Below, in pieces: positions 1 to 64,000 of a DNA stretch of 64,000 nt (within the stretch, counting starts at the first letter, position 1; the number at the start of each line of letters is the position of its first letter). Made by a program: the position numbers and the translations under genes. The DNA comes from Crocinitomicaceae bacterium (GTDB lineage Bacteria > Bacteroidota > Bacteroidia > Flavobacteriales_D > Parvicellaceae): assembly GCA_002723085.1 (NCBI GenBank), contig PBNK01000030.1:1-64000 (forward strand). Direction: 5' to 3'. The notes beneath the pieces were generated by a model. The model did not search any database and was not told the DNA's origin. It saw only the letters and a program-made list of their open reading frames with translations.

Positions 1-641
1 TCTGCAATTTCAGAAAAAACCTTAATAGTTGAATGGATCTGTGGACCTAAAATCACCGGGGTGTTTTCTTTGATAATTCCTCCTTTTTCAAAAGCTATTT
101 TTTCAACAGAATCTCCAAGTATATTTTGATGATCCAACCCAATGGTGGTGATAACAGAAAGCATCGGCTTTATTATGTTGGTGGAGTCTAATCTTCCTCC
201 TAAGCCAGTTTCAATTATGCATATGTCTGTTTTTTCATTTTCAAAATAGGAAAAGGCTAGGGCGGTGGTCCACTCAAAAAAAGAAATGCCTAGCTTTTCA
301 AATTTTATTTTATTGTTATTTACAAAATCAAGTATGAATTTTTCTTCAATAGTTTTTCCATTTATTTTGATTCGTTCTTTAAAATCAATCAAGTGCGGTG
401 AGGTAAAAATACCAACTTTGTAACCAGCTTCTTGTAATATTGAAGCCATAATATGGCTTACTGAGCCCTTCCCATTTGTGCCAGCAATATGTACACATTT
501 TAACTTTTCTTCAGGACGGTTTAAAAGGGTAGATAATATTTTGATATTGGTTAAGTCAGCTTTGTATGCTTTATTTCCAATTTTTTGATATTGAGGAAAT
601 TTTGAAAAAAGATATCGAGTTACCTCAAGATAGGCGTTCAT
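1..641 (-). CDS. folC: Folylpolyglutamate synthase / dihydrofolate synthase, N-terminal part (runs off the window)
   Basis: The minus-strand frame starts with ATG at 641 and stays open to the window edge, giving about 213 N-terminal residues. The Mur-ligase-type ATP loop HIAGTNGKGSVSH is visible near residue 50, followed by FTSPHL and by ETGLGGRLDSTN near residue 140. These are hallmarks of FolC, which adds glutate residues (glutamate) to dihydropteroate and folates in the cytoplasm. The ATG overlaps the stop of the upstream tonB-like gene by one base (TAATG), so it looks like the last gene of the exbB-exbD-exbD-tonB operon. Family assignment is firm; the C-terminal half lies outside the window. 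Confidence 0.9.
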   Translation of the reverse strand, partial: MNAYLEVTRYLFSKFPQYQKIGNKAYKADLTNIKILSTLLNRPEEKLKCVHIAGTNGKGSVSHIMASILQEAGYKVGIFTSPHLIDFKERIKINGKTIEEKFILDFVNNNKIKFEKLGISFFEWTTALAFSYFENEKTDICIIETGLGGRLDSTNIIKPMLSVITTIGLDHQNILGDSVEKIAFEKGGIIKENTPVILGPQIHSTIKVFSEIA

Positions 642-1369
642 TATATCTGAAGATATTGGATTCTTTTAGATAAAATGTCTTTTTCAGATCCTTTAGATGA
701 AGGGGTGAATTTAAATTTATTTTTACAGTCGTTTTCTATAAATCTTTTATCTCCACTTGTCAATGTAACTGTTGTTTTAGAATGGGGGTATAAAGCTTTT
801 GTGCTTATTACATTTCCGTCAGCATCAATAGTAAATTGAACCATTACATAACCCACCCAGTTTTTTGGATTAGCTAATTCTGGGGTGCCAACAACTTGTC
901 TTCCTTTACCATCTCCAAGACCTCCTCCTGTATTTGGTCCTTTCCCAGTACCTATTCCTGATCCTTCACCTTGCCCGTTTCCTGAACTGTTATTCCCACC
1001 ACCTTGTCCAAATGCTCCAGTTAAATTGTATTTAGCTTGTTCTACAGGTTCCGATACTTCTTCATCGGGTGTTTTACTAGGGGTGTTTGATGTGCTAGTT
1101 GTTGTGCTTACAGGAGATTCTTCCTGAGTTATTTCCTTAGGTGCAGGATTTTCAGCAACAGTTTGTTTGGTCGAAGAACTGCTGCTTCCTTGTCTTCCTC
1201 CCCCTTGTTCACTAAAGTCTAAAGTAACAACTTCTTCTAAAGTAAATTGAGGTGGATTTTGAATTCCTTCACATGATTTATTAAAAACAATAATAGCAAA
1301 TAGACCACTATGCATTAATATGCTAATAATCCACCCAATTCTATTGTCATTTTTTTTAATAAACTCCAT
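641..1369 (-). CDS. TonB-family energy transducer
   Basis: The 242-residue protein has one N-terminal membrane segment (about residues 12-30) and a periplasmic linker rich in Ser/Thr/Pro/Glu and then Gly/Asn (about 60-160). A short TonB-like C-terminal domain follows, with GYVMVQFTIDADGNV near residue 172. It probably carries proton-motive energy from ExbB/ExbD to outer-membrane TonB-dependent transporters. It starts directly after the stop of the second exbD and ends overlapping folC. The C-terminal domain lacks the longer form seen in E. coli TonB but is normal for Bacteroidota. Its partner receptor cannot be read from sequence; SusC in this window is only one candidate. Confidence 0.82.
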   Translation of the reverse strand: MEFIKKNDNRIGWIISILMHSGLFAIIVFNKSCEGIQNPPQFTLEEVVTLDFSEQGGGRQGSSSSSTKQTVAENPAPKEITQEESPVSTTTSTSNTPSKTPDEEVSEPVEQAKYNLTGAFGQGGGNNSSGNGQGEGSGIGTGKGPNTGGGLGDGKGRQVVGTPELANPKNWVGYVMVQFTIDADGNVISTKALYPHSKTTVTLTSGDKRFIENDCKNKFKFTPSSKGSEKDILSKRIQYLQI

Positions 1370-1756
1370 TTATTTACTTCCTCTTGTTTTAATAACGACT
1401 TTTAGCTTGTTTTGTTTTGCAATACGTATAATTTCATATGCAGATGACCTATCTGTTTCCTTATCAGCAAGTAATTCTATAGCCTTATTTTCACCTATTA
1501 TTTTATTTAATTCGGCTCCAATTTGATTTGAATTATAAGGATTTGAATTGCTATTCAAAAAGAATTCATTATTGGCATTTATATATATTTTTACTGGTGA
1601 AGTTAAAGATGGGTCTCCGCTTCCTTCAGGTAATTTTATTTCATGAGATGTGTTTACTAGTGTTGAAATGATAATGAAGAAAATAAGCAATAGAAAAACC
1701 AAGTCGGTCATAGATGACATTCCTCCTTCTATTTTTATTTTATTTGACGATTTCAT
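1370..1756 (-). CDS. exbD: ExbD/TolR-family biopolymer transport protein (second copy)
   Basis: The 128-residue protein has the ExbD/TolR plan: a short cytoplasmic N-terminus (KIKIEGGMSSMTDLVF), one membrane helix (about residues 17-38) and a small periplasmic domain. The Asp in MTDLVFLLLIFF at the start of the helix matches the proton-channel Asp of the family. Its start overlaps the upstream exbD stop by one base, and the tonB-like start follows its own stop immediately. It is clearly paralogous to its neighbour, especially over the first 40 residues, while the periplasmic domains differ. It probably acts as part of a hetero-oligomeric ExbB-ExbD motor. Confidence 0.88.
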   Translation of the reverse strand: MKSSNKIKIEGGMSSMTDLVFLLLIFFIIISTLVNTSHEIKLPEGSGDPSLTSPVKIYINANNEFFLNSNSNPYNSNQIGAELNKIIGENKAIELLADKETDRSSAYEIIRIAKQNKLKVVIKTRGSK

Positions 1757-2145
1757 TATTTTTTAGCTCCGTTTATAGAAATTTTAAAATTATTTTGTTT
1801 GGCAATATCTATTATAAAAACTGAAGCTTCCCATGAACTTTTATCGCTCCCATAAAGAGAAATAATGCTATCCTTACCAATTTCTTTTAGAATTACTTTT
1901 TTTATTTCTTGACTTGAAATAGGTGTTTTTTTCTTATCGACCAAAAATTCGTTATTGTCATTGATGTTAATGGTTAGAATTTTTTTGTCTGATTTTGCAC
2001 CTCCATTTTGGGGAACATCAATATTTACACCAGCCGTTATCATTGTTGAAATCACAATGAAAAAGATTAACAGTAAAAAAACAAGGTCGGTCATGGTGGA
2101 CATTCCACCTTCCATTTTTATTTTATTTTCAGAACGAAAATTCAT
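1756..2145 (-). CDS. exbD: ExbD/TolR-family biopolymer transport protein (first copy)
   Basis: The 129-residue protein has the same plan as its downstream neighbour: KIKMEGGMSTMTDLVF, a single membrane helix (about residues 20-42) carrying the conserved Asp, then a periplasmic domain of about 85 residues. It would couple the proton motive force to a TonB or Tol-type transducer together with ExbB. The start codon directly abuts the exbB stop, which indicates tight translational linkage. The assignment to ExbD rather than TolR rests on the adjacent tonB-like gene. Confidence 0.88.
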   Translation of the reverse strand: MNFRSENKIKMEGGMSTMTDLVFLLLIFFIVISTMITAGVNIDVPQNGGAKSDKKILTININDNNEFLVDKKKTPISSQEIKKVILKEIGKDSIISLYGSDKSSWEASVFIIDIAKQNNFKISINGAKK

Positions 2146-2886
2146 TTATTTTCCAGGAGCTTCAAGAATATCAATAAACTCAATAGAAGCACCCTCCATA
2201 TTGTGAATGACTTTTTCTACTTTACTTACTAAATAATTATAAGCAACATAGGCAATAATTCCTACAATTAATCCACCAACAGTAGTAATCATAGCTTCCA
2301 TTATACCTCCTGATAAGCTTGCAATCTCAAAAGTTTCTTCTTTGGACATATTTTGAAAAACTTTTACCATACCTAGAACAGTTCCTAAAAAGCCAAGCAT
2401 TGGGGCTACTCCAGAAATTGTAGCTAGCATTGATAGTCTTCTTTCTAGTTTGCTGATTTGTAGTTTTCCAACATTTTCAATTGAAGTAGTAATGTCTTTC
2501 ATGGGTTTTCCAACTCGACTAATTCCTTTTTCAACCATTCTAGCAATTGGGTTTTCAGATGTTTGACACAATTGTTTAGCTTCTGAAAGATTTCCTTTAC
2601 TAACAAGTTCATTAATTTTTTGCATGAAATCTTTTTTCCCTTTTAAAGCTCTTTGAACAGCCATAAACCTTTCAATAAAGACATAAATTGCTACTATTGA
2701 AAAAATAAATAGTAAGGACATTACTATTAAACTTGTTAAGCTATATTCTTGACTAGCTGAATCATAACCCCATACTAATTGCCATAATGATATTTGTTCA
2801 GTAGGAGTTGCGGATTGTAAAGTGTCGCTTATTTCAGCGCCTGCATCTTGTATTTTATACAAGAAATTAAATAAGTTTAAATTCAT
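2146..2886 (-). CDS. exbB: MotA/TolQ/ExbB proton channel family protein
   Basis: The 246-residue inner-membrane protein has three predicted membrane segments (about residues 50-75, 150-175 and 200-225). The conserved channel stretch ISGVAPMLGFLGTVLGMV lies between about 157 and 174, and a further Gly-rich helix (TTVGGLIVGIIAYVAY) follows. It forms the proton-conducting part of the ExbB-ExbD motor. It is first in the operon exbB-exbD-exbD-tonB-folC, with genes abutting or overlapping by one base. A 37-base gap separates it from the upstream nhaD gene, so the operon might be longer. Confidence 0.9.
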   Translation of the reverse strand: MNLNLFNFLYKIQDAGAEISDTLQSATPTEQISLWQLVWGYDSASQEYSLTSLIVMSLLFIFSIVAIYVFIERFMAVQRALKGKKDFMQKINELVSKGNLSEAKQLCQTSENPIARMVEKGISRVGKPMKDITTSIENVGKLQISKLERRLSMLATISGVAPMLGFLGTVLGMVKVFQNMSKEETFEIASLSGGIMEAMITTVGGLIVGIIAYVAYNYLVSKVEKVIHNMEGASIEFIDILEAPGK

Positions 2887-2923
2887 TGTTTAAAGATTTT
2901 TAGTGAAAATAATTATTTGGTGC

Positions 2924-4306
2924 TTAGAAAATGTATTGTTGTAAAAATAGAAATGAACCGGCACCTGTTAAATACCCAATTAATGCTAGCCACCCTATTT
3001 TTCTCAAATACCAGAAAAATGATATTTTTTCCATTCCCATGGCAACTACACCAGCTGCTGAACCTATAATTAACATGCTTCCTCCAGTTCCTGCAGCATA
3101 AGCTATAAAGTGCCAAGATGGATCATCTTTAATAAATTCAAACATTCCCATGCTTGCAGCAACTAAAGGAACATTGTCTATTACAGCAGATCCGCCTCCT
3201 AAAAGCATTACAAAAACATTCAAAGGCATTGCGTTTTGTACATCTTTTCCAAATGTGAAAATTAACCCTAAGGATTCTAGAGCTGCTACAGTCATTAAAA
3301 TACCTAGAAAAAATAAAATTGAAGGCATTTCAATTTTGGATAGGGCCCCAAAAGTAGGGCTTTGATGATGTCCGTTTTCATTACTGCTTACTTCATTTTT
3401 AATGCTAGACATGCTAAATTGTCTTGAGCTGATAACTTCGGCTATTAATGCTACAATTGATAAAGAAAGCATCATGCCAATATAAGGAGGTAAATGAGTA
3501 AGAGTTTTAAAAATAGGTACAAAAACAATTAACGTTAAGCCTAAATAAAGCATTAGTGGCCCTTTGCTGTTTTCTTCTCCTTCGTTACTTGGAGCTTCAA
3601 AATTCCCTCTAAATGGTTTCATTAAACTGGCTATTAAAGTAGGGACTAGCATACATAAGAATGAGGGGAGAATTAAATACTTGATTAATTCTAAAGTTGA
3701 AACTTTTTCTCCCATCCAAAGCATGGTAGTGGTAACATCTCCTATTGGAGACCATGCACCACCAGCGTTAGCTGCTATTATTATTAAACCAGCAAACCAA
3801 ATTCTGTCTTTATTATCAGGAACTAATTTTCTTAGAATGGTAATAAGAACAATGGTTGCAGTTAGGTTGTCAATTATTGCTGATAAAATAAAAGCCAATA
3901 TGCACATTATCCATAGTAAAGTTGACTTTTTATTTGTTTTTATGAACCTTTTAATAGTAGAGAATCCGTTAAAATGATCTATAATTTCAACAATTGTCAT
4001 TGCTCCAACAAGGAAAATTAATATTTCACAAGTTTTTCCAAAATGATGAAGTAATGTAGATTCCATAACTCCCATTTTATTATCATGTAATAAATCAGCA
4101 AAGTTCTCTGTGCCATGAGTTCCGTTCATTAAGCTATGCTTGGCAGAATCGAACCAAGTTTCAAAACCATCAATACCAATGGCTACACAAGCCCAAGCCA
4201 AAGCCATCATTAGTAAAGCAGGAACAAGTTTATCAACTTTTAAACTGTGTTCAAGAGTAATAGCTAAATAACCGAGAATAAAAATGACAACTATTATTGT
4301 TTCCAT
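2924..4306 (-). CDS. nhaD: NhaD-type sodium:proton antiporter
   Basis: The 460-residue polytopic inner-membrane protein has about 11-12 hydrophobic segments. Recognisable NhaD/ArsB-superfamily stretches are DNLTATIVLITILRK (near residue 147), ANAGGAWSPIGDVTTTMLW (near 178) and the Gly-rich GGGSAVIDNVPLVAA (near 373). The family exchanges cytoplasmic Na+ or Li+ for protons and is common in marine and halophilic bacteria. It lies between a glutamate-type dehydrogenase (6 bases upstream) and exbB, all on the same strand. The family call is firm; ion specificity is inferred. Confidence 0.88.
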   Translation of the reverse strand: METIIVVIFILGYLAITLEHSLKVDKLVPALLMMALAWACVAIGIDGFETWFDSAKHSLMNGTHGTENFADLLHDNKMGVMESTLLHHFGKTCEILIFLVGAMTIVEIIDHFNGFSTIKRFIKTNKKSTLLWIMCILAFILSAIIDNLTATIVLITILRKLVPDNKDRIWFAGLIIIAANAGGAWSPIGDVTTTMLWMGEKVSTLELIKYLILPSFLCMLVPTLIASLMKPFRGNFEAPSNEGEENSKGPLMLYLGLTLIVFVPIFKTLTHLPPYIGMMLSLSIVALIAEVISSRQFSMSSIKNEVSSNENGHHQSPTFGALSKIEMPSILFFLGILMTVAALESLGLIFTFGKDVQNAMPLNVFVMLLGGGSAVIDNVPLVAASMGMFEFIKDDPSWHFIAYAAGTGGSMLIIGSAAGVVAMGMEKISFFWYLRKIGWLALIGYLTGAGSFLFLQQYIF

Positions 4307-4312
4307 TTGAGT

Positions 4313-5542
4313 TTAAATTAATTGGGTTAATGCAATTTCAAAAGCAGTTTTAGAAATTTTAGTTTTTGAATTGTTTGTTTTGTGTGAATTTTCAAGAGCT
4401 TTCTTTATGGTGTTTGAAGTGTCAATAAAAATACTTTCATCTTCAATTTTGTTTAAATCGTTCCCCATCAAATATGCAAAAACTCTAGCCATACCACAAT
4501 TTGATATAAAATCAGGAATGACACTAATTTTTTCGTCAGTATAATCCGCAATAGGCCCAAAAAATATTTCTGGATCAGCAAATGGAACGTTTGCACCAGC
4601 GGCAACAACTTCTATTCCAGTTTTAATCATCCGGTCAATTTGATCTTTTGTGATTAGTCTTGAAGCTGCACAAGGGATAAATACTTCTGCTTCAAGATCC
4701 CATATTTTTTCATTTACTTCATCAAAAGATAGCATGTTTTCAGCATGTAATGCATTTCCATTTTTGTTGAGAAACAGATTTCTTATTTCTTCAAAACTAA
4801 AACCATCTTGATTAATTAAACCTCCGGCCTTATCAATTATTCCAACAATTTTAGCTCCTTCTTGAGCTAAATAATATGCTCCAGCTGATCCAACATTTCC
4901 CCAACCCTGGACAATTACTTTTTTACCATTTAAATTCCCACCATATATGTCATAATAATGTTTTACAGATTCAGCAACACCATATCCTGTAATCATATCA
5001 GCTACAACATATTTTCTGTCAATGTCTGGTGAATACTTTGTGTCTTCAATAGCCTTTAAAACACCTTGTCTTAATTGGCCTATTCTGTTAATTTTTTGTG
5101 CTTCTCTTGGTTGGTAATGCCCATTAAATACACCTTCCTGAGGATGCCAAACTCCACAATCTTCAGTTATTGGTATAACTTCGTGAATTTCATCAACATT
5201 TAAATCTCCTCCAGTTCCATAATAATGTTTAAGTAAAGGAGTTACAGCTTGGTACCATCTTCTTAATACTCCATCTTTTCTTGGGTCGTTTGGGTCAAAA
5301 TTTATTCCTGATTTAGCTCCGCCAATAGGGGGGCCAGAAACAGTGAATTTAACTTCCATTGTTTTAGCTAATGAAGTTACTTCGTGCTGATCTAATCCAA
5401 CTCTCATCCTTGTGCCGCCACCAGCAGCACCCCCTCTCAATGAGTTTATAACAACCCACCCTTTTGCTTCAGTTTCTGAATCTTGCCAATTGAAAACAAT
5501 TTCTGGTGTTTTATTTTCAAATTTATTTAGTAATTCTTTCAT
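4313..5542 (-). CDS. Glu/Leu/Phe/Val dehydrogenase family protein
   Basis: The 409-residue cytosolic dehydrogenase has the N-terminal substrate domain with GGAAGGGTRMR and PPIGGAKSGINFDP (near residue 75, whose Lys matches the family's catalytic Lys). A Rossmann domain with VQGWGNVGSAGAYYLA follows near residue 213. It should oxidatively deaminate an amino acid, or run the reverse reaction, with NAD(P). It differs clearly from the 450-residue GdhA at 48450-49802, so the genome carries two enzymes of this superfamily. Whether it prefers glutamate or branched or aromatic amino acids cannot be told by eye. A TACATTTG promoter element lies just upstream. Confidence 0.85.
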   Translation of the reverse strand: MKELLNKFENKTPEIVFNWQDSETEAKGWVVINSLRGGAAGGGTRMRVGLDQHEVTSLAKTMEVKFTVSGPPIGGAKSGINFDPNDPRKDGVLRRWYQAVTPLLKHYYGTGGDLNVDEIHEVIPITEDCGVWHPQEGVFNGHYQPREAQKINRIGQLRQGVLKAIEDTKYSPDIDRKYVVADMITGYGVAESVKHYYDIYGGNLNGKKVIVQGWGNVGSAGAYYLAQEGAKIVGIIDKAGGLINQDGFSFEEIRNLFLNKNGNALHAENMLSFDEVNEKIWDLEAEVFIPCAASRLITKDQIDRMIKTGIEVVAAGANVPFADPEIFFGPIADYTDEKISVIPDFISNCGMARVFAYLMGNDLNKIEDESIFIDTSNTIKKALENSHKTNNSKTKISKTAFEIALTQLI

Positions 5543-5566
5543 AGTTAAAAGTCAAATTTTCAATGG

Positions 5567-5574
5567 CAAATGTA
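5567..5574 (-). promoter_or_regulatory. -7 promoter element upstream of the Glu/Leu/Phe/Val dehydrogenase
   Basis: The minus strand reads TACATTTG, a perfect match to the Bacteroidota TAnnTTTG -7 element, 24 bases upstream of the start codon at 5542. No convincing -33 TTG was found at the usual spacing. Confidence 0.4.
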
Positions 5575-5627
5575 AAAAAATATACATCTTATTTTGCAGT
5601 TTGTTGATATTAACAAAGTCAAATTTT

Positions 5628-6686
5628 TTAAGGGTAATGAATTATTCCTGATTTTAAGTTTTTTGAGGCTCCAGTTACTGATGAATATGTATTTTCTATT
5701 TCCAATATTCGAAGTAGACCAAGAAATGCAAATATTAATGCTTCTTTATAGTCAATAAGCACATCATTTGGTAGTTTAACATCAATGTTAAATGTGTTTT
5801 TTAATGTATTTATCCAAAATGAATTGTATGCTCCACCACCAGTAATAAGTGTTTTTTTATTATTTTTTACAATTTTGTTAATTGAATAACATAAATGATA
5901 TCCAGCTGTGTGTAATTTGTCTTCTGTTTTGATTTTAAATTGATCAATAATTGGATAATACCAATTGTTAAAATCTTCTTTTGCAATAGATTTTGGGAAT
6001 TTTTTAGAAAAAAACGGTAAGCTTTCGATTTCATTAAATAATTTCATGTTTAATTTTCCTGATTGAGCTAATTTTCCATTTTCATCATAGTTTGCACCTT
6101 TTTTCTGCATAAGATAATTACTAATCATATTTGCAAACCCAATGTCTCCTGCAATTCTTTCAGATTGATTGTTAAAAGAGATGTTAGCTATTCCTCCTAA
6201 ATTTAAACAATAATCATATTCTTTAAATAATAATTCATCTCCAACTGGTACTAATGGAGCGCCTTGGCCCCCAAACGCAATATCTAGTGTTCGAAAGTCA
6301 TTAACTACTTTAATGTTAGTTTTGCTTGCTATACTTGCTCCACACCCAAGTTGAAAAGTAAGTTTTTTATCAGGTTGATGAAAAATAGTATGGCCATGAG
6401 AGGCAATTGCGTCAATTTTTAATAAATCTATCTTTTTGTGTTCAATAAATTTGGTTATTAATATTCCTAAATAATCCCCATATTCTTTATGTTTAATGAG
6501 TATTTCATTTGCACTTAGTTCCTGACTTTTATTTAAAATATTAAGCCATTTTTTTGAATATTTAACGCAGGAGTAATTATGTATTTTATATTTCCAATTA
6601 GCATCTTTATTAAATGAAACATGAACAATGTCTACTCCATCTAAAGAGGTTCCAGACATAAGGCCAATAATGTTGTATTTTTTCAC
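5628..6686 (-). CDS. anmK: Anhydro-N-acetylmuramic acid kinase
   Basis: The 352-residue protein begins with GLMSGTSLDGVDIV (residues 8-21), the signature phosphate-binding motif of AnmK. It continues with GHTIFHQP, the Gly-rich INDFRT/AFGGQGAPLVP region near residue 140 and a later LITGGGAYN motif near residue 277. The enzyme phosphorylates 1,6-anhydro-MurNAc to MurNAc-6-phosphate during cell-wall recycling in the cytoplasm. Length is close to the family norm of about 370. It is divergent from the acyl-CoA dehydrogenase, with 76 bases between the start codons. Confidence 0.93.
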   Translation of the reverse strand: MKKYNIIGLMSGTSLDGVDIVHVSFNKDANWKYKIHNYSCVKYSKKWLNILNKSQELSANEILIKHKEYGDYLGILITKFIEHKKIDLLKIDAIASHGHTIFHQPDKKLTFQLGCGASIASKTNIKVVNDFRTLDIAFGGQGAPLVPVGDELLFKEYDYCLNLGGIANISFNNQSERIAGDIGFANMISNYLMQKKGANYDENGKLAQSGKLNMKLFNEIESLPFFSKKFPKSIAKEDFNNWYYPIIDQFKIKTEDKLHTAGYHLCYSINKIVKNNKKTLITGGGAYNSFWINTLKNTFNIDVKLPNDVLIDYKEALIFAFLGLLRILEIENTYSSVTGASKNLKSGIIHYP

Positions 6687-6734
6687 AAAAAAGAATTAAC
6701 AAATTCAGTGAACCCTAATATATGATTAAATTTA

Positions 6735-6742
6735 TAGCTTTG
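6735..6742 (+). promoter_or_regulatory. -7 promoter element of the acyl-CoA dehydrogenase
   Basis: TAGCTTTG matches the Bacteroidota TAnnTTTG consensus and ends 20 bases before the ATG at 6763, in the divergent gap with anmK. No clear -33 element was recognised. Confidence 0.45.
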
Positions 6743-6762
6743 CATACTAAATTTAACCTATT

Positions 6763-7905
6763 ATGAATTTTGAATTAACTGAAGAACAAATAGCAGTAAG
6801 AGATGCTGCTAGAGATTTTGCAATCAATGAATGCAAGGAAGGTGTAATTGATCGCGATCGTGATCAAGTTGTAGGACATGAGCAGCTAAAAAAATTAGGT
6901 GAGCTTGGTTTTATGGGAATGATGGTTGATCCAAAGTATGGAGGTAGCGGAATGGATACATTAAGTTACGTACTTGCTATGGAGGAAATTTCTAAGATTG
7001 ATGCTTCTATTTCTGTAGCTATGTCAGTTAATAACAGTCTTGTTTGTTGGGGTTTAGAATCATTTGGTTCTGAGGGTCAAAAACAAAAGTATTTATTGCC
7101 CTTGGCTACTGGTAAAAAAATTGGAGCTTTTTGTTTGTCTGAGCCTGAAGCTGGTTCAGATGCAACTTCTCAAAGAACAACAGCAATTGATAAGGGAGAT
7201 CATTACTTGCTTAATGGAACTAAAAATTGGATCACTAACGGAAGCACTGCATCAACATATTTAGTAATTGCTCAAACAGATGCTGATAAAGGTCATAGGG
7301 GAATTAATGCTTTTATAGTTGAAAAAGGTTGGCCGGGTTTTGAGATAAGTGCAAAGGAAGATAAACTTGGAATTAGAGGAAGCGATACTCATACTTTAGT
7401 TTTTACTGATGTTAAAGTTCCTAAAGAAAACAGAATAGGTGAAGATGGTTTTGGGTTTAAATTTGCAATGAAAACACTCTCTGGTGGAAGAATAGGAATT
7501 GCTGCTCAAGCTTTAGGAATTGCTGCTGGTGCTTATGAATTGTCATTAGCTTATTCAAAAGAAAGAGAAACTTTTGGCAAACCTATTTCAGAACATCAAG
7601 CTATTCAGTTTAAACTTGCTGATATGGCTTTAGAAATTGATGCTGCAAGATTATTGGTTCATAGGGCAGCATGGCATAAAGATAATGGTATGGATTATTC
7701 AGTATCTGGAGCAATGGCTAAGTTAAATGCTTCTGAAGTTGCTATGAAAACAACAGTTGAAGCAGTACAAATACATGGCGGATATGGTTATGTTAAAGAG
7801 TATCATGTAGAACGTTTAATGAGGGATGCTAAAATCACGCAGATTTATGAAGGAACTTCTGAAATACAACGTATTGTAATAGCAAGAAACATTCTTAAGG
7901 ATTAA
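6763..7905 (+). CDS. Acyl-CoA dehydrogenase (short/medium-chain type)
   Basis: The 380-residue protein has the full acyl-CoA dehydrogenase architecture: an N-terminal helical domain, CLSEPEAGSDA (near residue 125, FAD/substrate contact), a middle beta domain with GTKNWITNG, and a C-terminal helical domain ending in QIYEGTSEIQRIVIARNIL. The Glu of YEGTSE is at the position of the catalytic base of butyryl/short-chain enzymes. It would oxidise acyl-CoA to enoyl-CoA in the cytoplasm and pass electrons to ETF. It stands alone, followed by a strong terminator. Exact chain-length preference is unknown. Confidence 0.92.
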   Translation: MNFELTEEQIAVRDAARDFAINECKEGVIDRDRDQVVGHEQLKKLGELGFMGMMVDPKYGGSGMDTLSYVLAMEEISKIDASISVAMSVNNSLVCWGLESFGSEGQKQKYLLPLATGKKIGAFCLSEPEAGSDATSQRTTAIDKGDHYLLNGTKNWITNGSTASTYLVIAQTDADKGHRGINAFIVEKGWPGFEISAKEDKLGIRGSDTHTLVFTDVKVPKENRIGEDGFGFKFAMKTLSGGRIGIAAQALGIAAGAYELSLAYSKERETFGKPISEHQAIQFKLADMALEIDAARLLVHRAAWHKDNGMDYSVSGAMAKLNASEVAMKTTVEAVQIHGGYGYVKEYHVERLMRDAKITQIYEGTSEIQRIVIARNILKD

Positions 7906-7926
7906 TTGAAAGAAATGTTGATTAAT

Positions 7927-7957
7927 AAAAAAAGGGAAGCATGCTTCCCTTTTTTTT
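7927..7957. terminator. Bidirectional intrinsic terminator
   Basis: A perfect palindrome (GGGAAG, loop CATG, CTTCCC) is flanked by seven A on the left and about eight T on the right. It can therefore terminate transcription both ways, between the convergent acyl-CoA dehydrogenase and gldJ genes. Confidence 0.85.
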
Positions 7958-7972
7958 GATTAAAAGTATTGT

Positions 7973-9904
7973 TTATCTAAAAATACCTAGTCCAGTTGGG
8001 CTTCCAATTCTATCCATAGCACATCTGAAGCCAATTGTGGCAGTTGATCTATCTTGTTCTAGGAATCTTCTAGTTCCAGGACTTAAATAATATGCTCTAT
8101 CTTTCCAAGAAGCGCCTTTATAAACTCTAGAATTATCTGAAATTAGTGATGAAGCAGTTCCACCAGGACCTGGTACATATTTCTCTTTTCCTCTTTGATA
8201 CATTGCCCAGTCTTCATTTCTTTGGCCTTGCTCAGCTAGTTTAAAAAACTCTTCATTACCTTCAGCTGGATAAAAAATTGATGATTTCAAATCCCCATCT
8301 AAATAGTCAATGTTATCAGCTATCCTGTAATTGCTCCTTTTAAGGTTTTCTTCAGCAGTTACTTCTCTCATTTGAACATTTCCAGGTGTATTTATAATAT
8401 AATCGGAGATGCCTTTTCTTAGCATTGGGCATATTTGAATTAAATACCCTTCAAGATCAGGGTCGTTTTCAACTTTAGAGACAAATTCATCAAATACATC
8501 TTCAAGTAGAATTTGAATTTGTTCAGACGCTTTTCGTTCTTGTTTAGTTTCCATAAACTTTTTAGCTTCAACTATTAATTGATCAATACGTCTTAAAAGT
8601 TGTGCTTCAGTAGAATCTATTTTCTTTTTGTTTGGTACATAACCATAATTTCTATCTGCTTTTCCTTTTCTTTCAGATTTAAACTCTTCTATGTATTGTT
8701 CAATACCATAAATATCATATATAGCTGCATCATATTTTTCAGCAACTGATCCAGAAGCATCTAAAACTTTAGTTTTAAATACGTTACCTCTAAAAGGTCT
8801 GAATTCATCCGCATCTTCAGAAGTAAGAGGCCTGTAAACATCTAAAACCCATTCACTTACATTCCCAGCCATATTATAAAGACCATAGTCATTAGGCCAA
8901 TAAGAATAAGCAGGAGCAGTAACGTCAGCATTGTCATTTAAATGCCCAGAAACACCCATGTAATCTCCTCTACCTCTAACAAAGTTAGCCAGCATGTCAC
9001 CTTGATAATTTTCCTGAGGATTTCTTACCCAATGACCATCCCAAGGGTATAATCTTCTTTCTATAATTCTTTCATCAAGAGTGTTTCCAATTAGGCCATA
9101 TGCTGCAAATTCCCATTCGGCTTCAGTTGGTAACCTGTATCTTGGAAGTAATATACCATCTTCCATTCTCACATTTCTAGTTGCTAAATTACGAGCTTTA
9201 AATTTTCCAGTATTTGGGTCTAGAGCAGCCCCCATGTTAGGGTCTAAATTAGCAATTTGGCCTTGAGGGTTTAACCCTTCTTGATATTGCCCTGCAAGGT
9301 AAGAATCAGTTGTAAAAGGATTATCATGTTGAACAGGATTCATAACTAAAACCCCTTCACGAATTAAAATATATTCATTAACACGATCAGTTCTCCAAGC
9401 AGCAAAATCATTTGCTTGATTCCATGATACCCCAACTACTGGATAATCTCTGTAAGCAGGGTGTCTTAAGTAATATTCAACATAAGTTTCATTATTTCCC
9501 ATTTTTTCTCTCCATGATAAGGTGTCAGGAAGAGCTTTTTTGTAAATCATTGGATATGAAATATATGTTCTATTTATCCAATATAGATACTCACACCAAT
9601 TATAGTTCGTAATTTCAGTTTCATCCATATAGAAAGAGGAAACGGTGACTCTTCTTGGAACATTATGATTTTCAAAGGTTACATCTTGTTCAACTTGACC
9701 CATGGTGAAAGTACCACCTTCAATAAGAATTAAACCAGGCCCAGTTTCTTGCTCCCCATAAGGAACTTTTTGAAATCCACCATTTCGTGGGTTATTATAA
9801 TCCCATCCAGTGATGTTTGAAGTTTCATATTCAGTTGAACAACCAACAATAAAAAGCAAGCTTATTGCTAAAATATTAATAATCCAAAAATTATTCTTTC
9901 TCAT
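7973..9904 (-). CDS. gldJ: GldJ-like gliding motility / T9SS lipoprotein (FGE-sulfatase fold)
   Basis: The 643-residue lipoprotein has a signal peptide ending in the lipobox IVGC (Cys22). A formylglycine-generating-enzyme-like fold follows: GGTFTMGQV (near residue 63), FYMDETEITNYNW (near 92), GVSWNQANDFAAWR, RLPTEAEWEFAA (near 257), NMAGNVSEWVLD (near 343) and a terminal GASWKDRAYYL...GFRCAM block. GldJ supports T9SS and gliding; it is a structural, non-enzymatic use of the fold. A charged, helix-rich insertion lies at about residues 390-560 before the last fold segment. It could be GldK, but the neighbouring porU-porV pair is the known context of gldJ in Flavobacterium. Confidence 0.82.
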   Translation of the reverse strand: MRKNNFWIINILAISLLFIVGCSTEYETSNITGWDYNNPRNGGFQKVPYGEQETGPGLILIEGGTFTMGQVEQDVTFENHNVPRRVTVSSFYMDETEITNYNWCEYLYWINRTYISYPMIYKKALPDTLSWREKMGNNETYVEYYLRHPAYRDYPVVGVSWNQANDFAAWRTDRVNEYILIREGVLVMNPVQHDNPFTTDSYLAGQYQEGLNPQGQIANLDPNMGAALDPNTGKFKARNLATRNVRMEDGILLPRYRLPTEAEWEFAAYGLIGNTLDERIIERRLYPWDGHWVRNPQENYQGDMLANFVRGRGDYMGVSGHLNDNADVTAPAYSYWPNDYGLYNMAGNVSEWVLDVYRPLTSEDADEFRPFRGNVFKTKVLDASGSVAEKYDAAIYDIYGIEQYIEEFKSERKGKADRNYGYVPNKKKIDSTEAQLLRRIDQLIVEAKKFMETKQERKASEQIQILLEDVFDEFVSKVENDPDLEGYLIQICPMLRKGISDYIINTPGNVQMREVTAEENLKRSNYRIADNIDYLDGDLKSSIFYPAEGNEEFFKLAEQGQRNEDWAMYQRGKEKYVPGPGGTASSLISDNSRVYKGASWKDRAYYLSPGTRRFLEQDRSTATIGFRCAMDRIGSPTGLGIFR

Positions 9905-9948
9905 AATATTATATTAATCTGAATGGCTCTAAACGTAGACCATTGCTA

Positions 9949-9956
9949 CAAAGTTA
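9949..9956 (-). promoter_or_regulatory. -7 promoter element of gldJ
   Basis: The minus strand reads TAACTTTG (TAnnTTTG type) 44 bases upstream of the gldJ ATG. It lies in the 70-base gap after the porP/sprF-like gene, so gldJ can have its own promoter. Confidence 0.4.
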
Positions 9957-9974
9957 CAAAATTAACTGATTTTC

Positions 9975-11000
9975 TTAGAATGAAGGACAACTTATTGTTC
10001 GATATGTTCTTTTTTTAGGTTTGCAAACAAAGTTTAACTGAAGTGAAAGTTCGTGTGAGCCAGATGAAGCCATTGATAATTTAGATACAGTTACATCATA
10101 ACTATACCCAAATTTCACTTGCCCCATTTCTAATCCAACTAATAAAATAAATGCGTCTTGATTCCTATACCATATTCCACCTACAATAGGGCCTTTAGAA
10201 AGGTAGATGCCCATATTTATTTGCTGAAAACTCCCTTGCTTTCTGTAGAGAATATTTGGAGATATAAATGATTCTTCTGTTTCATATTTAGATGCGGGTC
10301 CAGCAAGAGGGATTTTAGCTCCAATATGACCTGTATATTTTCTTGGAAGAGGACTAGTATTGTTAGATAACATTGATTCGTCAGGTTCCGTTAAATGATG
10401 TGCAGCAAACCCAATATAAAATTGATCGCTAAAACCCACAATCCCAGCAGATAAATCTAAACCACCAACCGTGCCACCTCTTGGAATATCTTGTGTTTGG
10501 TAAACAAATCCTCTAATCGGGTCAATCATGTCTCCAAAAGTTAATTGGTTCCAATCCAATGTTTTTTGCCAAAAAGTTGCTTCAAAACCTGTACGAATTG
10601 AAAACTTTCTTGAAACTTTCATTTGATATGAATATATACCACTAATTCGATTATTAACTAGTGAGTTAGATGCTTGGTCATTAACAAACATAAGTCCAAG
10701 TCCACCGTGTAAACTGCTAACATTTTGGTCATATGAAAATGCAGAGGTTACAAATGTTCCAGAAATTCCAGGCCATTGATTTCTATAATTCACAGAAACT
10801 CTTGGACACATGTGTGTTCCTGTAAGTGCTGGATTTAAATAAATAGGATTAGAATAAAACTGAGTAAATTCAGCATCTTGTGAAGATATATTAATAGAAA
10901 ACAAGCAAAAAAATAAAATTGCAGTTAGATTACTTTTTTTATAGTTTAATAAATATAAAATTATTCGTTTATTCACAAGATTGTTAAAATTAAAGTTCAA
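9975..11000 (-). CDS. PorP/SprF family T9SS outer-membrane protein
   Basis: The 341-residue protein has an N-terminal signal segment (about residues 22-40). The family opening follows: DAEFTQFYSNPIYLNPALTG (about 41-60), then VNYRNQWPG. The rest is beta-strand-rich, as expected for a 14-strand PorP/SprF barrel, and the C-terminus is basic with two Cys. Members anchor or help export large T9SS cargo and may associate with PorK/GldK rings. Here no giant adhesin lies next to it; instead it is 70 bases upstream of gldJ on the same strand and divergent from porU. This suggests a role in the core machine. Confidence 0.85.
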   Translation of the reverse strand: MNFNFNNLVNKRIILYLLNYKKSNLTAILFFCLFSINISSQDAEFTQFYSNPIYLNPALTGTHMCPRVSVNYRNQWPGISGTFVTSAFSYDQNVSSLHGGLGLMFVNDQASNSLVNNRISGIYSYQMKVSRKFSIRTGFEATFWQKTLDWNQLTFGDMIDPIRGFVYQTQDIPRGGTVGGLDLSAGIVGFSDQFYIGFAAHHLTEPDESMLSNNTSPLPRKYTGHIGAKIPLAGPASKYETEESFISPNILYRKQGSFQQINMGIYLSKGPIVGGIWYRNQDAFILLVGLEMGQVKFGYSYDVTVSKLSMASSGSHELSLQLNFVCKPKKRTYRTISCPSF

Positions 11001-11060
11001 TTATACGAAAAATCAATTATTCATTATTCAATTAATTTCTTAATCTACAATAAAACATTC

Positions 11061-11068
11061 TAAATTTG
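11061..11068 (+). promoter_or_regulatory. -7 promoter element of porU
   Basis: TAAATTTG fits the TAnnTTTG consensus and ends only 10 bases before the porU start codon at 11079. If it is used, the transcript leader is just a few bases long. Confidence 0.45.
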
Positions 11069-11078
11069 AGTTTAATTC

Positions 11079-14000
11079 ATGATGACAAATAATATTTTAA
11101 ATAAATTTTGTAAAATTTCAATACTTTTTGTTTTGTTTTTTTCATTTCATTTTGTTTCTAATTCTCAAATTAATAATGAATTAAATGTAAATCTGGAATA
11201 TTTAAAAATAAAGGATGATGCAGATGAAAAAAAGATTCTTTTTTATCCTAGCAATGGGTTTTGGGATTTAAAAAACAATGTTCCTGTTTTTCAAAAAGTA
11301 GTATCAAATAATATTGGATCTTATTATTTGACTGATTTTGTTTTTGATGAGATAGAATTAACAAATGATGAAATTCATTTGTTTGATAAGGAAAATATAA
11401 TTGATACCTATTCATATAGAATTGTTCAAAATGAACAAAATGCAAATGATATTTATCAATTATTGATGTTAAATTGCGTAAGAAAAGACATAAATGGAGA
11501 CTATTTCAAGTTGGTTTCTTTTAAAGCAAAAGTCAAAAAACAAATTCAAAATTTTATTCAAAAATCCAGTTTTGTTAATCAATCCGTTCTTTCATTGGGA
11601 AGCGATTGGTTTAAATTAGGTTTTTCAAAAGATGGAATATATAAAATAGATTATCAATATTTATTGAATAATAATATTATATCAAATGATGTTCCATCAA
11701 ACTCTTTTCATCTTTATGCTAATAATAATGGGATGCTAAATCCTTTGAATGGATCATTTAGACCCGATGATTTAAAACAAGTTTCTATTCATGTTGTAGA
11801 TGGAGAAGATGGTGTTTTTTCAGAAGGAGATTATATATTGTTTTATTCAAAAGGTCCTCATAGAATTGAATTTGATGGGAATTATTTCTCTCATGTTAAT
11901 CACTTATATTCAGACAGTTCATTTTGTTTCTTACTTATTGATGAAAACTATCCTTCAAATTTTATTGATAGTAATTTAATTCCAACTCAACCTTTTACTC
12001 ACGAAGTAAATTCTTATTTAGATTTTAAATATATTGAAAATGATGAAATAAATCTATTGAAGTCTGGTTCTCAATGGTTAGGAGATGTTTATGATATGCA
12101 AACTACATATGATTATCCTTTTTCTTTTCCAGAAATTGGGGATTCTTCACACGTCAAATTAAGACTAGTTAGTAAATCTTCCTTTAATTCAACCTCTTTT
12201 AATATTGATTTATTTAATCAACAAAATTCAGTCTCGGTTTTATCTTCAGGTGGAGGGTATTATTCTCCTGCTGGGAAAGCAGTAATTGGAGAGTTTGATT
12301 TTGTTAATGGACTTTCAAATGATTTTATTTTGTCGGTTTCATATAATAAAAATGGATCGCCATCTTCTAAAGGTTATTTAGATTATATTGAAGTGAATTG
12401 TAAAAGGGAATTGTATGTGAATGATAATTCTTTTATATTCTCTGACCCATCTTCAACTTTTTCAGGAAGTATACCTAAATTTAATTTGTCTAATGCTCAA
12501 AACGTTGATATGATTTGGGATATTTCAGATCTACAAAACGTGAACATTATTCCTTATACCTCTTTTGGCTCATCAAAAAGTTTTTCAATAGAATATGATT
12601 CTACAAAAACTTTTGTAGCATTATCAGGAAATAATTTTCCAAGCCCAACTTTTGTAAGTAAAATTCCTAACCAAAACTTGCATGGGCTAACAACTCCTGA
12701 TATGATAATTATTTCACCAAATTCTTTTTTCACATCAGCATTAGAAATTAAAGAATTACATGAGAATGAGGGATTAGATGTTCATTGCGTTACAGATCAA
12801 GAAATATATAATGAATTTTCATCTGGTTCTAGAGATGTTACTGCTATTAAACAGTTTTTAAGAATGTTTTATGTTAGAGAAGGAGGAGATCCAATGCAGA
12901 TTCCTAGGTATTGTTTGCTTTTTGGTGATGGAAGTTACGATAACAGGAATCGTTTAGGACATGGAAATAATTTATTACCAGTTTACGAATCTTGGGAATC
13001 TTTAAGTGTAACAGGCACTTATGCAACTGATGATTATTGCGCTATTTTATCTGATGGATCTAGCATGCAGCCAACAGATTTATTAAATATATCATTGGGA
13101 AGACTGCCTGTAAGTAGTTCTTCAGAAGCACAAGCAATGGTGGAGAAAATAAAAAATTATATGGTCACAGATTTTTCTGGTCAACAAATAGCACATTGTT
13201 CTAATGGAGATGAAGAAAGCGTTTTAAGAGATTGGAGAAATAAAGTGGTTTTAGTAAGTGATGATGAAGATAATGATGCTTATTTTACTGATATAGAAAT
13301 CATGTCTTCAAAAATTGAGCAACAAAAACCCGAAATGAACATTATAAAAATTCATTCAGATGCTTATAATCAAGAGTCTTCAGCTGTTGGGGAAAGAATT
13401 CCTGGGGCTTCAGAAGCAATTAAACAAAAAGTACAAGATGGTGCTTTAGTAGTTAATTATATCGGGCATGGTGGAGAAACAGGTTGGGCACATGAGCAAA
13501 TACTTACTGTGCCTACTATTCAAAATTGGACTAATTACAATAAAATGCCGGTTTTTATGACTGCAACATGTGAATTTGGGCGTTTTGACGATCATGATCG
13601 TGTTTCTGCAGGTGAATATGTTGTTTTAAATCAGAATGGAGGAGGAGTTGGGTTATTTACAACAACTAGATTGGTATATGCCACCCCAAATGAATGGCTA
13701 AATAGGTATTTTTATGATACTGTTTTTGATTATGTGAATTTAAAAGCACAAAGATTAGGAGATATTTATATAGGAACTAAAAATAAATTTGCTATTAATA
13801 GTGCCGATCAGAATTATAGAAAATTTGCCTTACTAGGTGATCCAGCATTAAAATTTGCCTTACCTGAATTGAGTGTTATAACTGATTCTATAAATTCTAC
13901 TATGCTTTCAAATTTTACGGATACTATTAAAGCACTTAACAAGGTGAGAATTTCAGGTCATATCGAGGATAGATTAGGTCAGAATATGTCTTCTTTTACA

Positions 14001-14945
14001 GGTACATTATACATTACTGTATTTGATAAAAAATCTTCATTAAATACTTTGGGAACAAATTTATCTTCAAATTCATATCCTTTCCAGGTCTGGAAAAATA
14101 TAATTTACAAAGGTAAAGTATCTGTTAATAATGGGTTTTTTAATACAGAATTTAGAGTGCCAAAAGACATTTCATTTGAAGTTGGAAATGCTCGAATTAG
14201 TTATTATAGTGAAAATCAAGAACTAGATGGTTCAGGATATGACGAATCTTTATTGTTTGGTGGGATTGATTCAAATGCTGAAATTGATGAAGAAGGGCCT
14301 CAAATTAAATTGTTTTTAAATGATGAAAATTTTGTTTCGGGAGGTCTTACAAATGACCATCCTTTATTTAGAGCTAAAATTTTTGATGAAAATGGAATAA
14401 ATACTGTTGGAAATGGTATAGGTCATGATATTGAAGCTGTTATTGACGATGATTATTCTTCTTCTATTATTATGAATGATTATTATGAATCTGATTTAGA
14501 TACTTATAAAAGTGGAGAAATAAGTTATGCTCTTTCAAATCTTTCAGTTGGGGAGCATAAAATAAAACTTAAAGTGTGGGATATTTATAATAATTCTAGC
14601 AGTGAAGAATTGATGTTTAACGTAGTTGAAGAAGAAGAAATAACTATTGACAAAGTTTTAAATTACCCCAATCCTTTTACAACATCTACAGAATTTTTCT
14701 TTGAGCACAATCAAGTTTGTAATTTTTTAGATGTTTCCATCCAAATTTTTAATATTTCTGGAAAAGTGGTTAAAAATATTAATGAAAGAATACATAATGA
14801 TGGCTTTCGTTCAAGCGGAATTCCTTGGGATGGAAAAGATGATTTTCAAGAGATTATAGGTAAAGGGGTTTATCTATACAAAATAAAAATTACCAATGAA
14901 CAAGGTAACCAGGCTGAAAAAATTGAAAGATTATTCATTCTTTAA
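11079..14945 (+). CDS. porU: PorU, T9SS C25-family sortase
   Basis: The 1288-residue protein has an N-terminal signal segment (about residues 8-29) and a long beta-rich N-terminal region. A gingipain-type (C25) peptidase domain spans about residues 540-960. The catalytic dyad is visible as NYIGHGG (His797) and MTATCEFGRFDD (Cys831). A C-terminal sorting-type domain starts at NYPNPF near residue 1205. PorU removes the C-terminal signal of T9SS cargo at the cell surface and attaches the cargo to A-type LPS. Length matches the usual 1100-1300. porV follows 65 bases downstream. Two ATG codons are adjacent at 11079 and 11082; either may be used. Confidence 0.93.
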   Translation: MMTNNILNKFCKISILFVLFFSFHFVSNSQINNELNVNLEYLKIKDDADEKKILFYPSNGFWDLKNNVPVFQKVVSNNIGSYYLTDFVFDEIELTNDEIHLFDKENIIDTYSYRIVQNEQNANDIYQLLMLNCVRKDINGDYFKLVSFKAKVKKQIQNFIQKSSFVNQSVLSLGSDWFKLGFSKDGIYKIDYQYLLNNNIISNDVPSNSFHLYANNNGMLNPLNGSFRPDDLKQVSIHVVDGEDGVFSEGDYILFYSKGPHRIEFDGNYFSHVNHLYSDSSFCFLLIDENYPSNFIDSNLIPTQPFTHEVNSYLDFKYIENDEINLLKSGSQWLGDVYDMQTTYDYPFSFPEIGDSSHVKLRLVSKSSFNSTSFNIDLFNQQNSVSVLSSGGGYYSPAGKAVIGEFDFVNGLSNDFILSVSYNKNGSPSSKGYLDYIEVNCKRELYVNDNSFIFSDPSSTFSGSIPKFNLSNAQNVDMIWDISDLQNVNIIPYTSFGSSKSFSIEYDSTKTFVALSGNNFPSPTFVSKIPNQNLHGLTTPDMIIISPNSFFTSALEIKELHENEGLDVHCVTDQEIYNEFSSGSRDVTAIKQFLRMFYVREGGDPMQIPRYCLLFGDGSYDNRNRLGHGNNLLPVYESWESLSVTGTYATDDYCAILSDGSSMQPTDLLNISLGRLPVSSSSEAQAMVEKIKNYMVTDFSGQQIAHCSNGDEESVLRDWRNKVVLVSDDEDNDAYFTDIEIMSSKIEQQKPEMNIIKIHSDAYNQESSAVGERIPGASEAIKQKVQDGALVVNYIGHGGETGWAHEQILTVPTIQNWTNYNKMPVFMTATCEFGRFDDHDRVSAGEYVVLNQNGGGVGLFTTTRLVYATPNEWLNRYFYDTVFDYVNLKAQRLGDIYIGTKNKFAINSADQNYRKFALLGDPALKFALPELSVITDSINSTMLSNFTDTIKALNKVRISGHIEDRLGQNMSSFTGTLYITVFDKKSSLNTLGTNLSSNSYPFQVWKNIIYKGKVSVNNGFFNTEFRVPKDISFEVGNARISYYSENQELDGSGYDESLLFGGIDSNAEIDEEGPQIKLFLNDENFVSGGLTNDHPLFRAKIFDENGINTVGNGIGHDIEAVIDDDYSSSIIMNDYYESDLDTYKSGEISYALSNLSVGEHKIKLKVWDIYNNSSSEELMFNVVEEEEITIDKVLNYPNPFTTSTEFFFEHNQVCNFLDVSIQIFNISGKVVKNINERIHNDGFRSSGIPWDGKDDFQEIIGKGVYLYKIKITNEQGNQAEKIERLFIL

Positions 14946-14970
14946 ATATTATTAATGTATACTAAATACA

Positions 14971-14978
14971 TATATTTG
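14971..14978 (+). promoter_or_regulatory. -7 promoter element of porV
   Basis: TATATTTG matches TAnnTTTG, 32 bases upstream of the porV ATG. It suggests that porV has its own promoter besides read-through from porU. Confidence 0.45.
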
Positions 14979-15010
14979 TCGTTATTAATCTTAAATTAGA
15001 TTTTCTCAAG

Positions 15011-16279
15011 ATGAAGTTCATAAGAATAAACATATTAGCTTTTATTATATTTTGTGTTGTAATTGTTCCAAAAGCACAAAATATTAATACTAATGGTCAA
15101 GAAATTAATACAATAACAACTGCTGTTCCATTTTTATTAATATCACCTGATTCTAGGTCTGGTGCTATGGGAGATGTTGGAGTTGCCATTAAGCCTGATG
15201 TTAATTCCATATATTGGAATCCTGCAAAATTATCTTTTATTGATGAGTCTAAGGATATGGCATTTAGTTTATCTTATTCTCCATGGTTAAGGGCTTTGGT
15301 TAATGATATAAACCTTGCATATCTTTCTGGGTATAAGAGGCTTGATAAAAATTCAGTTGTGGGTGCTTCGCTAAGGTATTTCTCTTTAGGTAGCATAACT
15401 TTTACAGATAATTTTGGAGGCATAATAAGAGATTTTAAACCAAATGAATTTTCATTTGATGTTGTATATTCTAGAAAACTTAGTAATAATTTATCTGCTG
15501 GTTTAACAGCTAGATATATCTATTCTAATCTGACTGGAGGCACTAATGTTGGAGGAGCTGATACTAAACCAGGACAAAGTGTAGCAACAGATTTATCTCT
15601 ATATTATGTTTCTAATAAGTTTGATATTTCAGACCGACCTTCTGATATAACATTTGGAATGAATATTTCTAACATTGGGGCAAAAATGGCATATACTGAT
15701 AATGCTGATAGAGATTTCTTGCCTACTAATTTACGTATGGGAACAGCTTTAAACATTGATTTGGACGAGTATAATCAATTCTCTTTTTCTTTTGATGCAA
15801 ATAAATTATTAGTTCCTACACAACCTGTTTATCAAGAGGCTAATGGGGCAGTTGTTTATGGAGTTGATGGTCTGCCTATAATTTATTCTGGAAGAGATCC
15901 TAATGTTGGAGTTGCTTCAGGAATATTTGGTTCATTTACTGATGCTCCAGGCAATGTTGTTTTTGATGAAGATGGGAATACTGTTGGTGTTGAAAACGGG
16001 AGTAGGTTTGTTGAAGAATTAAATGAGATTAATTTATCAGTTGGGGCTGAATATTTGTATAGTCATTTATTCGCTGTTAGAGCAGGTTATTTTCATGAAC
16101 ATCCAACAAAAGGAAATAGAAGGTATTTGTCTTTTGGAGCTGGTATTAAATATAAAGTTATTGAATTGGATTTATCTTATTTATTAGCTCTTACTCAACA
16201 AAGTCCTTTAGCTAATACCCTTAGGTTTTCCATTAAATTTAACATGGGTGCTGAAGCAGAATCTCAGGTTAATCCCTAA
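15011..16279 (+). CDS. porV: PorV (LptO), T9SS outer-membrane shuttle protein
   Basis: The 422-residue protein has a signal peptide (about residues 1-23) and a FadL-like beta-barrel. The characteristic start of the mature part is FLLISPDSRSGAMGDVGVA (near residue 41), followed by NSIYWNPAKL. The C-terminal AVRAGYFHE/YLSFGAGIKY strands are typical of PorV. It carries cargo from the SprA translocon to PorU and is needed for LPS-linked anchoring. Its position right after porU is the conserved arrangement. Assignment over other FadL-like porins is firm because of this context and the RSGAMGD motif. Confidence 0.93.
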   Translation: MKFIRINILAFIIFCVVIVPKAQNINTNGQEINTITTAVPFLLISPDSRSGAMGDVGVAIKPDVNSIYWNPAKLSFIDESKDMAFSLSYSPWLRALVNDINLAYLSGYKRLDKNSVVGASLRYFSLGSITFTDNFGGIIRDFKPNEFSFDVVYSRKLSNNLSAGLTARYIYSNLTGGTNVGGADTKPGQSVATDLSLYYVSNKFDISDRPSDITFGMNISNIGAKMAYTDNADRDFLPTNLRMGTALNIDLDEYNQFSFSFDANKLLVPTQPVYQEANGAVVYGVDGLPIIYSGRDPNVGVASGIFGSFTDAPGNVVFDEDGNTVGVENGSRFVEELNEINLSVGAEYLYSHLFAVRAGYFHEHPTKGNRRYLSFGAGIKYKVIELDLSYLLALTQQSPLANTLRFSIKFNMGAEAESQVNP

Positions 16280-16338
16280 ATTTTCTTTAAGGTTTAATTT
16301 TTTGATTTAACTTTATTATCACTTTAATACAAAATGAG

Positions 16339-16827
16339 ATGATTAAAGAGGTATCTTTTTCGTTCACTATTTTTGATTCTATTGATGATTTATCCAATGA
16401 GGATAAAATACTTATGTTAGAGTCTGAAAAAGCTTTAGAAACTGCATATGCTAAGTATTCGGGATTTAATGTAGGAGCATCTTTATATTTAGATAATGGT
16501 GAAATTATGTCTGCAAATAATCAAGAAAATATGGCTCTGCCTTCATCTCTTTGTGCCGAAAGAGTGTTATTGTACTATTGTAAAGCAAATTTTCCTAAAT
16601 CAAATGTCAAGAAAATGGCTATTTCAGTTAAATCTTCCATTGAAGTCATAGATAAGCCCATTTCTCCATGTGGTTCTTGTAGGCAAGTTATGTTAGAGTA
16701 TGAAAGAATGCAGAATAATAATATTGAAATACTTCTAAAAGGTGAAAAAGGTCAGGTTTATTTGATTAAATCGGTTAGTGACCTTCTACCATTAGCGTTT
16801 AATACAAATGCTATTAATCGTCATTAA
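16339..16827 (+). CDS. cdd: Cytidine deaminase
   Basis: The 162-residue cytosolic enzyme deaminates cytidine or deoxycytidine to uridine in pyrimidine salvage. The zinc site is complete: LCAER (Cys72 and catalytic Glu74) and SPCGSCRQ (Cys111, Cys114). The substrate stretch YAKYSGFNVGASLYLDNG is also present (about 37-54). The length is somewhat longer than the 130-residue tetrameric enzymes because of an N-terminal extension of about 20 residues. It sits between porV and pdhA, an arrangement with no obvious functional meaning. Confidence 0.94.
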   Translation: MIKEVSFSFTIFDSIDDLSNEDKILMLESEKALETAYAKYSGFNVGASLYLDNGEIMSANNQENMALPSSLCAERVLLYYCKANFPKSNVKKMAISVKSSIEVIDKPISPCGSCRQVMLEYERMQNNNIEILLKGEKGQVYLIKSVSDLLPLAFNTNAINRH

Positions 16828-16861
16828 TTTTAATTAATTGGTAAGAACAATTCTTTTCATT

Positions 16862-16869
16862 TATATTTG
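16862..16869 (+). promoter_or_regulatory. -7 promoter element of pdhA
   Basis: TATATTTG matches TAnnTTTG and lies 19 bases upstream of the pdhA ATG at 16889. Confidence 0.45.
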
Positions 16870-16888
16870 TTAAAATAAATTTTTTTCA

Positions 16889-17929
16889 ATGTCTACTAAT
16901 ACTATAGAAAAAACTAAAAAACCATTAAAGAAGAAGCCTAAATTGCCTTTTTCTAATCAACAATATCTTAAATGGTATGAAGATATGTTGGTGATGCGTA
17001 AAATTGAAGAAAGAGTTGGAAGTCTATATATTCAACAAAAATTTGGTGGATTTTGCCATTTATATATTGGTCAAGAAGCATTAGTGGCTGGTACGGCATC
17101 TGCCTGTCAAAAAGAAGATAAGCACATTACAGCTTACAGAGATCATGCTCATCCTATAGCTTTGGGTATCCATCCCAAATATATGATGGCTGAATTGTAT
17201 GGTAAAACTACTGGAATGTCAAAAGGCAAAGGTGGCTCTATGCACATGTTTAGTAAGGAAGCTAATTTAATGGGAGGACATGGTATTGTTGGAGCGCAAA
17301 TTCCTATGGGTGCTGGTATAGCATTTGCAGAGAAGTATAAGGGAACTAAAAATGTGGCTTTCTGTTCTTTTGGAGATGGTGCAGCAAGACAAGGGGCTTT
17401 ACATGAAACCTTTAACATGGCAATGATGTGGAAATTGCCAGTCATCTTTATTATTGAAAATAATAATTATGCAATGGGAACATCTCTTAAAAGATCAACA
17501 AATGTTGAGGACATGAGTGAAATGGGTAAGTCTTATCATATGCCCTCGTTTGTTGTTGATGGAATGTCTGTTGAAGCTGTTCATGATGCCATTTTGGAGG
17601 CTTGTGTACGTGCTAGAAAAGGTGACGGTCCTACTCTTTTAGATGTGAGAACATACAGATATAAGGGACACTCTATGTCAGATCCTCAAAAATATAGAAC
17701 TAAAAGAGAGGTGGAAGATTACAAAGGAAAAGACCCTATTGTTCAAGTATTAAAAACCATTACTGAAAATGGAATTGCTTCTGATGCTAAGCTCAAATCT
17801 ATTCAAGAAAAAGTTAAGGCAATTGTTGAAGAATCTGTTGAGTTTGCCGAAAACTCACCAGAATTAAAACCTGACGAATTGTACGAGGATGTATATGTTC
17901 AGAAAGATTATCCTTTCATAAAAGAATAA
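16889..17929 (+). CDS. pdhA: Pyruvate dehydrogenase E1 component, alpha subunit
   Basis: The 346-residue subunit binds thiamine diphosphate through FGDGAARQGALHE and ENNNYAMGT (about residues 160-196), the GDG-N(27)-NN signature. Other family landmarks are GFCHLYIGQEA, YRDHAHP and RYKGHSMSDPQKYR (the phosphorylation-loop region, about 250-266). It decarboxylates pyruvate as part of the pyruvate dehydrogenase complex together with E1 beta. E2 follows 26 bases downstream, but no E1 beta gene is adjacent; in this group it is usually encoded elsewhere. A branched-chain 2-oxoacid E1 is a less likely alternative. Confidence 0.93.
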   Translation: MSTNTIEKTKKPLKKKPKLPFSNQQYLKWYEDMLVMRKIEERVGSLYIQQKFGGFCHLYIGQEALVAGTASACQKEDKHITAYRDHAHPIALGIHPKYMMAELYGKTTGMSKGKGGSMHMFSKEANLMGGHGIVGAQIPMGAGIAFAEKYKGTKNVAFCSFGDGAARQGALHETFNMAMMWKLPVIFIIENNNYAMGTSLKRSTNVEDMSEMGKSYHMPSFVVDGMSVEAVHDAILEACVRARKGDGPTLLDVRTYRYKGHSMSDPQKYRTKREVEDYKGKDPIVQVLKTITENGIASDAKLKSIQEKVKAIVEESVEFAENSPELKPDELYEDVYVQKDYPFIKE

Positions 17930-17955
17930 TAATTACTTATTTAATAAAAGATTAA

Positions 17956-19233
17956 ATGGCGGAAATTGTAAGAATGCCCAAACTAAGTGATACCATGACT
18001 GAAGGAGTTGTGGCAGAATGGCATAAAAATATTGGTGACCAAATTGAAAGTGGCGATTTGTTGGCTGAAATTGAAACTGATAAAGCAACAATGGAATTTG
18101 AATCTTTTCAAGATGGTGTTTTGTTACATATTGGTGTTGAAAAAGGCCAAACTGCTCCTGTTGATTCTATTTTAGCCATTCTTGGTGAAAAAGGTGAAGA
18201 TGTTTCTCAACTTTTAAAAGAGGCAGAAAAAGAAGAAAGTCAGCCTAAAGATGAAGTTAAACTTGAAGAGAAAATAGTTTCTGAACCAAAGCCAGTTTCT
18301 GAAAAGATTGTTTCATCTCCATCACCGTTTCAAAATCCATCAGTTTCAACTAGTTCAAGTTATCCTAAAGCTTCTGAATTAAACACATTGGACATCAAAG
18401 TTTCTCCATTAGCTAAAAAATTAGCAGAAGAAAGAGGGTTGAACTTAAAGTTTATTAAAGGCTCAGGCACTGAAGGTAGAATTATTAAGAGAGATATTGA
18501 TAATTATCAGATATCAGGGTCAAATTTTAGTGGAGTAGAATCATTTACAGACTTTCCTGTTACTCAAATGAGGAAAGTAATTGCTCAAAGATTAGCAGAA
18601 AGTAAATTTACTGCACCTCATTTTTATCTATCAATGTCTATAGATATGGATAATGCAATTGCTGCAAGAGTTTCAATAAATAATGCTATCAAGCCACAAA
18701 AAGTATCTTTTAATGATATGGTTGTGAAAGCAGTAGCGGCTTCTCTTAAAGATAATCCTCAAGTAAATGCTTCCTGGTTGGGTGATGTCATTAGACAAAA
18801 TGATCATGTACACATAGGAGTAGCAGTTGCTGTTGATGAAGGACTTCTTGTCCCAGTTGTAAGGTTTGCTGATGGTAAAACATTAACGCAAATTGGAGAG
18901 GAAGTTAAGGCTATGGCCCAAAAAGCAAAGGATAAGAAATTACAGCCTGAAGAATGGGAAGGGAACACTTTTACAATATCCAATTTAGGAATGTTTGGAA
19001 TTGATGAATTTACTGCAATTGTTAATCCACCTGACTCTTGCATTTTAGCAATTGGCGGAATTCAAAATATACCAGTCGTAAAAGATGGAACTGTAATTCC
19101 AGGAAACATCATGAAAGTCACGCTTAGTTGTGACCATAGAGTTGTTGATGGTGCTGTTGGTTCAGCATTTTTAAATTCATTTAAAAATTATATGGAAAAC
19201 CCAGTTGTATTGTTGGGAAAAAATTCAATTTAA
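17956..19233 (+). CDS. pdhC: Dihydrolipoyl acetyltransferase (pyruvate dehydrogenase E2)
   Basis: The 425-residue protein shows three domains. An N-terminal lipoyl domain has the lipoylation site ETDKATMEFES (Lys43). A Glu/Pro/Ser-rich linker leads to a peripheral subunit-binding domain (VSPLAKKLAEERG ... GRIIKRDI, about residues 152-180). The C-terminal acyltransferase domain carries the catalytic DHRVVDGAVG (His394). Only one lipoyl domain is present. It transfers the acetyl group to CoA and forms the core of the complex. It is co-transcribed with pdhA. Confidence 0.95.
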   Translation: MAEIVRMPKLSDTMTEGVVAEWHKNIGDQIESGDLLAEIETDKATMEFESFQDGVLLHIGVEKGQTAPVDSILAILGEKGEDVSQLLKEAEKEESQPKDEVKLEEKIVSEPKPVSEKIVSSPSPFQNPSVSTSSSYPKASELNTLDIKVSPLAKKLAEERGLNLKFIKGSGTEGRIIKRDIDNYQISGSNFSGVESFTDFPVTQMRKVIAQRLAESKFTAPHFYLSMSIDMDNAIAARVSINNAIKPQKVSFNDMVVKAVAASLKDNPQVNASWLGDVIRQNDHVHIGVAVAVDEGLLVPVVRFADGKTLTQIGEEVKAMAQKAKDKKLQPEEWEGNTFTISNLGMFGIDEFTAIVNPPDSCILAIGGIQNIPVVKDGTVIPGNIMKVTLSCDHRVVDGAVGSAFLNSFKNYMENPVVLLGKNSI

Positions 19234-19306
19234 CATCTTAATTATAATTAATTTATTTGTTATTTATTACAATGACCTTATCTTTCTATTCTCCAATAGT
19301 TAGTCA

Positions 19307-21409
19307 TTGTACACAGATATTTTAAATACTTCCATAGAATTTTTGAAAGGTGTTGGCCCAAAAAGAGCCGAACATTTAAAAAGTGAATTGAGTATTTATA
19401 CTTACCGAGATTTACTTAATCATTTCCCCTTCAGATATGTTGATCGTTCTAAGCTAAATAAGATCAATCAAATTAGTAATGATTCTAAAGATGTGCAGCT
19501 GCTCATTAAGATTAAAACCATACAAGAACTTGGCCATGGTAGAAAAAAAAGATTAGTTGCTTTAGCTGAGGATGAATCAGGTTCAATTCAATTGATATGG
19601 TTTAAGGGCATAAACTGGATAAAACCAATGCTTATTAAAGGCAATAGTTATTTAGTTTTTGGTAAGCCTTCATTATTTGGAGGGCAATGGAATATATCTC
19701 ACCCAGAACTAGAGCCAGAAGAAAAAAAAGAAAATAAGTTGGGATTCTTACAACCTATTTATCCTTCTTCTGAAAAATTAAATTCAATGGGGTTAAACTC
19801 AAGGGGCTTAGAAAACTTAGTTAGAACCTTATTGCCTCAAGTTGTTGAGCATCTTCCCCAAACTTTGAGTAATCATATAGAAGCCAAAAACCATTTTTTA
19901 AATATTAAGGAATCTTATAATTCTATTCATTTTCCATCTAATAAAACCATTCTTCAAAAGGCAATTTTAAGGTTGAAATTTGAAGAACTATTTTTTCTTC
20001 AATTAGCAATGGCCAAACAAAAAATTAATGTAAGAAGAAAAAGCAAAGGGTTTAAGTTTAATGTGGTTGGAGATTATTTTAACATTTTTTTTTCTGAGCA
20101 TTTGCCGTTTACACTTACTGGCGCACAAAAGAGAGTAATTAAAGAAATTAGAAAGGATATTGGTTCAGGTTTTCATATGAATAGATTGCTTCAAGGTGAT
20201 GTAGGAAGTGGAAAAACACTCGTTGCTTTATTAGTTATGTTAATATGTATTGATAACGGATTTCAAGCTTGTTTGATGGCTCCTACAGAAATTTTAGCTA
20301 CACAGCATTTTACTACCCTTTCAAAAATGTTGAATAAAATGGATTTAAAAATAGAGATTTTAACGGGTTCTACTAAAATGGCTAAAAGGAAAGAAATTCA
20401 TGAATCATTATTAAATGGCAAGGTTAATATTTTGATAGGTACTCATGCATTATTAGAAGATGTAGTAAAATTTAAAAATTTAGGAATGTCAATAATAGAT
20501 GAACAACATAGATTTGGTGTTGCTCAACGAGCAAAATTATGGAAAAAAAACATTAACCCTCCACATGTTTTGGTTATGACAGCGACTCCAATTCCTAGAA
20601 CTTTAGCCATGACATTTTATGGAGATTTAGATGTTTCTGTAATTGATGAGCTTCCACCAGGAAGAAAAAAAGTCAAAACTGTTCATCGCTTTGATTCAAG
20701 TAGATTGCAAGTTTTTCAGTTTCTTGAAGATGAAATTAAAAAAGGGGGACAAGTTTATATAGTTTATCCGTTAATTGAAGAATCTGAAAAATTGGATTAT
20801 AAAGATTTAATGGATGGATACGAAAGTATAACTAGAAGATTTCCTTTGCCAGATTACAAAGTGAGTATAGTCCATGGAAAGATGAAGCCTGAAGCCAAAG
20901 ATTATGAAATGAATGCTTTTGCAAAAGGACAAACACAAATAATGGTAGCTACAACAGTTATTGAAGTAGGTGTAGATGTTCCAAATGCTTCTGTTATGGT
21001 TATAGAAAGTGCTGAAAAATTTGGATTATCTCAATTGCATCAATTAAGAGGAAGAGTTGGAAGAGGAGCTGATCAATCTTATTGTGTTTTAATGTCAGGA
21101 TATAAGTTGTCTGAAGATGCAAAAAATAGGCTTGAAACAATGGTAAGGACTGAAGACGGTTTTGAAATTGCTGAAGTAGATTTAAAAATGAGAGGTCCAG
21201 GAGATATTATGGGAACTCAACAAAGTGGAGTTTTAGATTTTAAATTAGCTGATTTAGCTCGTGATGGACAAATTATTCAATTGGCAAAATCAAATGTGGA
21301 CGAACTTCTTAAGGAAGACCCAGATATAACATCACCAAACAATAAAACCATAAGACAAGAATTGATTAGACAAATGCGGTTAAAACCAAACTGGAGCAAC
21401 ATTAGTTGA
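19307..21409 (+). CDS. recG: ATP-dependent DNA helicase RecG
   Basis: The 700-residue protein has an N-terminal wedge/OB domain (FLKGVGPKRAEHL at the start) and helicase motifs: QGDVGSGKT (Walker A, near residue 301), DEQHRFG (near 399), TATPIPRTLA and QLRGRVGRG (motif VI, near 580). It unwinds branched DNA and reverses stalled forks. The start must be TTG at 19307: an in-frame TAG lies two codons upstream, and the conserved LKGVGPKRAE motif begins only about 14 residues in, so no ATG can serve. Length is normal for the family. Confidence 0.95.
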   Translation: MYTDILNTSIEFLKGVGPKRAEHLKSELSIYTYRDLLNHFPFRYVDRSKLNKINQISNDSKDVQLLIKIKTIQELGHGRKKRLVALAEDESGSIQLIWFKGINWIKPMLIKGNSYLVFGKPSLFGGQWNISHPELEPEEKKENKLGFLQPIYPSSEKLNSMGLNSRGLENLVRTLLPQVVEHLPQTLSNHIEAKNHFLNIKESYNSIHFPSNKTILQKAILRLKFEELFFLQLAMAKQKINVRRKSKGFKFNVVGDYFNIFFSEHLPFTLTGAQKRVIKEIRKDIGSGFHMNRLLQGDVGSGKTLVALLVMLICIDNGFQACLMAPTEILATQHFTTLSKMLNKMDLKIEILTGSTKMAKRKEIHESLLNGKVNILIGTHALLEDVVKFKNLGMSIIDEQHRFGVAQRAKLWKKNINPPHVLVMTATPIPRTLAMTFYGDLDVSVIDELPPGRKKVKTVHRFDSSRLQVFQFLEDEIKKGGQVYIVYPLIEESEKLDYKDLMDGYESITRRFPLPDYKVSIVHGKMKPEAKDYEMNAFAKGQTQIMVATTVIEVGVDVPNASVMVIESAEKFGLSQLHQLRGRVGRGADQSYCVLMSGYKLSEDAKNRLETMVRTEDGFEIAEVDLKMRGPGDIMGTQQSGVLDFKLADLARDGQIIQLAKSNVDELLKEDPDITSPNNKTIRQELIRQMRLKPNWSNIS

Positions 21410-21429
21410 ATCATTAATCAACAAAATTT

Positions 21430-21437
21430 TATATTTG
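21430..21437 (+). promoter_or_regulatory. -7 promoter element of efp
   Basis: TATATTTG matches TAnnTTTG, 16 bases upstream of the efp ATG at 21454, in the gap after recG. Confidence 0.45.
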
Positions 21438-21453
21438 CTAATTAAAAAAATCA

Positions 21454-22020
21454 ATGGCATCAACTTCAGACATAAAAAATGGCTTATGCATTAAGCATAA
21501 TCATAAACTAGTACAAGTAATCGAATTTCAACATGTAAAGCCTGGTAAAGGGCCTGCTTTTGTGAGAACTAAATTAAAGGGAATTGAGGATGGTAGAGTT
21601 GTTGATCACACTTTTCCATCAGGTCATAAAATTGAAATTGTTAGAATAGAAAATCGTACCTATCAGTATTTGTACAAAGAGGCAGATGGTTATCATTTTA
21701 TGAATAACGATACTTATGAGCAAATATATATTGAAGGGCATATGATTTCAAAGCCCGAATTTATGAAGGAAGGTCAAAATTGTACCATTATTTTTCATGC
21801 TGAAGAAGAATTGCCATTATTGGTAGAACAACCTCAGTTTTTAGCAACTGAAGTTACTTATACTGAGCCTGGAATAAAAGGAGATACAGCTACCAACACT
21901 ATGAAACCAGCTACTATTGAAACAGGAGCTGAAGTTCGTGTCCCTTTGTTTATAGACACAGGGGATAAAATTAAAGTAGATATTCAAAAAGGAATTTACG
22001 TAGAAAGGATTAAATCATGA
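21454..22020 (+). CDS. efp: Translation elongation factor P
   Basis: The 188-residue protein has the three-domain EF-P layout. The tip of domain I reads HVKPGKGPAFVRTKLK; Lys32 is at the position of the modified Lys34 of E. coli EF-P. The C-terminal domain has GDTATNTMKPATIETGAEVRVPLFI. EF-P relieves ribosome stalling at consecutive prolines. Its stop overlaps the start of the VOC gene (ATGA), so the two are translationally coupled. No lysyl-transferase for modification is seen in the window. Confidence 0.96.
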   Translation: MASTSDIKNGLCIKHNHKLVQVIEFQHVKPGKGPAFVRTKLKGIEDGRVVDHTFPSGHKIEIVRIENRTYQYLYKEADGYHFMNNDTYEQIYIEGHMISKPEFMKEGQNCTIIFHAEEELPLLVEQPQFLATEVTYTEPGIKGDTATNTMKPATIETGAEVRVPLFIDTGDKIKVDIQKGIYVERIKS

Positions 22021-23078
22021 GTTACACAATTCACGGAATTCAACATTTAGGAGTTGGAGTACCTGAGCATGCTGAAGCATGGAAATGGTATAGAAAATTT
22101 TTTGGAATGGACATTCCATTATTTAATGACGAAGCGGGCGCCCCTCTTATGACTATTTATACCAAGGGAGATGTTATTTCTAAAAGAGCCGCAATGGTTT
22201 TGAACATAAAAGGAGGTTGTGCTATGGAGGTTGTTTCACCAACAACTTTTAAAGCTACTCATGCTGATGTTGATCATCAATTAGGTGATTTGGGGATATC
22301 TGTTGGTTTTGTAAAAGCACCTAATATTAATAAAGCATATTCTTTTTTTAAAGATAATGGAGCTGATGTTATTTCGGAAATTGTTAAAACACCCAAAGGT
22401 TGGGAATCTTTTTATGTAAAAGATTTGAATCAGCTGATATGGCAAATTATTCCAGCAAATGATTTTTATACCAATCATGCACATGAAACTGGAGGAACAG
22501 CTGGCTGTTCAATAGGCGTTTCTAATGTTGAAAAAGCGATTTCCTTTTATGCTTTGTTGGGTTATGATGAGGTGATTTACGATCAGTCTGATGTGTTTGA
22601 AGACTGGGCTAATTTGCCTGGAGGCAAAGGAAAGTTTAGAAGAGTATTACTTTCTCAAAAAAAACCTTCAGGTGGAGGTTTTTCAAAGTTAGCTGGTAAA
22701 AGTTATATTGAGTTAGTACAAGATTTATCTGAAAGAACCCCTTTAAAAATATACGAAGATCGATTATGGGGAGATATTGGATTTGTTCATTTAGGTTTTG
22801 ACGTTAGAGATATGAAATCTTTAGGTGAAAAATTAAATGATGCTGGTCATGGTTTTACTTGTGATACAAAAGATGTGTTAAGTATGGGTGAAAGCACCAA
22901 AGTTCATTGTACTTATTGCGAAGATCCAGACGGGACATTAATAGAAATGATAGAAGTTTATAAAATTCCAATCATTGAAAAATTAGGCTTTTATTTAAAT
23001 GTTGAAAAAAGAAAACCATCACAGCCACTTCCAGACTGGATGATTAAAGCATTGAGATTTACAAGGGTAAAAGACTAA
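22017..23078 (+). CDS. Four-module VOC (glyoxalase/dioxygenase superfamily) protein
   Basis: The 353-residue protein appears to contain four beta-alpha-beta3 modules. They start near IQHLGVGVPEHAEAWKWYRKFFG (shown in part; residues 8-30), ISVGFVKAPN (about 94), GCSIGVSNVEKAISFYALLGY (about 163) and FVHLGFDVRDMKSLGEKL (about 258). The last ends with EDPDGTLIEMIE. Potential metal ligands are His in HLGV, His in HLGF and Glu in IEMIE. The overall length recalls 4-hydroxyphenylpyruvate dioxygenase, but its C-terminal signature is not recognised. Substrate is unknown. It is coupled to efp by a 4-base overlap. Confidence 0.7.
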   Translation: MSYTIHGIQHLGVGVPEHAEAWKWYRKFFGMDIPLFNDEAGAPLMTIYTKGDVISKRAAMVLNIKGGCAMEVVSPTTFKATHADVDHQLGDLGISVGFVKAPNINKAYSFFKDNGADVISEIVKTPKGWESFYVKDLNQLIWQIIPANDFYTNHAHETGGTAGCSIGVSNVEKAISFYALLGYDEVIYDQSDVFEDWANLPGGKGKFRRVLLSQKKPSGGGFSKLAGKSYIELVQDLSERTPLKIYEDRLWGDIGFVHLGFDVRDMKSLGEKLNDAGHGFTCDTKDVLSMGESTKVHCTYCEDPDGTLIEMIEVYKIPIIEKLGFYLNVEKRKPSQPLPDWMIKALRFTRVKD

Positions 23079-23087
23079 ATTTGTTTT

Positions 23088-23864
23088 TCAAAATTCAAAT
23101 TTAAAGAACCCTTTTTCAATATAGCTGTGGTATTTTTCTTTATTAAATTGATAATAAATAGCAGGTTTATGGGCCACACCTTCTTGTTTTTCATCTAGTT
23201 TATTTAATACTTCTAAATTGATAATTTTTCTTCTGAAATTTCGATTGTCAATTTTTTTATTAAATATGGCCTCATACAACTTTTGCATTTCATTTAATGT
23301 GAATTTTTCGGGAAGAAGGTTATAACCAACAGGTCTGATTTTAGTGTTGTTTCTTAAATAATTAACACTTTGATTTAATATATCAAAATGATCAAATGGT
23401 AGGTGGGCAATATCTTTTAAAGGTACCCATGTAGCTTCTTTTGCAAAGGAAGAAGGATTTAATTTAAAATCAGACATTCTAATTAAAGCATAATAGGCAA
23501 TGGTGACCACCCTTGCATTAGGATTTGTTCTCACTGCTTTTAACCATGGTTGATCTTCTTTTTTCTTTATCCTATTGGGGTTACCAAAAGCACCAAATTG
23601 TTCTAAATAGATGTTAGTTAAACCTGTTAATTCATTAAGAACTCGCTCAGCTGCTTGATTTAAGTCTTCATGGTCGTAGATTAGGTTTCCGGGAAGAGCA
23701 TAAGCAGAAGCTACATTTTTCATTTCGTCTTCTCTGTCAATAAGTAATACATGTAATTCATTACCGTCAAAACCAAACACAACACAGTCTACTGATATGT
23801 TTTCACTAAGGGTTTTAGAGGTTGATTTTTTTGTTAACATTTTAGTATATTTACTTAATGTCAT
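23088..23864 (-). CDS. NUDIX-domain transcriptional regulator (NrtR-like, winged-helix C-terminus)
   Basis: The 258-residue protein has an N-terminal NUDIX domain (VDCVVFGFDGNELHVLLI, about 25-42). Its NUDIX box (residues 59-82) is degenerate: the expected REUXEE reads RVLNEL, so a catalytic Glu is missing. A C-terminal winged-helix part follows with FTLNEMQKLYEAIFNKKIDN and RNFRRKI (about 188-215). This layout is that of NrtR-like regulators, which sense sugars or NAD metabolites instead of hydrolysing nucleotides. It is divergent from the GH13 genes and borders the starch locus, so it probably regulates it. A start at Met9 (23840) is possible; the ATG at 23864 lies inside a palindromic operator candidate. 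Confidence 0.85.
   Translation of the reverse strand: MTLSKYTKMLTKKSTSKTLSENISVDCVVFGFDGNELHVLLIDREDEMKNVASAYALPGNLIYDHEDLNQAAERVLNELTGLTNIYLEQFGAFGNPNRIKKKEDQPWLKAVRTNPNARVVTIAYYALIRMSDFKLNPSSFAKEATWVPLKDIAHLPFDHFDILNQSVNYLRNNTKIRPVGYNLLPEKFTLNEMQKLYEAIFNKKIDNRNFRRKIINLEVLNKLDEKQEGVAHKPAIYYQFNKEKYHSYIEKGFFKFEF
23822..23853 (+). promoter_or_regulatory. Candidate promoter of the GH13 pair
   Basis: TTG at 23822-23824 and TATATTTA at 23846-23853 are separated by 21 bases, a fair match to the Bacteroidota -33/-7 pattern (one mismatch in TAnnTTTG). It lies inside the 5' end of the NUDIX gene. The predicted transcription start falls within the operator candidate that follows, as expected for a repressor site. 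Confidence 0.35.
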
Positions 23865-23875
23865 TTATACGTTTA
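23855..23875. promoter_or_regulatory. Operator candidate 1 of the starch locus (21-bp palindrome)
   Basis: The site reads TTAATGTC-N5-TACGTTTA and lies between the NUDIX regulator gene and the divergent GH13 genes, touching both predicted start codons. By eye it matches the site before susC (read on the other strand) at 17 of 21 positions and the site before the maltose operon at 16 of 21. It is an inferred binding site for the NUDIX regulator. Confidence 0.55.
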
Positions 23876-26160
23876 TGAATATAAAGTTTTTTTTTCAATT
23901 TGTTCAATTTTGCATATTAATCATTTTATATTCTTGTTCAGATGGTAATTTGAATAAAGTAATTATACCACAGGCAATCACCGGTTTGTGTAGTCCTATT
24001 CAGCTAAGTATTGACGGATTGAACAAAATCGATTTAAGTGATTATTTTCTTGAAAATTATGATATCGACTCAGTGTATTTTGAGAATGAGAAAATAGATC
24101 TTGATAGTGTTTTTGTTGAGTTAAACCCAAATAAGGTAAATGCTTTTCTATCAACTCTTACAATTTATATCGGGAATATAACTTATGACATACTTGTCAA
24201 AGCTCCAGATGTGGAGAAAACAACAATATTGTTTAAAAATATCGCTGAAAATGTAAAAATTAAAGGAGAATTCACCAATTGGGTATCTGTCCCAATGGAA
24301 CTTGAAGGCAACACTTTTAAATTCACAAAAAACTTGAATCCAGCAGTTTATCAATTTTGTTTTGTTGTAGATGGAAAAGAACAATTAACTAATTATTACG
24401 ATCATGTGCCAAATGGACTAGGAGGTGAAAATTGTCAAATCATTGTGCCTAGTAAAAGAAAAGATAATCCTTCATTAAGTTTTGAATTTAATGAATTCGG
24501 AAATATTATTTTAAAAACTAAAGAAAATGATGCAGAGCTGATTGTGTTTTATGAAAATCAATTAGTAGAAGAATTTGTTTCTACTGATAAAGGATTAATT
24601 CCAATAATTCCTGAATATAGCAGTAAGATTCAATTAAGTTATCTAAGAGCGTGGTCTCATTCAAAAAAGGGATATTCTAAAGAAGTATTAATACCTATTT
24701 TATATGGAAAACCTGTTCATAGTTCATTCGAATTACCAAGACAGGCTAAACATAAAATGTCGTTATACAATGTATTTATTGATCGTTTTTATGATGGGGA
24801 ATCCAATAATCAACCTGCGCCTTTAGATAGTGTATTGCCACAAGCTCAATTTTTAGGCGGTGATTTAAAAGGACTAACTCACCAAATTAACAACGGTTAT
24901 TTTGATTCATTAGCTATAAACTCCATATGGATTTCTCCAATAGTTGATCAAGCTAAAGGAGCTTGGGGGTTGTGGAACACTCCAAGATCAAAATTCTCTG
25001 CTTATCATGGGTATTGGCCTATCTCTTTCACACAAATAAATCCAGCATTTGGAACGAAAGATGATGTTAAAACTTGTATTTCAACTGCTCATCAAAAAAA
25101 TATTAATGTATTATTAGATGTTATTGCTAATCACATCCACAGTGATCATTTACTTTATAAATCAAATCCTGAATATTTTACACCACTTTATTTTTCAGAT
25201 GGTTCCATGAATACGGAAAAATGGGATGAACATCGCCTTACTACATGGTTTGATGTTCATATGCCTTCTTTTAATCACGAAATGGAAAAAGTTAGGGAGT
25301 TGCTATCAGATTCATTAATGAAGTTAATTAAAGAATATCAATTTGATGGATTTAGACACGATGCTACTAAACATGTGCCATCATCTTTTTGGAAATTACT
25401 GACAAAAAAAATCAAGAATCAATACCAATTTGAGACAAAGCATGATTTCTTTCAAATAGGAGAGACTTACGGTTCTCATGAACTTGTTGGTAGCTATGTT
25501 AACTCTGGTCAATTAGATGCTCAATTTGATTTTAATGTTTATGATGCTATAATGAAAATTTTATGTGATGATGCTTCTTTTGAATTATTTGTTGATGTTG
25601 TTGAAAAAAGTATGAATACTTATGGTGATCACCATTTAATGGGAAATATATCCGGTAATCAGGACAAGGGGAGGTCTATTTCTTATTTTGGTGGAGATTT
25701 GAAAAGAGATGAAGATTCTAAACTTGCTGGCTGGACTAGAGAAATAGGTTATGGAGATGAAGAAATGGCATTTAAAAAAATGGCCATGATGCATGTTTTA
25801 AATAGTACTATTCCAGGAATACCTGTCATATATTATGGAGATGAAATTGGAATGCCAGGTGGAAATGATCCTGATTGCAGAAGGATTATGAAATTTAAAC
25901 ATTTAACAGAAAGAGAAAAGGGGCTTAAATCTGAGTTAAGTCATTTATTAAAGTTAAGGAGTTCTTCTATGGCATTAATTTATGGAACAATGTCTTGGGA
26001 TGAAATTAGTGAGAATCGATTAGTGTACAGTAGGAAATATGCCAATGAAGTTGTTACTATATACCTTAATAAATCTAAGTATAATCAAGAATTTAAAAAT
26101 GATGGCTTAAAATTTATACTCCAGCCTTATACTTACAAGATACTAAAAGATAACTCATGA
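23875..26160 (+). CDS. GH13 alpha-amylase-type lipoprotein (SusG-like) with NQD in motif IV
   Basis: The frame is open from 23797, but ATG at 23875 is preferred: it gives a signal peptide with Cys21 as lipid site and avoids overlap with the NUDIX gene. The 761-residue protein has an N-terminal beta-rich region that includes a CBM48/E-set-like part (GEFTNWVSVPMELEGN, near 130). A GH13 barrel follows: DVIANHIH (415), GFRHDATKH (nucleophile Asp496), QIGETYG (acid Glu530) and GNQDKG (Asp597). Motif IV has Gln where NHD is usual. It probably cuts starch at the cell surface or in the periplasm. The next GH13 gene overlaps by 4 bases. Confidence 0.85.
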   Translation: MNIKFFFQFVQFCILIILYSCSDGNLNKVIIPQAITGLCSPIQLSIDGLNKIDLSDYFLENYDIDSVYFENEKIDLDSVFVELNPNKVNAFLSTLTIYIGNITYDILVKAPDVEKTTILFKNIAENVKIKGEFTNWVSVPMELEGNTFKFTKNLNPAVYQFCFVVDGKEQLTNYYDHVPNGLGGENCQIIVPSKRKDNPSLSFEFNEFGNIILKTKENDAELIVFYENQLVEEFVSTDKGLIPIIPEYSSKIQLSYLRAWSHSKKGYSKEVLIPILYGKPVHSSFELPRQAKHKMSLYNVFIDRFYDGESNNQPAPLDSVLPQAQFLGGDLKGLTHQINNGYFDSLAINSIWISPIVDQAKGAWGLWNTPRSKFSAYHGYWPISFTQINPAFGTKDDVKTCISTAHQKNINVLLDVIANHIHSDHLLYKSNPEYFTPLYFSDGSMNTEKWDEHRLTTWFDVHMPSFNHEMEKVRELLSDSLMKLIKEYQFDGFRHDATKHVPSSFWKLLTKKIKNQYQFETKHDFFQIGETYGSHELVGSYVNSGQLDAQFDFNVYDAIMKILCDDASFELFVDVVEKSMNTYGDHHLMGNISGNQDKGRSISYFGGDLKRDEDSKLAGWTREIGYGDEEMAFKKMAMMHVLNSTIPGIPVIYYGDEIGMPGGNDPDCRRIMKFKHLTEREKGLKSELSHLLKLRSSSMALIYGTMSWDEISENRLVYSRKYANEVVTIYLNKSKYNQEFKNDGLKFILQPYTYKILKDNS

Positions 26161-28049
26161 AATTTTCTTTTTTATTTTCATTCACATTAATTACACTTTT
26201 AATTAGCGCTCAAGATTTTATTTATCATGTTGAACCACCAAATTGGTGGATTAATATGAGTTCTAATGAGTTGCAATTAATGATTCATGGGGATAAAGTA
26301 GGTGAATATGAGTTGAATATAGAACATGAGCAAATTAAAATTTTGAGAGAAAATAGATTGAGCAATCCCAACTATGTTATACTCTATTTAGAAATTTTAA
26401 AATCTGAAAAGGATTTTGATTTTAAAATCACTTTTTCTAAAGAGGGGAAGATATACGAGAATTATACTTATCATTTGTATAAGCGTGATGAAACAAATAT
26501 AAGATCAACTTTTAACTCATCAGATGTTATTTATTTAATTACTCCAGATCGTTTTGCTAACGGTGACTCTAATAATGACATTAATAAAGATTTGCTAGAG
26601 AAAAAATTAATAAGAAATAAGCCCAATGCAAGACATGGTGGGGATATCTTGGGGATAATCAATCATTTGGATTATATAGCCGAAATGGGCTTTACGGCAA
26701 TATGGTCAACTCCAATGCTAGAAAATAATATGAAAAAATTATCCTACCATGGCTATGCAATAACGGATTTGTACAAAATTGACCCAAGAATGGGTAATAA
26801 TGAGATGTATAAACAACTTTCATTGGAAGCAAATAAGCTAGGTATAAAGTTAATTAAAGATGTGGTTCTCAATCATATAGGAATTCATCATTGGTGGATG
26901 GAAGATATACCCTCCAAAGACTGGATAAACAACAAAGGGCAATTTTTCCCAACTTCACATAGAAGAGAAGTTTTACATGACCCCTATGGAGCTTCAATTG
27001 ATTATTTTAATTTTAATAGTGGGTGGTTTGTCGAAGAGATGCCAGATCTTAATCAAAAGAATCCAGATCTTGCAAAATACCTCATTCAAAATTCCATTTG
27101 GTGGATTGAATTTGCAGAATTAAGTGGTTTTCGGGTAGATACTTATTCTTATTCGGATAGAAAGTTTTTATACCAATGGAACAAAGCCATTCAAAACGAA
27201 TATCCAGGATTTAATATTGTTGGCGAAGAATGGACCATTTCTAAATCAATCATTGGATTATGGCAAAAACCCAATAAAAAGGAAGATGAAGAAATGAAAA
27301 GTTCACTCATTAAACAAAATCACCCTTCAGAATTACCTTCGTTAATGGATTTTCCTTTGCAAAATGCTATTTCACAAGCATTTAAACCAAAAAAAGACCC
27401 TTGGAATGAACCTTTGACAAACATTTATAAATCTTTGGCAGAAGATTATCTGTACCCAAATCCATCCAATATGGTCATTTTTTTGGATAATCATGATATG
27501 AGAAGGGTTTTTTTACAGTTAGAACATGATTACAATCATTGGAAAATGGCAATAGCATATCTTTTAACGACAAGAGGAATCCCACAAATATATTATGGAA
27601 CAGAAATTCTCATGTCAGATACGCTAAATCCTGGCGATCACGGAACCCTTAGAGCAGATTTTCCTGGCGGATGGGAGGATGATAAGGTTAGTGCATTTAC
27701 AGGATTTCTTAAAACAGAACAAATAGCTGCACAGGATTATATTAAAAATTTACTAAACTGGAGAAAAACTTGTAAAGCTATACATTCTGGGGCTTTAAAA
27801 CATTTTGCACCTTCAAATAATACACAATCTTATATTACTTTAAGATATAACAAAAAAACTACAGTAATGCTAGTAATTAATAAAGGGGTTAAAAAATTGA
27901 AAATCACCCCTTTTGATTATATGAGAGAGTCCAATTATATAAAGGATAATTATTCTGCTGCTAATATTGTTACTGGAGATGAATTAGATATAAGAAAAGA
28001 AATATCAATTGAGCCAAAGTCTTTATTGCTTGTAGAGCTGAACCACTAG
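26157..28049 (+). CDS. GH13 neopullulanase / cyclomaltodextrinase (SusA-like)
   Basis: The 630-residue protein has a cleavable-type signal peptide (about 1-19, ending ISAQ) and so is predicted periplasmic. An N-terminal cyclomaltodextrinase-type domain (VEPPNWWINM, near 23) is followed by ARHGGDILGIINHLDYI and the GH13 motifs DVVLNHIG (235), GFRVDTYSY (Asp328), IVGEEW (Glu357) and FLDNHDMRR (Asp447). A C-terminal beta domain closes the protein. It would cut imported maltodextrins, cyclodextrins or pullulan pieces. It overlaps the upstream GH13 gene by ATGA, and its stop codon shares a CTAG with the stop of the convergent gene. Confidence 0.9.
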   Translation: MKFSFLFSFTLITLLISAQDFIYHVEPPNWWINMSSNELQLMIHGDKVGEYELNIEHEQIKILRENRLSNPNYVILYLEILKSEKDFDFKITFSKEGKIYENYTYHLYKRDETNIRSTFNSSDVIYLITPDRFANGDSNNDINKDLLEKKLIRNKPNARHGGDILGIINHLDYIAEMGFTAIWSTPMLENNMKKLSYHGYAITDLYKIDPRMGNNEMYKQLSLEANKLGIKLIKDVVLNHIGIHHWWMEDIPSKDWINNKGQFFPTSHRREVLHDPYGASIDYFNFNSGWFVEEMPDLNQKNPDLAKYLIQNSIWWIEFAELSGFRVDTYSYSDRKFLYQWNKAIQNEYPGFNIVGEEWTISKSIIGLWQKPNKKEDEEMKSSLIKQNHPSELPSLMDFPLQNAISQAFKPKKDPWNEPLTNIYKSLAEDYLYPNPSNMVIFLDNHDMRRVFLQLEHDYNHWKMAIAYLLTTRGIPQIYYGTEILMSDTLNPGDHGTLRADFPGGWEDDKVSAFTGFLKTEQIAAQDYIKNLLNWRKTCKAIHSGALKHFAPSNNTQSYITLRYNKKTTVMLVINKGVKKLKITPFDYMRESNYIKDNYSAANIVTGDELDIRKEISIEPKSLLLVELNH

Positions 28050-30808
28050 ATTTTAATTATTTTCTTGGATGTTATTTCATGGCCTTGCTCTAAGATTATG
28101 TGATAGGTACCTTTGAGAAGGTTGTTTAGGTTTAATTTGAAGTTATTTGATTTTGTTTGTCTATCAATTATTTTTCCATTAATGTCAACAATAGTAACTC
28201 TTATAGGAGTTTTAGCACAACCATTTATTTTGACAGAAACAAAATCTTTAACAGGATTAGGGTAGGTGAGTATTTCCCATTTTGCTTCAGTTATTTCTTT
28301 TATACTTGTTGTATTTAATATATTGGGTATATCCAATCTCTGATCAGTGTAAATTCTATATTCACCAGCTTCAAGGGTAAAGTTGTAATTACCACTTACG
28401 AAAATACTATCACCTGAAAAATATTCATACCACCATCCATTATGTTGAAAAGGTTGTGTTTTATTTTGGTTTTGAACATCAATATTAGCTAATACAATAG
28501 CATTCATATTAGAATCATTTAATGTTAATGTTTTTACAGACTGGTTGAGGCTATACGTGAAATTATCTCCTGTAAATGTTGAATAGTTTTTCCTTAATTC
28601 AATAGTGGCTTTATAAACATCAAATAATCTTTTTCTACTATTTTCTTCAAGATATTGCCATAGTATGGGTTTGTTACACACTCTACAAGGATAATCTATG
28701 GAAATATCATAGCCTTGCTCTCCAAATTGCCAAATCATTTTGGGTCCTGGTGAAGTAAACATTATTACAGCTAATGCTTCACATCGTTCTAAAGCTGTTA
28801 AAGGATTTTTTGCGTTATGATTTAGGCCTGAATTACCATAGGTAATGTTTTTATACATAATTCTTTCTTCGTCATGACTTTCCATGTAAGTTATTAAATG
28901 AGGATTTGACCACCCTCTATGAGAGTAAATTCCCCAGCTTAAATCAGAATTGTTTACATAACCCATTCCAGATTCTTGATACTGATGAGTAATATTTCCC
29001 CACAACATCATTCCATAATTTGATAATATTTTCTCTTCATTGTTGTCTGCCCAATGCTCTAGAATGATGTATGACTCTGGGTGCACGCTCCATATAGTGT
29101 CTGCCATTCTTTTTAATAACTGAATTCTATTGTTATCGTAATTATTAGAATTGTTTATGAACCCTTTAGTAAAGTCGTATCTGAATCCATCAATATGATA
29201 TTCATCTAACCAATAGTGATTTACTCGATCCACGAAGTTTTGAGTTGCTTGAGACTCATGGTTATAATCATAGCCCCAACAATTTGGTGGATGAGGACAA
29301 GAGGAATTAAACCAAGGATTGTTAGATGCTGGTTGATTGTTAATACCGTCCCAATATAGATTTACCATTGGATTTTGTCCATATGCATGATTAAATACGA
29401 TATCAACAATTACGGCAATTCCTCTACCGTGACAAGAATCTATAAATGCTTTAAAATGTTCAGGATTACCATAATATTTATCTAAAGCCATATGAAAACT
29501 TGGGTTGTATCCCCAACTTTCATTGTTTTCAAATTCTCCAGGAGGCATCAATTCAATAGCGTTAACCCCCAGTTCTGTCAAGTAGTCTAAAGTGTCGATT
29601 AATGTTAAATAGCTATGAGTAGATAAAAAATCACGAACTAGTAGTTCATAAATGACCAAATCTTTATTGTTTGGTTTGTTGAAGTTAGTGTTAATCCAAT
29701 TATAAGCAGTTTTACCTGGTTGCATTACAGTCACAAAACCATTGGTGTAATTAGCTGGATATGGGATAGGGTTGGGGTATGTTAGACTTCCTATATCATT
29801 ATCATTATTAGGATCTAAAATTAAAGGGCTAAATGGGTCAGCAACCTTGATAATACCGTCTACAAGGAATTGATAGGTATATGCTTGTCCAGGGATTAAG
29901 CTAGAAATAGTTTTCCACCAGTAGGTACTATCTAAAGATAAGTTCATAAAAGAAGCAGAATTAATTTCCCAATTATTATGGTCGCCAATTAGATTTACGG
30001 TGTTTTTTTCAGGAGCAAAAAATTTAATAGTAACTGTAGAATCATTGATGTAGTTAATTCCATCTAGTGTTCCATTTGGAGCATCTTGAAAATTGGTTGT
30101 TGGAATCACTACATAGGAAATGGTATCATATAAGATTGTTGTACCATCATTAGCTACCATAATTATTTCATGATCACCAGCAGTGTTTACATTTAAATTG
30201 TGTTGTAATATGGTGCTTGTAATCGCATTGGCTATTAGTATACCATTGTCATATAGTTCAATTGTTGCGTTAGTGTTTGTTTGAGCTTCAATTAATATAA
30301 TATCATTTAGATTAACAATTTTGTGGTGGTATGGTTTTAAAATGGCAGCTTGAAACCCTCCGTTAACAGGATAAATAGGATAAAATATATCATCTAAATT
30401 TGCGGTTTTACCTTCAGCAGAGCCATCCACATTTCGAAACACAAAAGCTAATTTGGCTACATTGGTTCCAATTGGAAATCCGTAAAATTGGTCAATATCT
30501 ATGGTTATTTCATGTTTGTTATTTCCAATGTCAGTCATTATTACATTTGAATCTGCTTGCCCCCAATTTCCTTGTACATGTGACCAAGAACTCGGTAATC
30601 CACTTTGTGTTACTACTCCAGTATGTGCATAAACTGGACTGATTCCTTGTAATCCTCCATTGCCTTGTGTAGCATCATATTGAACTGTTATAACATCGTT
30701 AATTGTTGGGAATGGGGGTGATATTTCTATTATTTGTAAGTAGATTTCATTTTGAAAAATGATTTGAAAAAAAAGAAATAATATGATTTTTCTTGTTATG
30801 GAATGCAC
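28046..30808 (-). CDS. Secreted GH13 amylase with CBM48-like domain and T9SS sorting domain
   Basis: The 920-residue protein starts at GTG (30808); no ATG is available between the in-frame TAA four codons upstream and the signal peptide. Domains: signal peptide, starch-binding-type beta domain (about 25-150), Ig-like region, CBM48-like NLIGDHNNWEI (near 276), GH13 barrel with DIVFNHAYG (469), GFRYDFTKGF (Asp545), ILEHWADN (Glu584) and MESHDEER (Asp646), and a C-terminal T9SS domain (TYPNPVKDF to the end, about 848-920). It is predicted to be exported through the T9SS and surface-attached or released. The next gene upstream ends in a terminator, so it may need its own promoter. Confidence 0.88.
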   Translation of the reverse strand: MHSITRKIILFLFFQIIFQNEIYLQIIEISPPFPTINDVITVQYDATQGNGGLQGISPVYAHTGVVTQSGLPSSWSHVQGNWGQADSNVIMTDIGNNKHEITIDIDQFYGFPIGTNVAKLAFVFRNVDGSAEGKTANLDDIFYPIYPVNGGFQAAILKPYHHKIVNLNDIILIEAQTNTNATIELYDNGILIANAITSTILQHNLNVNTAGDHEIIMVANDGTTILYDTISYVVIPTTNFQDAPNGTLDGINYINDSTVTIKFFAPEKNTVNLIGDHNNWEINSASFMNLSLDSTYWWKTISSLIPGQAYTYQFLVDGIIKVADPFSPLILDPNNDNDIGSLTYPNPIPYPANYTNGFVTVMQPGKTAYNWINTNFNKPNNKDLVIYELLVRDFLSTHSYLTLIDTLDYLTELGVNAIELMPPGEFENNESWGYNPSFHMALDKYYGNPEHFKAFIDSCHGRGIAVIVDIVFNHAYGQNPMVNLYWDGINNQPASNNPWFNSSCPHPPNCWGYDYNHESQATQNFVDRVNHYWLDEYHIDGFRYDFTKGFINNSNNYDNNRIQLLKRMADTIWSVHPESYIILEHWADNNEEKILSNYGMMLWGNITHQYQESGMGYVNNSDLSWGIYSHRGWSNPHLITYMESHDEERIMYKNITYGNSGLNHNAKNPLTALERCEALAVIMFTSPGPKMIWQFGEQGYDISIDYPCRVCNKPILWQYLEENSRKRLFDVYKATIELRKNYSTFTGDNFTYSLNQSVKTLTLNDSNMNAIVLANIDVQNQNKTQPFQHNGWWYEYFSGDSIFVSGNYNFTLEAGEYRIYTDQRLDIPNILNTTSIKEITEAKWEILTYPNPVKDFVSVKINGCAKTPIRVTIVDINGKIIDRQTKSNNFKLNLNNLLKGTYHIILEQGHEITSKKIIKI

Positions 30809-30819
30809 GTTATGAATTT

Positions 30820-30847
30820 AAAAAAAAAGCTCCTGGATAGGAGCTTT
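30820..30847 (-). terminator. Intrinsic terminator after the small T9SS-exported protein gene
   Basis: On the minus strand a perfect 8-bp stem AAAGCTCC/GGAGCTTT with a 6-base loop is followed by a run of T. It lies between the 248-residue protein gene and the downstream GH13 gene, and may limit read-through into the latter. Confidence 0.75.
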
Positions 30848-30866
30848 GAAATTGTTAATGTAAATA

Positions 30867-31613
30867 TTATTTCTTCAATATTTTACCAGTTTTAAAATTG
30901 TTAACGTAATTTATTTCATAGATATAGATTCCAGATTTAAGAGAAGATAAATCACAATTAATGGAATGTGTCCCAACAGATAAAAAACCATTAAAAACTT
31001 GTTTTATTTTTTTTCCAGTAATATCATATATGTCAATAAATAAATATTGATTTTGACTTAAAGATATATCAAAATTGGTTTCGTGCTCAGAAGGATTAGG
31101 TGATACATTAACATAATCAATAGCATCACGGTTAATAATATTCATCGCAGGATTTCCTCCACTACATGTTGAACAAGAGTCCCAACAATAAGTATACGTC
31201 ATATTTGATGAAGGTATAGTTAGTATTCTGTCACTTCCAAATCCTCCAGCCCCACCACAAAGCGTGTCCGTTACTATTTCATCATTTCCCCAATCACCAT
31301 TAACAAATTTATATTGTAATTCAAATCCAATAGAGGATGCTGGATATTCTACAGAAATAGACCAAATGTTGTCTCCATCACTGTCATCCATTGCACCATT
31401 TGCATCAGTAGGTGTCCAGTCAACCATAGGATTTCCTCCTGTGGTTGCTCCCATGGTTGATAAATTCCCAGCTATTCTTATTCCAGAGGGATCTAAAGTA
31501 GCTCCTCCATTAAGATAGTTTGTTATGTCAACTTGATGAACAACAGTGACTGTTTGACCAAAAGTCAGCGATGTTATGCATAAAAGGGCTAAAAAAAAGT
31601 AGTGTTTTTTCAT
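30867..31613 (-). CDS. Small T9SS-exported protein, possibly starch-binding
   Basis: The 248-residue protein has a signal peptide (about 1-19) and a beta-rich domain of about 120 residues with IRIAGNLSTMG, DSDGDNIWSISVEYP and LQYKFVNGDWGNDE. This pattern resembles CBM20/CBM48-like starch-binding modules, which is an inference. A Cys-rich spacer (CWDSCSTCSGG, near 142) and a T9SS C-terminal domain follow (VSPNPSEHETNF, then the final 80 residues ending KTGKILKK). It has no catalytic domain. It is divergent from susC with 102 bases between, sharing an operator candidate, and might replace SusE/SusF in holding starch at the surface. Confidence 0.7.
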   Translation of the reverse strand: MKKHYFFLALLCITSLTFGQTVTVVHQVDITNYLNGGATLDPSGIRIAGNLSTMGATTGGNPMVDWTPTDANGAMDDSDGDNIWSISVEYPASSIGFELQYKFVNGDWGNDEIVTDTLCGGAGGFGSDRILTIPSSNMTYTYCWDSCSTCSGGNPAMNIINRDAIDYVNVSPNPSEHETNFDISLSQNQYLFIDIYDITGKKIKQVFNGFLSVGTHSINCDLSSLKSGIYIYEINYVNNFKTGKILKK

Positions 31614-31657
31614 AATCTGTTAATTTGTGATTTTACGTAAATTTAAAAAAAAAACAG

Positions 31658-31678
31658 TTAACGTAGAAATGACGTAAA
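31658..31678. promoter_or_regulatory. Operator candidate 2 of the starch locus (21-bp palindrome)
   Basis: The site reads TTAACGTA-N5-GACGTAAA in the divergent gap between the small T9SS-exported protein and susC, 37 bases before the susC ATG. Read on the other strand it is TTTACGTC-N5-TACGTTAA and matches operator candidate 1 at 17 of 21 positions. A second short palindrome, TTTACGTAAA at 31632-31641, lies nearby and may be a further half-site. Confidence 0.55.
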
Positions 31679-31715
31679 AAAAAATTAATTTTATGAAATA
31701 TTACCTAATTAAATT

Positions 31716-34700
31716 ATGAGCGCTATTAAATCTTTTATTGTTTTTTTATTTATTAGTATTACACTTAACTCTATTTCTCAATATTCTATTAGTGGTTTAG
31801 TTCAAGATCAAAATGGAGAATCACTTATTGGTACAACTGTTCTAATAAAAGAGTTGTCTAAGGGCACAAGTTCAGATATAAAAGGTTATTACAATATTAA
31901 TGATTTGCCAAAAGGTAGCTATACTCTAGTTTTTTCTGCTGTTGGGTATATTACAATAACTGAAAATATTGAGTTAAAAAATAATTTACAAAAGAATATT
32001 ATAATGAAAGAAGATGTTCTTTTATTAAATGAAGCTGTTGTTATTGGATATGGAACTGCTAGGACAAAAGATTTAACAGGTTCAGCAGTGGCAGTAAGTG
32101 AAGATGATTTTTTAAAAGGGTCACTTGCTTCTCCTGAGCAATTGATTATGGGTAAAGTTCCTGGTTTAAAAGTAACTTCAAATGATGGGGGCCCTGGCTC
32201 AGGAAGCTCTTTAAGAATAAGAGGAGGTACTTCAATAAATGCTAGTAATGATCCTTTGATTGTTGTGGACGGAGTTCCATTAGATAATGGCGGAATTGCT
32301 GGAGCTGCAAATCCTCTATCTTTAATCAATCCAAATGATATCGAATCTTTTGTTGTGCTAAAAGACGCATCTGCTTGTGCTATTTACGGCTCAAGAGCCG
32401 CTAATGGTGTTATTCTTATAACAACTAAAAAGGGAAAAGGCAAATTAAGCATTACGGTGAATCAGAAAACATCTGTATCTACTGTAGTTAAATATGCAGA
32501 TGTTCTAAGTGGAGATTCATTATGGAACCTTGTTCAAAATAATGGAAATGCTGCTCAAATTCAATTATTAGGAGACACTAATTATAATACAAATTGGCAA
32601 AGAGAAGTTTTTAGAACGGCAATTGTAAATGATTTTAATATTGCAGTTAGTAAAAAGTTTTTTAGATTTTCTTATGGTAATCGTATTGACAATGGTTTGT
32701 TAAAGAAAGATCAATTTATTAGAAATAATATAAGTTTAAATATAAATCCTTCTTTTTTGGATAATCATATTCAAATTGAATCAAATAATAAACTTGTTCA
32801 ATCTAGTTCTAATTTTGCAGATAGGGGAGCTCTTGGAGCTGCCTATTTTGATCCAACTAAACCAGTAATATCAGGTGATTCTGTTTTTGGAGGTTATTAT
32901 GAATGGTTACAGAATTCAGGTTCTCCAAATACGTTGTCCGCTAAAAATCCTGTAGGCTTAATAAATCAAAGAAAGGACATTAGTCAAGTTAGTAGGTATA
33001 TTGCTAATTCAAAAGTTACTTATAAAACCCATTTTTTACCGGAATTAAAGTTAGTATATAATGCAGGTGTTGATTTTTCTGAAGGTTCTGGCACTGTAGA
33101 AGTTCTTTCAAGTTCAGCAGCTGGTTATTTTTCTGAAGGTTCATATAATACTTACAGATCAAATAAACGAAATTTTTTATCTGAAGCATATTTTAGCTTT
33201 AACAACAATAAAGAGGATAAAAAATCTTTTATTGATATAATTGGAGGTTATTCTTATCAGTATTGGAATTCAGAAAGCCCTAATTTACCAGTTTATAATG
33301 CTTCCCAAGATTCTATAATTTATCCTGCTGCTGAAAATCCTTTTTTCACAGAAAATGCTTTGTTATCATATTATACTAGAGCAATTTATAATTTCAATGA
33401 CAGATATGTTTTTAATGCTGCATTACGAAGAGATGGTTCTTCAAGGTTTAGTCCAGCTGCTCGATGGGGTTTATTTCCTTCATTATCTGCTGCGTGGATT
33501 ATTAGCGGAGAAAAATTTATGAAAAATTTTAATTCAATTAATTTACTTAAAATTAGATTTGGATATGGAGTTACTGGTCAACAGGATGGTATAGGAGATT
33601 ATGCATACATTTCTAATTATTATGAAGGTACTTCGACAGCTCAATATTCCTTTGGATCAGACTTTTATTATGTCTACAGACCGGGGGCTTTTGATGCTAA
33701 CTTGAAATGGGAGGAGACCCTTAGCTATAATTTGGGCGTTGATTTTGGACTCTTTAATGATAGAATATCTGGAAGTCTTGATTTTTATCAAAAAGAAACG
33801 AAAGATTTGCTAGCAACAGTAGCTGTGCCAGCTGGTACAAATTTTTCTAATCAAATTTTAACAAATGTTGGAGGAATGCTTAATAAAGGGGTTGAGTTTA
33901 ACGTTAACATTGGTTTATTTGCTAATAAAGATTTACGATTAGATTTGGTTGCCAATGCTACTTATAATTTGAATAAAGTAACCAAGTTAGCATTGATAGA
34001 AGATACTAACTCTGTAGGCATTCAAGTTGGGGGCATTTCTGGAGGCATTGGAAATACTGTTCAAGTTCATAGTGTTGGATTTTCTACTTTTTCTTACTTG
34101 TTATATCAGCAATTGTATGACAATAATGGGGAGTTTATTGAAGTTGGTCAACAAGCAAATATTGATGTAAATAATGATGGAACTGTTGATTCCCAAGATA
34201 AATGGCAAAACATTCATGCTTATGCAGACTTAAATAATGATGGAGATATTACGCCTGAGGATAAATATATATTTAACAAAACAGCTCCAGATTTCTTATT
34301 TGGTGCTGCCTTAAATATGAATTATAAAAAATGGTATGCTGGACTTTCATTTAGAGCTGAATTAGGAGGATACATATATAATAATATTCATTCAAATACT
34401 TCAACTTTCCAATCTTTGAATGGAACACAAGGGTTTTTAAATAACATAAGTTCATTATATTATAATAATCAAGTCCAATCTATTACTCCAAACCAATTGT
34501 TGAGTGATCATTATTTGGAGAAAGCAAATTTTTTAAGATTAGATTTTTTAAATATTGGATATGATTTCGGTAAAATATCTGAGAAAATACCTTTTAATAT
34601 GGATGCATCTTTTACTGTTCAAAATGTTTTTGTTTTAACAAAGTATCAAGGTTTAGATCCCGAACTTGGTGGTGGTATCGATAATAATATCTATCCTAGA

Positions 34701-34739
34701 CCACGATTGTATTCAATTAATTTTAAGTTTAATTTTTAA
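31716..34739 (+). CDS. susC: SusC-like TonB-dependent outer-membrane transporter
   Basis: The 1007-residue protein has a signal peptide (about 1-21) and a carboxypeptidase-regulatory-like domain (ISGLVQDQNGESLIGTTVLI, about 24-43). The SusC TonB-box/plug region follows (AVVIGYGTARTKDLTGSA, about 108-125; RIRGGTSINASNDPLIVVDG, near 170-190), and then the 22-strand barrel. Two Ca-loop-like stretches, DVNNDGTVDSQDK (817) and DLNNDGDITPEDK (838), sit in a late extracellular loop. It imports maltodextrins across the outer membrane with the SusD lid encoded 10 bases downstream. Starch specificity is inferred from the GH13/GH65 neighbourhood. Confidence 0.93.
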   Translation: MSAIKSFIVFLFISITLNSISQYSISGLVQDQNGESLIGTTVLIKELSKGTSSDIKGYYNINDLPKGSYTLVFSAVGYITITENIELKNNLQKNIIMKEDVLLLNEAVVIGYGTARTKDLTGSAVAVSEDDFLKGSLASPEQLIMGKVPGLKVTSNDGGPGSGSSLRIRGGTSINASNDPLIVVDGVPLDNGGIAGAANPLSLINPNDIESFVVLKDASACAIYGSRAANGVILITTKKGKGKLSITVNQKTSVSTVVKYADVLSGDSLWNLVQNNGNAAQIQLLGDTNYNTNWQREVFRTAIVNDFNIAVSKKFFRFSYGNRIDNGLLKKDQFIRNNISLNINPSFLDNHIQIESNNKLVQSSSNFADRGALGAAYFDPTKPVISGDSVFGGYYEWLQNSGSPNTLSAKNPVGLINQRKDISQVSRYIANSKVTYKTHFLPELKLVYNAGVDFSEGSGTVEVLSSSAAGYFSEGSYNTYRSNKRNFLSEAYFSFNNNKEDKKSFIDIIGGYSYQYWNSESPNLPVYNASQDSIIYPAAENPFFTENALLSYYTRAIYNFNDRYVFNAALRRDGSSRFSPAARWGLFPSLSAAWIISGEKFMKNFNSINLLKIRFGYGVTGQQDGIGDYAYISNYYEGTSTAQYSFGSDFYYVYRPGAFDANLKWEETLSYNLGVDFGLFNDRISGSLDFYQKETKDLLATVAVPAGTNFSNQILTNVGGMLNKGVEFNVNIGLFANKDLRLDLVANATYNLNKVTKLALIEDTNSVGIQVGGISGGIGNTVQVHSVGFSTFSYLLYQQLYDNNGEFIEVGQQANIDVNNDGTVDSQDKWQNIHAYADLNNDGDITPEDKYIFNKTAPDFLFGAALNMNYKKWYAGLSFRAELGGYIYNNIHSNTSTFQSLNGTQGFLNNISSLYYNNQVQSITPNQLLSDHYLEKANFLRLDFLNIGYDFGKISEKIPFNMDASFTVQNVFVLTKYQGLDPELGGGIDNNIYPRPRLYSINFKFNF

Positions 34740-34749
34740 TGAAATAAAA

Positions 34750-36426
34750 ATGAAAAAAACTAGTTGTTTAATAATATTTTTATTTGGATTTTTTTCATGC
34801 CAAAAGTCATTAGACCTTTCTCCTCGTTATGGATTTAATGCTGAAGTTGTTTACAGTGAGCCAAATAACTACATTAAAGTATTGGCCAAGTTGTATTCTG
34901 GTTTGTCTATGACTGGAATACAGGGTCCAGCTGGTCAGCCAGATATATCTCAAGAAACTATTGATGAAGGGTTTTCTGCCTATGTAAGGGTTTTATGGAA
35001 TCTTCAGGAACTACCCACTGATGAAGCTGTTTGTGGATGGAATGATCCAGGAATACCAACTTTAAACAAAATGCAATGGAACGCTGAGGACGGATGGGTT
35101 AAAGGTATGTACTATAGAATTTATTATCAAATAACCCTTTGCAATGAATATATTTTTCAATCTCGTGATGAAAAACTTTCCCAGAGGGGTTTTAGTGATT
35201 TAGATATTCAAACTATACAAACCTATAGGAATGAAGCTAGGTTTTTAAGAGCTTTGAGCTATTACCATGCTTTAGATTTGTTTGGAAGTGTTCCATTTGT
35301 AGATGAAAATGATAGAGTAGGTGCTTTCGAACCTCCACAGATTTCTAGAGAAAATTTATTTTTATATGTAGAGTCTGAATTACTTGATATTGAAAATGAA
35401 TTATTAGATGCCAATTCTGCTCCATATGGAAGAGCTACTAAGCAGGCTGTTCAAACATTACTAGCTAAAATGTATTTAAATGCTGAAGTGTATATTGGCT
35501 CAGAAAGATATTCTGATTGTATCAATTTTTGTAATGAAGTTATTTCAAGTAATAATTTTCAATTAGATGATAATTATCAAGATATATTTTTAGCAGATAA
35601 TAATTTATCGCCTGAAATTATATTTCCAGTTGTTTATGATGGGTTATATGCCCAAACATGGGGTGGTACAACTTTTATGGTTTGTGCTTCAATAGGAGGG
35701 GATATGAATGCTTCAGAATATGGAGTAAATGGCGGTTGGGGAGGATTAAGAGCAACACCTGAATTTGTGAATAACTTTGATCTTGTTGAAAAATATTGGG
35801 TTGAAGATATTACTAATCCTTTAAATCCTGATACTTCCTTGTTAACTAATTTACCGACAGATCCAAACTTTATTGTTTTTGACACTATTCAGACTACAGA
35901 TGATGGACGTTTTTTGTTTTTTCAAGAAGGCCAACAGTTAGAAATTACTAGTTTAGGAAACTTTAGACACGGTTACGCTTTTCCTAAATATAAAAACATC
36001 AACTCTGATGGAAGTATTGCCTCAAATAATGGGTTTAGCGCACATGTAGATATTGATTTTCCAATGTTTCGTTTAGCAGATGTATATTTAATGTATGCCG
36101 AATCATCACTTAGAAAAGGAGATCAAGCCACTGCTTTACAATATGTTAACGCTCTTCGTCAAAGGGCTTATGGAAATTCAAATTATGACTATACAAATAT
36201 AACATTAGAGGATATTTTAGATGAAAGGTCTTGTGAATTAAGCTGGGAAGGTACAAGAAGAACAGATCTTATTAGATATGGTTATTTTACATCTTCATCA
36301 TATTTATGGTCTTATAAAGGTGGGGAGATAAATGGTACTGCAGTAGGTGATTATTTGAATTTATTTCCTATACCTACAGCTGATATCGTATTAAATTCTA
36401 ATCTGATTCAAAATAATGGGTATTAG
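34750..36426 (+). CDS. susD: SusD-like (RagB/SusD) glycan-binding lipoprotein
   Basis: ATG at 34750 is chosen because it gives a lipoprotein signal (FFSC, Cys17) and lies 10 bases after the susC stop. The frame is open further upstream into susC, but that part has no signal. The 558-residue protein has the SusD TPR-type fold: YYQITLCNEYI (near 122), RNEARFLRALSYYHALDLFGSVPFV (split over about 157-181), PMFRLADVYLMYAE (near 437), VNALRQRA and LDERSCELSWEGTRRTDLIRYG (late; shown here in part as ERSCELSWEG). It binds oligosaccharide and closes the SusC pore. It overlaps the next GH13 gene by 11 bases. Confidence 0.93.
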   Translation: MKKTSCLIIFLFGFFSCQKSLDLSPRYGFNAEVVYSEPNNYIKVLAKLYSGLSMTGIQGPAGQPDISQETIDEGFSAYVRVLWNLQELPTDEAVCGWNDPGIPTLNKMQWNAEDGWVKGMYYRIYYQITLCNEYIFQSRDEKLSQRGFSDLDIQTIQTYRNEARFLRALSYYHALDLFGSVPFVDENDRVGAFEPPQISRENLFLYVESELLDIENELLDANSAPYGRATKQAVQTLLAKMYLNAEVYIGSERYSDCINFCNEVISSNNFQLDDNYQDIFLADNNLSPEIIFPVVYDGLYAQTWGGTTFMVCASIGGDMNASEYGVNGGWGGLRATPEFVNNFDLVEKYWVEDITNPLNPDTSLLTNLPTDPNFIVFDTIQTTDDGRFLFFQEGQQLEITSLGNFRHGYAFPKYKNINSDGSIASNNGFSAHVDIDFPMFRLADVYLMYAESSLRKGDQATALQYVNALRQRAYGNSNYDYTNITLEDILDERSCELSWEGTRRTDLIRYGYFTSSSYLWSYKGGEINGTAVGDYLNLFPIPTADIVLNSNLIQNNGY

Positions 36427-38746
36427 GATTTTAAATAATAAATACCTTTTTACTTTCCTTATTTTCTTTTGTTTAACATTTGTTTATAAGGCACAGGTTA
36501 ATTTACCTTCTAATCAAGTTGTTCTACAAGGGTTTTGGTGGGATTTTAATAATTTAAATTACCCACAAGCATGGTCAAATTATTTGGCAGACCTTTCTCC
36601 TCGTTTAAAGGCCATAGGCATAGATGCAATTTGGATTCCACCCTCCATAAAAAATAAAGCAAGTATTGATATGGGTTATGCTCCTTTTGATCATTATGAC
36701 CTTGGTGATAAATATCAGAAAGGGTTTTTAAAAACTAAATTAGGCGATAAGGATGAATTGTTAAGATGTGTAGCTGTAATGAAAGCCAATGGAATTGATG
36801 TTATTCAAGATATTGTCCTGAATCACATTACTGGAGCTGGCAGCGGTAGTGGTCAGGGTGGACAAGACCCTGTTGCTTTAGATGATGGTTCAACAAATAA
36901 ATTTAAGAATTTTAGGTATACATCTTTTAAAACTCCAGCCTATAATGAAACATCAAATAACTATTTAGCCAGAGAAGGAAGATTTTCAAAAAATTGGCAA
37001 AATTTTTACCCTAATAATTCAAATATGTGTTGTACTAATGAGATTAATTCACCTTATTGGGGGCCAGATATTTCATATGAATCTGATGCTTTTGGTTTAA
37101 GCAGTAATGCAATTTACAACCCTTTTCAAGGCAGTAATTACATGAGGGACGAAATGAGAAATTGGATAATGTGGTATAAAAAACAAGTAGGGTGGTCAGG
37201 AGTTAGGTTGGATGCAATTAAGCATTTCCCCACATATGTAGCTGAAGATTATTTATGGAATTTACAACATGGAAATGGATGGGCTAGTGAATCTGATCAA
37301 ATGTATGCAGTTGGAGAATGGGTTGGAGGTGCAAATGAATTGGATTTATGGTGCAACAATGTTCAAAATAGAGCTGGAACATTTGATTTTGCTTTAAGAA
37401 ATGCTTTAGTTGGAATTGTCCAAGGAAATGGATCTTTTGATTTGTCTACTGTCCCAAGTTATCAACAATTAAATCGTCAAAGAACTGTTCCTTTTGTTAA
37501 TAATCATGATACATTTAGGCCAGTATTAGATAGTGATGGCAATTATATTGGTTGGAATACGGGTCAGCAACTAGGGGCTCATATTGAACCAAATGATTCA
37601 AGGCTTAGCCTTGTTTATGCCATATCTTTTTCTTTAGATGGGTCTCCCATGGTTTTTTTTGAAGACCTATTTAATGTTGGATATAATAGCAACAGATATA
37701 ATCACCTTCCTAAAGATACTGTTGGTTTACCTATGAGAGACGATATAGTAAATATTATATGGTGTCATCAAAATTTACATTTTAAGGATGGAGCTTATAT
37801 AGTTAGGTGGCAAGAAAATGATGCTTTGGTTATTGAAAGAGACAGTAAGGCTTTGATAGCGGTAAATGATCAGTTCAGTAATTGGAAAAATTTAAATGGT
37901 GTTCAAACTAGCTGGCCTGATGGTACTGTTTTGAAAGATTATAGCCAAGCAAATGTTTCAACTGTTACAGTTTATGGTGGAGGAAAAGTAGATATAGCTA
38001 TACCACCTTGCAATGGCTCTGCAAATAATGGGCGTAAAGGGTATTGTATTTGGGCTCCTATAGGTATACAAATGAATTATTTAAACCCATCAGAATCAAT
38101 TACTCAGGAATGGGAAATGGCTGATGATTTAGGAGATAGTCATCCAGGTTCTTTGAAACAAGGAGGGGCATTGCCCGATCAAAGTAGAGACTGCAGGGTA
38201 GTTGGAAAGGTACATGTCAAAGATAGTTCAATTATAAGTGTTGAATTATATCCCGAATTAAGTAGTTTATCAATAGATTTGATTTTATTAGATGGCAATT
38301 GCAACCCTATTGATTCAATTTCAGGAACCGGAAATTTATTTTATGATTTTTATGTTAGTGAAGAAGATTGGTATACAATTAGAGTAAGAAACTCATCAGA
38401 TACTCAAGATGGTCAAGGTTGTTGGGTAAAAGTTAATTATAATGCTCCTTCAAATCCAGACTTAACCTTAACTAAAGATAAATGCGCTTGTCAGATACCC
38501 CCTCCTCCTTCAATAATAAATAGTATTGAATATGATAATTATCATTTATACCCTAATCCGGTATCAGATTTTTTAATTATTGAAAATGAAAATATTAAAA
38601 GTACTTTTATAATATACGATTTGTTGGGGAAACAGATGATTGAAGGAGAATTTTATAAAACTGCACAAATAAATGTTCAATATTTAGATCCAGGACAGTA
38701 TTTTATTAAAATAGGTCAGAGAGTTCAACAGTTTATTAAATTGTAA
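36416..38746 (+). CDS. Secreted GH13 alpha-amylase with T9SS sorting domain
   Basis: The 776-residue protein has a signal peptide (about 1-27). The barrel starts almost at once (VVLQGFWWDF, about 34), as in bacterial endo-acting alpha-amylases. Motifs: DIVLNHITG (132), GVRLDAIKHF (Asp266), AVGEWVGG (Glu301) and VNNHDTFRP (Asp365). A beta domain, a Cys-containing PPC-like region (about 560-690) and a T9SS C-terminal domain (LYPNPVSDF onward, about 710-776) follow. It is likely the main extracellular starch-cutting enzyme. It overlaps susD by 11 bases and the convergent GH65 gene by 11 bases. No SusE/SusF-type gene lies between susD and this gene. Confidence 0.9.
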   Translation: MGIRILNNKYLFTFLIFFCLTFVYKAQVNLPSNQVVLQGFWWDFNNLNYPQAWSNYLADLSPRLKAIGIDAIWIPPSIKNKASIDMGYAPFDHYDLGDKYQKGFLKTKLGDKDELLRCVAVMKANGIDVIQDIVLNHITGAGSGSGQGGQDPVALDDGSTNKFKNFRYTSFKTPAYNETSNNYLAREGRFSKNWQNFYPNNSNMCCTNEINSPYWGPDISYESDAFGLSSNAIYNPFQGSNYMRDEMRNWIMWYKKQVGWSGVRLDAIKHFPTYVAEDYLWNLQHGNGWASESDQMYAVGEWVGGANELDLWCNNVQNRAGTFDFALRNALVGIVQGNGSFDLSTVPSYQQLNRQRTVPFVNNHDTFRPVLDSDGNYIGWNTGQQLGAHIEPNDSRLSLVYAISFSLDGSPMVFFEDLFNVGYNSNRYNHLPKDTVGLPMRDDIVNIIWCHQNLHFKDGAYIVRWQENDALVIERDSKALIAVNDQFSNWKNLNGVQTSWPDGTVLKDYSQANVSTVTVYGGGKVDIAIPPCNGSANNGRKGYCIWAPIGIQMNYLNPSESITQEWEMADDLGDSHPGSLKQGGALPDQSRDCRVVGKVHVKDSSIISVELYPELSSLSIDLILLDGNCNPIDSISGTGNLFYDFYVSEEDWYTIRVRNSSDTQDGQGCWVKVNYNAPSNPDLTLTKDKCACQIPPPPSIINSIEYDNYHLYPNPVSDFLIIENENIKSTFIIYDLLGKQMIEGEFYKTAQINVQYLDPGQYFIKIGQRVQQFIKL

Positions 38747-41009
38747 TATTTAAAGATTCTTCAGTTTTTAGCAAATAGCTTGATTCTTTTCTGAAGTTTA
38801 CCTTAATTAGTTTATCTCCATTATTTTTAATGTTTAATTTTTCTCTGTTGAAGAAAACATTAATAGTATTATTTTGCACTTTTAGATTGAAGGTTAATGA
38901 ATTCCAATTTTTAGGAAGTTTCGGATTAATATATAGTTCTTGATTTTTGATTTTTATTCCTGCAAAACCTTCGATTATAGAAATCCATGTTCCAGCCATA
39001 CTTGTTATATGAAGCCCCTCATCAGCCTCATGGTTGTAGTCATCTAGATCTAATCTAGAGGTTCTTAAATAAAGTTCATAAGCTTTTTCTATGGAGTTAA
39101 TTCTACAAGCAAGAATGGAATGAATACAAGGAGATAAAGATGATTCATGAACTGTTTTTGGTTCATAAAAATTAAAATTTTCTTTGATGGTTTTTATGTC
39201 AAAATCTTCTTCAAAAAAATAGATTCCTTGTAAAACATCTGCTTGCTTAATAAAAACTGATCTTAGGATTCTGTCCCATGACCAATTTTGATTTATTGGC
39301 CTTTCTTTTAGGGGAATATCTTTAACACTTAATTGTTCTTTGTCTAGAAAACCATCTTGTTGTAAAAATATGTTACTGTTGGCAATTTGAGGTAAATAAG
39401 TATTTTTAATTATTTTATTCCATTTTTTTATTTCTTCATCACTAATTTTTTTTGAATTAACAAATTCTTGACTTTCTAAAGTATATTTCAAACACCATCT
39501 TGCTATGTAATTTGTATACCAGTTATTGTTGATATTATTTTCGTATTCATTTGGTCCAGTAACCCCTAATATGACATAAGAGTTTTTTTCTTCAGACCAA
39601 TTGAACCTTTGTTCCCAAAATCTTGAAATAGCAACAAGAACATCAATACCATAATTAATTAAATAGTTTTTATCCCCAGTATGTTCAATGTAATTGAAAA
39701 TGGCATATGCAATAGCTCCATTTCTATGGATTTCTTCAAAAGTAATTTCCCATTCATTGTGACATTCTTCTCCATTCATGGTTACCATTGGATATAATGC
39801 TGCTCCATTTTTGAATCCAAGCTTTTTTGCGTTTTCAATAGCCTTGTCTAATTGATTGAAGCGATACATTAGCAATTGTCTAGCTACCAATGAATGGTTC
39901 GTTTTTAAATAAAAGGGCAAGCAGTAAGCTTCAGTATCCCAATATGTGGCTCCTCCATACTTTTCACCCGTAAATCCTTTTGGGCCAATATTTAATTTCT
40001 CGTTTTTTCCTGTGTAAGTTTGATACAATTGAAAAATATTAAATCGTATTCCTTGTTGTGCTTTCTTATCACCCGCTATAGTGATATCTGACTTTTCCCA
40101 TATTTCTTCCCAAGCTTTTATATGGTTTTTCAATAATTCTTCGTATCCAATTGCTATAGCATTTTTCGAAACACGGACTGATTCTTCAACTACATTTGCT
40201 TTTGCATCATTAAGGTTGGTAGAAATCCCAACATATTTGGAGATAGTGTAAGTTTGATTTTCTTTAATTTCAATTTGAAATTTATTGGATATTTTAAAAG
40301 GTTCTTCTAGAACTTCTGGAATGACTTCCAATTTTTTTTCATTGCACTCAACCATATATTCCATAGCAGTTGATTGCAAAAATTTAGTCTTTTTTGTTGA
40401 GGTGCAAACATGACCCTTGTATTTGTTACAAGATGAAACTTCATGATTCCAAAATAGTTCATTGAAATTTGTGTCGTTATTGTATACTTTGCCATTTAAA
40501 TAAACTTCTGCTGTAAGTTTTCCTGAAAAATTTTTTGGTTTAATATTCACTTTAACTACTCCTAAATTAGGATTGTCCATAGAACAAAAGCGATCAAATT
40601 CTAATAACAATTCACTTTCATCATTTAACTGTAAAGTAACTTTTCGACTTAATAGACCTTTTTTCATGTCAAGTGTTTTGTTAAATGAAATCACTTTTTG
40701 ATTATGAATATCAATTAGCTTATTATTAACAATTAAATTTATGCCAATCCAATTGCATGAGTTTAATACTTTTGCAAAGTATTCAGGATATCCATTTTTC
40801 CACCATCCTACTTTTGTTTTGTCAGGATAATAAATCCCTCCCAAGTAACTTCCTTGCAGAGTAGGGCCAGAAAAGTTTTCTTCAAAATTTGCTCTTTGAC
40901 CAAAAGAGCCATTTCCAATGCTAAAAATACTTTCAGATTGGAGTTGTTTAGATGGTTCATAATGATTTTGAACAATCTTCCATTCATCAATTTCAAATAG
41001 ATTTTTCAT
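38736..41009 (-). CDS. GH65 family glycoside phosphorylase (probable maltose phosphorylase)
   Basis: The 757-residue cytosolic enzyme has an N-terminal beta-sandwich (SIFSIGNGSFGQRANFEE, about 27-44) and an (alpha/alpha)6 barrel. The catalytic block is GEECHNEWEITFEE; the Glu of NEWE is residue 419, and the family general acid lies in this stretch. A C-terminal beta domain is present. It converts maltose and phosphate to beta-glucose-1-phosphate and glucose. The downstream partner, beta-phosphoglucomutase, overlaps its start by 17 bases, which supports maltose rather than trehalose use only in part: kojibiose, nigerose or trehalose phosphorylase remain possible. Confidence 0.87.
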   Translation of the reverse strand: MKNLFEIDEWKIVQNHYEPSKQLQSESIFSIGNGSFGQRANFEENFSGPTLQGSYLGGIYYPDKTKVGWWKNGYPEYFAKVLNSCNWIGINLIVNNKLIDIHNQKVISFNKTLDMKKGLLSRKVTLQLNDESELLLEFDRFCSMDNPNLGVVKVNIKPKNFSGKLTAEVYLNGKVYNNDTNFNELFWNHEVSSCNKYKGHVCTSTKKTKFLQSTAMEYMVECNEKKLEVIPEVLEEPFKISNKFQIEIKENQTYTISKYVGISTNLNDAKANVVEESVRVSKNAIAIGYEELLKNHIKAWEEIWEKSDITIAGDKKAQQGIRFNIFQLYQTYTGKNEKLNIGPKGFTGEKYGGATYWDTEAYCLPFYLKTNHSLVARQLLMYRFNQLDKAIENAKKLGFKNGAALYPMVTMNGEECHNEWEITFEEIHRNGAIAYAIFNYIEHTGDKNYLINYGIDVLVAISRFWEQRFNWSEEKNSYVILGVTGPNEYENNINNNWYTNYIARWCLKYTLESQEFVNSKKISDEEIKKWNKIIKNTYLPQIANSNIFLQQDGFLDKEQLSVKDIPLKERPINQNWSWDRILRSVFIKQADVLQGIYFFEEDFDIKTIKENFNFYEPKTVHESSLSPCIHSILACRINSIEKAYELYLRTSRLDLDDYNHEADEGLHITSMAGTWISIIEGFAGIKIKNQELYINPKLPKNWNSLTFNLKVQNNTINVFFNREKLNIKNNGDKLIKVNFRKESSYLLKTEESLNITI

Positions 41010-41640
41010 AAGATGTTAGATTAAATTCTCCCATGTTTTTTATAAAAAAATCACAACTTTCTTTTATTTTAATGTTGCCTACTCCAATAACGTTAAAACC
41101 CCCTTTTTTTGCAGCAGTAACACCGCTTTGTGCATCTTCAAATACTAAACATTCATTAGGAGATAAATTTAAGCCAATGGATGCATTAATAAAAACTTCT
41201 GGATCAGGTTTAGGTTTTTTCACCATATTACCATCCACAATACATTTAAAATATTGAAATAATTTAGTTCTTTTTAATATAAAATGAGCATTTCTACTTG
41301 ATGATCCTACTGCAAGAAGGTAGTCTTTTTTAGCTTTTTCTTTGATGAATTCTAAAACACCAGGTAAAAGGTTTTCTTGGTTTATTTTTTCAATTGATTT
41401 TAAATAAATCTCATTTTTAAGTGCCAAGATTTCGTTGAATTTTAATTGACTAAGTGATTGTTTTCCAAGTGTTAACAATTTTTTTAAAGAATCAGTTCTA
41501 CTAAGCCCTTTCATTTCTTCATTTTCTTTTTCAGTGAATGGAATATTAAACTCATCGGCAATAGCTTTCCACGCATGAAAATGGTTAGTTTCAGTAGAAA
41601 CCAATACTCCATCAAGATCGAAAATAAGTCCTCTAATCAT
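40993..41640 (-). CDS. pgmB: Beta-phosphoglucomutase (HAD superfamily)
   Basis: The 215-residue protein has FDLDGVLVSTE with nucleophile Asp8 and acid/base Asp10. A cap domain follows (HAWKAIADEF; the GLSRTDSL stretch near residue 50 is typical of beta-PGM), then GSSSRN (motif II, near 116), KPKPDPEVF (Lys, near 142) and FEDAQSGVTAAKKGG (near 161). It turns beta-glucose-1-phosphate from GH65 into glucose-6-phosphate. It overlaps both neighbours (8 bases with the MFS gene, 17 with GH65), so the operon is very tight. Confidence 0.92.
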   Translation of the reverse strand: MIRGLIFDLDGVLVSTETNHFHAWKAIADEFNIPFTEKENEEMKGLSRTDSLKKLLTLGKQSLSQLKFNEILALKNEIYLKSIEKINQENLLPGVLEFIKEKAKKDYLLAVGSSSRNAHFILKRTKLFQYFKCIVDGNMVKKPKPDPEVFINASIGLNLSPNECLVFEDAQSGVTAAKKGGFNVIGVGNIKIKESCDFFIKNMGEFNLTSYEKSI

Positions 41641-42994
41641 TAATGTATGAAATTACATTTTTATCGGTAATTAGGATATTTGCTAATCCAGCCATGATCA
41701 AACAAATCCCAGCTAAAGTCATGGCGTTAATAGCTGAACTTCCAATTAAATTAGCTAAAAAATTAGCACCGCCTAGAGCAGCTACAATTTGAGGAAAAAC
41801 AATAAACATATTAAATAATCCCATATACAATCCCATTTTCTTTTCATCTATCGAGCTAGATAGCATTGCATATGGCATGGAAAGTATACTTCCCCAAGAA
41901 ATTCCTATTAAAACAAAAGAAAAAATAAGCCAATCAGGATTGTTAATATATTTCATTATTAAAAACCCAAACCCACCTAAAAGAAGCGAAATCATGTGAG
42001 TTGTTTTTCTATTTATACGTCTCTTTGAAGTATAAAAGGTGAGCAGTAAAGCAAAAGCCATGGAAGATAGACCATAAGTTCCCATATATGAACCTACAAG
42101 ATCTGCTGCATCTTGATATTTTTTATTATTTATTTCAAATTGTTCAGCCTCAATTTTAATATTCATATTGAAATCTTCCAAGTTAGGAGATGGTGCTTTG
42201 AATACATGTTCTGTAAGTGCGGGTGTTGCTAAACTCCACATAACAAAAAAGGCAAACCAGCTAAAAAATTGAATAACTCCAAGTTTTTTCATTGTAGTTG
42301 GCATATTTAAAATGCTTGCAAAAATATCCCGTAAAAAGGAATTTTCTTTTTTATTGGTTTCTAATTCATCTGGAGGATATTCAGAAGTTGTGAAAATAGT
42401 GTAAAGTATGCTCAAAATGAATACAAAAGCTCCTATTGTAAACGCGATTTTAACAGAAGGGGGGATAACTCCTGGCTCTGCTTCATTGGTAACACCAAGT
42501 TTTGTAATAAGCCAAGGAAGGTTGCTAGCTACCCATGTGCCAATACCAATTATAAGGGTTTGTACAACAAACCCATAAGATCTTTGCTCATCATTTAATT
42601 TATCTGCTACTAATGCTCTAAAAGGTTCCATAGAAATATTGATAGAAGCATCAAGAATCCATAAAAATCCAGCAGCCATCCACAATGCAGAAGAGTATGG
42701 CACAAAGAATAGTGCAAGTGAACTTAATATTGCTCCAATAAGAAAATAAGGTCTTCTTCTACCTAGATTAGGATGCCATGTTCTATCGCTTAAGTAGCCA
42801 ATAATTGGTTGAACTAAAAGACCTGTTAAAGGAGCTGCTATCCAAAGCAAGGGAATAGCATCTTTTTCAGCACCAAGTGTTTGAAAAATTCTTGACATAA
42901 AACCACCTTGGAGAGCAAATCCAAATTGAATCCCAAGGAATCCAAAACTCATGTTCCATATCTGCCAAAAAGAAAGTTTTGGTTTTAGTGTCAT
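41633..42994 (-). CDS. MFS-type maltose/maltodextrin permease
   Basis: The 453-residue inner-membrane protein has about 12 membrane segments. Its start (WQIWNMSFGFLGIQFGFALQ), the first loop (PIIGYLSDRTWHPNLGRRRPY, here about 59-79) and DASINISMEPFRALVAD mark it as the SUC/MalT-like MFS branch found in Bacteroidota maltose operons. It would carry maltose or short maltodextrins from the periplasm to the cytoplasm for GH65. It starts one base after the upstream GH13 stop. Sucrose transport is an alternative, but the gene context favours maltose. Confidence 0.87.
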   Translation of the reverse strand: MTLKPKLSFWQIWNMSFGFLGIQFGFALQGGFMSRIFQTLGAEKDAIPLLWIAAPLTGLLVQPIIGYLSDRTWHPNLGRRRPYFLIGAILSSLALFFVPYSSALWMAAGFLWILDASINISMEPFRALVADKLNDEQRSYGFVVQTLIIGIGTWVASNLPWLITKLGVTNEAEPGVIPPSVKIAFTIGAFVFILSILYTIFTTSEYPPDELETNKKENSFLRDIFASILNMPTTMKKLGVIQFFSWFAFFVMWSLATPALTEHVFKAPSPNLEDFNMNIKIEAEQFEINNKKYQDAADLVGSYMGTYGLSSMAFALLLTFYTSKRRINRKTTHMISLLLGGFGFLIMKYINNPDWLIFSFVLIGISWGSILSMPYAMLSSSIDEKKMGLYMGLFNMFIVFPQIVAALGGANFLANLIGSSAINAMTLAGICLIMAGLANILITDKNVISYIND

Positions 42995-42995
42995 T

Positions 42996-44342
42996 TTATT
43001 GTTTTACTAAAATTTTACCATCTAAAGGCAAAAGCTTTATATTCTCAACTTTCTCATTACTGAAGAGTTCATAAAAGTTACCGTATTCAATTAAGTTTTC
43101 TATTAAAACAGTATCTGTGCTAAAGTTTAGAAAAATATTAACTTCATCTTCATTATTGAATCTTTTATAAGCAAATATTTTTTCATTTTCGGTAATGATT
43201 TTTTCAAATTTATTATTGGATTCATTACTCCACATTGCTGAATTATTTATTCTTAAATTAAGTAGGGTTGAATAATAATCCTCGAGTGGATAATCTCCCC
43301 AAATTATGGTGTCTTTTTCAAAAAATCGCAGTCTTTTTTTCATAGCGCTCTCTTGTCCATTATATAAAAGAGGCATTCCAGGCATTGTAAATGCTAGTAG
43401 TGTTTGCAAATGATGAGTTGAGTCATATCTTTCATAAGTAGTTCCATTCCATGAGTTTTCGTCATGATTTGAAGTAAAATACATCCTAATTTGGTTTTCA
43501 TTATATAGCGAATCTTCAACTTTTAAAAGGGAATCTAAAGACTTTAAATTTAATTTTCCTTTTGCAATTTCATTAGAAACATGCATGTAACTCCAGTTAT
43601 AAGTCATGTCAAAACCAACTTCATACATGTTTTTTCCCTCAGCTTCTGCAAGCATAAAAACTGGTTTAATGGTTTTTAATGTATCAATGGCATTTTTCCA
43701 AAAATCATCAGGAACCCAAGAAGCAACATCACATCTGTATCCATCAATGTCAAATTCTTTTACCCAATACAGTAATGCATCTTTCATAGCATTTCTCATA
43801 TCTTGGTTATCGTAATTAAGATCTGCTACATCCCACCAGTCTGTTCCGATAGGTGGTTGTAAATTCCCTAATGAATCTAAAGTATACCATTCTTTATGAT
43901 TTAATGCCCATTGATTATCAAAAGCCGTATGATTGGGAACCCAATCAATAATAACTTTCATTCCCAATGAATGAATACTATCAACTAAAGTCTTAAAATC
44001 TTGATTATTTCCGAATTCCGTATTTATAGCTTGGTAATCTTTAATAGAATAATAGCTTCCTAACGATCCTTTTCTATTTTTTTCGCCAATGGGATGAATA
44101 GGCATTAACCAAATGATTTTAATGCCCATTTCTTTTATTCTTTTTAGATGAGGTAGAACTGAAATAAAATCTCCATTTTCAGAAAATTGCCTGACATTTA
44201 GTTCATAAATAGTTGCATTTTTTTTCCAATTTACTTTTTCACTTGTTTCCTTATCAATCAATGAGATATCATTATTTTCTAATTTCGAATTACAACATAT
44301 TAAAAGTATTGATAAAATAATTATAAAAGTCTTATGCACCAT
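42996..44342 (-). CDS. GH13 alpha-amylase-family lipoprotein
   Basis: The 448-residue protein is the shortest GH13 in the locus. A signal peptide ends in LLICC (lipid Cys16 or Cys17). The catalytic barrel follows directly: DWVPNHTA (133), GYRCDVASW (Asp205), MLAEAEG (Glu233) and TSNHDENSW (Asp294), then a short beta domain. It is probably periplasmic-facing and trims maltodextrins to products taken by the MFS permease. It is the first gene of the operon GH13-MFS-pgmB-GH65, with an operator candidate 28 bases upstream of its ATG. Confidence 0.9.
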   Translation of the reverse strand: MVHKTFIIILSILLICCNSKLENNDISLIDKETSEKVNWKKNATIYELNVRQFSENGDFISVLPHLKRIKEMGIKIIWLMPIHPIGEKNRKGSLGSYYSIKDYQAINTEFGNNQDFKTLVDSIHSLGMKVIIDWVPNHTAFDNQWALNHKEWYTLDSLGNLQPPIGTDWWDVADLNYDNQDMRNAMKDALLYWVKEFDIDGYRCDVASWVPDDFWKNAIDTLKTIKPVFMLAEAEGKNMYEVGFDMTYNWSYMHVSNEIAKGKLNLKSLDSLLKVEDSLYNENQIRMYFTSNHDENSWNGTTYERYDSTHHLQTLLAFTMPGMPLLYNGQESAMKKRLRFFEKDTIIWGDYPLEDYYSTLLNLRINNSAMWSNESNNKFEKIITENEKIFAYKRFNNEDEVNIFLNFSTDTVLIENLIEYGNFYELFSNEKVENIKLLPLDGKILVKQ

Positions 44343-44370
44343 AGTTGTAAATTTAATTTAAAAAATCAAC

Positions 44371-44391
44371 TAAACGTCAAATAGACGTTTA
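44371..44391. promoter_or_regulatory. Operator candidate 3 of the starch locus (perfect 21-bp palindrome)
   Basis: The site is a perfect inverted repeat, TAAACGTC-N5-GACGTTTA, 28 bases upstream of the GH13 start that opens the maltose operon. Of the three related sites it is the most symmetrical. No LacI-type gene is adjacent, although such a gene is usual in flavobacterial maltose operons; the NUDIX regulator is the local candidate. Confidence 0.65.
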
Positions 44392-44443
44392 TTATTTAAT
44401 AAAATAGATTTTTTTCAAAAAAATAATCAAATTAAAATTTTAA

Positions 44444-45232
44444 TCAGTTTCCGCTTTTTTTTCTTAAAATTTTATAAAAAAATCTTGGGAATAATCTATG
44501 GATAAGAACCCCCCATTTTTCAGCACCACCACTTATTATTTGGTGTTTTTCTTTTTGAACCCCTTTTATAATATCTGAAGCACATTTTTCTGCACTAATG
44601 CCTCCTTTTTGGTTGTTGTCTAATAGTCCATGTTTTTGACCGTCTCCTGAAAGTGCATTTTGTGAAATTTTTGTTAATACAAAGCCTGGGAAAACAATGC
44701 TTACATTAATGTTGTTTTTTTCTTCTTCTAATCTTAAAGATTCATAAAAACCAACAAGGGCAAATTTTGATGCAGAATAAGCAGAACGAAGAAAAAAACC
44801 AAACTTCCCAGACAAACTACTTATAGCAACAAAATGACCACCTTTTTGGTTTTGCATAACTGGGAGGACTGCTTTAGTTAATGCTACAGTCCCAAAATAA
44901 TTAACCTCCATTAATTTCCTGTCAACTTCTAAAGTTGTTTTGGATGCTTCAGAACGTTGGCTTATCCCCCCGTTATTAATTAAAATATCAATTCTTTTGA
45001 ATCGGTTTAAAATTGTATTTACAATTCTTTCAAAATCATCGGTTTTGGAAAGGTCTAAAACTTGACAAAACGTTTCTCCTGAGCATGAATTTGCAACTCT
45101 ATTTAGTTCTTCTTCTCTTCTTGATGATAGAATAACTTTAGCACCTCTTTTTGAGTAGTTTATAGCTAAGGCTTCCCCTATCCCAGAAGAGGCGCCAGTT
45201 ATCCAAACTACTTTATTAGCTAAATTACTCAT
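44444..45232 (-). CDS. Short-chain dehydrogenase/reductase
   Basis: The 262-residue cytosolic protein has the classical SDR cofactor motif TGASSGIGEA (about 13-22), NNGG near residue 87, the catalytic Ser region ISSLSGKFG (near 141) and the Tyr/Lys motif YSASK (near 156). It probably uses NADP, since basic residues (SSRREE) follow the second beta strand. Substrate is unknown. Its start overlaps the proC stop by one base (TAATG). It is upstream of, and separated from, the maltose operon by 101 bases. Confidence 0.88.
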   Translation of the reverse strand: MSNLANKVVWITGASSGIGEALAINYSKRGAKVILSSRREEELNRVANSCSGETFCQVLDLSKTDDFERIVNTILNRFKRIDILINNGGISQRSEASKTTLEVDRKLMEVNYFGTVALTKAVLPVMQNQKGGHFVAISSLSGKFGFFLRSAYSASKFALVGFYESLRLEEEKNNINVSIVFPGFVLTKISQNALSGDGQKHGLLDNNQKGGISAEKCASDIIKGVQKEKHQIISGGAEKWGVLIHRLFPRFFYKILRKKSGN

Positions 45233-46029
45233 TAGTAAAGATTTTTTGCTTTATCCGCAGAAACGGTAATTCCTTTTATAAAAGCTGAGCTAAAACCGTT
45301 GTGTTCCATTTCGTTTAATCCAGCTATTGTACATCCTTTAGGTGATGTTACTTTATCAATTTCATCTTCAGGATGTGTGTTGTTTTTAAGTAATAAAGAT
45401 GCAGCACCTTTGGCTGTTTGAGCAGCCATTTTTAATGCTTCAGGGGCATGAAAATCTATTTCATTTCCACCTTGAGAGGCAGCTCTAATGGCTCTCAAGA
45501 AAAAAGCTATTCCACATGCACATAATGCTGTAGCTGAGGTCATTTTTTCTTCAATTATAACAGCAGTTTCACCAACATGATCAAACATGTCTTTTACAAT
45601 TTCTAAATTGTCTTTCCATTTATTTTTTGTAGCAATGCAAGTCATGCTTTCTCTTATAGCTATTGCTGTATTTGGCATTGCTCGAACAATTGGAACTTCA
45701 TTAATAAGTTGAGTAGAAATTTCTTCAATCTCAACACCTGACACTAATGAAATTATAAGTTTATTTGGTTTTATAGTTGTTTTTAATTCTTCTAAAACTT
45801 CATTTATTTTTTGAGGAAGTACTGCAATAACGATAACATCTGCACCATGAATAGCGTCAGTATTGTTGTTGAATACGTTATATCCTAAGGATTGTAAATC
45901 TTGAAGTTTTTTAATTCTTCTTCTTGATAAATTGAATTGATTGGGTTTGTAAACACCTGATTCTACTAACCCCTTTGCAAGTGATATTCCTAGGTTACCG
46001 GCTCCTATTATTGCTACTTTATTTTGCAT
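45232..46029 (-). CDS. proC: Pyrroline-5-carboxylate reductase
   Basis: ATG at 46029 is preferred over the open-frame start at 46053 because the Rossmann motif KVAIIGAGNLGISLAKG begins just after it, as in other ProC proteins. The 265-residue enzyme shows VRAMPNTAIAIRESMT (near 125) and the C-terminal dimer helix region with VTSPKGCTIAGLNEME (near 230), a ProC signature. It reduces pyrroline-5-carboxylate to proline with NAD(P)H in the cytoplasm. It is coupled to the SDR gene by a one-base overlap. Confidence 0.92.
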   Translation of the reverse strand: MQNKVAIIGAGNLGISLAKGLVESGVYKPNQFNLSRRRIKKLQDLQSLGYNVFNNNTDAIHGADVIVIAVLPQKINEVLEELKTTIKPNKLIISLVSGVEIEEISTQLINEVPIVRAMPNTAIAIRESMTCIATKNKWKDNLEIVKDMFDHVGETAVIIEEKMTSATALCACGIAFFLRAIRAASQGGNEIDFHAPEALKMAAQTAKGAASLLLKNNTHPEDEIDKVTSPKGCTIAGLNEMEHNGFSSAFIKGITVSADKAKNLY

Positions 46030-46112
46030 TTTCTTGTGCTTTAGAAAAAACAAAGAAACGAGTTATAATTTAATTTTAACTATTTCCTGTATAACTTATC
46101 TTAAAATATCAT

Positions 46113-48110
46113 TTATGAAATGGAATCAATAATGGATTGATTTACAATATTTGGTATGGTAACTTTTAAATTTGGATTTCTGTTCATTTCACGTTTTATT
46201 GCAAATATTGCTTGTTTATTTCTGGCCCAATTTCTTCTGCTAATGCCATTATTTACATCCCAAAATAACATGTTTCTAGCTCTATCACTGGCTTCATTTG
46301 TCCCATCCAAAGTTAGACCAAATCCTCCATTTGTAACTTCACCCCATCCTACGCCACCCCCGTTGTGGATACTTACCCATGTTGCTCCTCGAAAAGAATC
46401 ACCAATTACATTTTGTATAGCCATATCTGCTGTAAAAGAAGAACCATCATATATGTTAGATGTTTCTCTAAATGGGGAATCTGTTCCTGAAACATCATGA
46501 TGATCCCTTCCTAAAACTATGGGCGCTGAAATTTCTCCTGACTTAATAGCATTGTTAAAGGCTTCGGCAATTTTAATTCTACCTTCTGCATCAGCATACA
46601 ATATTCTTGCTTGAGAACCAACCACTAACTTGTTTTCTTGGGCACCTTTTATCCATTGAATATTGTCTGCCATTTGTTGAGTAATTTCTTTTGGAGAGTT
46701 ATCCATTAAATCTTCAAGAACTTTACAGGCAATTGAATCAGTCTTTTCTAAGTCTTTTGGATTGCCAGATGTGCATACCCATCTGAAAGGTCCAAATCCA
46801 AAATCAAAACACATTGGCCCCATAATGTCCTGAACATATGAAGGGTATTTGAAGTTTACACCATCTTTATCCATCACATCAGCTCCAGCCCTTGATGCTT
46901 CAAGTAAAAATGCATTGCCATAATCAAAAAAGTAAGTTCCTTTTTCTGTGTGTTTGTTAATAAATTTTGAATGCTCAATTAAAGATGTTTTAACTTTTTC
47001 TTTGAATAAATCGGGCTGTGAAGCCATTAAATGATTGGATTCTTCAAAGGATAAACCTTGAGGGTAATATCCTCCTGCCCATGGATTGTGAAGAGAAGTT
47101 TGGTCTGAGCCCAAATCTATATAGATATCCTCTTCATCAAATTTTCTCCAAACATCAATTATGTTACCATCATAGGCGATTGAAACTACTTCTTTATTTG
47201 AAACTGCATTTCTTACTCTGATACAAAGTTTATCTAAGTCGCTTATAACTTCATCAACCCAGCCTTGTTCATGTCTTTTATAAGTTGCTGCAGGATTTAT
47301 TTCAGCTGTAACAGAGACGACTCCAGCAATATTTCCTGCTTTAGGTTGTGCGCCACTCATTCCTCCAAGCCCTGAAGTAACAAATAATTTCCCTTTGGTT
47401 CCTTTGTTATCTATTTTTCTACAAGCGTTTAATACGGTTATGGTAGTTCCATGAACAATTCCTTGAGGACCAATATACATGTAAGATCCAGCTGTCATTT
47501 GGCCATATTGAGTTACTCCCAAGGCATTAAATTTTTCCCAATCATCTTGTTTTGAATAGTTGGGGATCATCATTCCATTTGTAACTACAACTCTAGGTGC
47601 ATTTGTGTGCGATGGAAATAAACCCATAGGATGTCCACTATACATTACAAGTGTCTGCTCATCAGTCATCTCTGATAAGTACTTCATTGTAAGTAAATAT
47701 TGAGCCCAATTTTGAAAAACAGCACCATTTCCACCATATGTTATTAATTCTTCTGGATGTTGAGCGATGGCATGATCTAGATTGTTTTGAATCATAAGCA
47801 TAATAGATTTTGCTTGATTTGATTCACCAGGATACTCGTCAATAGGTCTTGCATAAATATCATATTCAGGTCTGAAACGATACATATATATTCTGCCATA
47901 ATTATTTAGCTCATCTAGAAATTCTTTAGATAAAATTTTATGCTGTTTTTCTGGAAAATAACGAAGAGCATTTTGAATAGCTAATATTTTTTCCTTCTTG
48001 GATAGAATTTTTTTTCTAACAGGTGCGTGACTAATAGATTGATTTAGTTCTTTTTTAATAGGAAGGTCATTTGGTATACCAGCCTTTATTAAAGATTTGA
48101 AATCCTTCAT
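46113..48110 (-). CDS. hutU: Urocanate hydratase (long form)
   Basis: ATG at 48110 is chosen because it overlaps the TGA of the upstream DUF5522 gene (ATGA); a longer open frame to 48164 overlaps that gene in another frame. The protein has 665 residues, about 100 more than the well-studied Pseudomonas enzyme, as is usual for the long Bacteroidota type. Motifs include YGGNGAVFQNWAQY (near 124), MTAGSYMYIGPQGIVHGT, GLGGMSGAQPKAG (NAD-binding, near 245) and FGFGPFRWVCTSG (near 440). It converts urocanate to imidazolone propionate in histidine breakdown. No hutH, hutI or hutG is in the window. Confidence 0.93.
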   Translation of the reverse strand: MKDFKSLIKAGIPNDLPIKKELNQSISHAPVRKKILSKKEKILAIQNALRYFPEKQHKILSKEFLDELNNYGRIYMYRFRPEYDIYARPIDEYPGESNQAKSIMLMIQNNLDHAIAQHPEELITYGGNGAVFQNWAQYLLTMKYLSEMTDEQTLVMYSGHPMGLFPSHTNAPRVVVTNGMMIPNYSKQDDWEKFNALGVTQYGQMTAGSYMYIGPQGIVHGTTITVLNACRKIDNKGTKGKLFVTSGLGGMSGAQPKAGNIAGVVSVTAEINPAATYKRHEQGWVDEVISDLDKLCIRVRNAVSNKEVVSIAYDGNIIDVWRKFDEEDIYIDLGSDQTSLHNPWAGGYYPQGLSFEESNHLMASQPDLFKEKVKTSLIEHSKFINKHTEKGTYFFDYGNAFLLEASRAGADVMDKDGVNFKYPSYVQDIMGPMCFDFGFGPFRWVCTSGNPKDLEKTDSIACKVLEDLMDNSPKEITQQMADNIQWIKGAQENKLVVGSQARILYADAEGRIKIAEAFNNAIKSGEISAPIVLGRDHHDVSGTDSPFRETSNIYDGSSFTADMAIQNVIGDSFRGATWVSIHNGGGVGWGEVTNGGFGLTLDGTNEASDRARNMLFWDVNNGISRRNWARNKQAIFAIKREMNRNPNLKVTIPNIVNQSIIDSIS

Positions 48111-48295
48111 TTTTTTCTTATTTGATCTGTTTTTATGTCGTAACCATAAGGGCAGTGTTTGCATTGGTTTTTACAGCAAAACCCTCTATTTAAATGGTGT
48201 TTTTCAGTGAATACTATATAGCCTTCTTTAGAGTAGTAAAATTCATCACTACTTAGTTTGTTTCTTTTTGAAGAACTAAATTGAAAATTACTCAT
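48107..48295 (-). CDS. DUF5522 small Cys-rich protein
   Basis: The 62-residue protein has the recognisable DUF5522 core VFTEKHHLNRGFCC followed by KNQCKHCPYGY. Four Cys (40, 41, 45, 48) could bind a metal. It is cytosolic by composition. Function is unknown. Its stop overlaps the hutU start (ATGA), which indicates co-translation. A TAAATTTG promoter element lies only five bases before its ATG, so the transcript may be nearly leaderless. Confidence 0.85.
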   Translation of the reverse strand: MSNFQFSSSKRNKLSSDEFYYSKEGYIVFTEKHHLNRGFCCKNQCKHCPYGYDIKTDQIRKK

Positions 48296-48300
48296 TAGAA

Positions 48301-48308
48301 CAAATTTA
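48301..48308 (-). promoter_or_regulatory. -7 promoter element of the DUF5522-hutU unit
   Basis: The minus strand reads TAAATTTG (TAnnTTTG type), ending five bases before the ATG at 48295. A transcript from it would have almost no leader. Confidence 0.4.
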
Positions 48309-48383
48309 TATGGTTATTTCATAAGATTTAGCTTATTTACAAGCAATCTTAAAAAAAAATCATGCAATAAGAGAGAATGTTGA

Positions 48384-49802
<1,419 letters not shown>

Positions 49803-49811
49803 TCTTTTGAT

Positions 49812-51002
49812 ATGTACGGAGAAATTAAAAGTTTTTTAGCGGATGAGCTTCAGAATGTATCTGACGCTGGCCTATTTAAAAAGGAGCGAATTATAACTTC
49901 CCCACAAGGTGCTGATGTTAAGGTTGGAGATGGAAATGAGGTGGTTATAATGTGTGCTAATAATTACTTAGGTCTTTCATCTCATCCTGATGTTATTGAT
50001 GCTGCTAAAGAGTCCTTAGATACTCATGGTTTTGGGATGTCTTCTGTAAGATTTATTTGTGGCACACAAGATATACATAAGGAGTTAGAAAATAAGATAG
50101 CTAATTTTTATAAAACTGAAGACACTATTTTATATGCTGCAGCTTTTGATGCTAATGGTGGTTTGTTTGAGCCATTATTTGGTCCTGAAGATGCTATAAT
50201 TTCTGACGAACTTAATCATGCTTCTATTATTGATGGTGTGCGACTTTGTAAAGCTAAAAGGTATAGATATAAACATAGCGACATGTCTGATTTGGAAGCT
50301 CAATTAATTGAATCTCAGTCTCAAAGACATAGAATTATAGTTACTGATGGAGTGTTCTCTATGGATGGTGATATAGCTAAAATGAATGAAATTTGTGATT
50401 TAGCAGATAAGTATGATGCTATGGTTATGTCTGATGAGTGCCATTCTGCGGGTTTTATTGGTAAAACAGGAAGAGGAGTTCCAGAATATCATAATGTAAT
50501 GGATCGTGTAGATATAGTAACTGGAACTTTAGGAAAGGCTCTTGGTGGTGCTATGGGTGGATATACAACTGGGAAAAAAGAGGTTATTGAAATGCTACGT
50601 CAACGTTCAAGACCTTATTTGTTTTCTAATTCTTTGGCTCCTTCTATTGTTGGTGCAGCCAATAAAGTTTTTGATATTCTTTCTTCAAGTACAGAACTTA
50701 GAGATAAGTTAGAGGAGAACACTAATTATTTTAAGTCTAAAATTATTGAAGCTGGTTTTGATGTTAAAGAAGGTGATTCACCAATTGTTCCAATAATGTT
50801 ATATGATGCTGCTCTTTCTCAAAGTTTTGCAGATAAGTTATTGGAAGAAGGGGTTTATGCTATTGGTTTCTTTTATCCTGTTGTACCTAAAGGAAAAGCT
50901 AGGATAAGAACACAGATTTCTGCAGCTCATGAAAAGCATCATTTAGACAAAGCAATAACTGCTTTTATCAAAGTTGGAAAAGAACTTGGTGTAATTGCAT
51001 AA
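49812..51002 (+). CDS. kbl: 2-amino-3-ketobutyrate CoA ligase (glycine C-acetyltransferase)
   Basis: The 396-residue PLP enzyme belongs to the alpha-oxoamine synthase family. Visible features are [18 protein letters not shown] (near 50), [21 protein letters not shown] (near 75-95, part), [10 protein letters not shown] (near 209) and GTLGKALGG with the PLP Lys242. It joins glycine and acetyl-CoA or cleaves 2-amino-3-oxobutyrate in threonine breakdown. It is predicted to be co-transcribed with gdhA. BioF or serine palmitoyltransferase are relatives, but the [13 protein letters not shown] start and overall fit favour Kbl. Confidence 0.9.
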
Positions 51003-51032
51003 TATTTTTGAAGAAAAAATATCCATAGCAGA

Positions 51033-51063
51033 TTGTTAGTATCAAAATTAAATTATATCTTCG
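51033..51063 (+). promoter_or_regulatory. Promoter of the rplM-rpsI operon
   Basis: TTG at 51033-51035 and TATCTTCG at 51056-51063 are 20 bases apart, a good -33/-7 pair for Bacteroidota (one mismatch to TAnnTTTG). The GTG start of rplM follows 28 bases later. Confidence 0.55.
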
Positions 51064-51091
51064 CACCCCATTAAACAAAATTACAGGTAAA

Positions 51092-51538
51092 GTGAGTCAT
51101 TTAAGTTATAAAACCGTATCTGCTAACAGTGAGACAGTAAACAAAGAATGGTTACTAGTTGATGCTGAAGGCCTAACATTAGGAAGAGTTGCAAGTAAAA
51201 TTGCTTCTTTAATTAGAGGAAAACACAAAGTTGATTTTACTCCTCATGTTGATTGTGGTGATAATGTTGTTGTTATCAATGCAGAAAAAGTTCAACTTTC
51301 AGGAAATAAATGGGAAGCGAAAGAGTACATCAGACATACAGGTTATCCTGGAGGTCAAAGAAGTATGAATGCATCGACTTTATTAGCAAAACATCCTGAA
51401 AGACTTATAGAAAAAGCTGTTAAAGGTATGTTGCCTAAAAATAAATTAGGGAGAAAACTTTACGGAAACTTGTATGTATATGTTGGTGCTGAGCATGATC
51501 AAGAAGCTCAAAAACCAAAAAAAATAAAACTTAATTAA
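51092..51538 (+). CDS. rplM: 50S ribosomal protein L13
   Basis: The 148-residue protein has the L13 landmarks WLLVDAEGLTLGRVASKIAS (about 20-39), HVDCGDNVVVINAEKV and KHPERLIEKAVKGMLPKN (near 108). The start is GTG at 51092: the conserved LSYKTVSAN sequence follows within three residues and no ATG precedes it in frame. It is an early-assembly large-subunit protein. rpsI starts 6 bases downstream, the conserved L13-S9 pair. Confidence 0.97.
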   Translation: MSHLSYKTVSANSETVNKEWLLVDAEGLTLGRVASKIASLIRGKHKVDFTPHVDCGDNVVVINAEKVQLSGNKWEAKEYIRHTGYPGGQRSMNASTLLAKHPERLIEKAVKGMLPKNKLGRKLYGNLYVYVGAEHDQEAQKPKKIKLN

Positions 51539-51544
51539 TTTTAG

Positions 51545-51931
51545 ATGTCTGTAATCAATAAACTAGGAAGAAGAAAAGCATCTGTTGCAAGAGTTTACCT
51601 TAAAGAAGGTAAAGGTAAAATCACAATCAATAAAAGAGATCACAAGGATTATTTTACTACTGATGTTCTTCAATACAAAGTGTTTCAACCTTTTGAATTA
51701 ACTGATACAAAAGGTAAATATGATGCAACTATTAATGTTAATGGAGGTGGAACAACTGGTCAAGTTGAAGCAATTAGATTAGGTATTTCTAGAGCTTTAG
51801 TTGATATTAATCCAGATTATAAACCTTTATTAAAAGCTGAAGGTTTAATGACAAGAGATCCAAGAATGGTTGAAAGAAAAAAACCAGGACAACCAAAAGC
51901 AAGAAAGAAATTTCAATTTAGCAAAAGATAA
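51545..51931 (+). CDS. rpsI: 30S ribosomal protein S9
   Basis: The 128-residue protein has the S9 pattern: GRRKASVARVYL at the start, NGGGTTGQVEAIRLGISRAL (about 71-90) and a basic C-terminus RKKPGQPKARKKFQFSKR that reaches the P-site tRNA. It forms the usual operon with rplM. A gap of 114 bases to rpsB follows; it holds only a weak CGTTT/AAACG hairpin at 51945-51958, too poor to call a terminator. Confidence 0.97.
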   Translation: MSVINKLGRRKASVARVYLKEGKGKITINKRDHKDYFTTDVLQYKVFQPFELTDTKGKYDATINVNGGGTTGQVEAIRLGISRALVDINPDYKPLLKAEGLMTRDPRMVERKKPGQPKARKKFQFSKR

Positions 51932-52045
51932 TTTTACAAAAGAGCGTTTTTTTAAACGTTGTTTAGTATCTAAGATTTATAGATCGTTAATCGCTACTAT
52001 TAATCTGCTGAAAATAGAAACAGTTAAAAGAAAGTAAACAAAAAA

Positions 52046-52810
52046 ATGGCAAAAGTAACCTTTGAAGAAATGTTAAATGCGGGAGTGCATTTTGGACATT
52101 TAAGAAGAAAGTGGAATCCAGCAATGGCACCTTATATCTTTGATGAGAAAAAAGGAATCCACGTAATTGATTTAAATAAAACTATCCAAAAAGTTGGTGT
52201 AGCTTCTGATGCAATGCGTCAGATTGCAAAATCTGGAAGAAAAATCCTTTTTGTTGCGACTAAAAAACAAGCTCAAGAAATTGTTGAGAAAAAAGTCGGT
52301 GAAGTTAACATGCCTTACATCACTGAAAGATGGCCTGGTGGAATGTTGACAAATTTTAAGACTACAAGAAAAACAGTGAGAAAAATGTCATCTATTGATA
52401 AGATGATGAAGGATGGAACTGCTGAAACTATTTCAAAAAGAGAAAGATTACAACTTTCAAGACAAAGAGAAAAAATGGGTAAAGTATTTGGAAGTATTTC
52501 AGATATGAATAGACTTCCTGCTGCAATTTTTATTGTTGACATCAAAAAAGAGCATATAGCTCTTGCAGAGGCAAGAAATTTAAATATTCCTGTATTTGCT
52601 ATGGTTGATACAAATTCAAGTCCAAAAAATATTGATTTTGTAATTCCTTCAAATGACGATGCAACAAAATCTATTGAACTTATTGTAGGTTTAATGTGTG
52701 ATGCAGTTAAAGAAGGACTTGGTGAAAGAAAAGCATCTAAAGAAAAAATAGCTAACGAAAAAAGTAAAGCTGAAGCAGCTGAAAAAGAGAAAGCTGAAGC
52801 AGCTGAATAA
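52046..52810 (+). CDS. rpsB: 30S ribosomal protein S2
   Basis: The 254-residue protein shows MLNAGVHFGHLRRKWNPAMAPYI (in part, about 9-31), KKGIHVIDLNKT, ERWPGGMLTNFKT (near 92) and the C-terminal NIPVFAMVDTNSSP. A charged Lys/Ala/Glu tail follows (about 228-254) with two near-identical SKAEAAEKEKAEAAE units. S2 is the last small-subunit protein to join. tsf follows 24 bases downstream in the conserved rpsB-tsf operon. Confidence 0.97.
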   Translation: MAKVTFEEMLNAGVHFGHLRRKWNPAMAPYIFDEKKGIHVIDLNKTIQKVGVASDAMRQIAKSGRKILFVATKKQAQEIVEKKVGEVNMPYITERWPGGMLTNFKTTRKTVRKMSSIDKMMKDGTAETISKRERLQLSRQREKMGKVFGSISDMNRLPAAIFIVDIKKEHIALAEARNLNIPVFAMVDTNSSPKNIDFVIPSNDDATKSIELIVGLMCDAVKEGLGERKASKEKIANEKSKAEAAEKEKAEAAE

Positions 52811-52834
52811 TTTTAATATATAATTTTTTAAGTA

Positions 52835-53659
52835 ATGGGAATAACTGCTAAAGAAGTTAACGAGCTCAGAAAAAAAACTGGAGCTGGTATGATGGATTGT
52901 AAAAAAGCTCTTCAAGAGTCTAATGGAGATTTAGAATCAGCGATTGATTTTTTGAGAAAAAAAGGTCAGAAAATTGCTGCTAAAAGAGGAGATAGAGATG
53001 CAACTGAAGGATTAGTTTTAGCCAAATCTACTGAAAACGGATCTATTGGAGTGTTATTGTGTTTAAATTGTGAAACTGATTTTGTTGCTAAAAATGATGA
53101 CTTTAGTCGACTAGCAAATACAATTTTAGATCTTGCTATTGAATCAAATGTTAATTCAAAAGATGCATTGTTACAATTAAATTTTTCTGATTCATTTACT
53201 GTTGGTGAAAAAATAACAGAACAAAGTGGTGTTATTGGTGAAAAAATTGAAATCTCTTCATTTGAAAAAATTGAAGCAGTAAGAGTAATTGCTTACAATC
53301 ACCCAGGAAATCAAATTGCATCCTTAGTTGGATTAACTGTTGATGCTGAAGATGAGGGTAAACAAGTAGCTATGCAGGTAGCTGCAATGAATCCTATAGC
53401 ATTAGATCAAGATTCAGTTTCTCAAGAAATAATTGATAGAGAAATTGAAGTTGGTAAAGATTTAGCTATTCAAGAAGGAAAGCCTGAAGAAATGGCTGAA
53501 AAAATTGCTAAAGGAAGGTTAAATAAGTTTTTTAAAGAGACAACTTTGTTGAATCAAGCATTTATTAGAGATAATAAAAAGTCAGTCAAACAATTTTTAA
53601 AGGATACAAATCCTGACCTTAGTGTTACAGATTTTAAAAGACATTCCTTATCCATTTAA
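52835..53659 (+). CDS. tsf: Translation elongation factor Ts
   Basis: The 274-residue protein has the N-terminal UBA-like domain (VNELRKKTGAGMMDCKKAL, about 8-26), the core LCLNCETDFVAKNDDF (near 76-91, the EF-Tu contact TDFVA) and the dimer/core domain with VAMQVAAMNP. It exchanges GDP for GTP on EF-Tu. A strong terminator follows, separating it from pyrH. Confidence 0.96.
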   Translation: MGITAKEVNELRKKTGAGMMDCKKALQESNGDLESAIDFLRKKGQKIAAKRGDRDATEGLVLAKSTENGSIGVLLCLNCETDFVAKNDDFSRLANTILDLAIESNVNSKDALLQLNFSDSFTVGEKITEQSGVIGEKIEISSFEKIEAVRVIAYNHPGNQIASLVGLTVDAEDEGKQVAMQVAAMNPIALDQDSVSQEIIDREIEVGKDLAIQEGKPEEMAEKIAKGRLNKFFKETTLLNQAFIRDNKKSVKQFLKDTNPDLSVTDFKRHSLSI

Positions 53660-53677
53660 AATAACTTAATTATATTT

Positions 53678-53704
53678 AGAGAGCTTTTTAGCTCTCTTTT
53701 TTTT
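53678..53704 (+). terminator. Intrinsic terminator after tsf
   Basis: A perfect 8-bp stem AGAGAGCT/AGCTCTCT with a TTTT loop is followed by eight T. It ends the rpsB-tsf unit 18 bases before the pyrH ATG. Confidence 0.88.
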
Positions 53705-53722
53705 GCAAAAAAAAATAAAAAA

Positions 53723-54427
53723 ATGAAATATAAAAGAATTCTTCTCAAACTAAGCGGTGAAGCCTTAATGGGTCAAAAACAATTTGGTATTGATAACAAT
53801 AGATTGGTTCAATATGCAAAAGAAATAAAAGAAATTTCTGATTCTGGAGTAGAAATTGGAATTGTCATTGGAGGAGGTAATATTTTTAGAGGAGTTCAAG
53901 CTGAACTTGGCGGAATGGAAAGAACACAAGGAGACTACATGGGAATGTTGGCGACAATGATTAATAGTATGGCTCTACAAGCTGCACTTGAATCTGTTGG
54001 TGTTGATACCAGGCTTCAATCAGCTATTGAAATGAAGCAGATTTCGGAACCTTTCATTAAAAGAAGAGCAGTAAGGCACCTTGAAAAAGGAAGAATTGTG
54101 ATTTTTGGGGCAGGAACAGGTAATCCTTATTTTACAACTGATTCTGCAGCTTCTTTAAGAGCTATTGAAATTGATGCAGATGTTATTTTAAAGGGAACTA
54201 GAGTTGATGGTATTTATACAAGTGATCCTGAAAAAGATTCAAGTGCGACTAAATATGATTCATTAACTTTTGATCAGGTATATGATATGAAATTAAATGT
54301 TATGGATATGACAGCGTTTACTTTATGTCGAGAAAATAATGTTCCCATTATTGTTTTTAACATGAATGAATCTGGTAACCTAAATAAAGTAATTAACGGA
54401 GATAAAATAGGTACATTAGTAGCTTAA
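53723..54427 (+). CDS. pyrH: UMP kinase
   Basis: The 234-residue protein has the amino-acid-kinase fold of bacterial UMP kinase: [13 protein letters not shown] at the start, [12 protein letters not shown] (near 47-58), [17 protein letters not shown] (near 75) and [16 protein letters not shown] (near 131). It makes UDP from UMP and ATP. It lies in the conserved tsf-pyrH-frr cluster, though a terminator separates it from tsf. frr starts 13 bases downstream. Confidence 0.97.
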
Positions 54428-54440
54428 ATAATATAAAATT

Positions 54441-55004
54441 ATGTCAGAAGAAGTAGATATGATTCTAGAAGAATCAGAAACAGGTATGCAAAAAGCGATT
54501 TCCCATTTAAATCAGCAGTTGAGTAAAGTAAGAGCTGGTAGAGCAAATCCATCCATGTTAGATACTGTAAAAGTCGATTATTATGGTGCGCCAACCCCTC
54601 TCTCTCAAGTTGCAAATGTAAGTACATTAGACTCTCGAACTTTAACTGTACAACCATGGGAAAAAGCCTTGTTAGATGAAATTACTAAAGCCATAATAAA
54701 TGCTAATCTTGGTTTAAATCCTCAGAATAATGGAGAATTAATTATTATTTCTGTCCCTGTTTTAACAGAAGATAGAAGAAAAGATTTAGTAAAAAAGGCT
54801 AAGTCTGAGGGTGAGCATGCTAAAGTGGGGGTTAGAACTCAAAGAAAAGAGGCAAATGATATGGTAAAAGGATTAAAAGATGAAGGTTTTGGAGAGGATG
54901 CTATAAAAGATGCGGAATTAGAGGTCCAGAATTTAACAAATAAATACATTTCTAAAATTGATGAATTAGTTTCTAACAAAGAAACTGATATAATGAAAGT
55001 GTGA
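54441..55004 (+). CDS. frr: Ribosome recycling factor
   Basis: The 187-residue protein shows RAGRANPSMLDTVKVDYYG (about 32-50), TPLSQVANVSTLD, the NLGLNPQNNGELI region (near 95) and LTEDRRKDLVKKAKSEGEHAKV (in part, near 112-125). RRF splits the post-termination ribosome with EF-G. It follows pyrH in the conserved order. The downstream 87 bases lead into the repeat-rich lipoprotein. Confidence 0.97.
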   Translation: MSEEVDMILEESETGMQKAISHLNQQLSKVRAGRANPSMLDTVKVDYYGAPTPLSQVANVSTLDSRTLTVQPWEKALLDEITKAIINANLGLNPQNNGELIIISVPVLTEDRRKDLVKKAKSEGEHAKVGVRTQRKEANDMVKGLKDEGFGEDAIKDAELEVQNLTNKYISKIDELVSNKETDIMKV

Positions 55005-55091
55005 TTTTTCTTATTAAAATTAGGAATTATCCAAAAATCTTTACAGATTTGGGACGTACAAAAATTAATTTATAAATTAAAAATAATAAAA

Positions 55092-55385
55092 ATGAAAAAA
55101 TTATGGATTCTTCCTCTTGCTGCTATGTTATCAGTAGCAAGTTGTGATTCAGCAGAAACTGCTGGTGATGATAAATCTGGAACTGAAGCAACTACAGGTG
55201 CAGCTGAAGGTGGTGATGCACATTCTCACGATGGTGGTGATGCACATTCTCACGATGGTGGTGAAGCTGCTGAAGGTGGTGAAGCTGCTGAGGGTGGTGA
55301 AGCTGCTGAGGGTGGTGAAGCTACAGAAGGTGGTGAAGCTTCAGAAGGTGGTGAAGCTGCTGAAGGCGAAGAAGCTGCTGAATAG
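55092..55385 (+). CDS. Repeat-rich acidic/histidine lipoprotein
   Basis: The 97-residue protein has a lipoprotein signal (SVASC, Cys18) and then a low-complexity mature part. Two copies of GGDAHSHD are followed by about six copies of the hexapeptide GGEAAE and its variants (GGEATE, GGEASE). It is very acidic, with four His in two HSH clusters. It has no recognised domain. Reading-frame integrity, the lipobox, codon-level variation in the repeats and a terminator right after it support a real gene. Metal binding or a surface spacer role are only suggestions. The shadow frame reading Val/Leu/Lys repeats is not real. Confidence 0.75.
   Translation: MKKLWILPLAAMLSVASCDSAETAGDDKSGTEATTGAAEGGDAHSHDGGDAHSHDGGEAAEGGEAAEGGEAAEGGEATEGGEASEGGEAAEGEEAAE
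55209..55364 (+). repeat. In-frame tandem repeats (2 x 24 bp, then 6 x 18 bp)
   Basis: Two identical 24-bp units at 55209-55256 encode GGDAHSHD. Six 18-bp units at 55257-55364 encode GGEAAE or variants, differing at a few bases. Both unit lengths are multiples of three, so copy-number changes keep the frame. Confidence 0.9.
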
Positions 55386-55405
55386 TATTTATATTCTAAA
55401 TATGG

Positions 55406-55431
55406 AAAAGCCCTTATTAAGGGCTTTTTTT
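55406..55431. terminator. Bidirectional terminator between the repeat lipoprotein and the radical SAM gene
   Basis: A perfect 10-bp stem AAAAGCCCTT/AAGGGCTTTT with a 3-base loop is followed by a run of T on the plus strand and, more weakly, by T on the minus strand. The convergent radical SAM gene ends within its edge. Confidence 0.85.
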
Positions 55432-56446
55432 ATGCCCAAACTTTTGATCCTTTTGAACAATTTTTACAAATTTCTATTTCTTGTCTGTTATTAAGAATCA
55501 TAGTCCTAAAAGTATTATAGCTTTTGCTGTTCCATGCTAATTTAAATTCCTGATTTTTTAAATCTCCAATTTTATTTGCTGCATCTTTATCAAAACAACA
55601 GGGGACTATTTCGCCATTAACTGTAATTACCGCACTGCTCCACATTCTCCAGCAATGGTTATAGAATTTATTTTTTAACTCGAATTCGCCTTTATTATTA
55701 AGTTTATACCTTCGATATTTATCATTTTCAGGCATTAGTGAATTTCCTTTTTTAAAGTCATAAAATTGTGCAGTTTTTAACCGCAGTTCATTTATTCCTA
55801 GGTTTTTGCTTAATGATTTTATTTCTTCAATTAAATGTTCGTTTGATTTTACAATAAGAAATTGAAAAATTACATGAGGAGTTTGACTTTTAAGTTTTTC
55901 TTTCCACTTTATAATGTTTTTAGTTCCTTTTATAACTTTAGAGAAATCTCCTTTTTTTCTATAATTTTCATAGGACTTTTGATCTACTCCGTCAATTGAT
56001 ATAATTAGTTTTTTAAGTCCAGATTTTATGGTTTTTTCACAGTTTTTATCTGTTAAAAAATGACCATTAGTTGAAGTTGAACAATATATATTTTTCTGAC
56101 TTGCATAATCTATCATGTCAAATAAATGTTTATTAATATATGGTTCTCCTTGAAAATAATAATTTATGTAAGTTACTTTATGTTTTAACTCATCAATTAT
56201 TTTCTTATTTAATTCAGGTGTTAAATTCCCTGTTTTTCTTGAAAACATACGCAATCCACTAGGGCATTCAGGACATCCTAAATTACATGAAGTTGTTGGT
56301 TCAATACTCAATGCAAATGGTGATCCTAGTATATATGATTTTTTTGTCATTCTTGAAAAAATAAAACTGATGTATAGTTTTATTAAATTCACCATTCTTT
56401 TAAAAGTAAATGAGCGAAAAAGTTCTATGTTGTCATTTAAGATCAT
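55430..56446 (-). CDS. Radical SAM / SPASM-type protein
   Basis: The 338-residue protein has the radical SAM cluster motif TTSCNLGCPECPSG (CX3CX2C, near residues 52-65), YYFQGEPYINK near 96, and STNGHFLTD near 125. A C-terminal SPASM-like set of Cys is present: NHCWRMW, VPCCFD and EICKNCSKG. This suggests one or two extra FeS clusters. Substrate is unknown. Members with this layout act in peptide modification or in cell-surface sugar and lipid pathways. It stands alone on the minus strand and no precursor peptide gene was seen beside it. Confidence 0.83.
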   Translation of the reverse strand: MILNDNIELFRSFTFKRMVNLIKLYISFIFSRMTKKSYILGSPFALSIEPTTSCNLGCPECPSGLRMFSRKTGNLTPELNKKIIDELKHKVTYINYYFQGEPYINKHLFDMIDYASQKNIYCSTSTNGHFLTDKNCEKTIKSGLKKLIISIDGVDQKSYENYRKKGDFSKVIKGTKNIIKWKEKLKSQTPHVIFQFLIVKSNEHLIEEIKSLSKNLGINELRLKTAQFYDFKKGNSLMPENDKYRRYKLNNKGEFELKNKFYNHCWRMWSSAVITVNGEIVPCCFDKDAANKIGDLKNQEFKLAWNSKSYNTFRTMILNNRQEIEICKNCSKGSKVWA

Positions 56447-56520
56447 TTATTACAATAATAAGTACTAAATTTAGTAAAAACCTTTATTTATTCTGATTAA
56501 TTATTTCTTGCTTTAATTAA

Positions 56521-56528
56521 TATCTTTG
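56521..56528 (+). promoter_or_regulatory. -7 promoter element of the RND/MMPL gene
   Basis: TATCTTTG matches TAnnTTTG, 32 bases upstream of the ATG at 56561, in the divergent gap with the radical SAM gene. Confidence 0.45.
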
Positions 56529-56560
56529 TTTAATCATTTAATATTAGGTTTGTTAAATTA

Positions 56561-59224
56561 ATGTGGAATAACATTGCAAATATTATTCTTAGAAATAGAT
56601 TGTTAATACTTTCTATACTTCTTTGTGTTACTATTGTTTTAGGTTACTTTGGGACAAAAGTTACTCTGCAATATGAGTTTGGAAAACTCTTGCCTTCCAA
56701 TGACCAAACGTATATTGACTATGATGATTTTAAACAAAACTTTGGGCATGATGGAATGGTTGTTGTTATTGCGGCTAAAGATGATAATTTCTATGATTAT
56801 AAAAAGTTTAATTCTTGGGGACAATTAGGAGATACATTAAGTTCTCTTACTGTGTCTTATGAAGAAAATGGAAAAATAGTTCAGAAAAATATAATTGATT
56901 CAATTTTTTCTGAAGCACATTTATACAATATTATTAAGGATACTACAGAAAAAAAGTTCATTTTACAAGAAGTTGTACCTAGTCTACCAATAGATTCTGT
57001 AACTGTAGATAGTGTTCATAAAGTGATTTCATCTTTGCCTTTTTATAAGGATATAGTTTACAAAGATTCATCTGGACTTCATTTAATGATGTTATTCATT
57101 AATAAAGAAATTTTTAATTCAAAAAATAGAGGAACATTAATTGATGATATTCATAAAATAGCTTTATCATATGAACCACAATTTTCAAGTTTTCATTTTT
57201 CAGGTTTACCTTTTATTAGGTCGGTAACAATGAATAAAGTTAAATCAGAATTAAAACTTTTTGTGATTCTAGCCTTAATCGTTACTTCAATATTGCTTTT
57301 CTTGTTTTTTAGGTCTTTTAAGGTGGTTCTTATTTCTGTTATAGTTGTAGTAATTGGCGTAGTTTGGTCTTTTGGAATTATAGGAATATTTAATTATGAA
57401 ATTACTATTTTGATGGGTTTAATTCCACCATTAATTATTGTTATTGGCATACCAAATTGTGTGTATTTAATTAATAAATACCAACAAGAATATAGGTCGC
57501 ATGGAAATAAAGCCAAGTCTCTTAGTCGAGTAATTAAAAAAGTAGGAAATGCCACTTTTTTAACAAATGTGACTACAGCAATGGGTTTTGGAACTTTTAT
57601 TTTTACACATTCTGATCTCATGAAAGAATTTGGTGTTGTTGCTTCTATAAACATAATATGTGTCTTTTTCTTAAGCATTTTGTTGGTGCCAATTATGTAT
57701 AGTTTTTTACCTCCTCCAAAAAATAAACATACAAAGCATTTAGATAGAGATTGGTTATACAAGGTTGTCGATATGCTTGTATATTTCGCCACTGAAAAAA
57801 GAAAACAGGTTTATCTTATAACTGCCATTGGTTTAGTTATTGGGTTTTATGGAATGTCTAGAATGCATACTACAGGAAACATTGTTGATGATTTACCTGA
57901 TGGAGATCCTGTTGTACTAGACTTAAAGTTTTTTGAAAAAGAACTAAATGGTGTTATGCCTTTTGAAATAATTTTAAGTTCTAAGGACACCATTTATAAA
58001 AACTTTACAAACATTGCAAAAATACAAAAACTTCAGCAAGCATTAAAAAAAGAAAAATACCTTTCAAAATCCCTTTCTATTGTTGATGCTATGAAATTCA
58101 TTTCACAAGCATTTGTTAATGGCAAAGTTTCTAAGTATCATTTAGATTTTAGTAAACCCAAAGATCGAAAACATATTTTAAGAGTTGTTGATCATTCATA
58201 TTTTAAAAACACTTTCCTTAATTCTGATGGTGAAAATAGTTTTGTTGGTAGTTTTATAGATTCTACTCATAAAAGAACTAGAATTACAATGCAAATTGCT
58301 GATATAGGAACTGCAGCTATGGATAGTTTGATTTTAAGATTAGACAGCACAATTAATGAAATTATTAATCCACTAAGTATTAAACATAATAATATAATTA
58401 ATGGCGATAAAGATTCTATTCATCAAAAATTATTTGAGTTGTATAAATCAAATGATAAGCTAAATTCCATAGTCCAAAATGATCTATTATCAATTAATCC
58501 AGAATATGATTTGGATTTTAATATTTTCCCATCATCTATGGATTCAATTTTTGAAAAATATGGAACTGATAAGTTTGAATCATCAATAGCCAAAAACATT
58601 TCAAATCAAAAAATATCCTCTATTGTAACTGGAACAGGTGTAGTTTATACTAAAGGAACTACATATTTAGTCAAAAACTTATTTATAAGTTTAATGATTG
58701 CCATTGTAGTAATAGCTATTCTTATGTCTTTTTTATTTAAATCTTGGAGAATGGTGTTGGTTTCTTTGTTACCAAATTTAGTCCCATTAATTTTTACTTC
58801 TGCCTTAATGGGTTATTTTGGGATTCCAATAAAACCTTCTACAATTTTAGTGTTTAGTATTGCTTTTGGAATTTCTATTGATGACACAATTCATTTTTTA
58901 GCAAAGTATAGGCAAGAATTACAGACTAATGGTTCAAACATTAGAAATGCAGTAATTAATTCAATTAAAGAAACCGGGACTAGTATGATATATACATCAA
59001 TCATCTTATTTTTTGGTTTTTCCATTTTTATTGCTTCTAATTTTGGTGGAACTCAGGCACTAGGTTCTTTGGTTTCATTAACATTATTTGTGGCAATGTT
59101 AGCCAATTTAGTTTTACTTCCAGCATTATTGCTTTCTTTAGAAAGAGCACTTACAACAAAACAATTTAAAGACTCTGAAGCATTTTTTGAAGATGATCAA
59201 GATATTGATTGGAAAGAATTATAA
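56561..59224 (+). CDS. RND-superfamily (MMPL-type) exporter
   Basis: The 887-residue inner-membrane protein has two similar halves, each with one helix, a large periplasmic loop and a five-helix bundle (helices at about 11-31, 225-385, then 410-430 and 710-870). MMPL-type landmarks include GLIPPLIIVIGIPNCVYLINKY (in part, about 286-303) and, in the second half, SIAFGISIDDTIHFLAKYR (near 768-786), with the Asp pair used for proton relay. It could move lipids or other hydrophobic molecules. Three following genes on the same strand (rfbA and the polyprenyl synthase) are close, but cargo is unknown. Confidence 0.85.
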   Translation: MWNNIANIILRNRLLILSILLCVTIVLGYFGTKVTLQYEFGKLLPSNDQTYIDYDDFKQNFGHDGMVVVIAAKDDNFYDYKKFNSWGQLGDTLSSLTVSYEENGKIVQKNIIDSIFSEAHLYNIIKDTTEKKFILQEVVPSLPIDSVTVDSVHKVISSLPFYKDIVYKDSSGLHLMMLFINKEIFNSKNRGTLIDDIHKIALSYEPQFSSFHFSGLPFIRSVTMNKVKSELKLFVILALIVTSILLFLFFRSFKVVLISVIVVVIGVVWSFGIIGIFNYEITILMGLIPPLIIVIGIPNCVYLINKYQQEYRSHGNKAKSLSRVIKKVGNATFLTNVTTAMGFGTFIFTHSDLMKEFGVVASINIICVFFLSILLVPIMYSFLPPPKNKHTKHLDRDWLYKVVDMLVYFATEKRKQVYLITAIGLVIGFYGMSRMHTTGNIVDDLPDGDPVVLDLKFFEKELNGVMPFEIILSSKDTIYKNFTNIAKIQKLQQALKKEKYLSKSLSIVDAMKFISQAFVNGKVSKYHLDFSKPKDRKHILRVVDHSYFKNTFLNSDGENSFVGSFIDSTHKRTRITMQIADIGTAAMDSLILRLDSTINEIINPLSIKHNNIINGDKDSIHQKLFELYKSNDKLNSIVQNDLLSINPEYDLDFNIFPSSMDSIFEKYGTDKFESSIAKNISNQKISSIVTGTGVVYTKGTTYLVKNLFISLMIAIVVIAILMSFLFKSWRMVLVSLLPNLVPLIFTSALMGYFGIPIKPSTILVFSIAFGISIDDTIHFLAKYRQELQTNGSNIRNAVINSIKETGTSMIYTSIILFFGFSIFIASNFGGTQALGSLVSLTLFVAMLANLVLLPALLLSLERALTTKQFKDSEAFFEDDQDIDWKEL

Positions 59225-59233
59225 AACTAATAA

Positions 59234-60094
59234 ATGAAAGGAATTATTCTAGCAGGCGGTTCGGGAACCCGCCTTCACCCATTGACTTTAGCTGTAAGTA
59301 AACAGCTTATGCCTGTATATAACAAGCCCATGATTTACTATCCTTTGTCTACACTTATGCATTCGGGGATTAGAGATATTTTGTTTATTACTACTCCTCA
59401 TGATGAACCTTTATTTAAACATTTGTTAGGAGATGGATCAAAGCTAGGTTGTAATTTTCAATATGCCATTCAGCCAGAGCCTAATGGACTTGCTCAAGCC
59501 TTTGTTATAGGTGAACAATTTATTGGTAAAGATAAAGTAGCACTTATTCTTGGAGATAATATATTTTTTGGTGGTGGAATGGGTAAGAAGCTAAAAAGTT
59601 CTACAAATCCAGAAGGTGGATATATTTTTGCTTATCGAGTGAATGATCCTGAAAGATATGGTGTTGTAGAATTTGATGAAAATGACAAAGTGATTTCAAT
59701 TGAAGAAAAACCAGAAACTCCAAAATCAAATTTTGCTGTGCCAGGATTGTATTTTTATGATAATGATGTAATTGAAATTGCAAAATCTTTAGACCCAAGT
59801 CCAAGAGGTGAATTTGAAATTACTGACATCAATAAACATTACTTAAATAAAGAAAAGTTAAAAGTTAAAACCTTACCAAGGGGAGTAGCTTGGCTTGATA
59901 CAGGTACTTTTAGTTCACTAATGCAAGCCTCTCATTTTGTGCAAACTATAGAGGAAAGACAGGGTGTTGGAGTAGGTTGTATTGAAGCAGTTGCTTTTTC
60001 AAATGGATTTATTAACGAAGAGCAACTTGAAGAATTATCTATTCCTCTAATTAAAAGTGGTTATGGAAATTATCTAAAAAGCTTAATCAAATAA
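59234..60094 (+). CDS. rfbA: Glucose-1-phosphate thymidylyltransferase
   Basis: The 286-residue protein begins [20 protein letters not shown] (residues 3-22 in part), the nucleotidyltransferase signature. It continues with [33 protein letters not shown] (near 99) and VAWLDTGTF (near 217), all typical of RfbA/RmlA. It forms dTDP-glucose, the first step toward dTDP-rhamnose and other surface sugars. No rfbB, rfbC or rfbD is nearby. It starts 9 bases after the MMPL gene and ends 3 bases before the polyprenyl synthase. Confidence 0.95.
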
Positions 60095-60097
60095 GAA

Positions 60098-61066
60098 ATG
60101 CTTTCTGAATATAAGATTAAGTTAGATAAAAAACTAGATGAGTTTTTAAAAGAACTTCCTGATTTACATATATATGAACCCATAAAACACATAGTTGGTT
60201 TAGGAGGAAAACGGTTTAGGTCTTCAGTTTTACTTTTGATTGCTGATTTGTTTGGTGGTGATGTTAATGATGCTATTGATGAAGCTATCTCGATAGAGCT
60301 TTTTCATAATTTTACTCTAATTCATGATGATATTATGGATGGCGCCCCTTTGAGAAGAGGAAAGGAAACAGTTCATGTAAAATGGGATGAAAATACTGGT
60401 ATTTTATCTGGAGATATTCTTTATGCTATTTCTAATCAAGTAATTGCCAAGTCAGTTAATAGTCATAATTCATCAATTAATCAATTGTTTCAGAAAACCG
60501 CTATTCAAGTATGTGAAGGTCAAGCTATGGATATGGCATTTGAATCAAGAAAAGAAGTTCATATTGAGCATTATATAAAGATGATCGAGCTTAAAACAGC
60601 TGTTCTTGTTGGTTGTGCTATGCAAATCGGAGCACTAGTTGCGAAAGCTTCAACTGCCAACCTTAAAAATATATATGATTTTGGAGTAAATCTTGGAATT
60701 GCTTTTCAAATTCATGATGATATTCTTGATGTTTATCCAGAAAAACAAAATTTTGGCAAACAAGTTGCTGGTGATATCATTGAAGGAAAAAAAACAGTTT
60801 TATCTATAAAGGCTATAGAGAAAATTCAACATAAAAGAAAAAAAGAATTTATTGATTTATTAAATTCAAATGAAGTTGTTGATTTGAAAAAAATACAGTT
60901 GGTTATAGATGTTTATGATGAGTTAAATGTTCTTAATGATGCTGTTCATTTAAAAAATAAATACTATCAATTAGCATTGGAGAATTTATCAAAGCTTTCT
61001 TTGTCGGATGATAAAAAAGATAAGCTAAAAACTTTTGCGGAGTTTTTAATGAATCGAGATTATTAG
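60098..61066 (+). CDS. Polyprenyl (isoprenyl) diphosphate synthase
   Basis: The 322-residue protein has GGKRFRSSVLLL (near 36-47), the first Asp-rich motif LIHDDIMDGAPLRRG (Asp near 80-84) and the second, FQIHDDILDVYP (near 210). These bind the magnesium and diphosphate of IPP and allylic substrates. The product could be octaprenyl diphosphate for menaquinone or a shorter chain; chain length is not readable by eye. It is co-linear with rfbA and ends overlapping the convergent epimerase gene by 4 bases (TTAG). Confidence 0.92.
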   Translation: MLSEYKIKLDKKLDEFLKELPDLHIYEPIKHIVGLGGKRFRSSVLLLIADLFGGDVNDAIDEAISIELFHNFTLIHDDIMDGAPLRRGKETVHVKWDENTGILSGDILYAISNQVIAKSVNSHNSSINQLFQKTAIQVCEGQAMDMAFESRKEVHIEHYIKMIELKTAVLVGCAMQIGALVAKASTANLKNIYDFGVNLGIAFQIHDDILDVYPEKQNFGKQVAGDIIEGKKTVLSIKAIEKIQHKRKKEFIDLLNSNEVVDLKKIQLVIDVYDELNVLNDAVHLKNKYYQLALENLSKLSLSDDKKDKLKTFAEFLMNRDY

Positions 61067-61962
61067 CTGTAAATGTCTTTTAAAGCCTCTTTTAAAGTGT
61101 TGAATTTAAAAGTAAACCCATCATTAATTATTTTTTGATTATCTACTCTAACTCCTTCAAGAATGATATTTGCTAATTCACCATAAATGAATTTTAGCAC
61201 AAAAGAAGGAACATTTGGAAGCCATATTTTTTTATTTAATTGATTTGCTACTATCTGAGTAAAAAAAGCATTATTTATATGTTCTGATGCGACAGCATTA
61301 AAAGTGCCATTAGTTTTTGAGTTATTTAAAGAGTAAAATAACATCTCTACAGCATCATCAATATGAATCCATGGCATATACTGATTTCCATTTCCAAGAG
61401 GAGACCCAATTCTGTTTTTTATTGTACTTGACATTTTAGCAAGTGCTCCTTGTTTTTTGTCTAAAACAATTCCAAAACGCAAAATAACAGTTCTTGTTAA
61501 AGCACTAAATTCATTAACAGCATTTTCCCATTGAACGCAACAATCTGAAATGAAATCTTGATAAGAGTTGTCGTTTTCAGTATAAATCTTAGAATTGGTT
61601 ATCGCTCCATAATACCCAACTCCTGATGCGGAAATAAATGAATTTATAGGTTGATTTAATTTCTCTAGTTGATTTTTAATTAATCTTGCGGTTATTACTC
61701 TGCTTTTTACAATTTCTTTTTTTCGTTTTAAAGTCCAAGGTTTTTCAGCAATGTTTGCTCCAGCTAGATGAATAATATCTGTTACCTCATTAAAACATTT
61801 GTCGTCAATTTCACCTTTTCTCCAATCCCAGACATAATTTTTAACGTTATGTTTTGAGCTTTTATTTCTTGTTAAATGAACAACATTTATGTTTTCATTT
61901 ATTAGTTTTTTAGTTAGGGCACTGCCTAATAATCCGGAACCTCCAGTTATTAAAACTTTCAT
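61063..61962 (-). CDS. TIGR01777-type NAD-dependent epimerase/dehydratase family protein
   Basis: The 299-residue protein has an extended-SDR Rossmann motif VLITGGSGLLGSALTKKL (about 3-20), IIHLAGANIAEKPWT (near 64-78) and SASGVGYYGA (near 110-119). A C-terminal MPWIHIDDAVEMLF stretch lies near 200. This pattern is that of the YfcH/TIGR01777 branch. Function in this branch is poorly known. It is a single gene, divergent from the small 99-residue protein and convergent with the polyprenyl synthase. Confidence 0.88.
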   Translation of the reverse strand: MKVLITGGSGLLGSALTKKLINENINVVHLTRNKSSKHNVKNYVWDWRKGEIDDKCFNEVTDIIHLAGANIAEKPWTLKRKKEIVKSRVITARLIKNQLEKLNQPINSFISASGVGYYGAITNSKIYTENDNSYQDFISDCCVQWENAVNEFSALTRTVILRFGIVLDKKQGALAKMSSTIKNRIGSPLGNGNQYMPWIHIDDAVEMLFYSLNNSKTNGTFNAVASEHINNAFFTQIVANQLNKKIWLPNVPSFVLKFIYGELANIILEGVRVDNQKIINDGFTFKFNTLKEALKDIYS

Positions 61963-62008
61963 TATTTAGTTTAAATCTTAAAATTACAACATACTATATT
62001 TTTTCGTG

Positions 62009-62026
62009 AATATGTATAAACATATT
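62009..62026. repeat. Inverted repeat in the divergent gap before the 99-residue protein
   Basis: A perfect 7-bp inverted repeat AATATGT/ACATATT with a 4-base centre is followed by six T. It lies 20 bases before the ATG at 62046. It has too little GC to be a convincing terminator and could be an operator or chance. Confidence 0.35.
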
Positions 62027-62045
62027 TTTTAACTTTCATATTTCA

Positions 62046-62345
62046 ATGAATGAAATTGAAGCTAAAATAATTCAACAATTAAATAAAGATTTATCACTTG
62101 CTGGATATGCTAATTCTTTTAGTAATTTATTGCCTATGAAACAAAATATTAATCTTTTGGTTGATTGGATTAATATAGAAGTTTTAAATAACTCAATTCA
62201 GTTTGCCCATTTTTTATATGTCATAGATTTAGATGAATCTCTTTTAAAATCAGATAAAGAAATAGATAATGAATCGTTAGCGTTACTTATATTAACCCGT
62301 TTAAAAAACAAGGTTATAAATCGAGAAAAATACAGTAATACATAG
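62046..62345 (+). CDS. Small protein of unknown function
   Basis: The 99-residue protein is not recognised. It has no signal peptide or membrane segment, and is rich in Asn, Leu and acidic residues, so it is likely cytosolic and helical. It has a plausible ATG, ends with TAG and lies 73 bases upstream of sucA on the same strand. Codon use looks like that of its neighbours. It may be a lineage-specific helper gene, or simply a conserved hypothetical. Confidence 0.6.
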   Translation: MNEIEAKIIQQLNKDLSLAGYANSFSNLLPMKQNINLLVDWINIEVLNNSIQFAHFLYVIDLDESLLKSDKEIDNESLALLILTRLKNKVINREKYSNT

Positions 62346-62418
62346 TTGATTATTAAGTTGGTGATTTTCTTCGGTAAATTTTAAAATTATTTTGCATCTT
62401 TGTCCTACATCTTTGACT

Positions 62419-64000
62419 ATGGATAAATTTTCTTTTTTCGGAAATATTAATGGAGAATTTGTTGATGAGTTATATCAACGTTACCAAACCAATAAAAACA
62501 CCCTTGAACCAAGTTGGAGAAAGTTTTTTGATGGCTATGAATTTGGATTAACTAATTACGGTAATGAAGAAGAAATTCCACTGAACATTAAAAAAGAGTT
62601 CATGGTAATTGACCTTATTAATGCTTATAGAATTAGAGGTCATCTTTTTACAAAAACAAATCCAGTTAGAGAAAGAAGAAAATATTCACCAACATTAGAT
62701 TTGGTGAATTATGGTTTAGAAGAGGCTGATTTAGTTACGGTTTTTCAAGCTGGAGAAAAAATTGATATTGGTCCCTCAACCCTAAATGATATTATAAAAC
62801 ATCTTGAAGAAACATATTGCGAATCCATAGGTATAGAATATCAATACATAAGAAGACCTGAAAGAGTTGAATGGATTCGAAAAAATATCGAACTAAAAAA
62901 CAGACCTAAATTATCTGTTTCTGCAAAAAAACATATTCTTCATAAATTAAATCAGTCTAATGTTTTTGAACAGTTTTTGCAAAAGAAATTTGTAGGTCAA
63001 AAGCGATTTTCCATTGAAGGTGGAGAAGCTTTAATTCCTGCTTTAGATACTTTAATTGAAAAAGGAGCTGATTTGGGAGTGGAAGAATATGTTATGGGAA
63101 TGGCTCACAGAGGCAGGTTAAATGTATTGGCTAATATTTTTAATAAAACATACGAAGCAATTTTTAGTGAGTTTGAGGGGAAAGAATATGATGAGGATAG
63201 TTTGTTTGATGGGGATGTAAAATATCATTTAGGAATAACTTCAGAAGTGAAAACAGATTCAGGAAAGAATGTTAAAATTACATTAGCTCCGAATCCTTCT
63301 CATTTGGAAGCAGTTGACCCTATTGTTCAAGGCATTACTAGATCTAAAATTGATTTTCAATTAAAAGGAGATTCTGGTAAAATAATTCCAATTTTAATAC
63401 ATGGAGATGCAGCAATTGCAGGACAAGGCATTGTATATGAGTTAATTCAAATGGCTCAATTAGATGGTTACAGAACTGGGGGTACTTTACATATTGTAGT
63501 TAATAATCAGATAGGTTTTACTACTAATTATTTAGATGCAAGATCAAGTACCTATTGCACAGATGTTGCAAAAACTACTCTATGTCCTGTATTTCATGTT
63601 AATGGAGATGATGTTGAAGCTGTTGTTCAAACAATGGAAATTGCTATAAAATATAGACAAGAGTTTTCAAGAGATGTTTTTATTGATTTGCTGTGTTATA
63701 GAAAGTACGGACATAATGAAGGGGATGAACCAAAATTCACACAACCAAAACTTTATAAATTAATAGCCAAGCACCCTAATCCTAGAGAAATATATCTTAA
63801 ACGCTTAATTGATGAAAAAGTGATTAGTAATCAAGAAGGGGCTGATATGGAAAGGGCTTTTGACGATATGCTTCAAGATAGATTGGATGAGGCTAAACAG
63901 ATTGAAAAAGCTAAAATCACTAATTTCTTAGAGGACGTATGGAAAGATTACAGAAAATCTAAAGAAGAAGATTTTAGAAAATCAATTGATACTGGGGTTG
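62419..64000 (+). CDS. sucA: 2-oxoglutarate dehydrogenase E1 component, N-terminal part (runs off the window)
   Basis: An open frame starts with ATG at 62419 and continues to the window edge, giving 527 residues of an expected 900 or more. It opens with MDKFSFFGNINGEFVDELYQ and shows landmarks of the OGDH E1 family: RIRGHLFTKTNP (near 72-83), FSIEGGEALIPALD (near 197), GMAHRGRLNVLAN (near 226), APNPSHLEAVDP (near 291), HGDAAIAGQG (near 328) and the ThDP site VVNNQIGFTT (near 360). It decarboxylates 2-oxoglutarate in the TCA cycle. The sucB partner would be expected downstream, outside the window. Confidence 0.96.
   Translation, partial: MDKFSFFGNINGEFVDELYQRYQTNKNTLEPSWRKFFDGYEFGLTNYGNEEEIPLNIKKEFMVIDLINAYRIRGHLFTKTNPVRERRKYSPTLDLVNYGLEEADLVTVFQAGEKIDIGPSTLNDIIKHLEETYCESIGIEYQYIRRPERVEWIRKNIELKNRPKLSVSAKKHILHKLNQSNVFEQFLQKKFVGQKRFSIEGGEALIPALDTLIEKGADLGVEEYVMGMAHRGRLNVLANIFNKTYEAIFSEFEGKEYDEDSLFDGDVKYHLGITSEVKTDSGKNVKITLAPNPSHLEAVDPIVQGITRSKIDFQLKGDSGKIIPILIHGDAAIAGQGIVYELIQMAQLDGYRTGGTLHIVVNNQIGFTTNYLDARSSTYCTDVAKTTLCPVFHVNGDDVEAVVQTMEIAIKYRQEFSRDVFIDLLCYRKYGHNEGDEPKFTQPKLYKLIAKHPNPREIYLKRLIDEKVISNQEGADMERAFDDMLQDRLDEAKQIEKAKITNFLEDVWKDYRKSKEEDFRKSIDTGV

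Follow-up and report, generated by a model that had tools for sequence, protein, structure and literature searches.

Which protein controls the maltodextrin/starch genes of this Crocinitomicaceae bacterium? The window (the whole 64,000-nucleotide stretch of DNA that was analysed) holds a complete locus with four GH13 proteins and a secreted amylase, a susCD pair, GH65, a beta-PGM-like HAD protein and an MFS transporter. Profile searches thus agree with an earlier, sequence-only reading of this DNA, which had described a maltodextrin/susCD locus. The genes are as follows.

23088..23840, minus strand: NUDIX-fold/winged-helix regulator, 250 aa from the probable ATG at 23840 (start placed by comparison with the relatives L003 and L005)
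23875..26160, plus strand: putative lipoprotein of the GH13 family that carries an AMPK1-type glycogen-binding module, transcribed divergently from the regulator (Pfam; start read from the sequence)
26157..28049, plus strand: GH13, cyclomaltodextrinase-like (profile matches)
28046..30808, minus strand: GH13 with CBM48 and a T9SS sorting domain (profile matches)
30867..31613, minus strand: T9SS-sorted protein with no role assigned, divergent from susC (Pfam)
31716..34739, plus strand: SusC (TIGR04056, 651 bits)
34666..36426, plus strand: SusD (starch-binding SusD is the NCBIfam model that fits best, with a score below its cut-off; the true start lies inside the frame)
36416..38746, plus strand: alpha-amylase, T9SS-secreted (profile matches)
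38736..41009, minus strand: GH65, maltose phosphorylase type (profile matches)
40993..41640, minus strand: HAD protein, beta-phosphoglucomutase type (assigned by context)
41633..42994, minus strand: MFS sugar transporter (profile match)
42996..44342, minus strand: GH13 of the alpha-amylase family, opening the operon behind operator O3 (profile match)

The window also contains a short lipoprotein-like ORF built of HSHDGGDA and AAEGGE repeats (55092-55385).

The sequence-only reading had taken the NUDIX-type protein to be the only regulator in the locus and had seen no LacI protein, and both statements held. A Pfam scan of 30 ORFs in the window, the whole locus included, found no second regulator domain, and the LacI HTH domain (PF00356) was absent from the 2.43-Mb assembly (95% complete), in which positive controls were detected; control of the locus by a LacI protein encoded elsewhere was rejected for this reason. 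Among 25 GH65-bearing relatives, 22 are likewise without LacI, and the LacI genes of the other three lie on contigs other than those holding GH65 or the regulator.

The regulator and its family

The listed ORF (23088-23864, minus strand, 258 codons) opens at ATG 23864. Comparison with relatives places this codon inside a conserved palindromic operator, and in the closest relative, L003 (80% identical), the frame from the upstream ATG meets a stop before a GTG start; because of this, translation probably begins at ATG 23840 and not at 23864.

Three Pfam domains are matched above cut-off: NrtR_WHD (5e-25), AraR_C (1.5e-12) and NUDIX (1.5e-6). At residues 66-71 of the 250-aa form, RVLNEL stands in place of the REUXEE of the NUDIX box, so that two of the three glutamates are gone. 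An active NUDIX enzyme was rejected. The winged helix, the degenerate box and the loss of a catalytic glutamate had all been recognised in the sequence-only reading. Its description of the protein as NrtR-like stands for the fold and the domain order but not for the branch, which is that of the sugar-sensing AraR/XylR proteins and not of the NAD-controlling NrtR. An AlphaFold model built with 28 homologues (pLDDT 85.8) has BtAraR as its best match in the PDB (Foldseek E about 1e-22; VIA Z about 24, 36% identity), with SoNrtR second.

Besides the lost catalytic glutamates and the sugar contacts (below), two traits of the AraR/XylR branch are present, namely a NUDIX-like domain joined to an AraR_C/NrtR_WHD winged helix, above the Pfam cut-offs, and palindromes of about 21 bp at sugar-catabolic promoters, the regulator's own included. 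In the tree, the window protein falls in a 22-row clade (100/89) within a 70-row clade (100/99). AraR proper was rejected as its identity: AraR lies outside its clade, mal genes and not arabinose genes adjoin it, and Lys179 and Lys184 of AraR are replaced by Asn and Arg, respectively. In BtAraR, residues R34, R86, F129 and H131 hold L-arabinose (PMC4666351). All four are conserved in the window protein, the position of Arg86 being ambiguous because of a 15-residue insertion. Schleiferiaceae-type orthologues have Gln at the Arg34 equivalent, so the sugar pocket is not uniform across orthologues. The insertion was rejected as a trait of the mal group, since the XylR-like regulator L202 has it too.

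Operators and the recognition residue

The palindromes mentioned in the sequence-only reading do exist; three are listed here as candidate operators.

23855..23875: O1, TTAATGTCATTTATACGTTTA, within the 34 bp that separate the start of the regulator (23840) from that of the divergent GH13 gene (23875); kept in G004, G026, G035 and, at a contig edge, G033
31658..31678: O2, TTAACGTAGAAATGACGTAAA, upstream of susC; a strict-pattern site, at the same position in six relatives
44371..44391: O3, TAAACGTCAAATAGACGTTTA, a perfect inverted repeat (8+5+8) ahead of the GH13-MFS-PGM-GH65 operon

An ACGT-type palindrome is thus present at all three mal promoters. O1 is imperfect (5/7 arm pairs match) and scores with the family PWM in a range that shuffled windows sometimes attain, so its weight comes from conservation. 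Within the window, the family-wide PWM gave three matches, none beyond levels that shuffles sometimes reach, and significance was accordingly judged by conservation. A strict symmetric-arm scan (6/7 pairs) overlooked many sites, the outer bases of the arms being variable. The top PWM match of the window, ATTATGTCAAATTAACATTAA (48424-48444), lies a short way ahead of a gene for glutamate dehydrogenase that is divergent from urocanase, and may be a chance occurrence.

The 21-bp palindrome TTAGTGTnAAnTTnACACTAA is found upstream of 50 of 54 homologues, and the window's clade has the diverged form AACGTnnnnnnGACRTT (or AACGTN6GACGTT). Our genome-wide operator scans were pattern-based. The strict pattern AACGTN6RACGT occurs at two places in the whole 2.43-Mb genome, both in the mal locus, against a chance expectation of about 0.3 strand hits under an order-3 Markov model; it was derived from the window's own sites, so the relatives and L202 serve as the independent tests. 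All six relatives found to have the locus (G004, G026, G035, G019, G033 and G031) carry an ACGT-type site in the interval from the T9SS gene to susC. In the other family members searched, such a site is absent or lies only within other genes (G002, G003). One extra ACGT-type site was seen in G026, upstream of an unrelated gene, and permitting one mismatch in the ACGT pattern yields many chance matches.

A further link between protein and site comes from the recognition helix. In the BtAraR–DNA complex, Lys179 touches the first G of GTGT (PMC4666351). Its equivalent is Asn in the window protein, and among homologues this residue covaries with operator base 7, Lys going with GTGT, Asn with ACGT (the window's clade) and Thr with TTGT. 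The switch is seen even among close homologues (Lys in L099 and L100, Thr in L107). L202 (regulator at L202:8959), a XylR-like regulator of the Asn type that is independent of the window's clade, has the perfect ACGT palindrome TTAACGTATTTTTTACGTTAA, and L215 combines Asn with GCGT/ACGT. There are exceptions, with Lys facing a possible ATGT palindrome in L002 and some TTGT/GTGT hybrids in Lys-type cases, so the rule is not strict. From sequence alone, the covariation ties the regulator to its putative operator.

Neighbourhoods, proposed mechanism and alternatives

Comparison of neighbourhoods, proposed in the sequence-only reading as a check, came out in its favour. Among 299 Flavobacteriales genomes, 117 encode GH65 together with a strong homologue (205 bits or more), 33 the homologue only, 14 GH65 only and 135 neither (Fisher p 7e-36, a statistic that ignores phylogeny). 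A strong homologue is thus found in 117/131 GH65 genomes. Orthologues adjoin GH65/PGM/MFS/GH13 genes in many genera, and the homologue and GH65 are 15 kb apart or less in 87 of the 88 genomes having both on one contig. The typical order in Crocinitomicaceae is regulator / glucokinase-like kinase - GH13 - MFS - PGM - GH65 - amylase, and in Schleiferiaceae/Cryomorphaceae it is regulator / pfkA - gapA - kinase - PGM - GH65 - GH13; zwf-pgl-edd-eda is present in some neighbourhoods. Homologues from cultivated Pedobacter strains (L190, L194, L203-L206, L213, L214, L219, L220 and L225), which do not have the 15-residue insertion, adjoin pfkA, a glucokinase-like gene and gapA. The label "glucokinase-like" is based on context and on a BcrAD_BadFG match below threshold. 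Because the relatives' regulators adjoin glycolysis and Entner–Doudoroff genes, the locus appears to belong to a wider glucose-catabolic theme, and the protein is best read as a gluco-regulator and not as one for maltose in the strict sense. In L208, L209, L185, L222 and L217, the gene of a NUDIX regulator immediately precedes those of a sugar transporter and of what, by eye and not by a profile, looks like a GH94 cellobiose phosphorylase; these are probable cellobiose regulators. The L202 regulator adjoins a transporter and xylulokinase-like and xylose-isomerase-like genes (also recognised by eye).

The source genome encodes a single paralogue (G000 C8:21719-22378, equivalent to L092:9620-10279), 46% identical, with Lys at the key position and with methionyl-tRNA formyltransferase and a cupin-like gene as neighbours. 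Palindromes of the GTGT/TTGT type lie immediately upstream of the glucokinase-like (L229:9041-9061), GAPDH (L244:4747-4767) and PFK (L245:4486-4506) genes, and precede two further susCD pairs with no substrate assigned (L242:5042-5062 and L243:4525-4545). With one mismatch permitted, the GTGT-type pattern is not enriched in the source genome (16 places, the reversed control giving 20); what is telling is the placement of the sites before GK, GAPDH and PFK, not their total number. The Lys-type paralogue is the probable reader of these glycolytic sites, and the simplest reading is a division in which the paralogue would serve them, leaving the maltodextrin sites to the window protein. In four relatives (L246, L247, L256 and L257), a conserved palindrome, TTAGTGT...ACACTAA, precedes by about 100 bp a gene of 336 aa that looks like glutamine synthetase.

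Neighbourhood, co-occurrence, the conserved operator found at each promoter in the locus and residue/base covariation all favour the proposal, made from the sequence alone, that the regulator controls maltodextrin use. We consider it likely that it is an autoregulated AraR/XylR-type repressor of the maltodextrin/starch locus that binds the palindromes at the three promoters and is released by an intracellular sugar, most likely glucose. The C-terminal winged helix of the dimer would bind the 21-bp palindromes (wwAACGTnnnnnnGACGTTww) at the regulator/GH13 divergon, ahead of susCD-amylase and ahead of GH13-MFS-PGM-GH65, and the apo dimer would repress these promoters, its own included, following the BtAraR precedent. 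The catalytically dead NUDIX domain would bind the intracellular sugar, the proposed ligand being free D-glucose from GH65 phosphorolysis of maltose; binding would rotate the winged helices off the DNA and so de-repress the locus. Free D-glucose is our tentative first choice of effector, because branches of the insertion-bearing clade adjoin maltose phosphorylase, GH94-like and xylose genes and both phosphorylases free glucose. Xylose is glucose minus C6.

Whether the regulon is confined to the mal locus is the point on which the nearest alternative turns. The window protein might be a general regulator of glucose use and glycolysis, HexR-like in role, with the mal locus as one part of a wider regulon: orthologues adjoin pfkA, gapA, the glucokinase-like gene and zwf-pgl-edd-eda, and the GK, GAPDH and PFK genes of the source genome have GTGT-type palindromes ahead of them. 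However, by the strict pattern, the ACGT-type operator suiting the Asn residue is found only in the mal locus of that genome, and the glycolytic GTGT/TTGT sites better fit the Lys-type paralogue at C8:21719, which makes a wider regulon rather unlikely. An activator in place of a repressor is less probable again: operator position alone is compatible with activation, but the operators lie near start codons and likely -7 boxes, and arabinose releases BtAraR from DNA, with up-regulation (PMC4666351). It is from this precedent and these positions that repression, and not activation, is deduced.

Slightly less credible than an activator is the possibility that a SusR-like or other undetected regulator runs the locus while the window protein only autoregulates; the assembly may lack about 5% of the genome, yet each of the three promoters has the same operator type, and seven genomes keep the susC site. 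The least probable alternative by some way is an NAD-metabolism NrtR that senses ADP-ribose and is merely parked by the mal genes. The fold is common to both and there is a weak match to the NCBIfam ADPR-responsive model, but that model (NF050029) scores 117.9 bits against a cut-off of 400, the residues with which SoNrtR holds the ADP-ribose phosphates (PMC4666351) are replaced at AraR positions 67 and 89, AraR is structurally closer, no NAD genes lie nearby and the operators are locus-wide. An ADP-ribose/NAD sensor was rejected on these grounds.

On a broader proposal we are evenly divided: that a large clade of NUDIX regulators in Bacteroidota comprises the phylum's own gluco-regulators (of maltodextrin, cellobiose, glycolysis and Entner–Doudoroff genes), sensing free glucose-type aldoses, and that a Lys to Asn change moved the maltodextrin regulon of the window's lineage from GTGT to ACGT, insulating it from the glycolytic regulon of the Lys paralogue.

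Comparison with known systems

Regulation of starch and glucose use is little described in Bacteroidota beyond Flavobacteriaceae and Bacteroides. We found no NUDIX regulator assigned to maltose, starch or glycolysis in Bacteroidota in the open-access literature, in line with the sequence-only reading, which had held control of maltodextrin use to be a new assignment: the proposed regulon is new, the protein family known. Crocinitomicaceae, Schleiferiaceae/Cryomorphaceae and other families now have a candidate regulator with candidate operators and a predicted ligand, which makes regulons predictable from sequence. The residue-to-base rule is a simple one for a protein family in which DNA motifs have been described as highly variable (PMC4666351).

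The closest known system is the Bacteroides L-arabinose regulator BtAraR (BT0354; PDB 5BS6/5DD4/5DDG/5DEQ), which has in common with the window protein the fold, a dead NUDIX box, a sugar locus, the sugar contacts R34/R86/F129/H131, the DNA-contact residues R180 and N181 and a 21-bp palindromic operator. The two are about 36% identical and differ in the 15-residue insertion, which in the window protein precedes the RVVTIAYY strand, in Asn for Lys179, in an ACGT for a GTGT half-site and in the changes F49 to Leu and G48 to Asn; the window protein adjoins maltodextrin genes, BtAraR arabinose genes. The XylR-like regulators, with which BtXylR (BT0791) is grouped, were compared through L202. L202 belongs to the same insertion-bearing clade and has the Asn recognition residue and an ACGT palindrome, but sits by xylose-type genes (by eye). 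The NAD regulator NrtR of Shewanella oneidensis (3GZ5/3GZ6/3GZ8) has the same fold and domain order, whereas its ADP-ribose-binding residues and NAD genes are absent here and the similarity is much lower. In Flavobacterium IR1, the equivalent MFS/bPGM/GH65/GH13 cluster includes a LacI gene, lacI23, in the same place as the regulator described here (PMC9131120). The two proteins belong to unrelated families and no LacI was found in the source genome; given the LacI gene of the equivalent cluster, the replacement of one regulator family by another, LacI on the one hand and the NUDIX type on the other, is a fair description.
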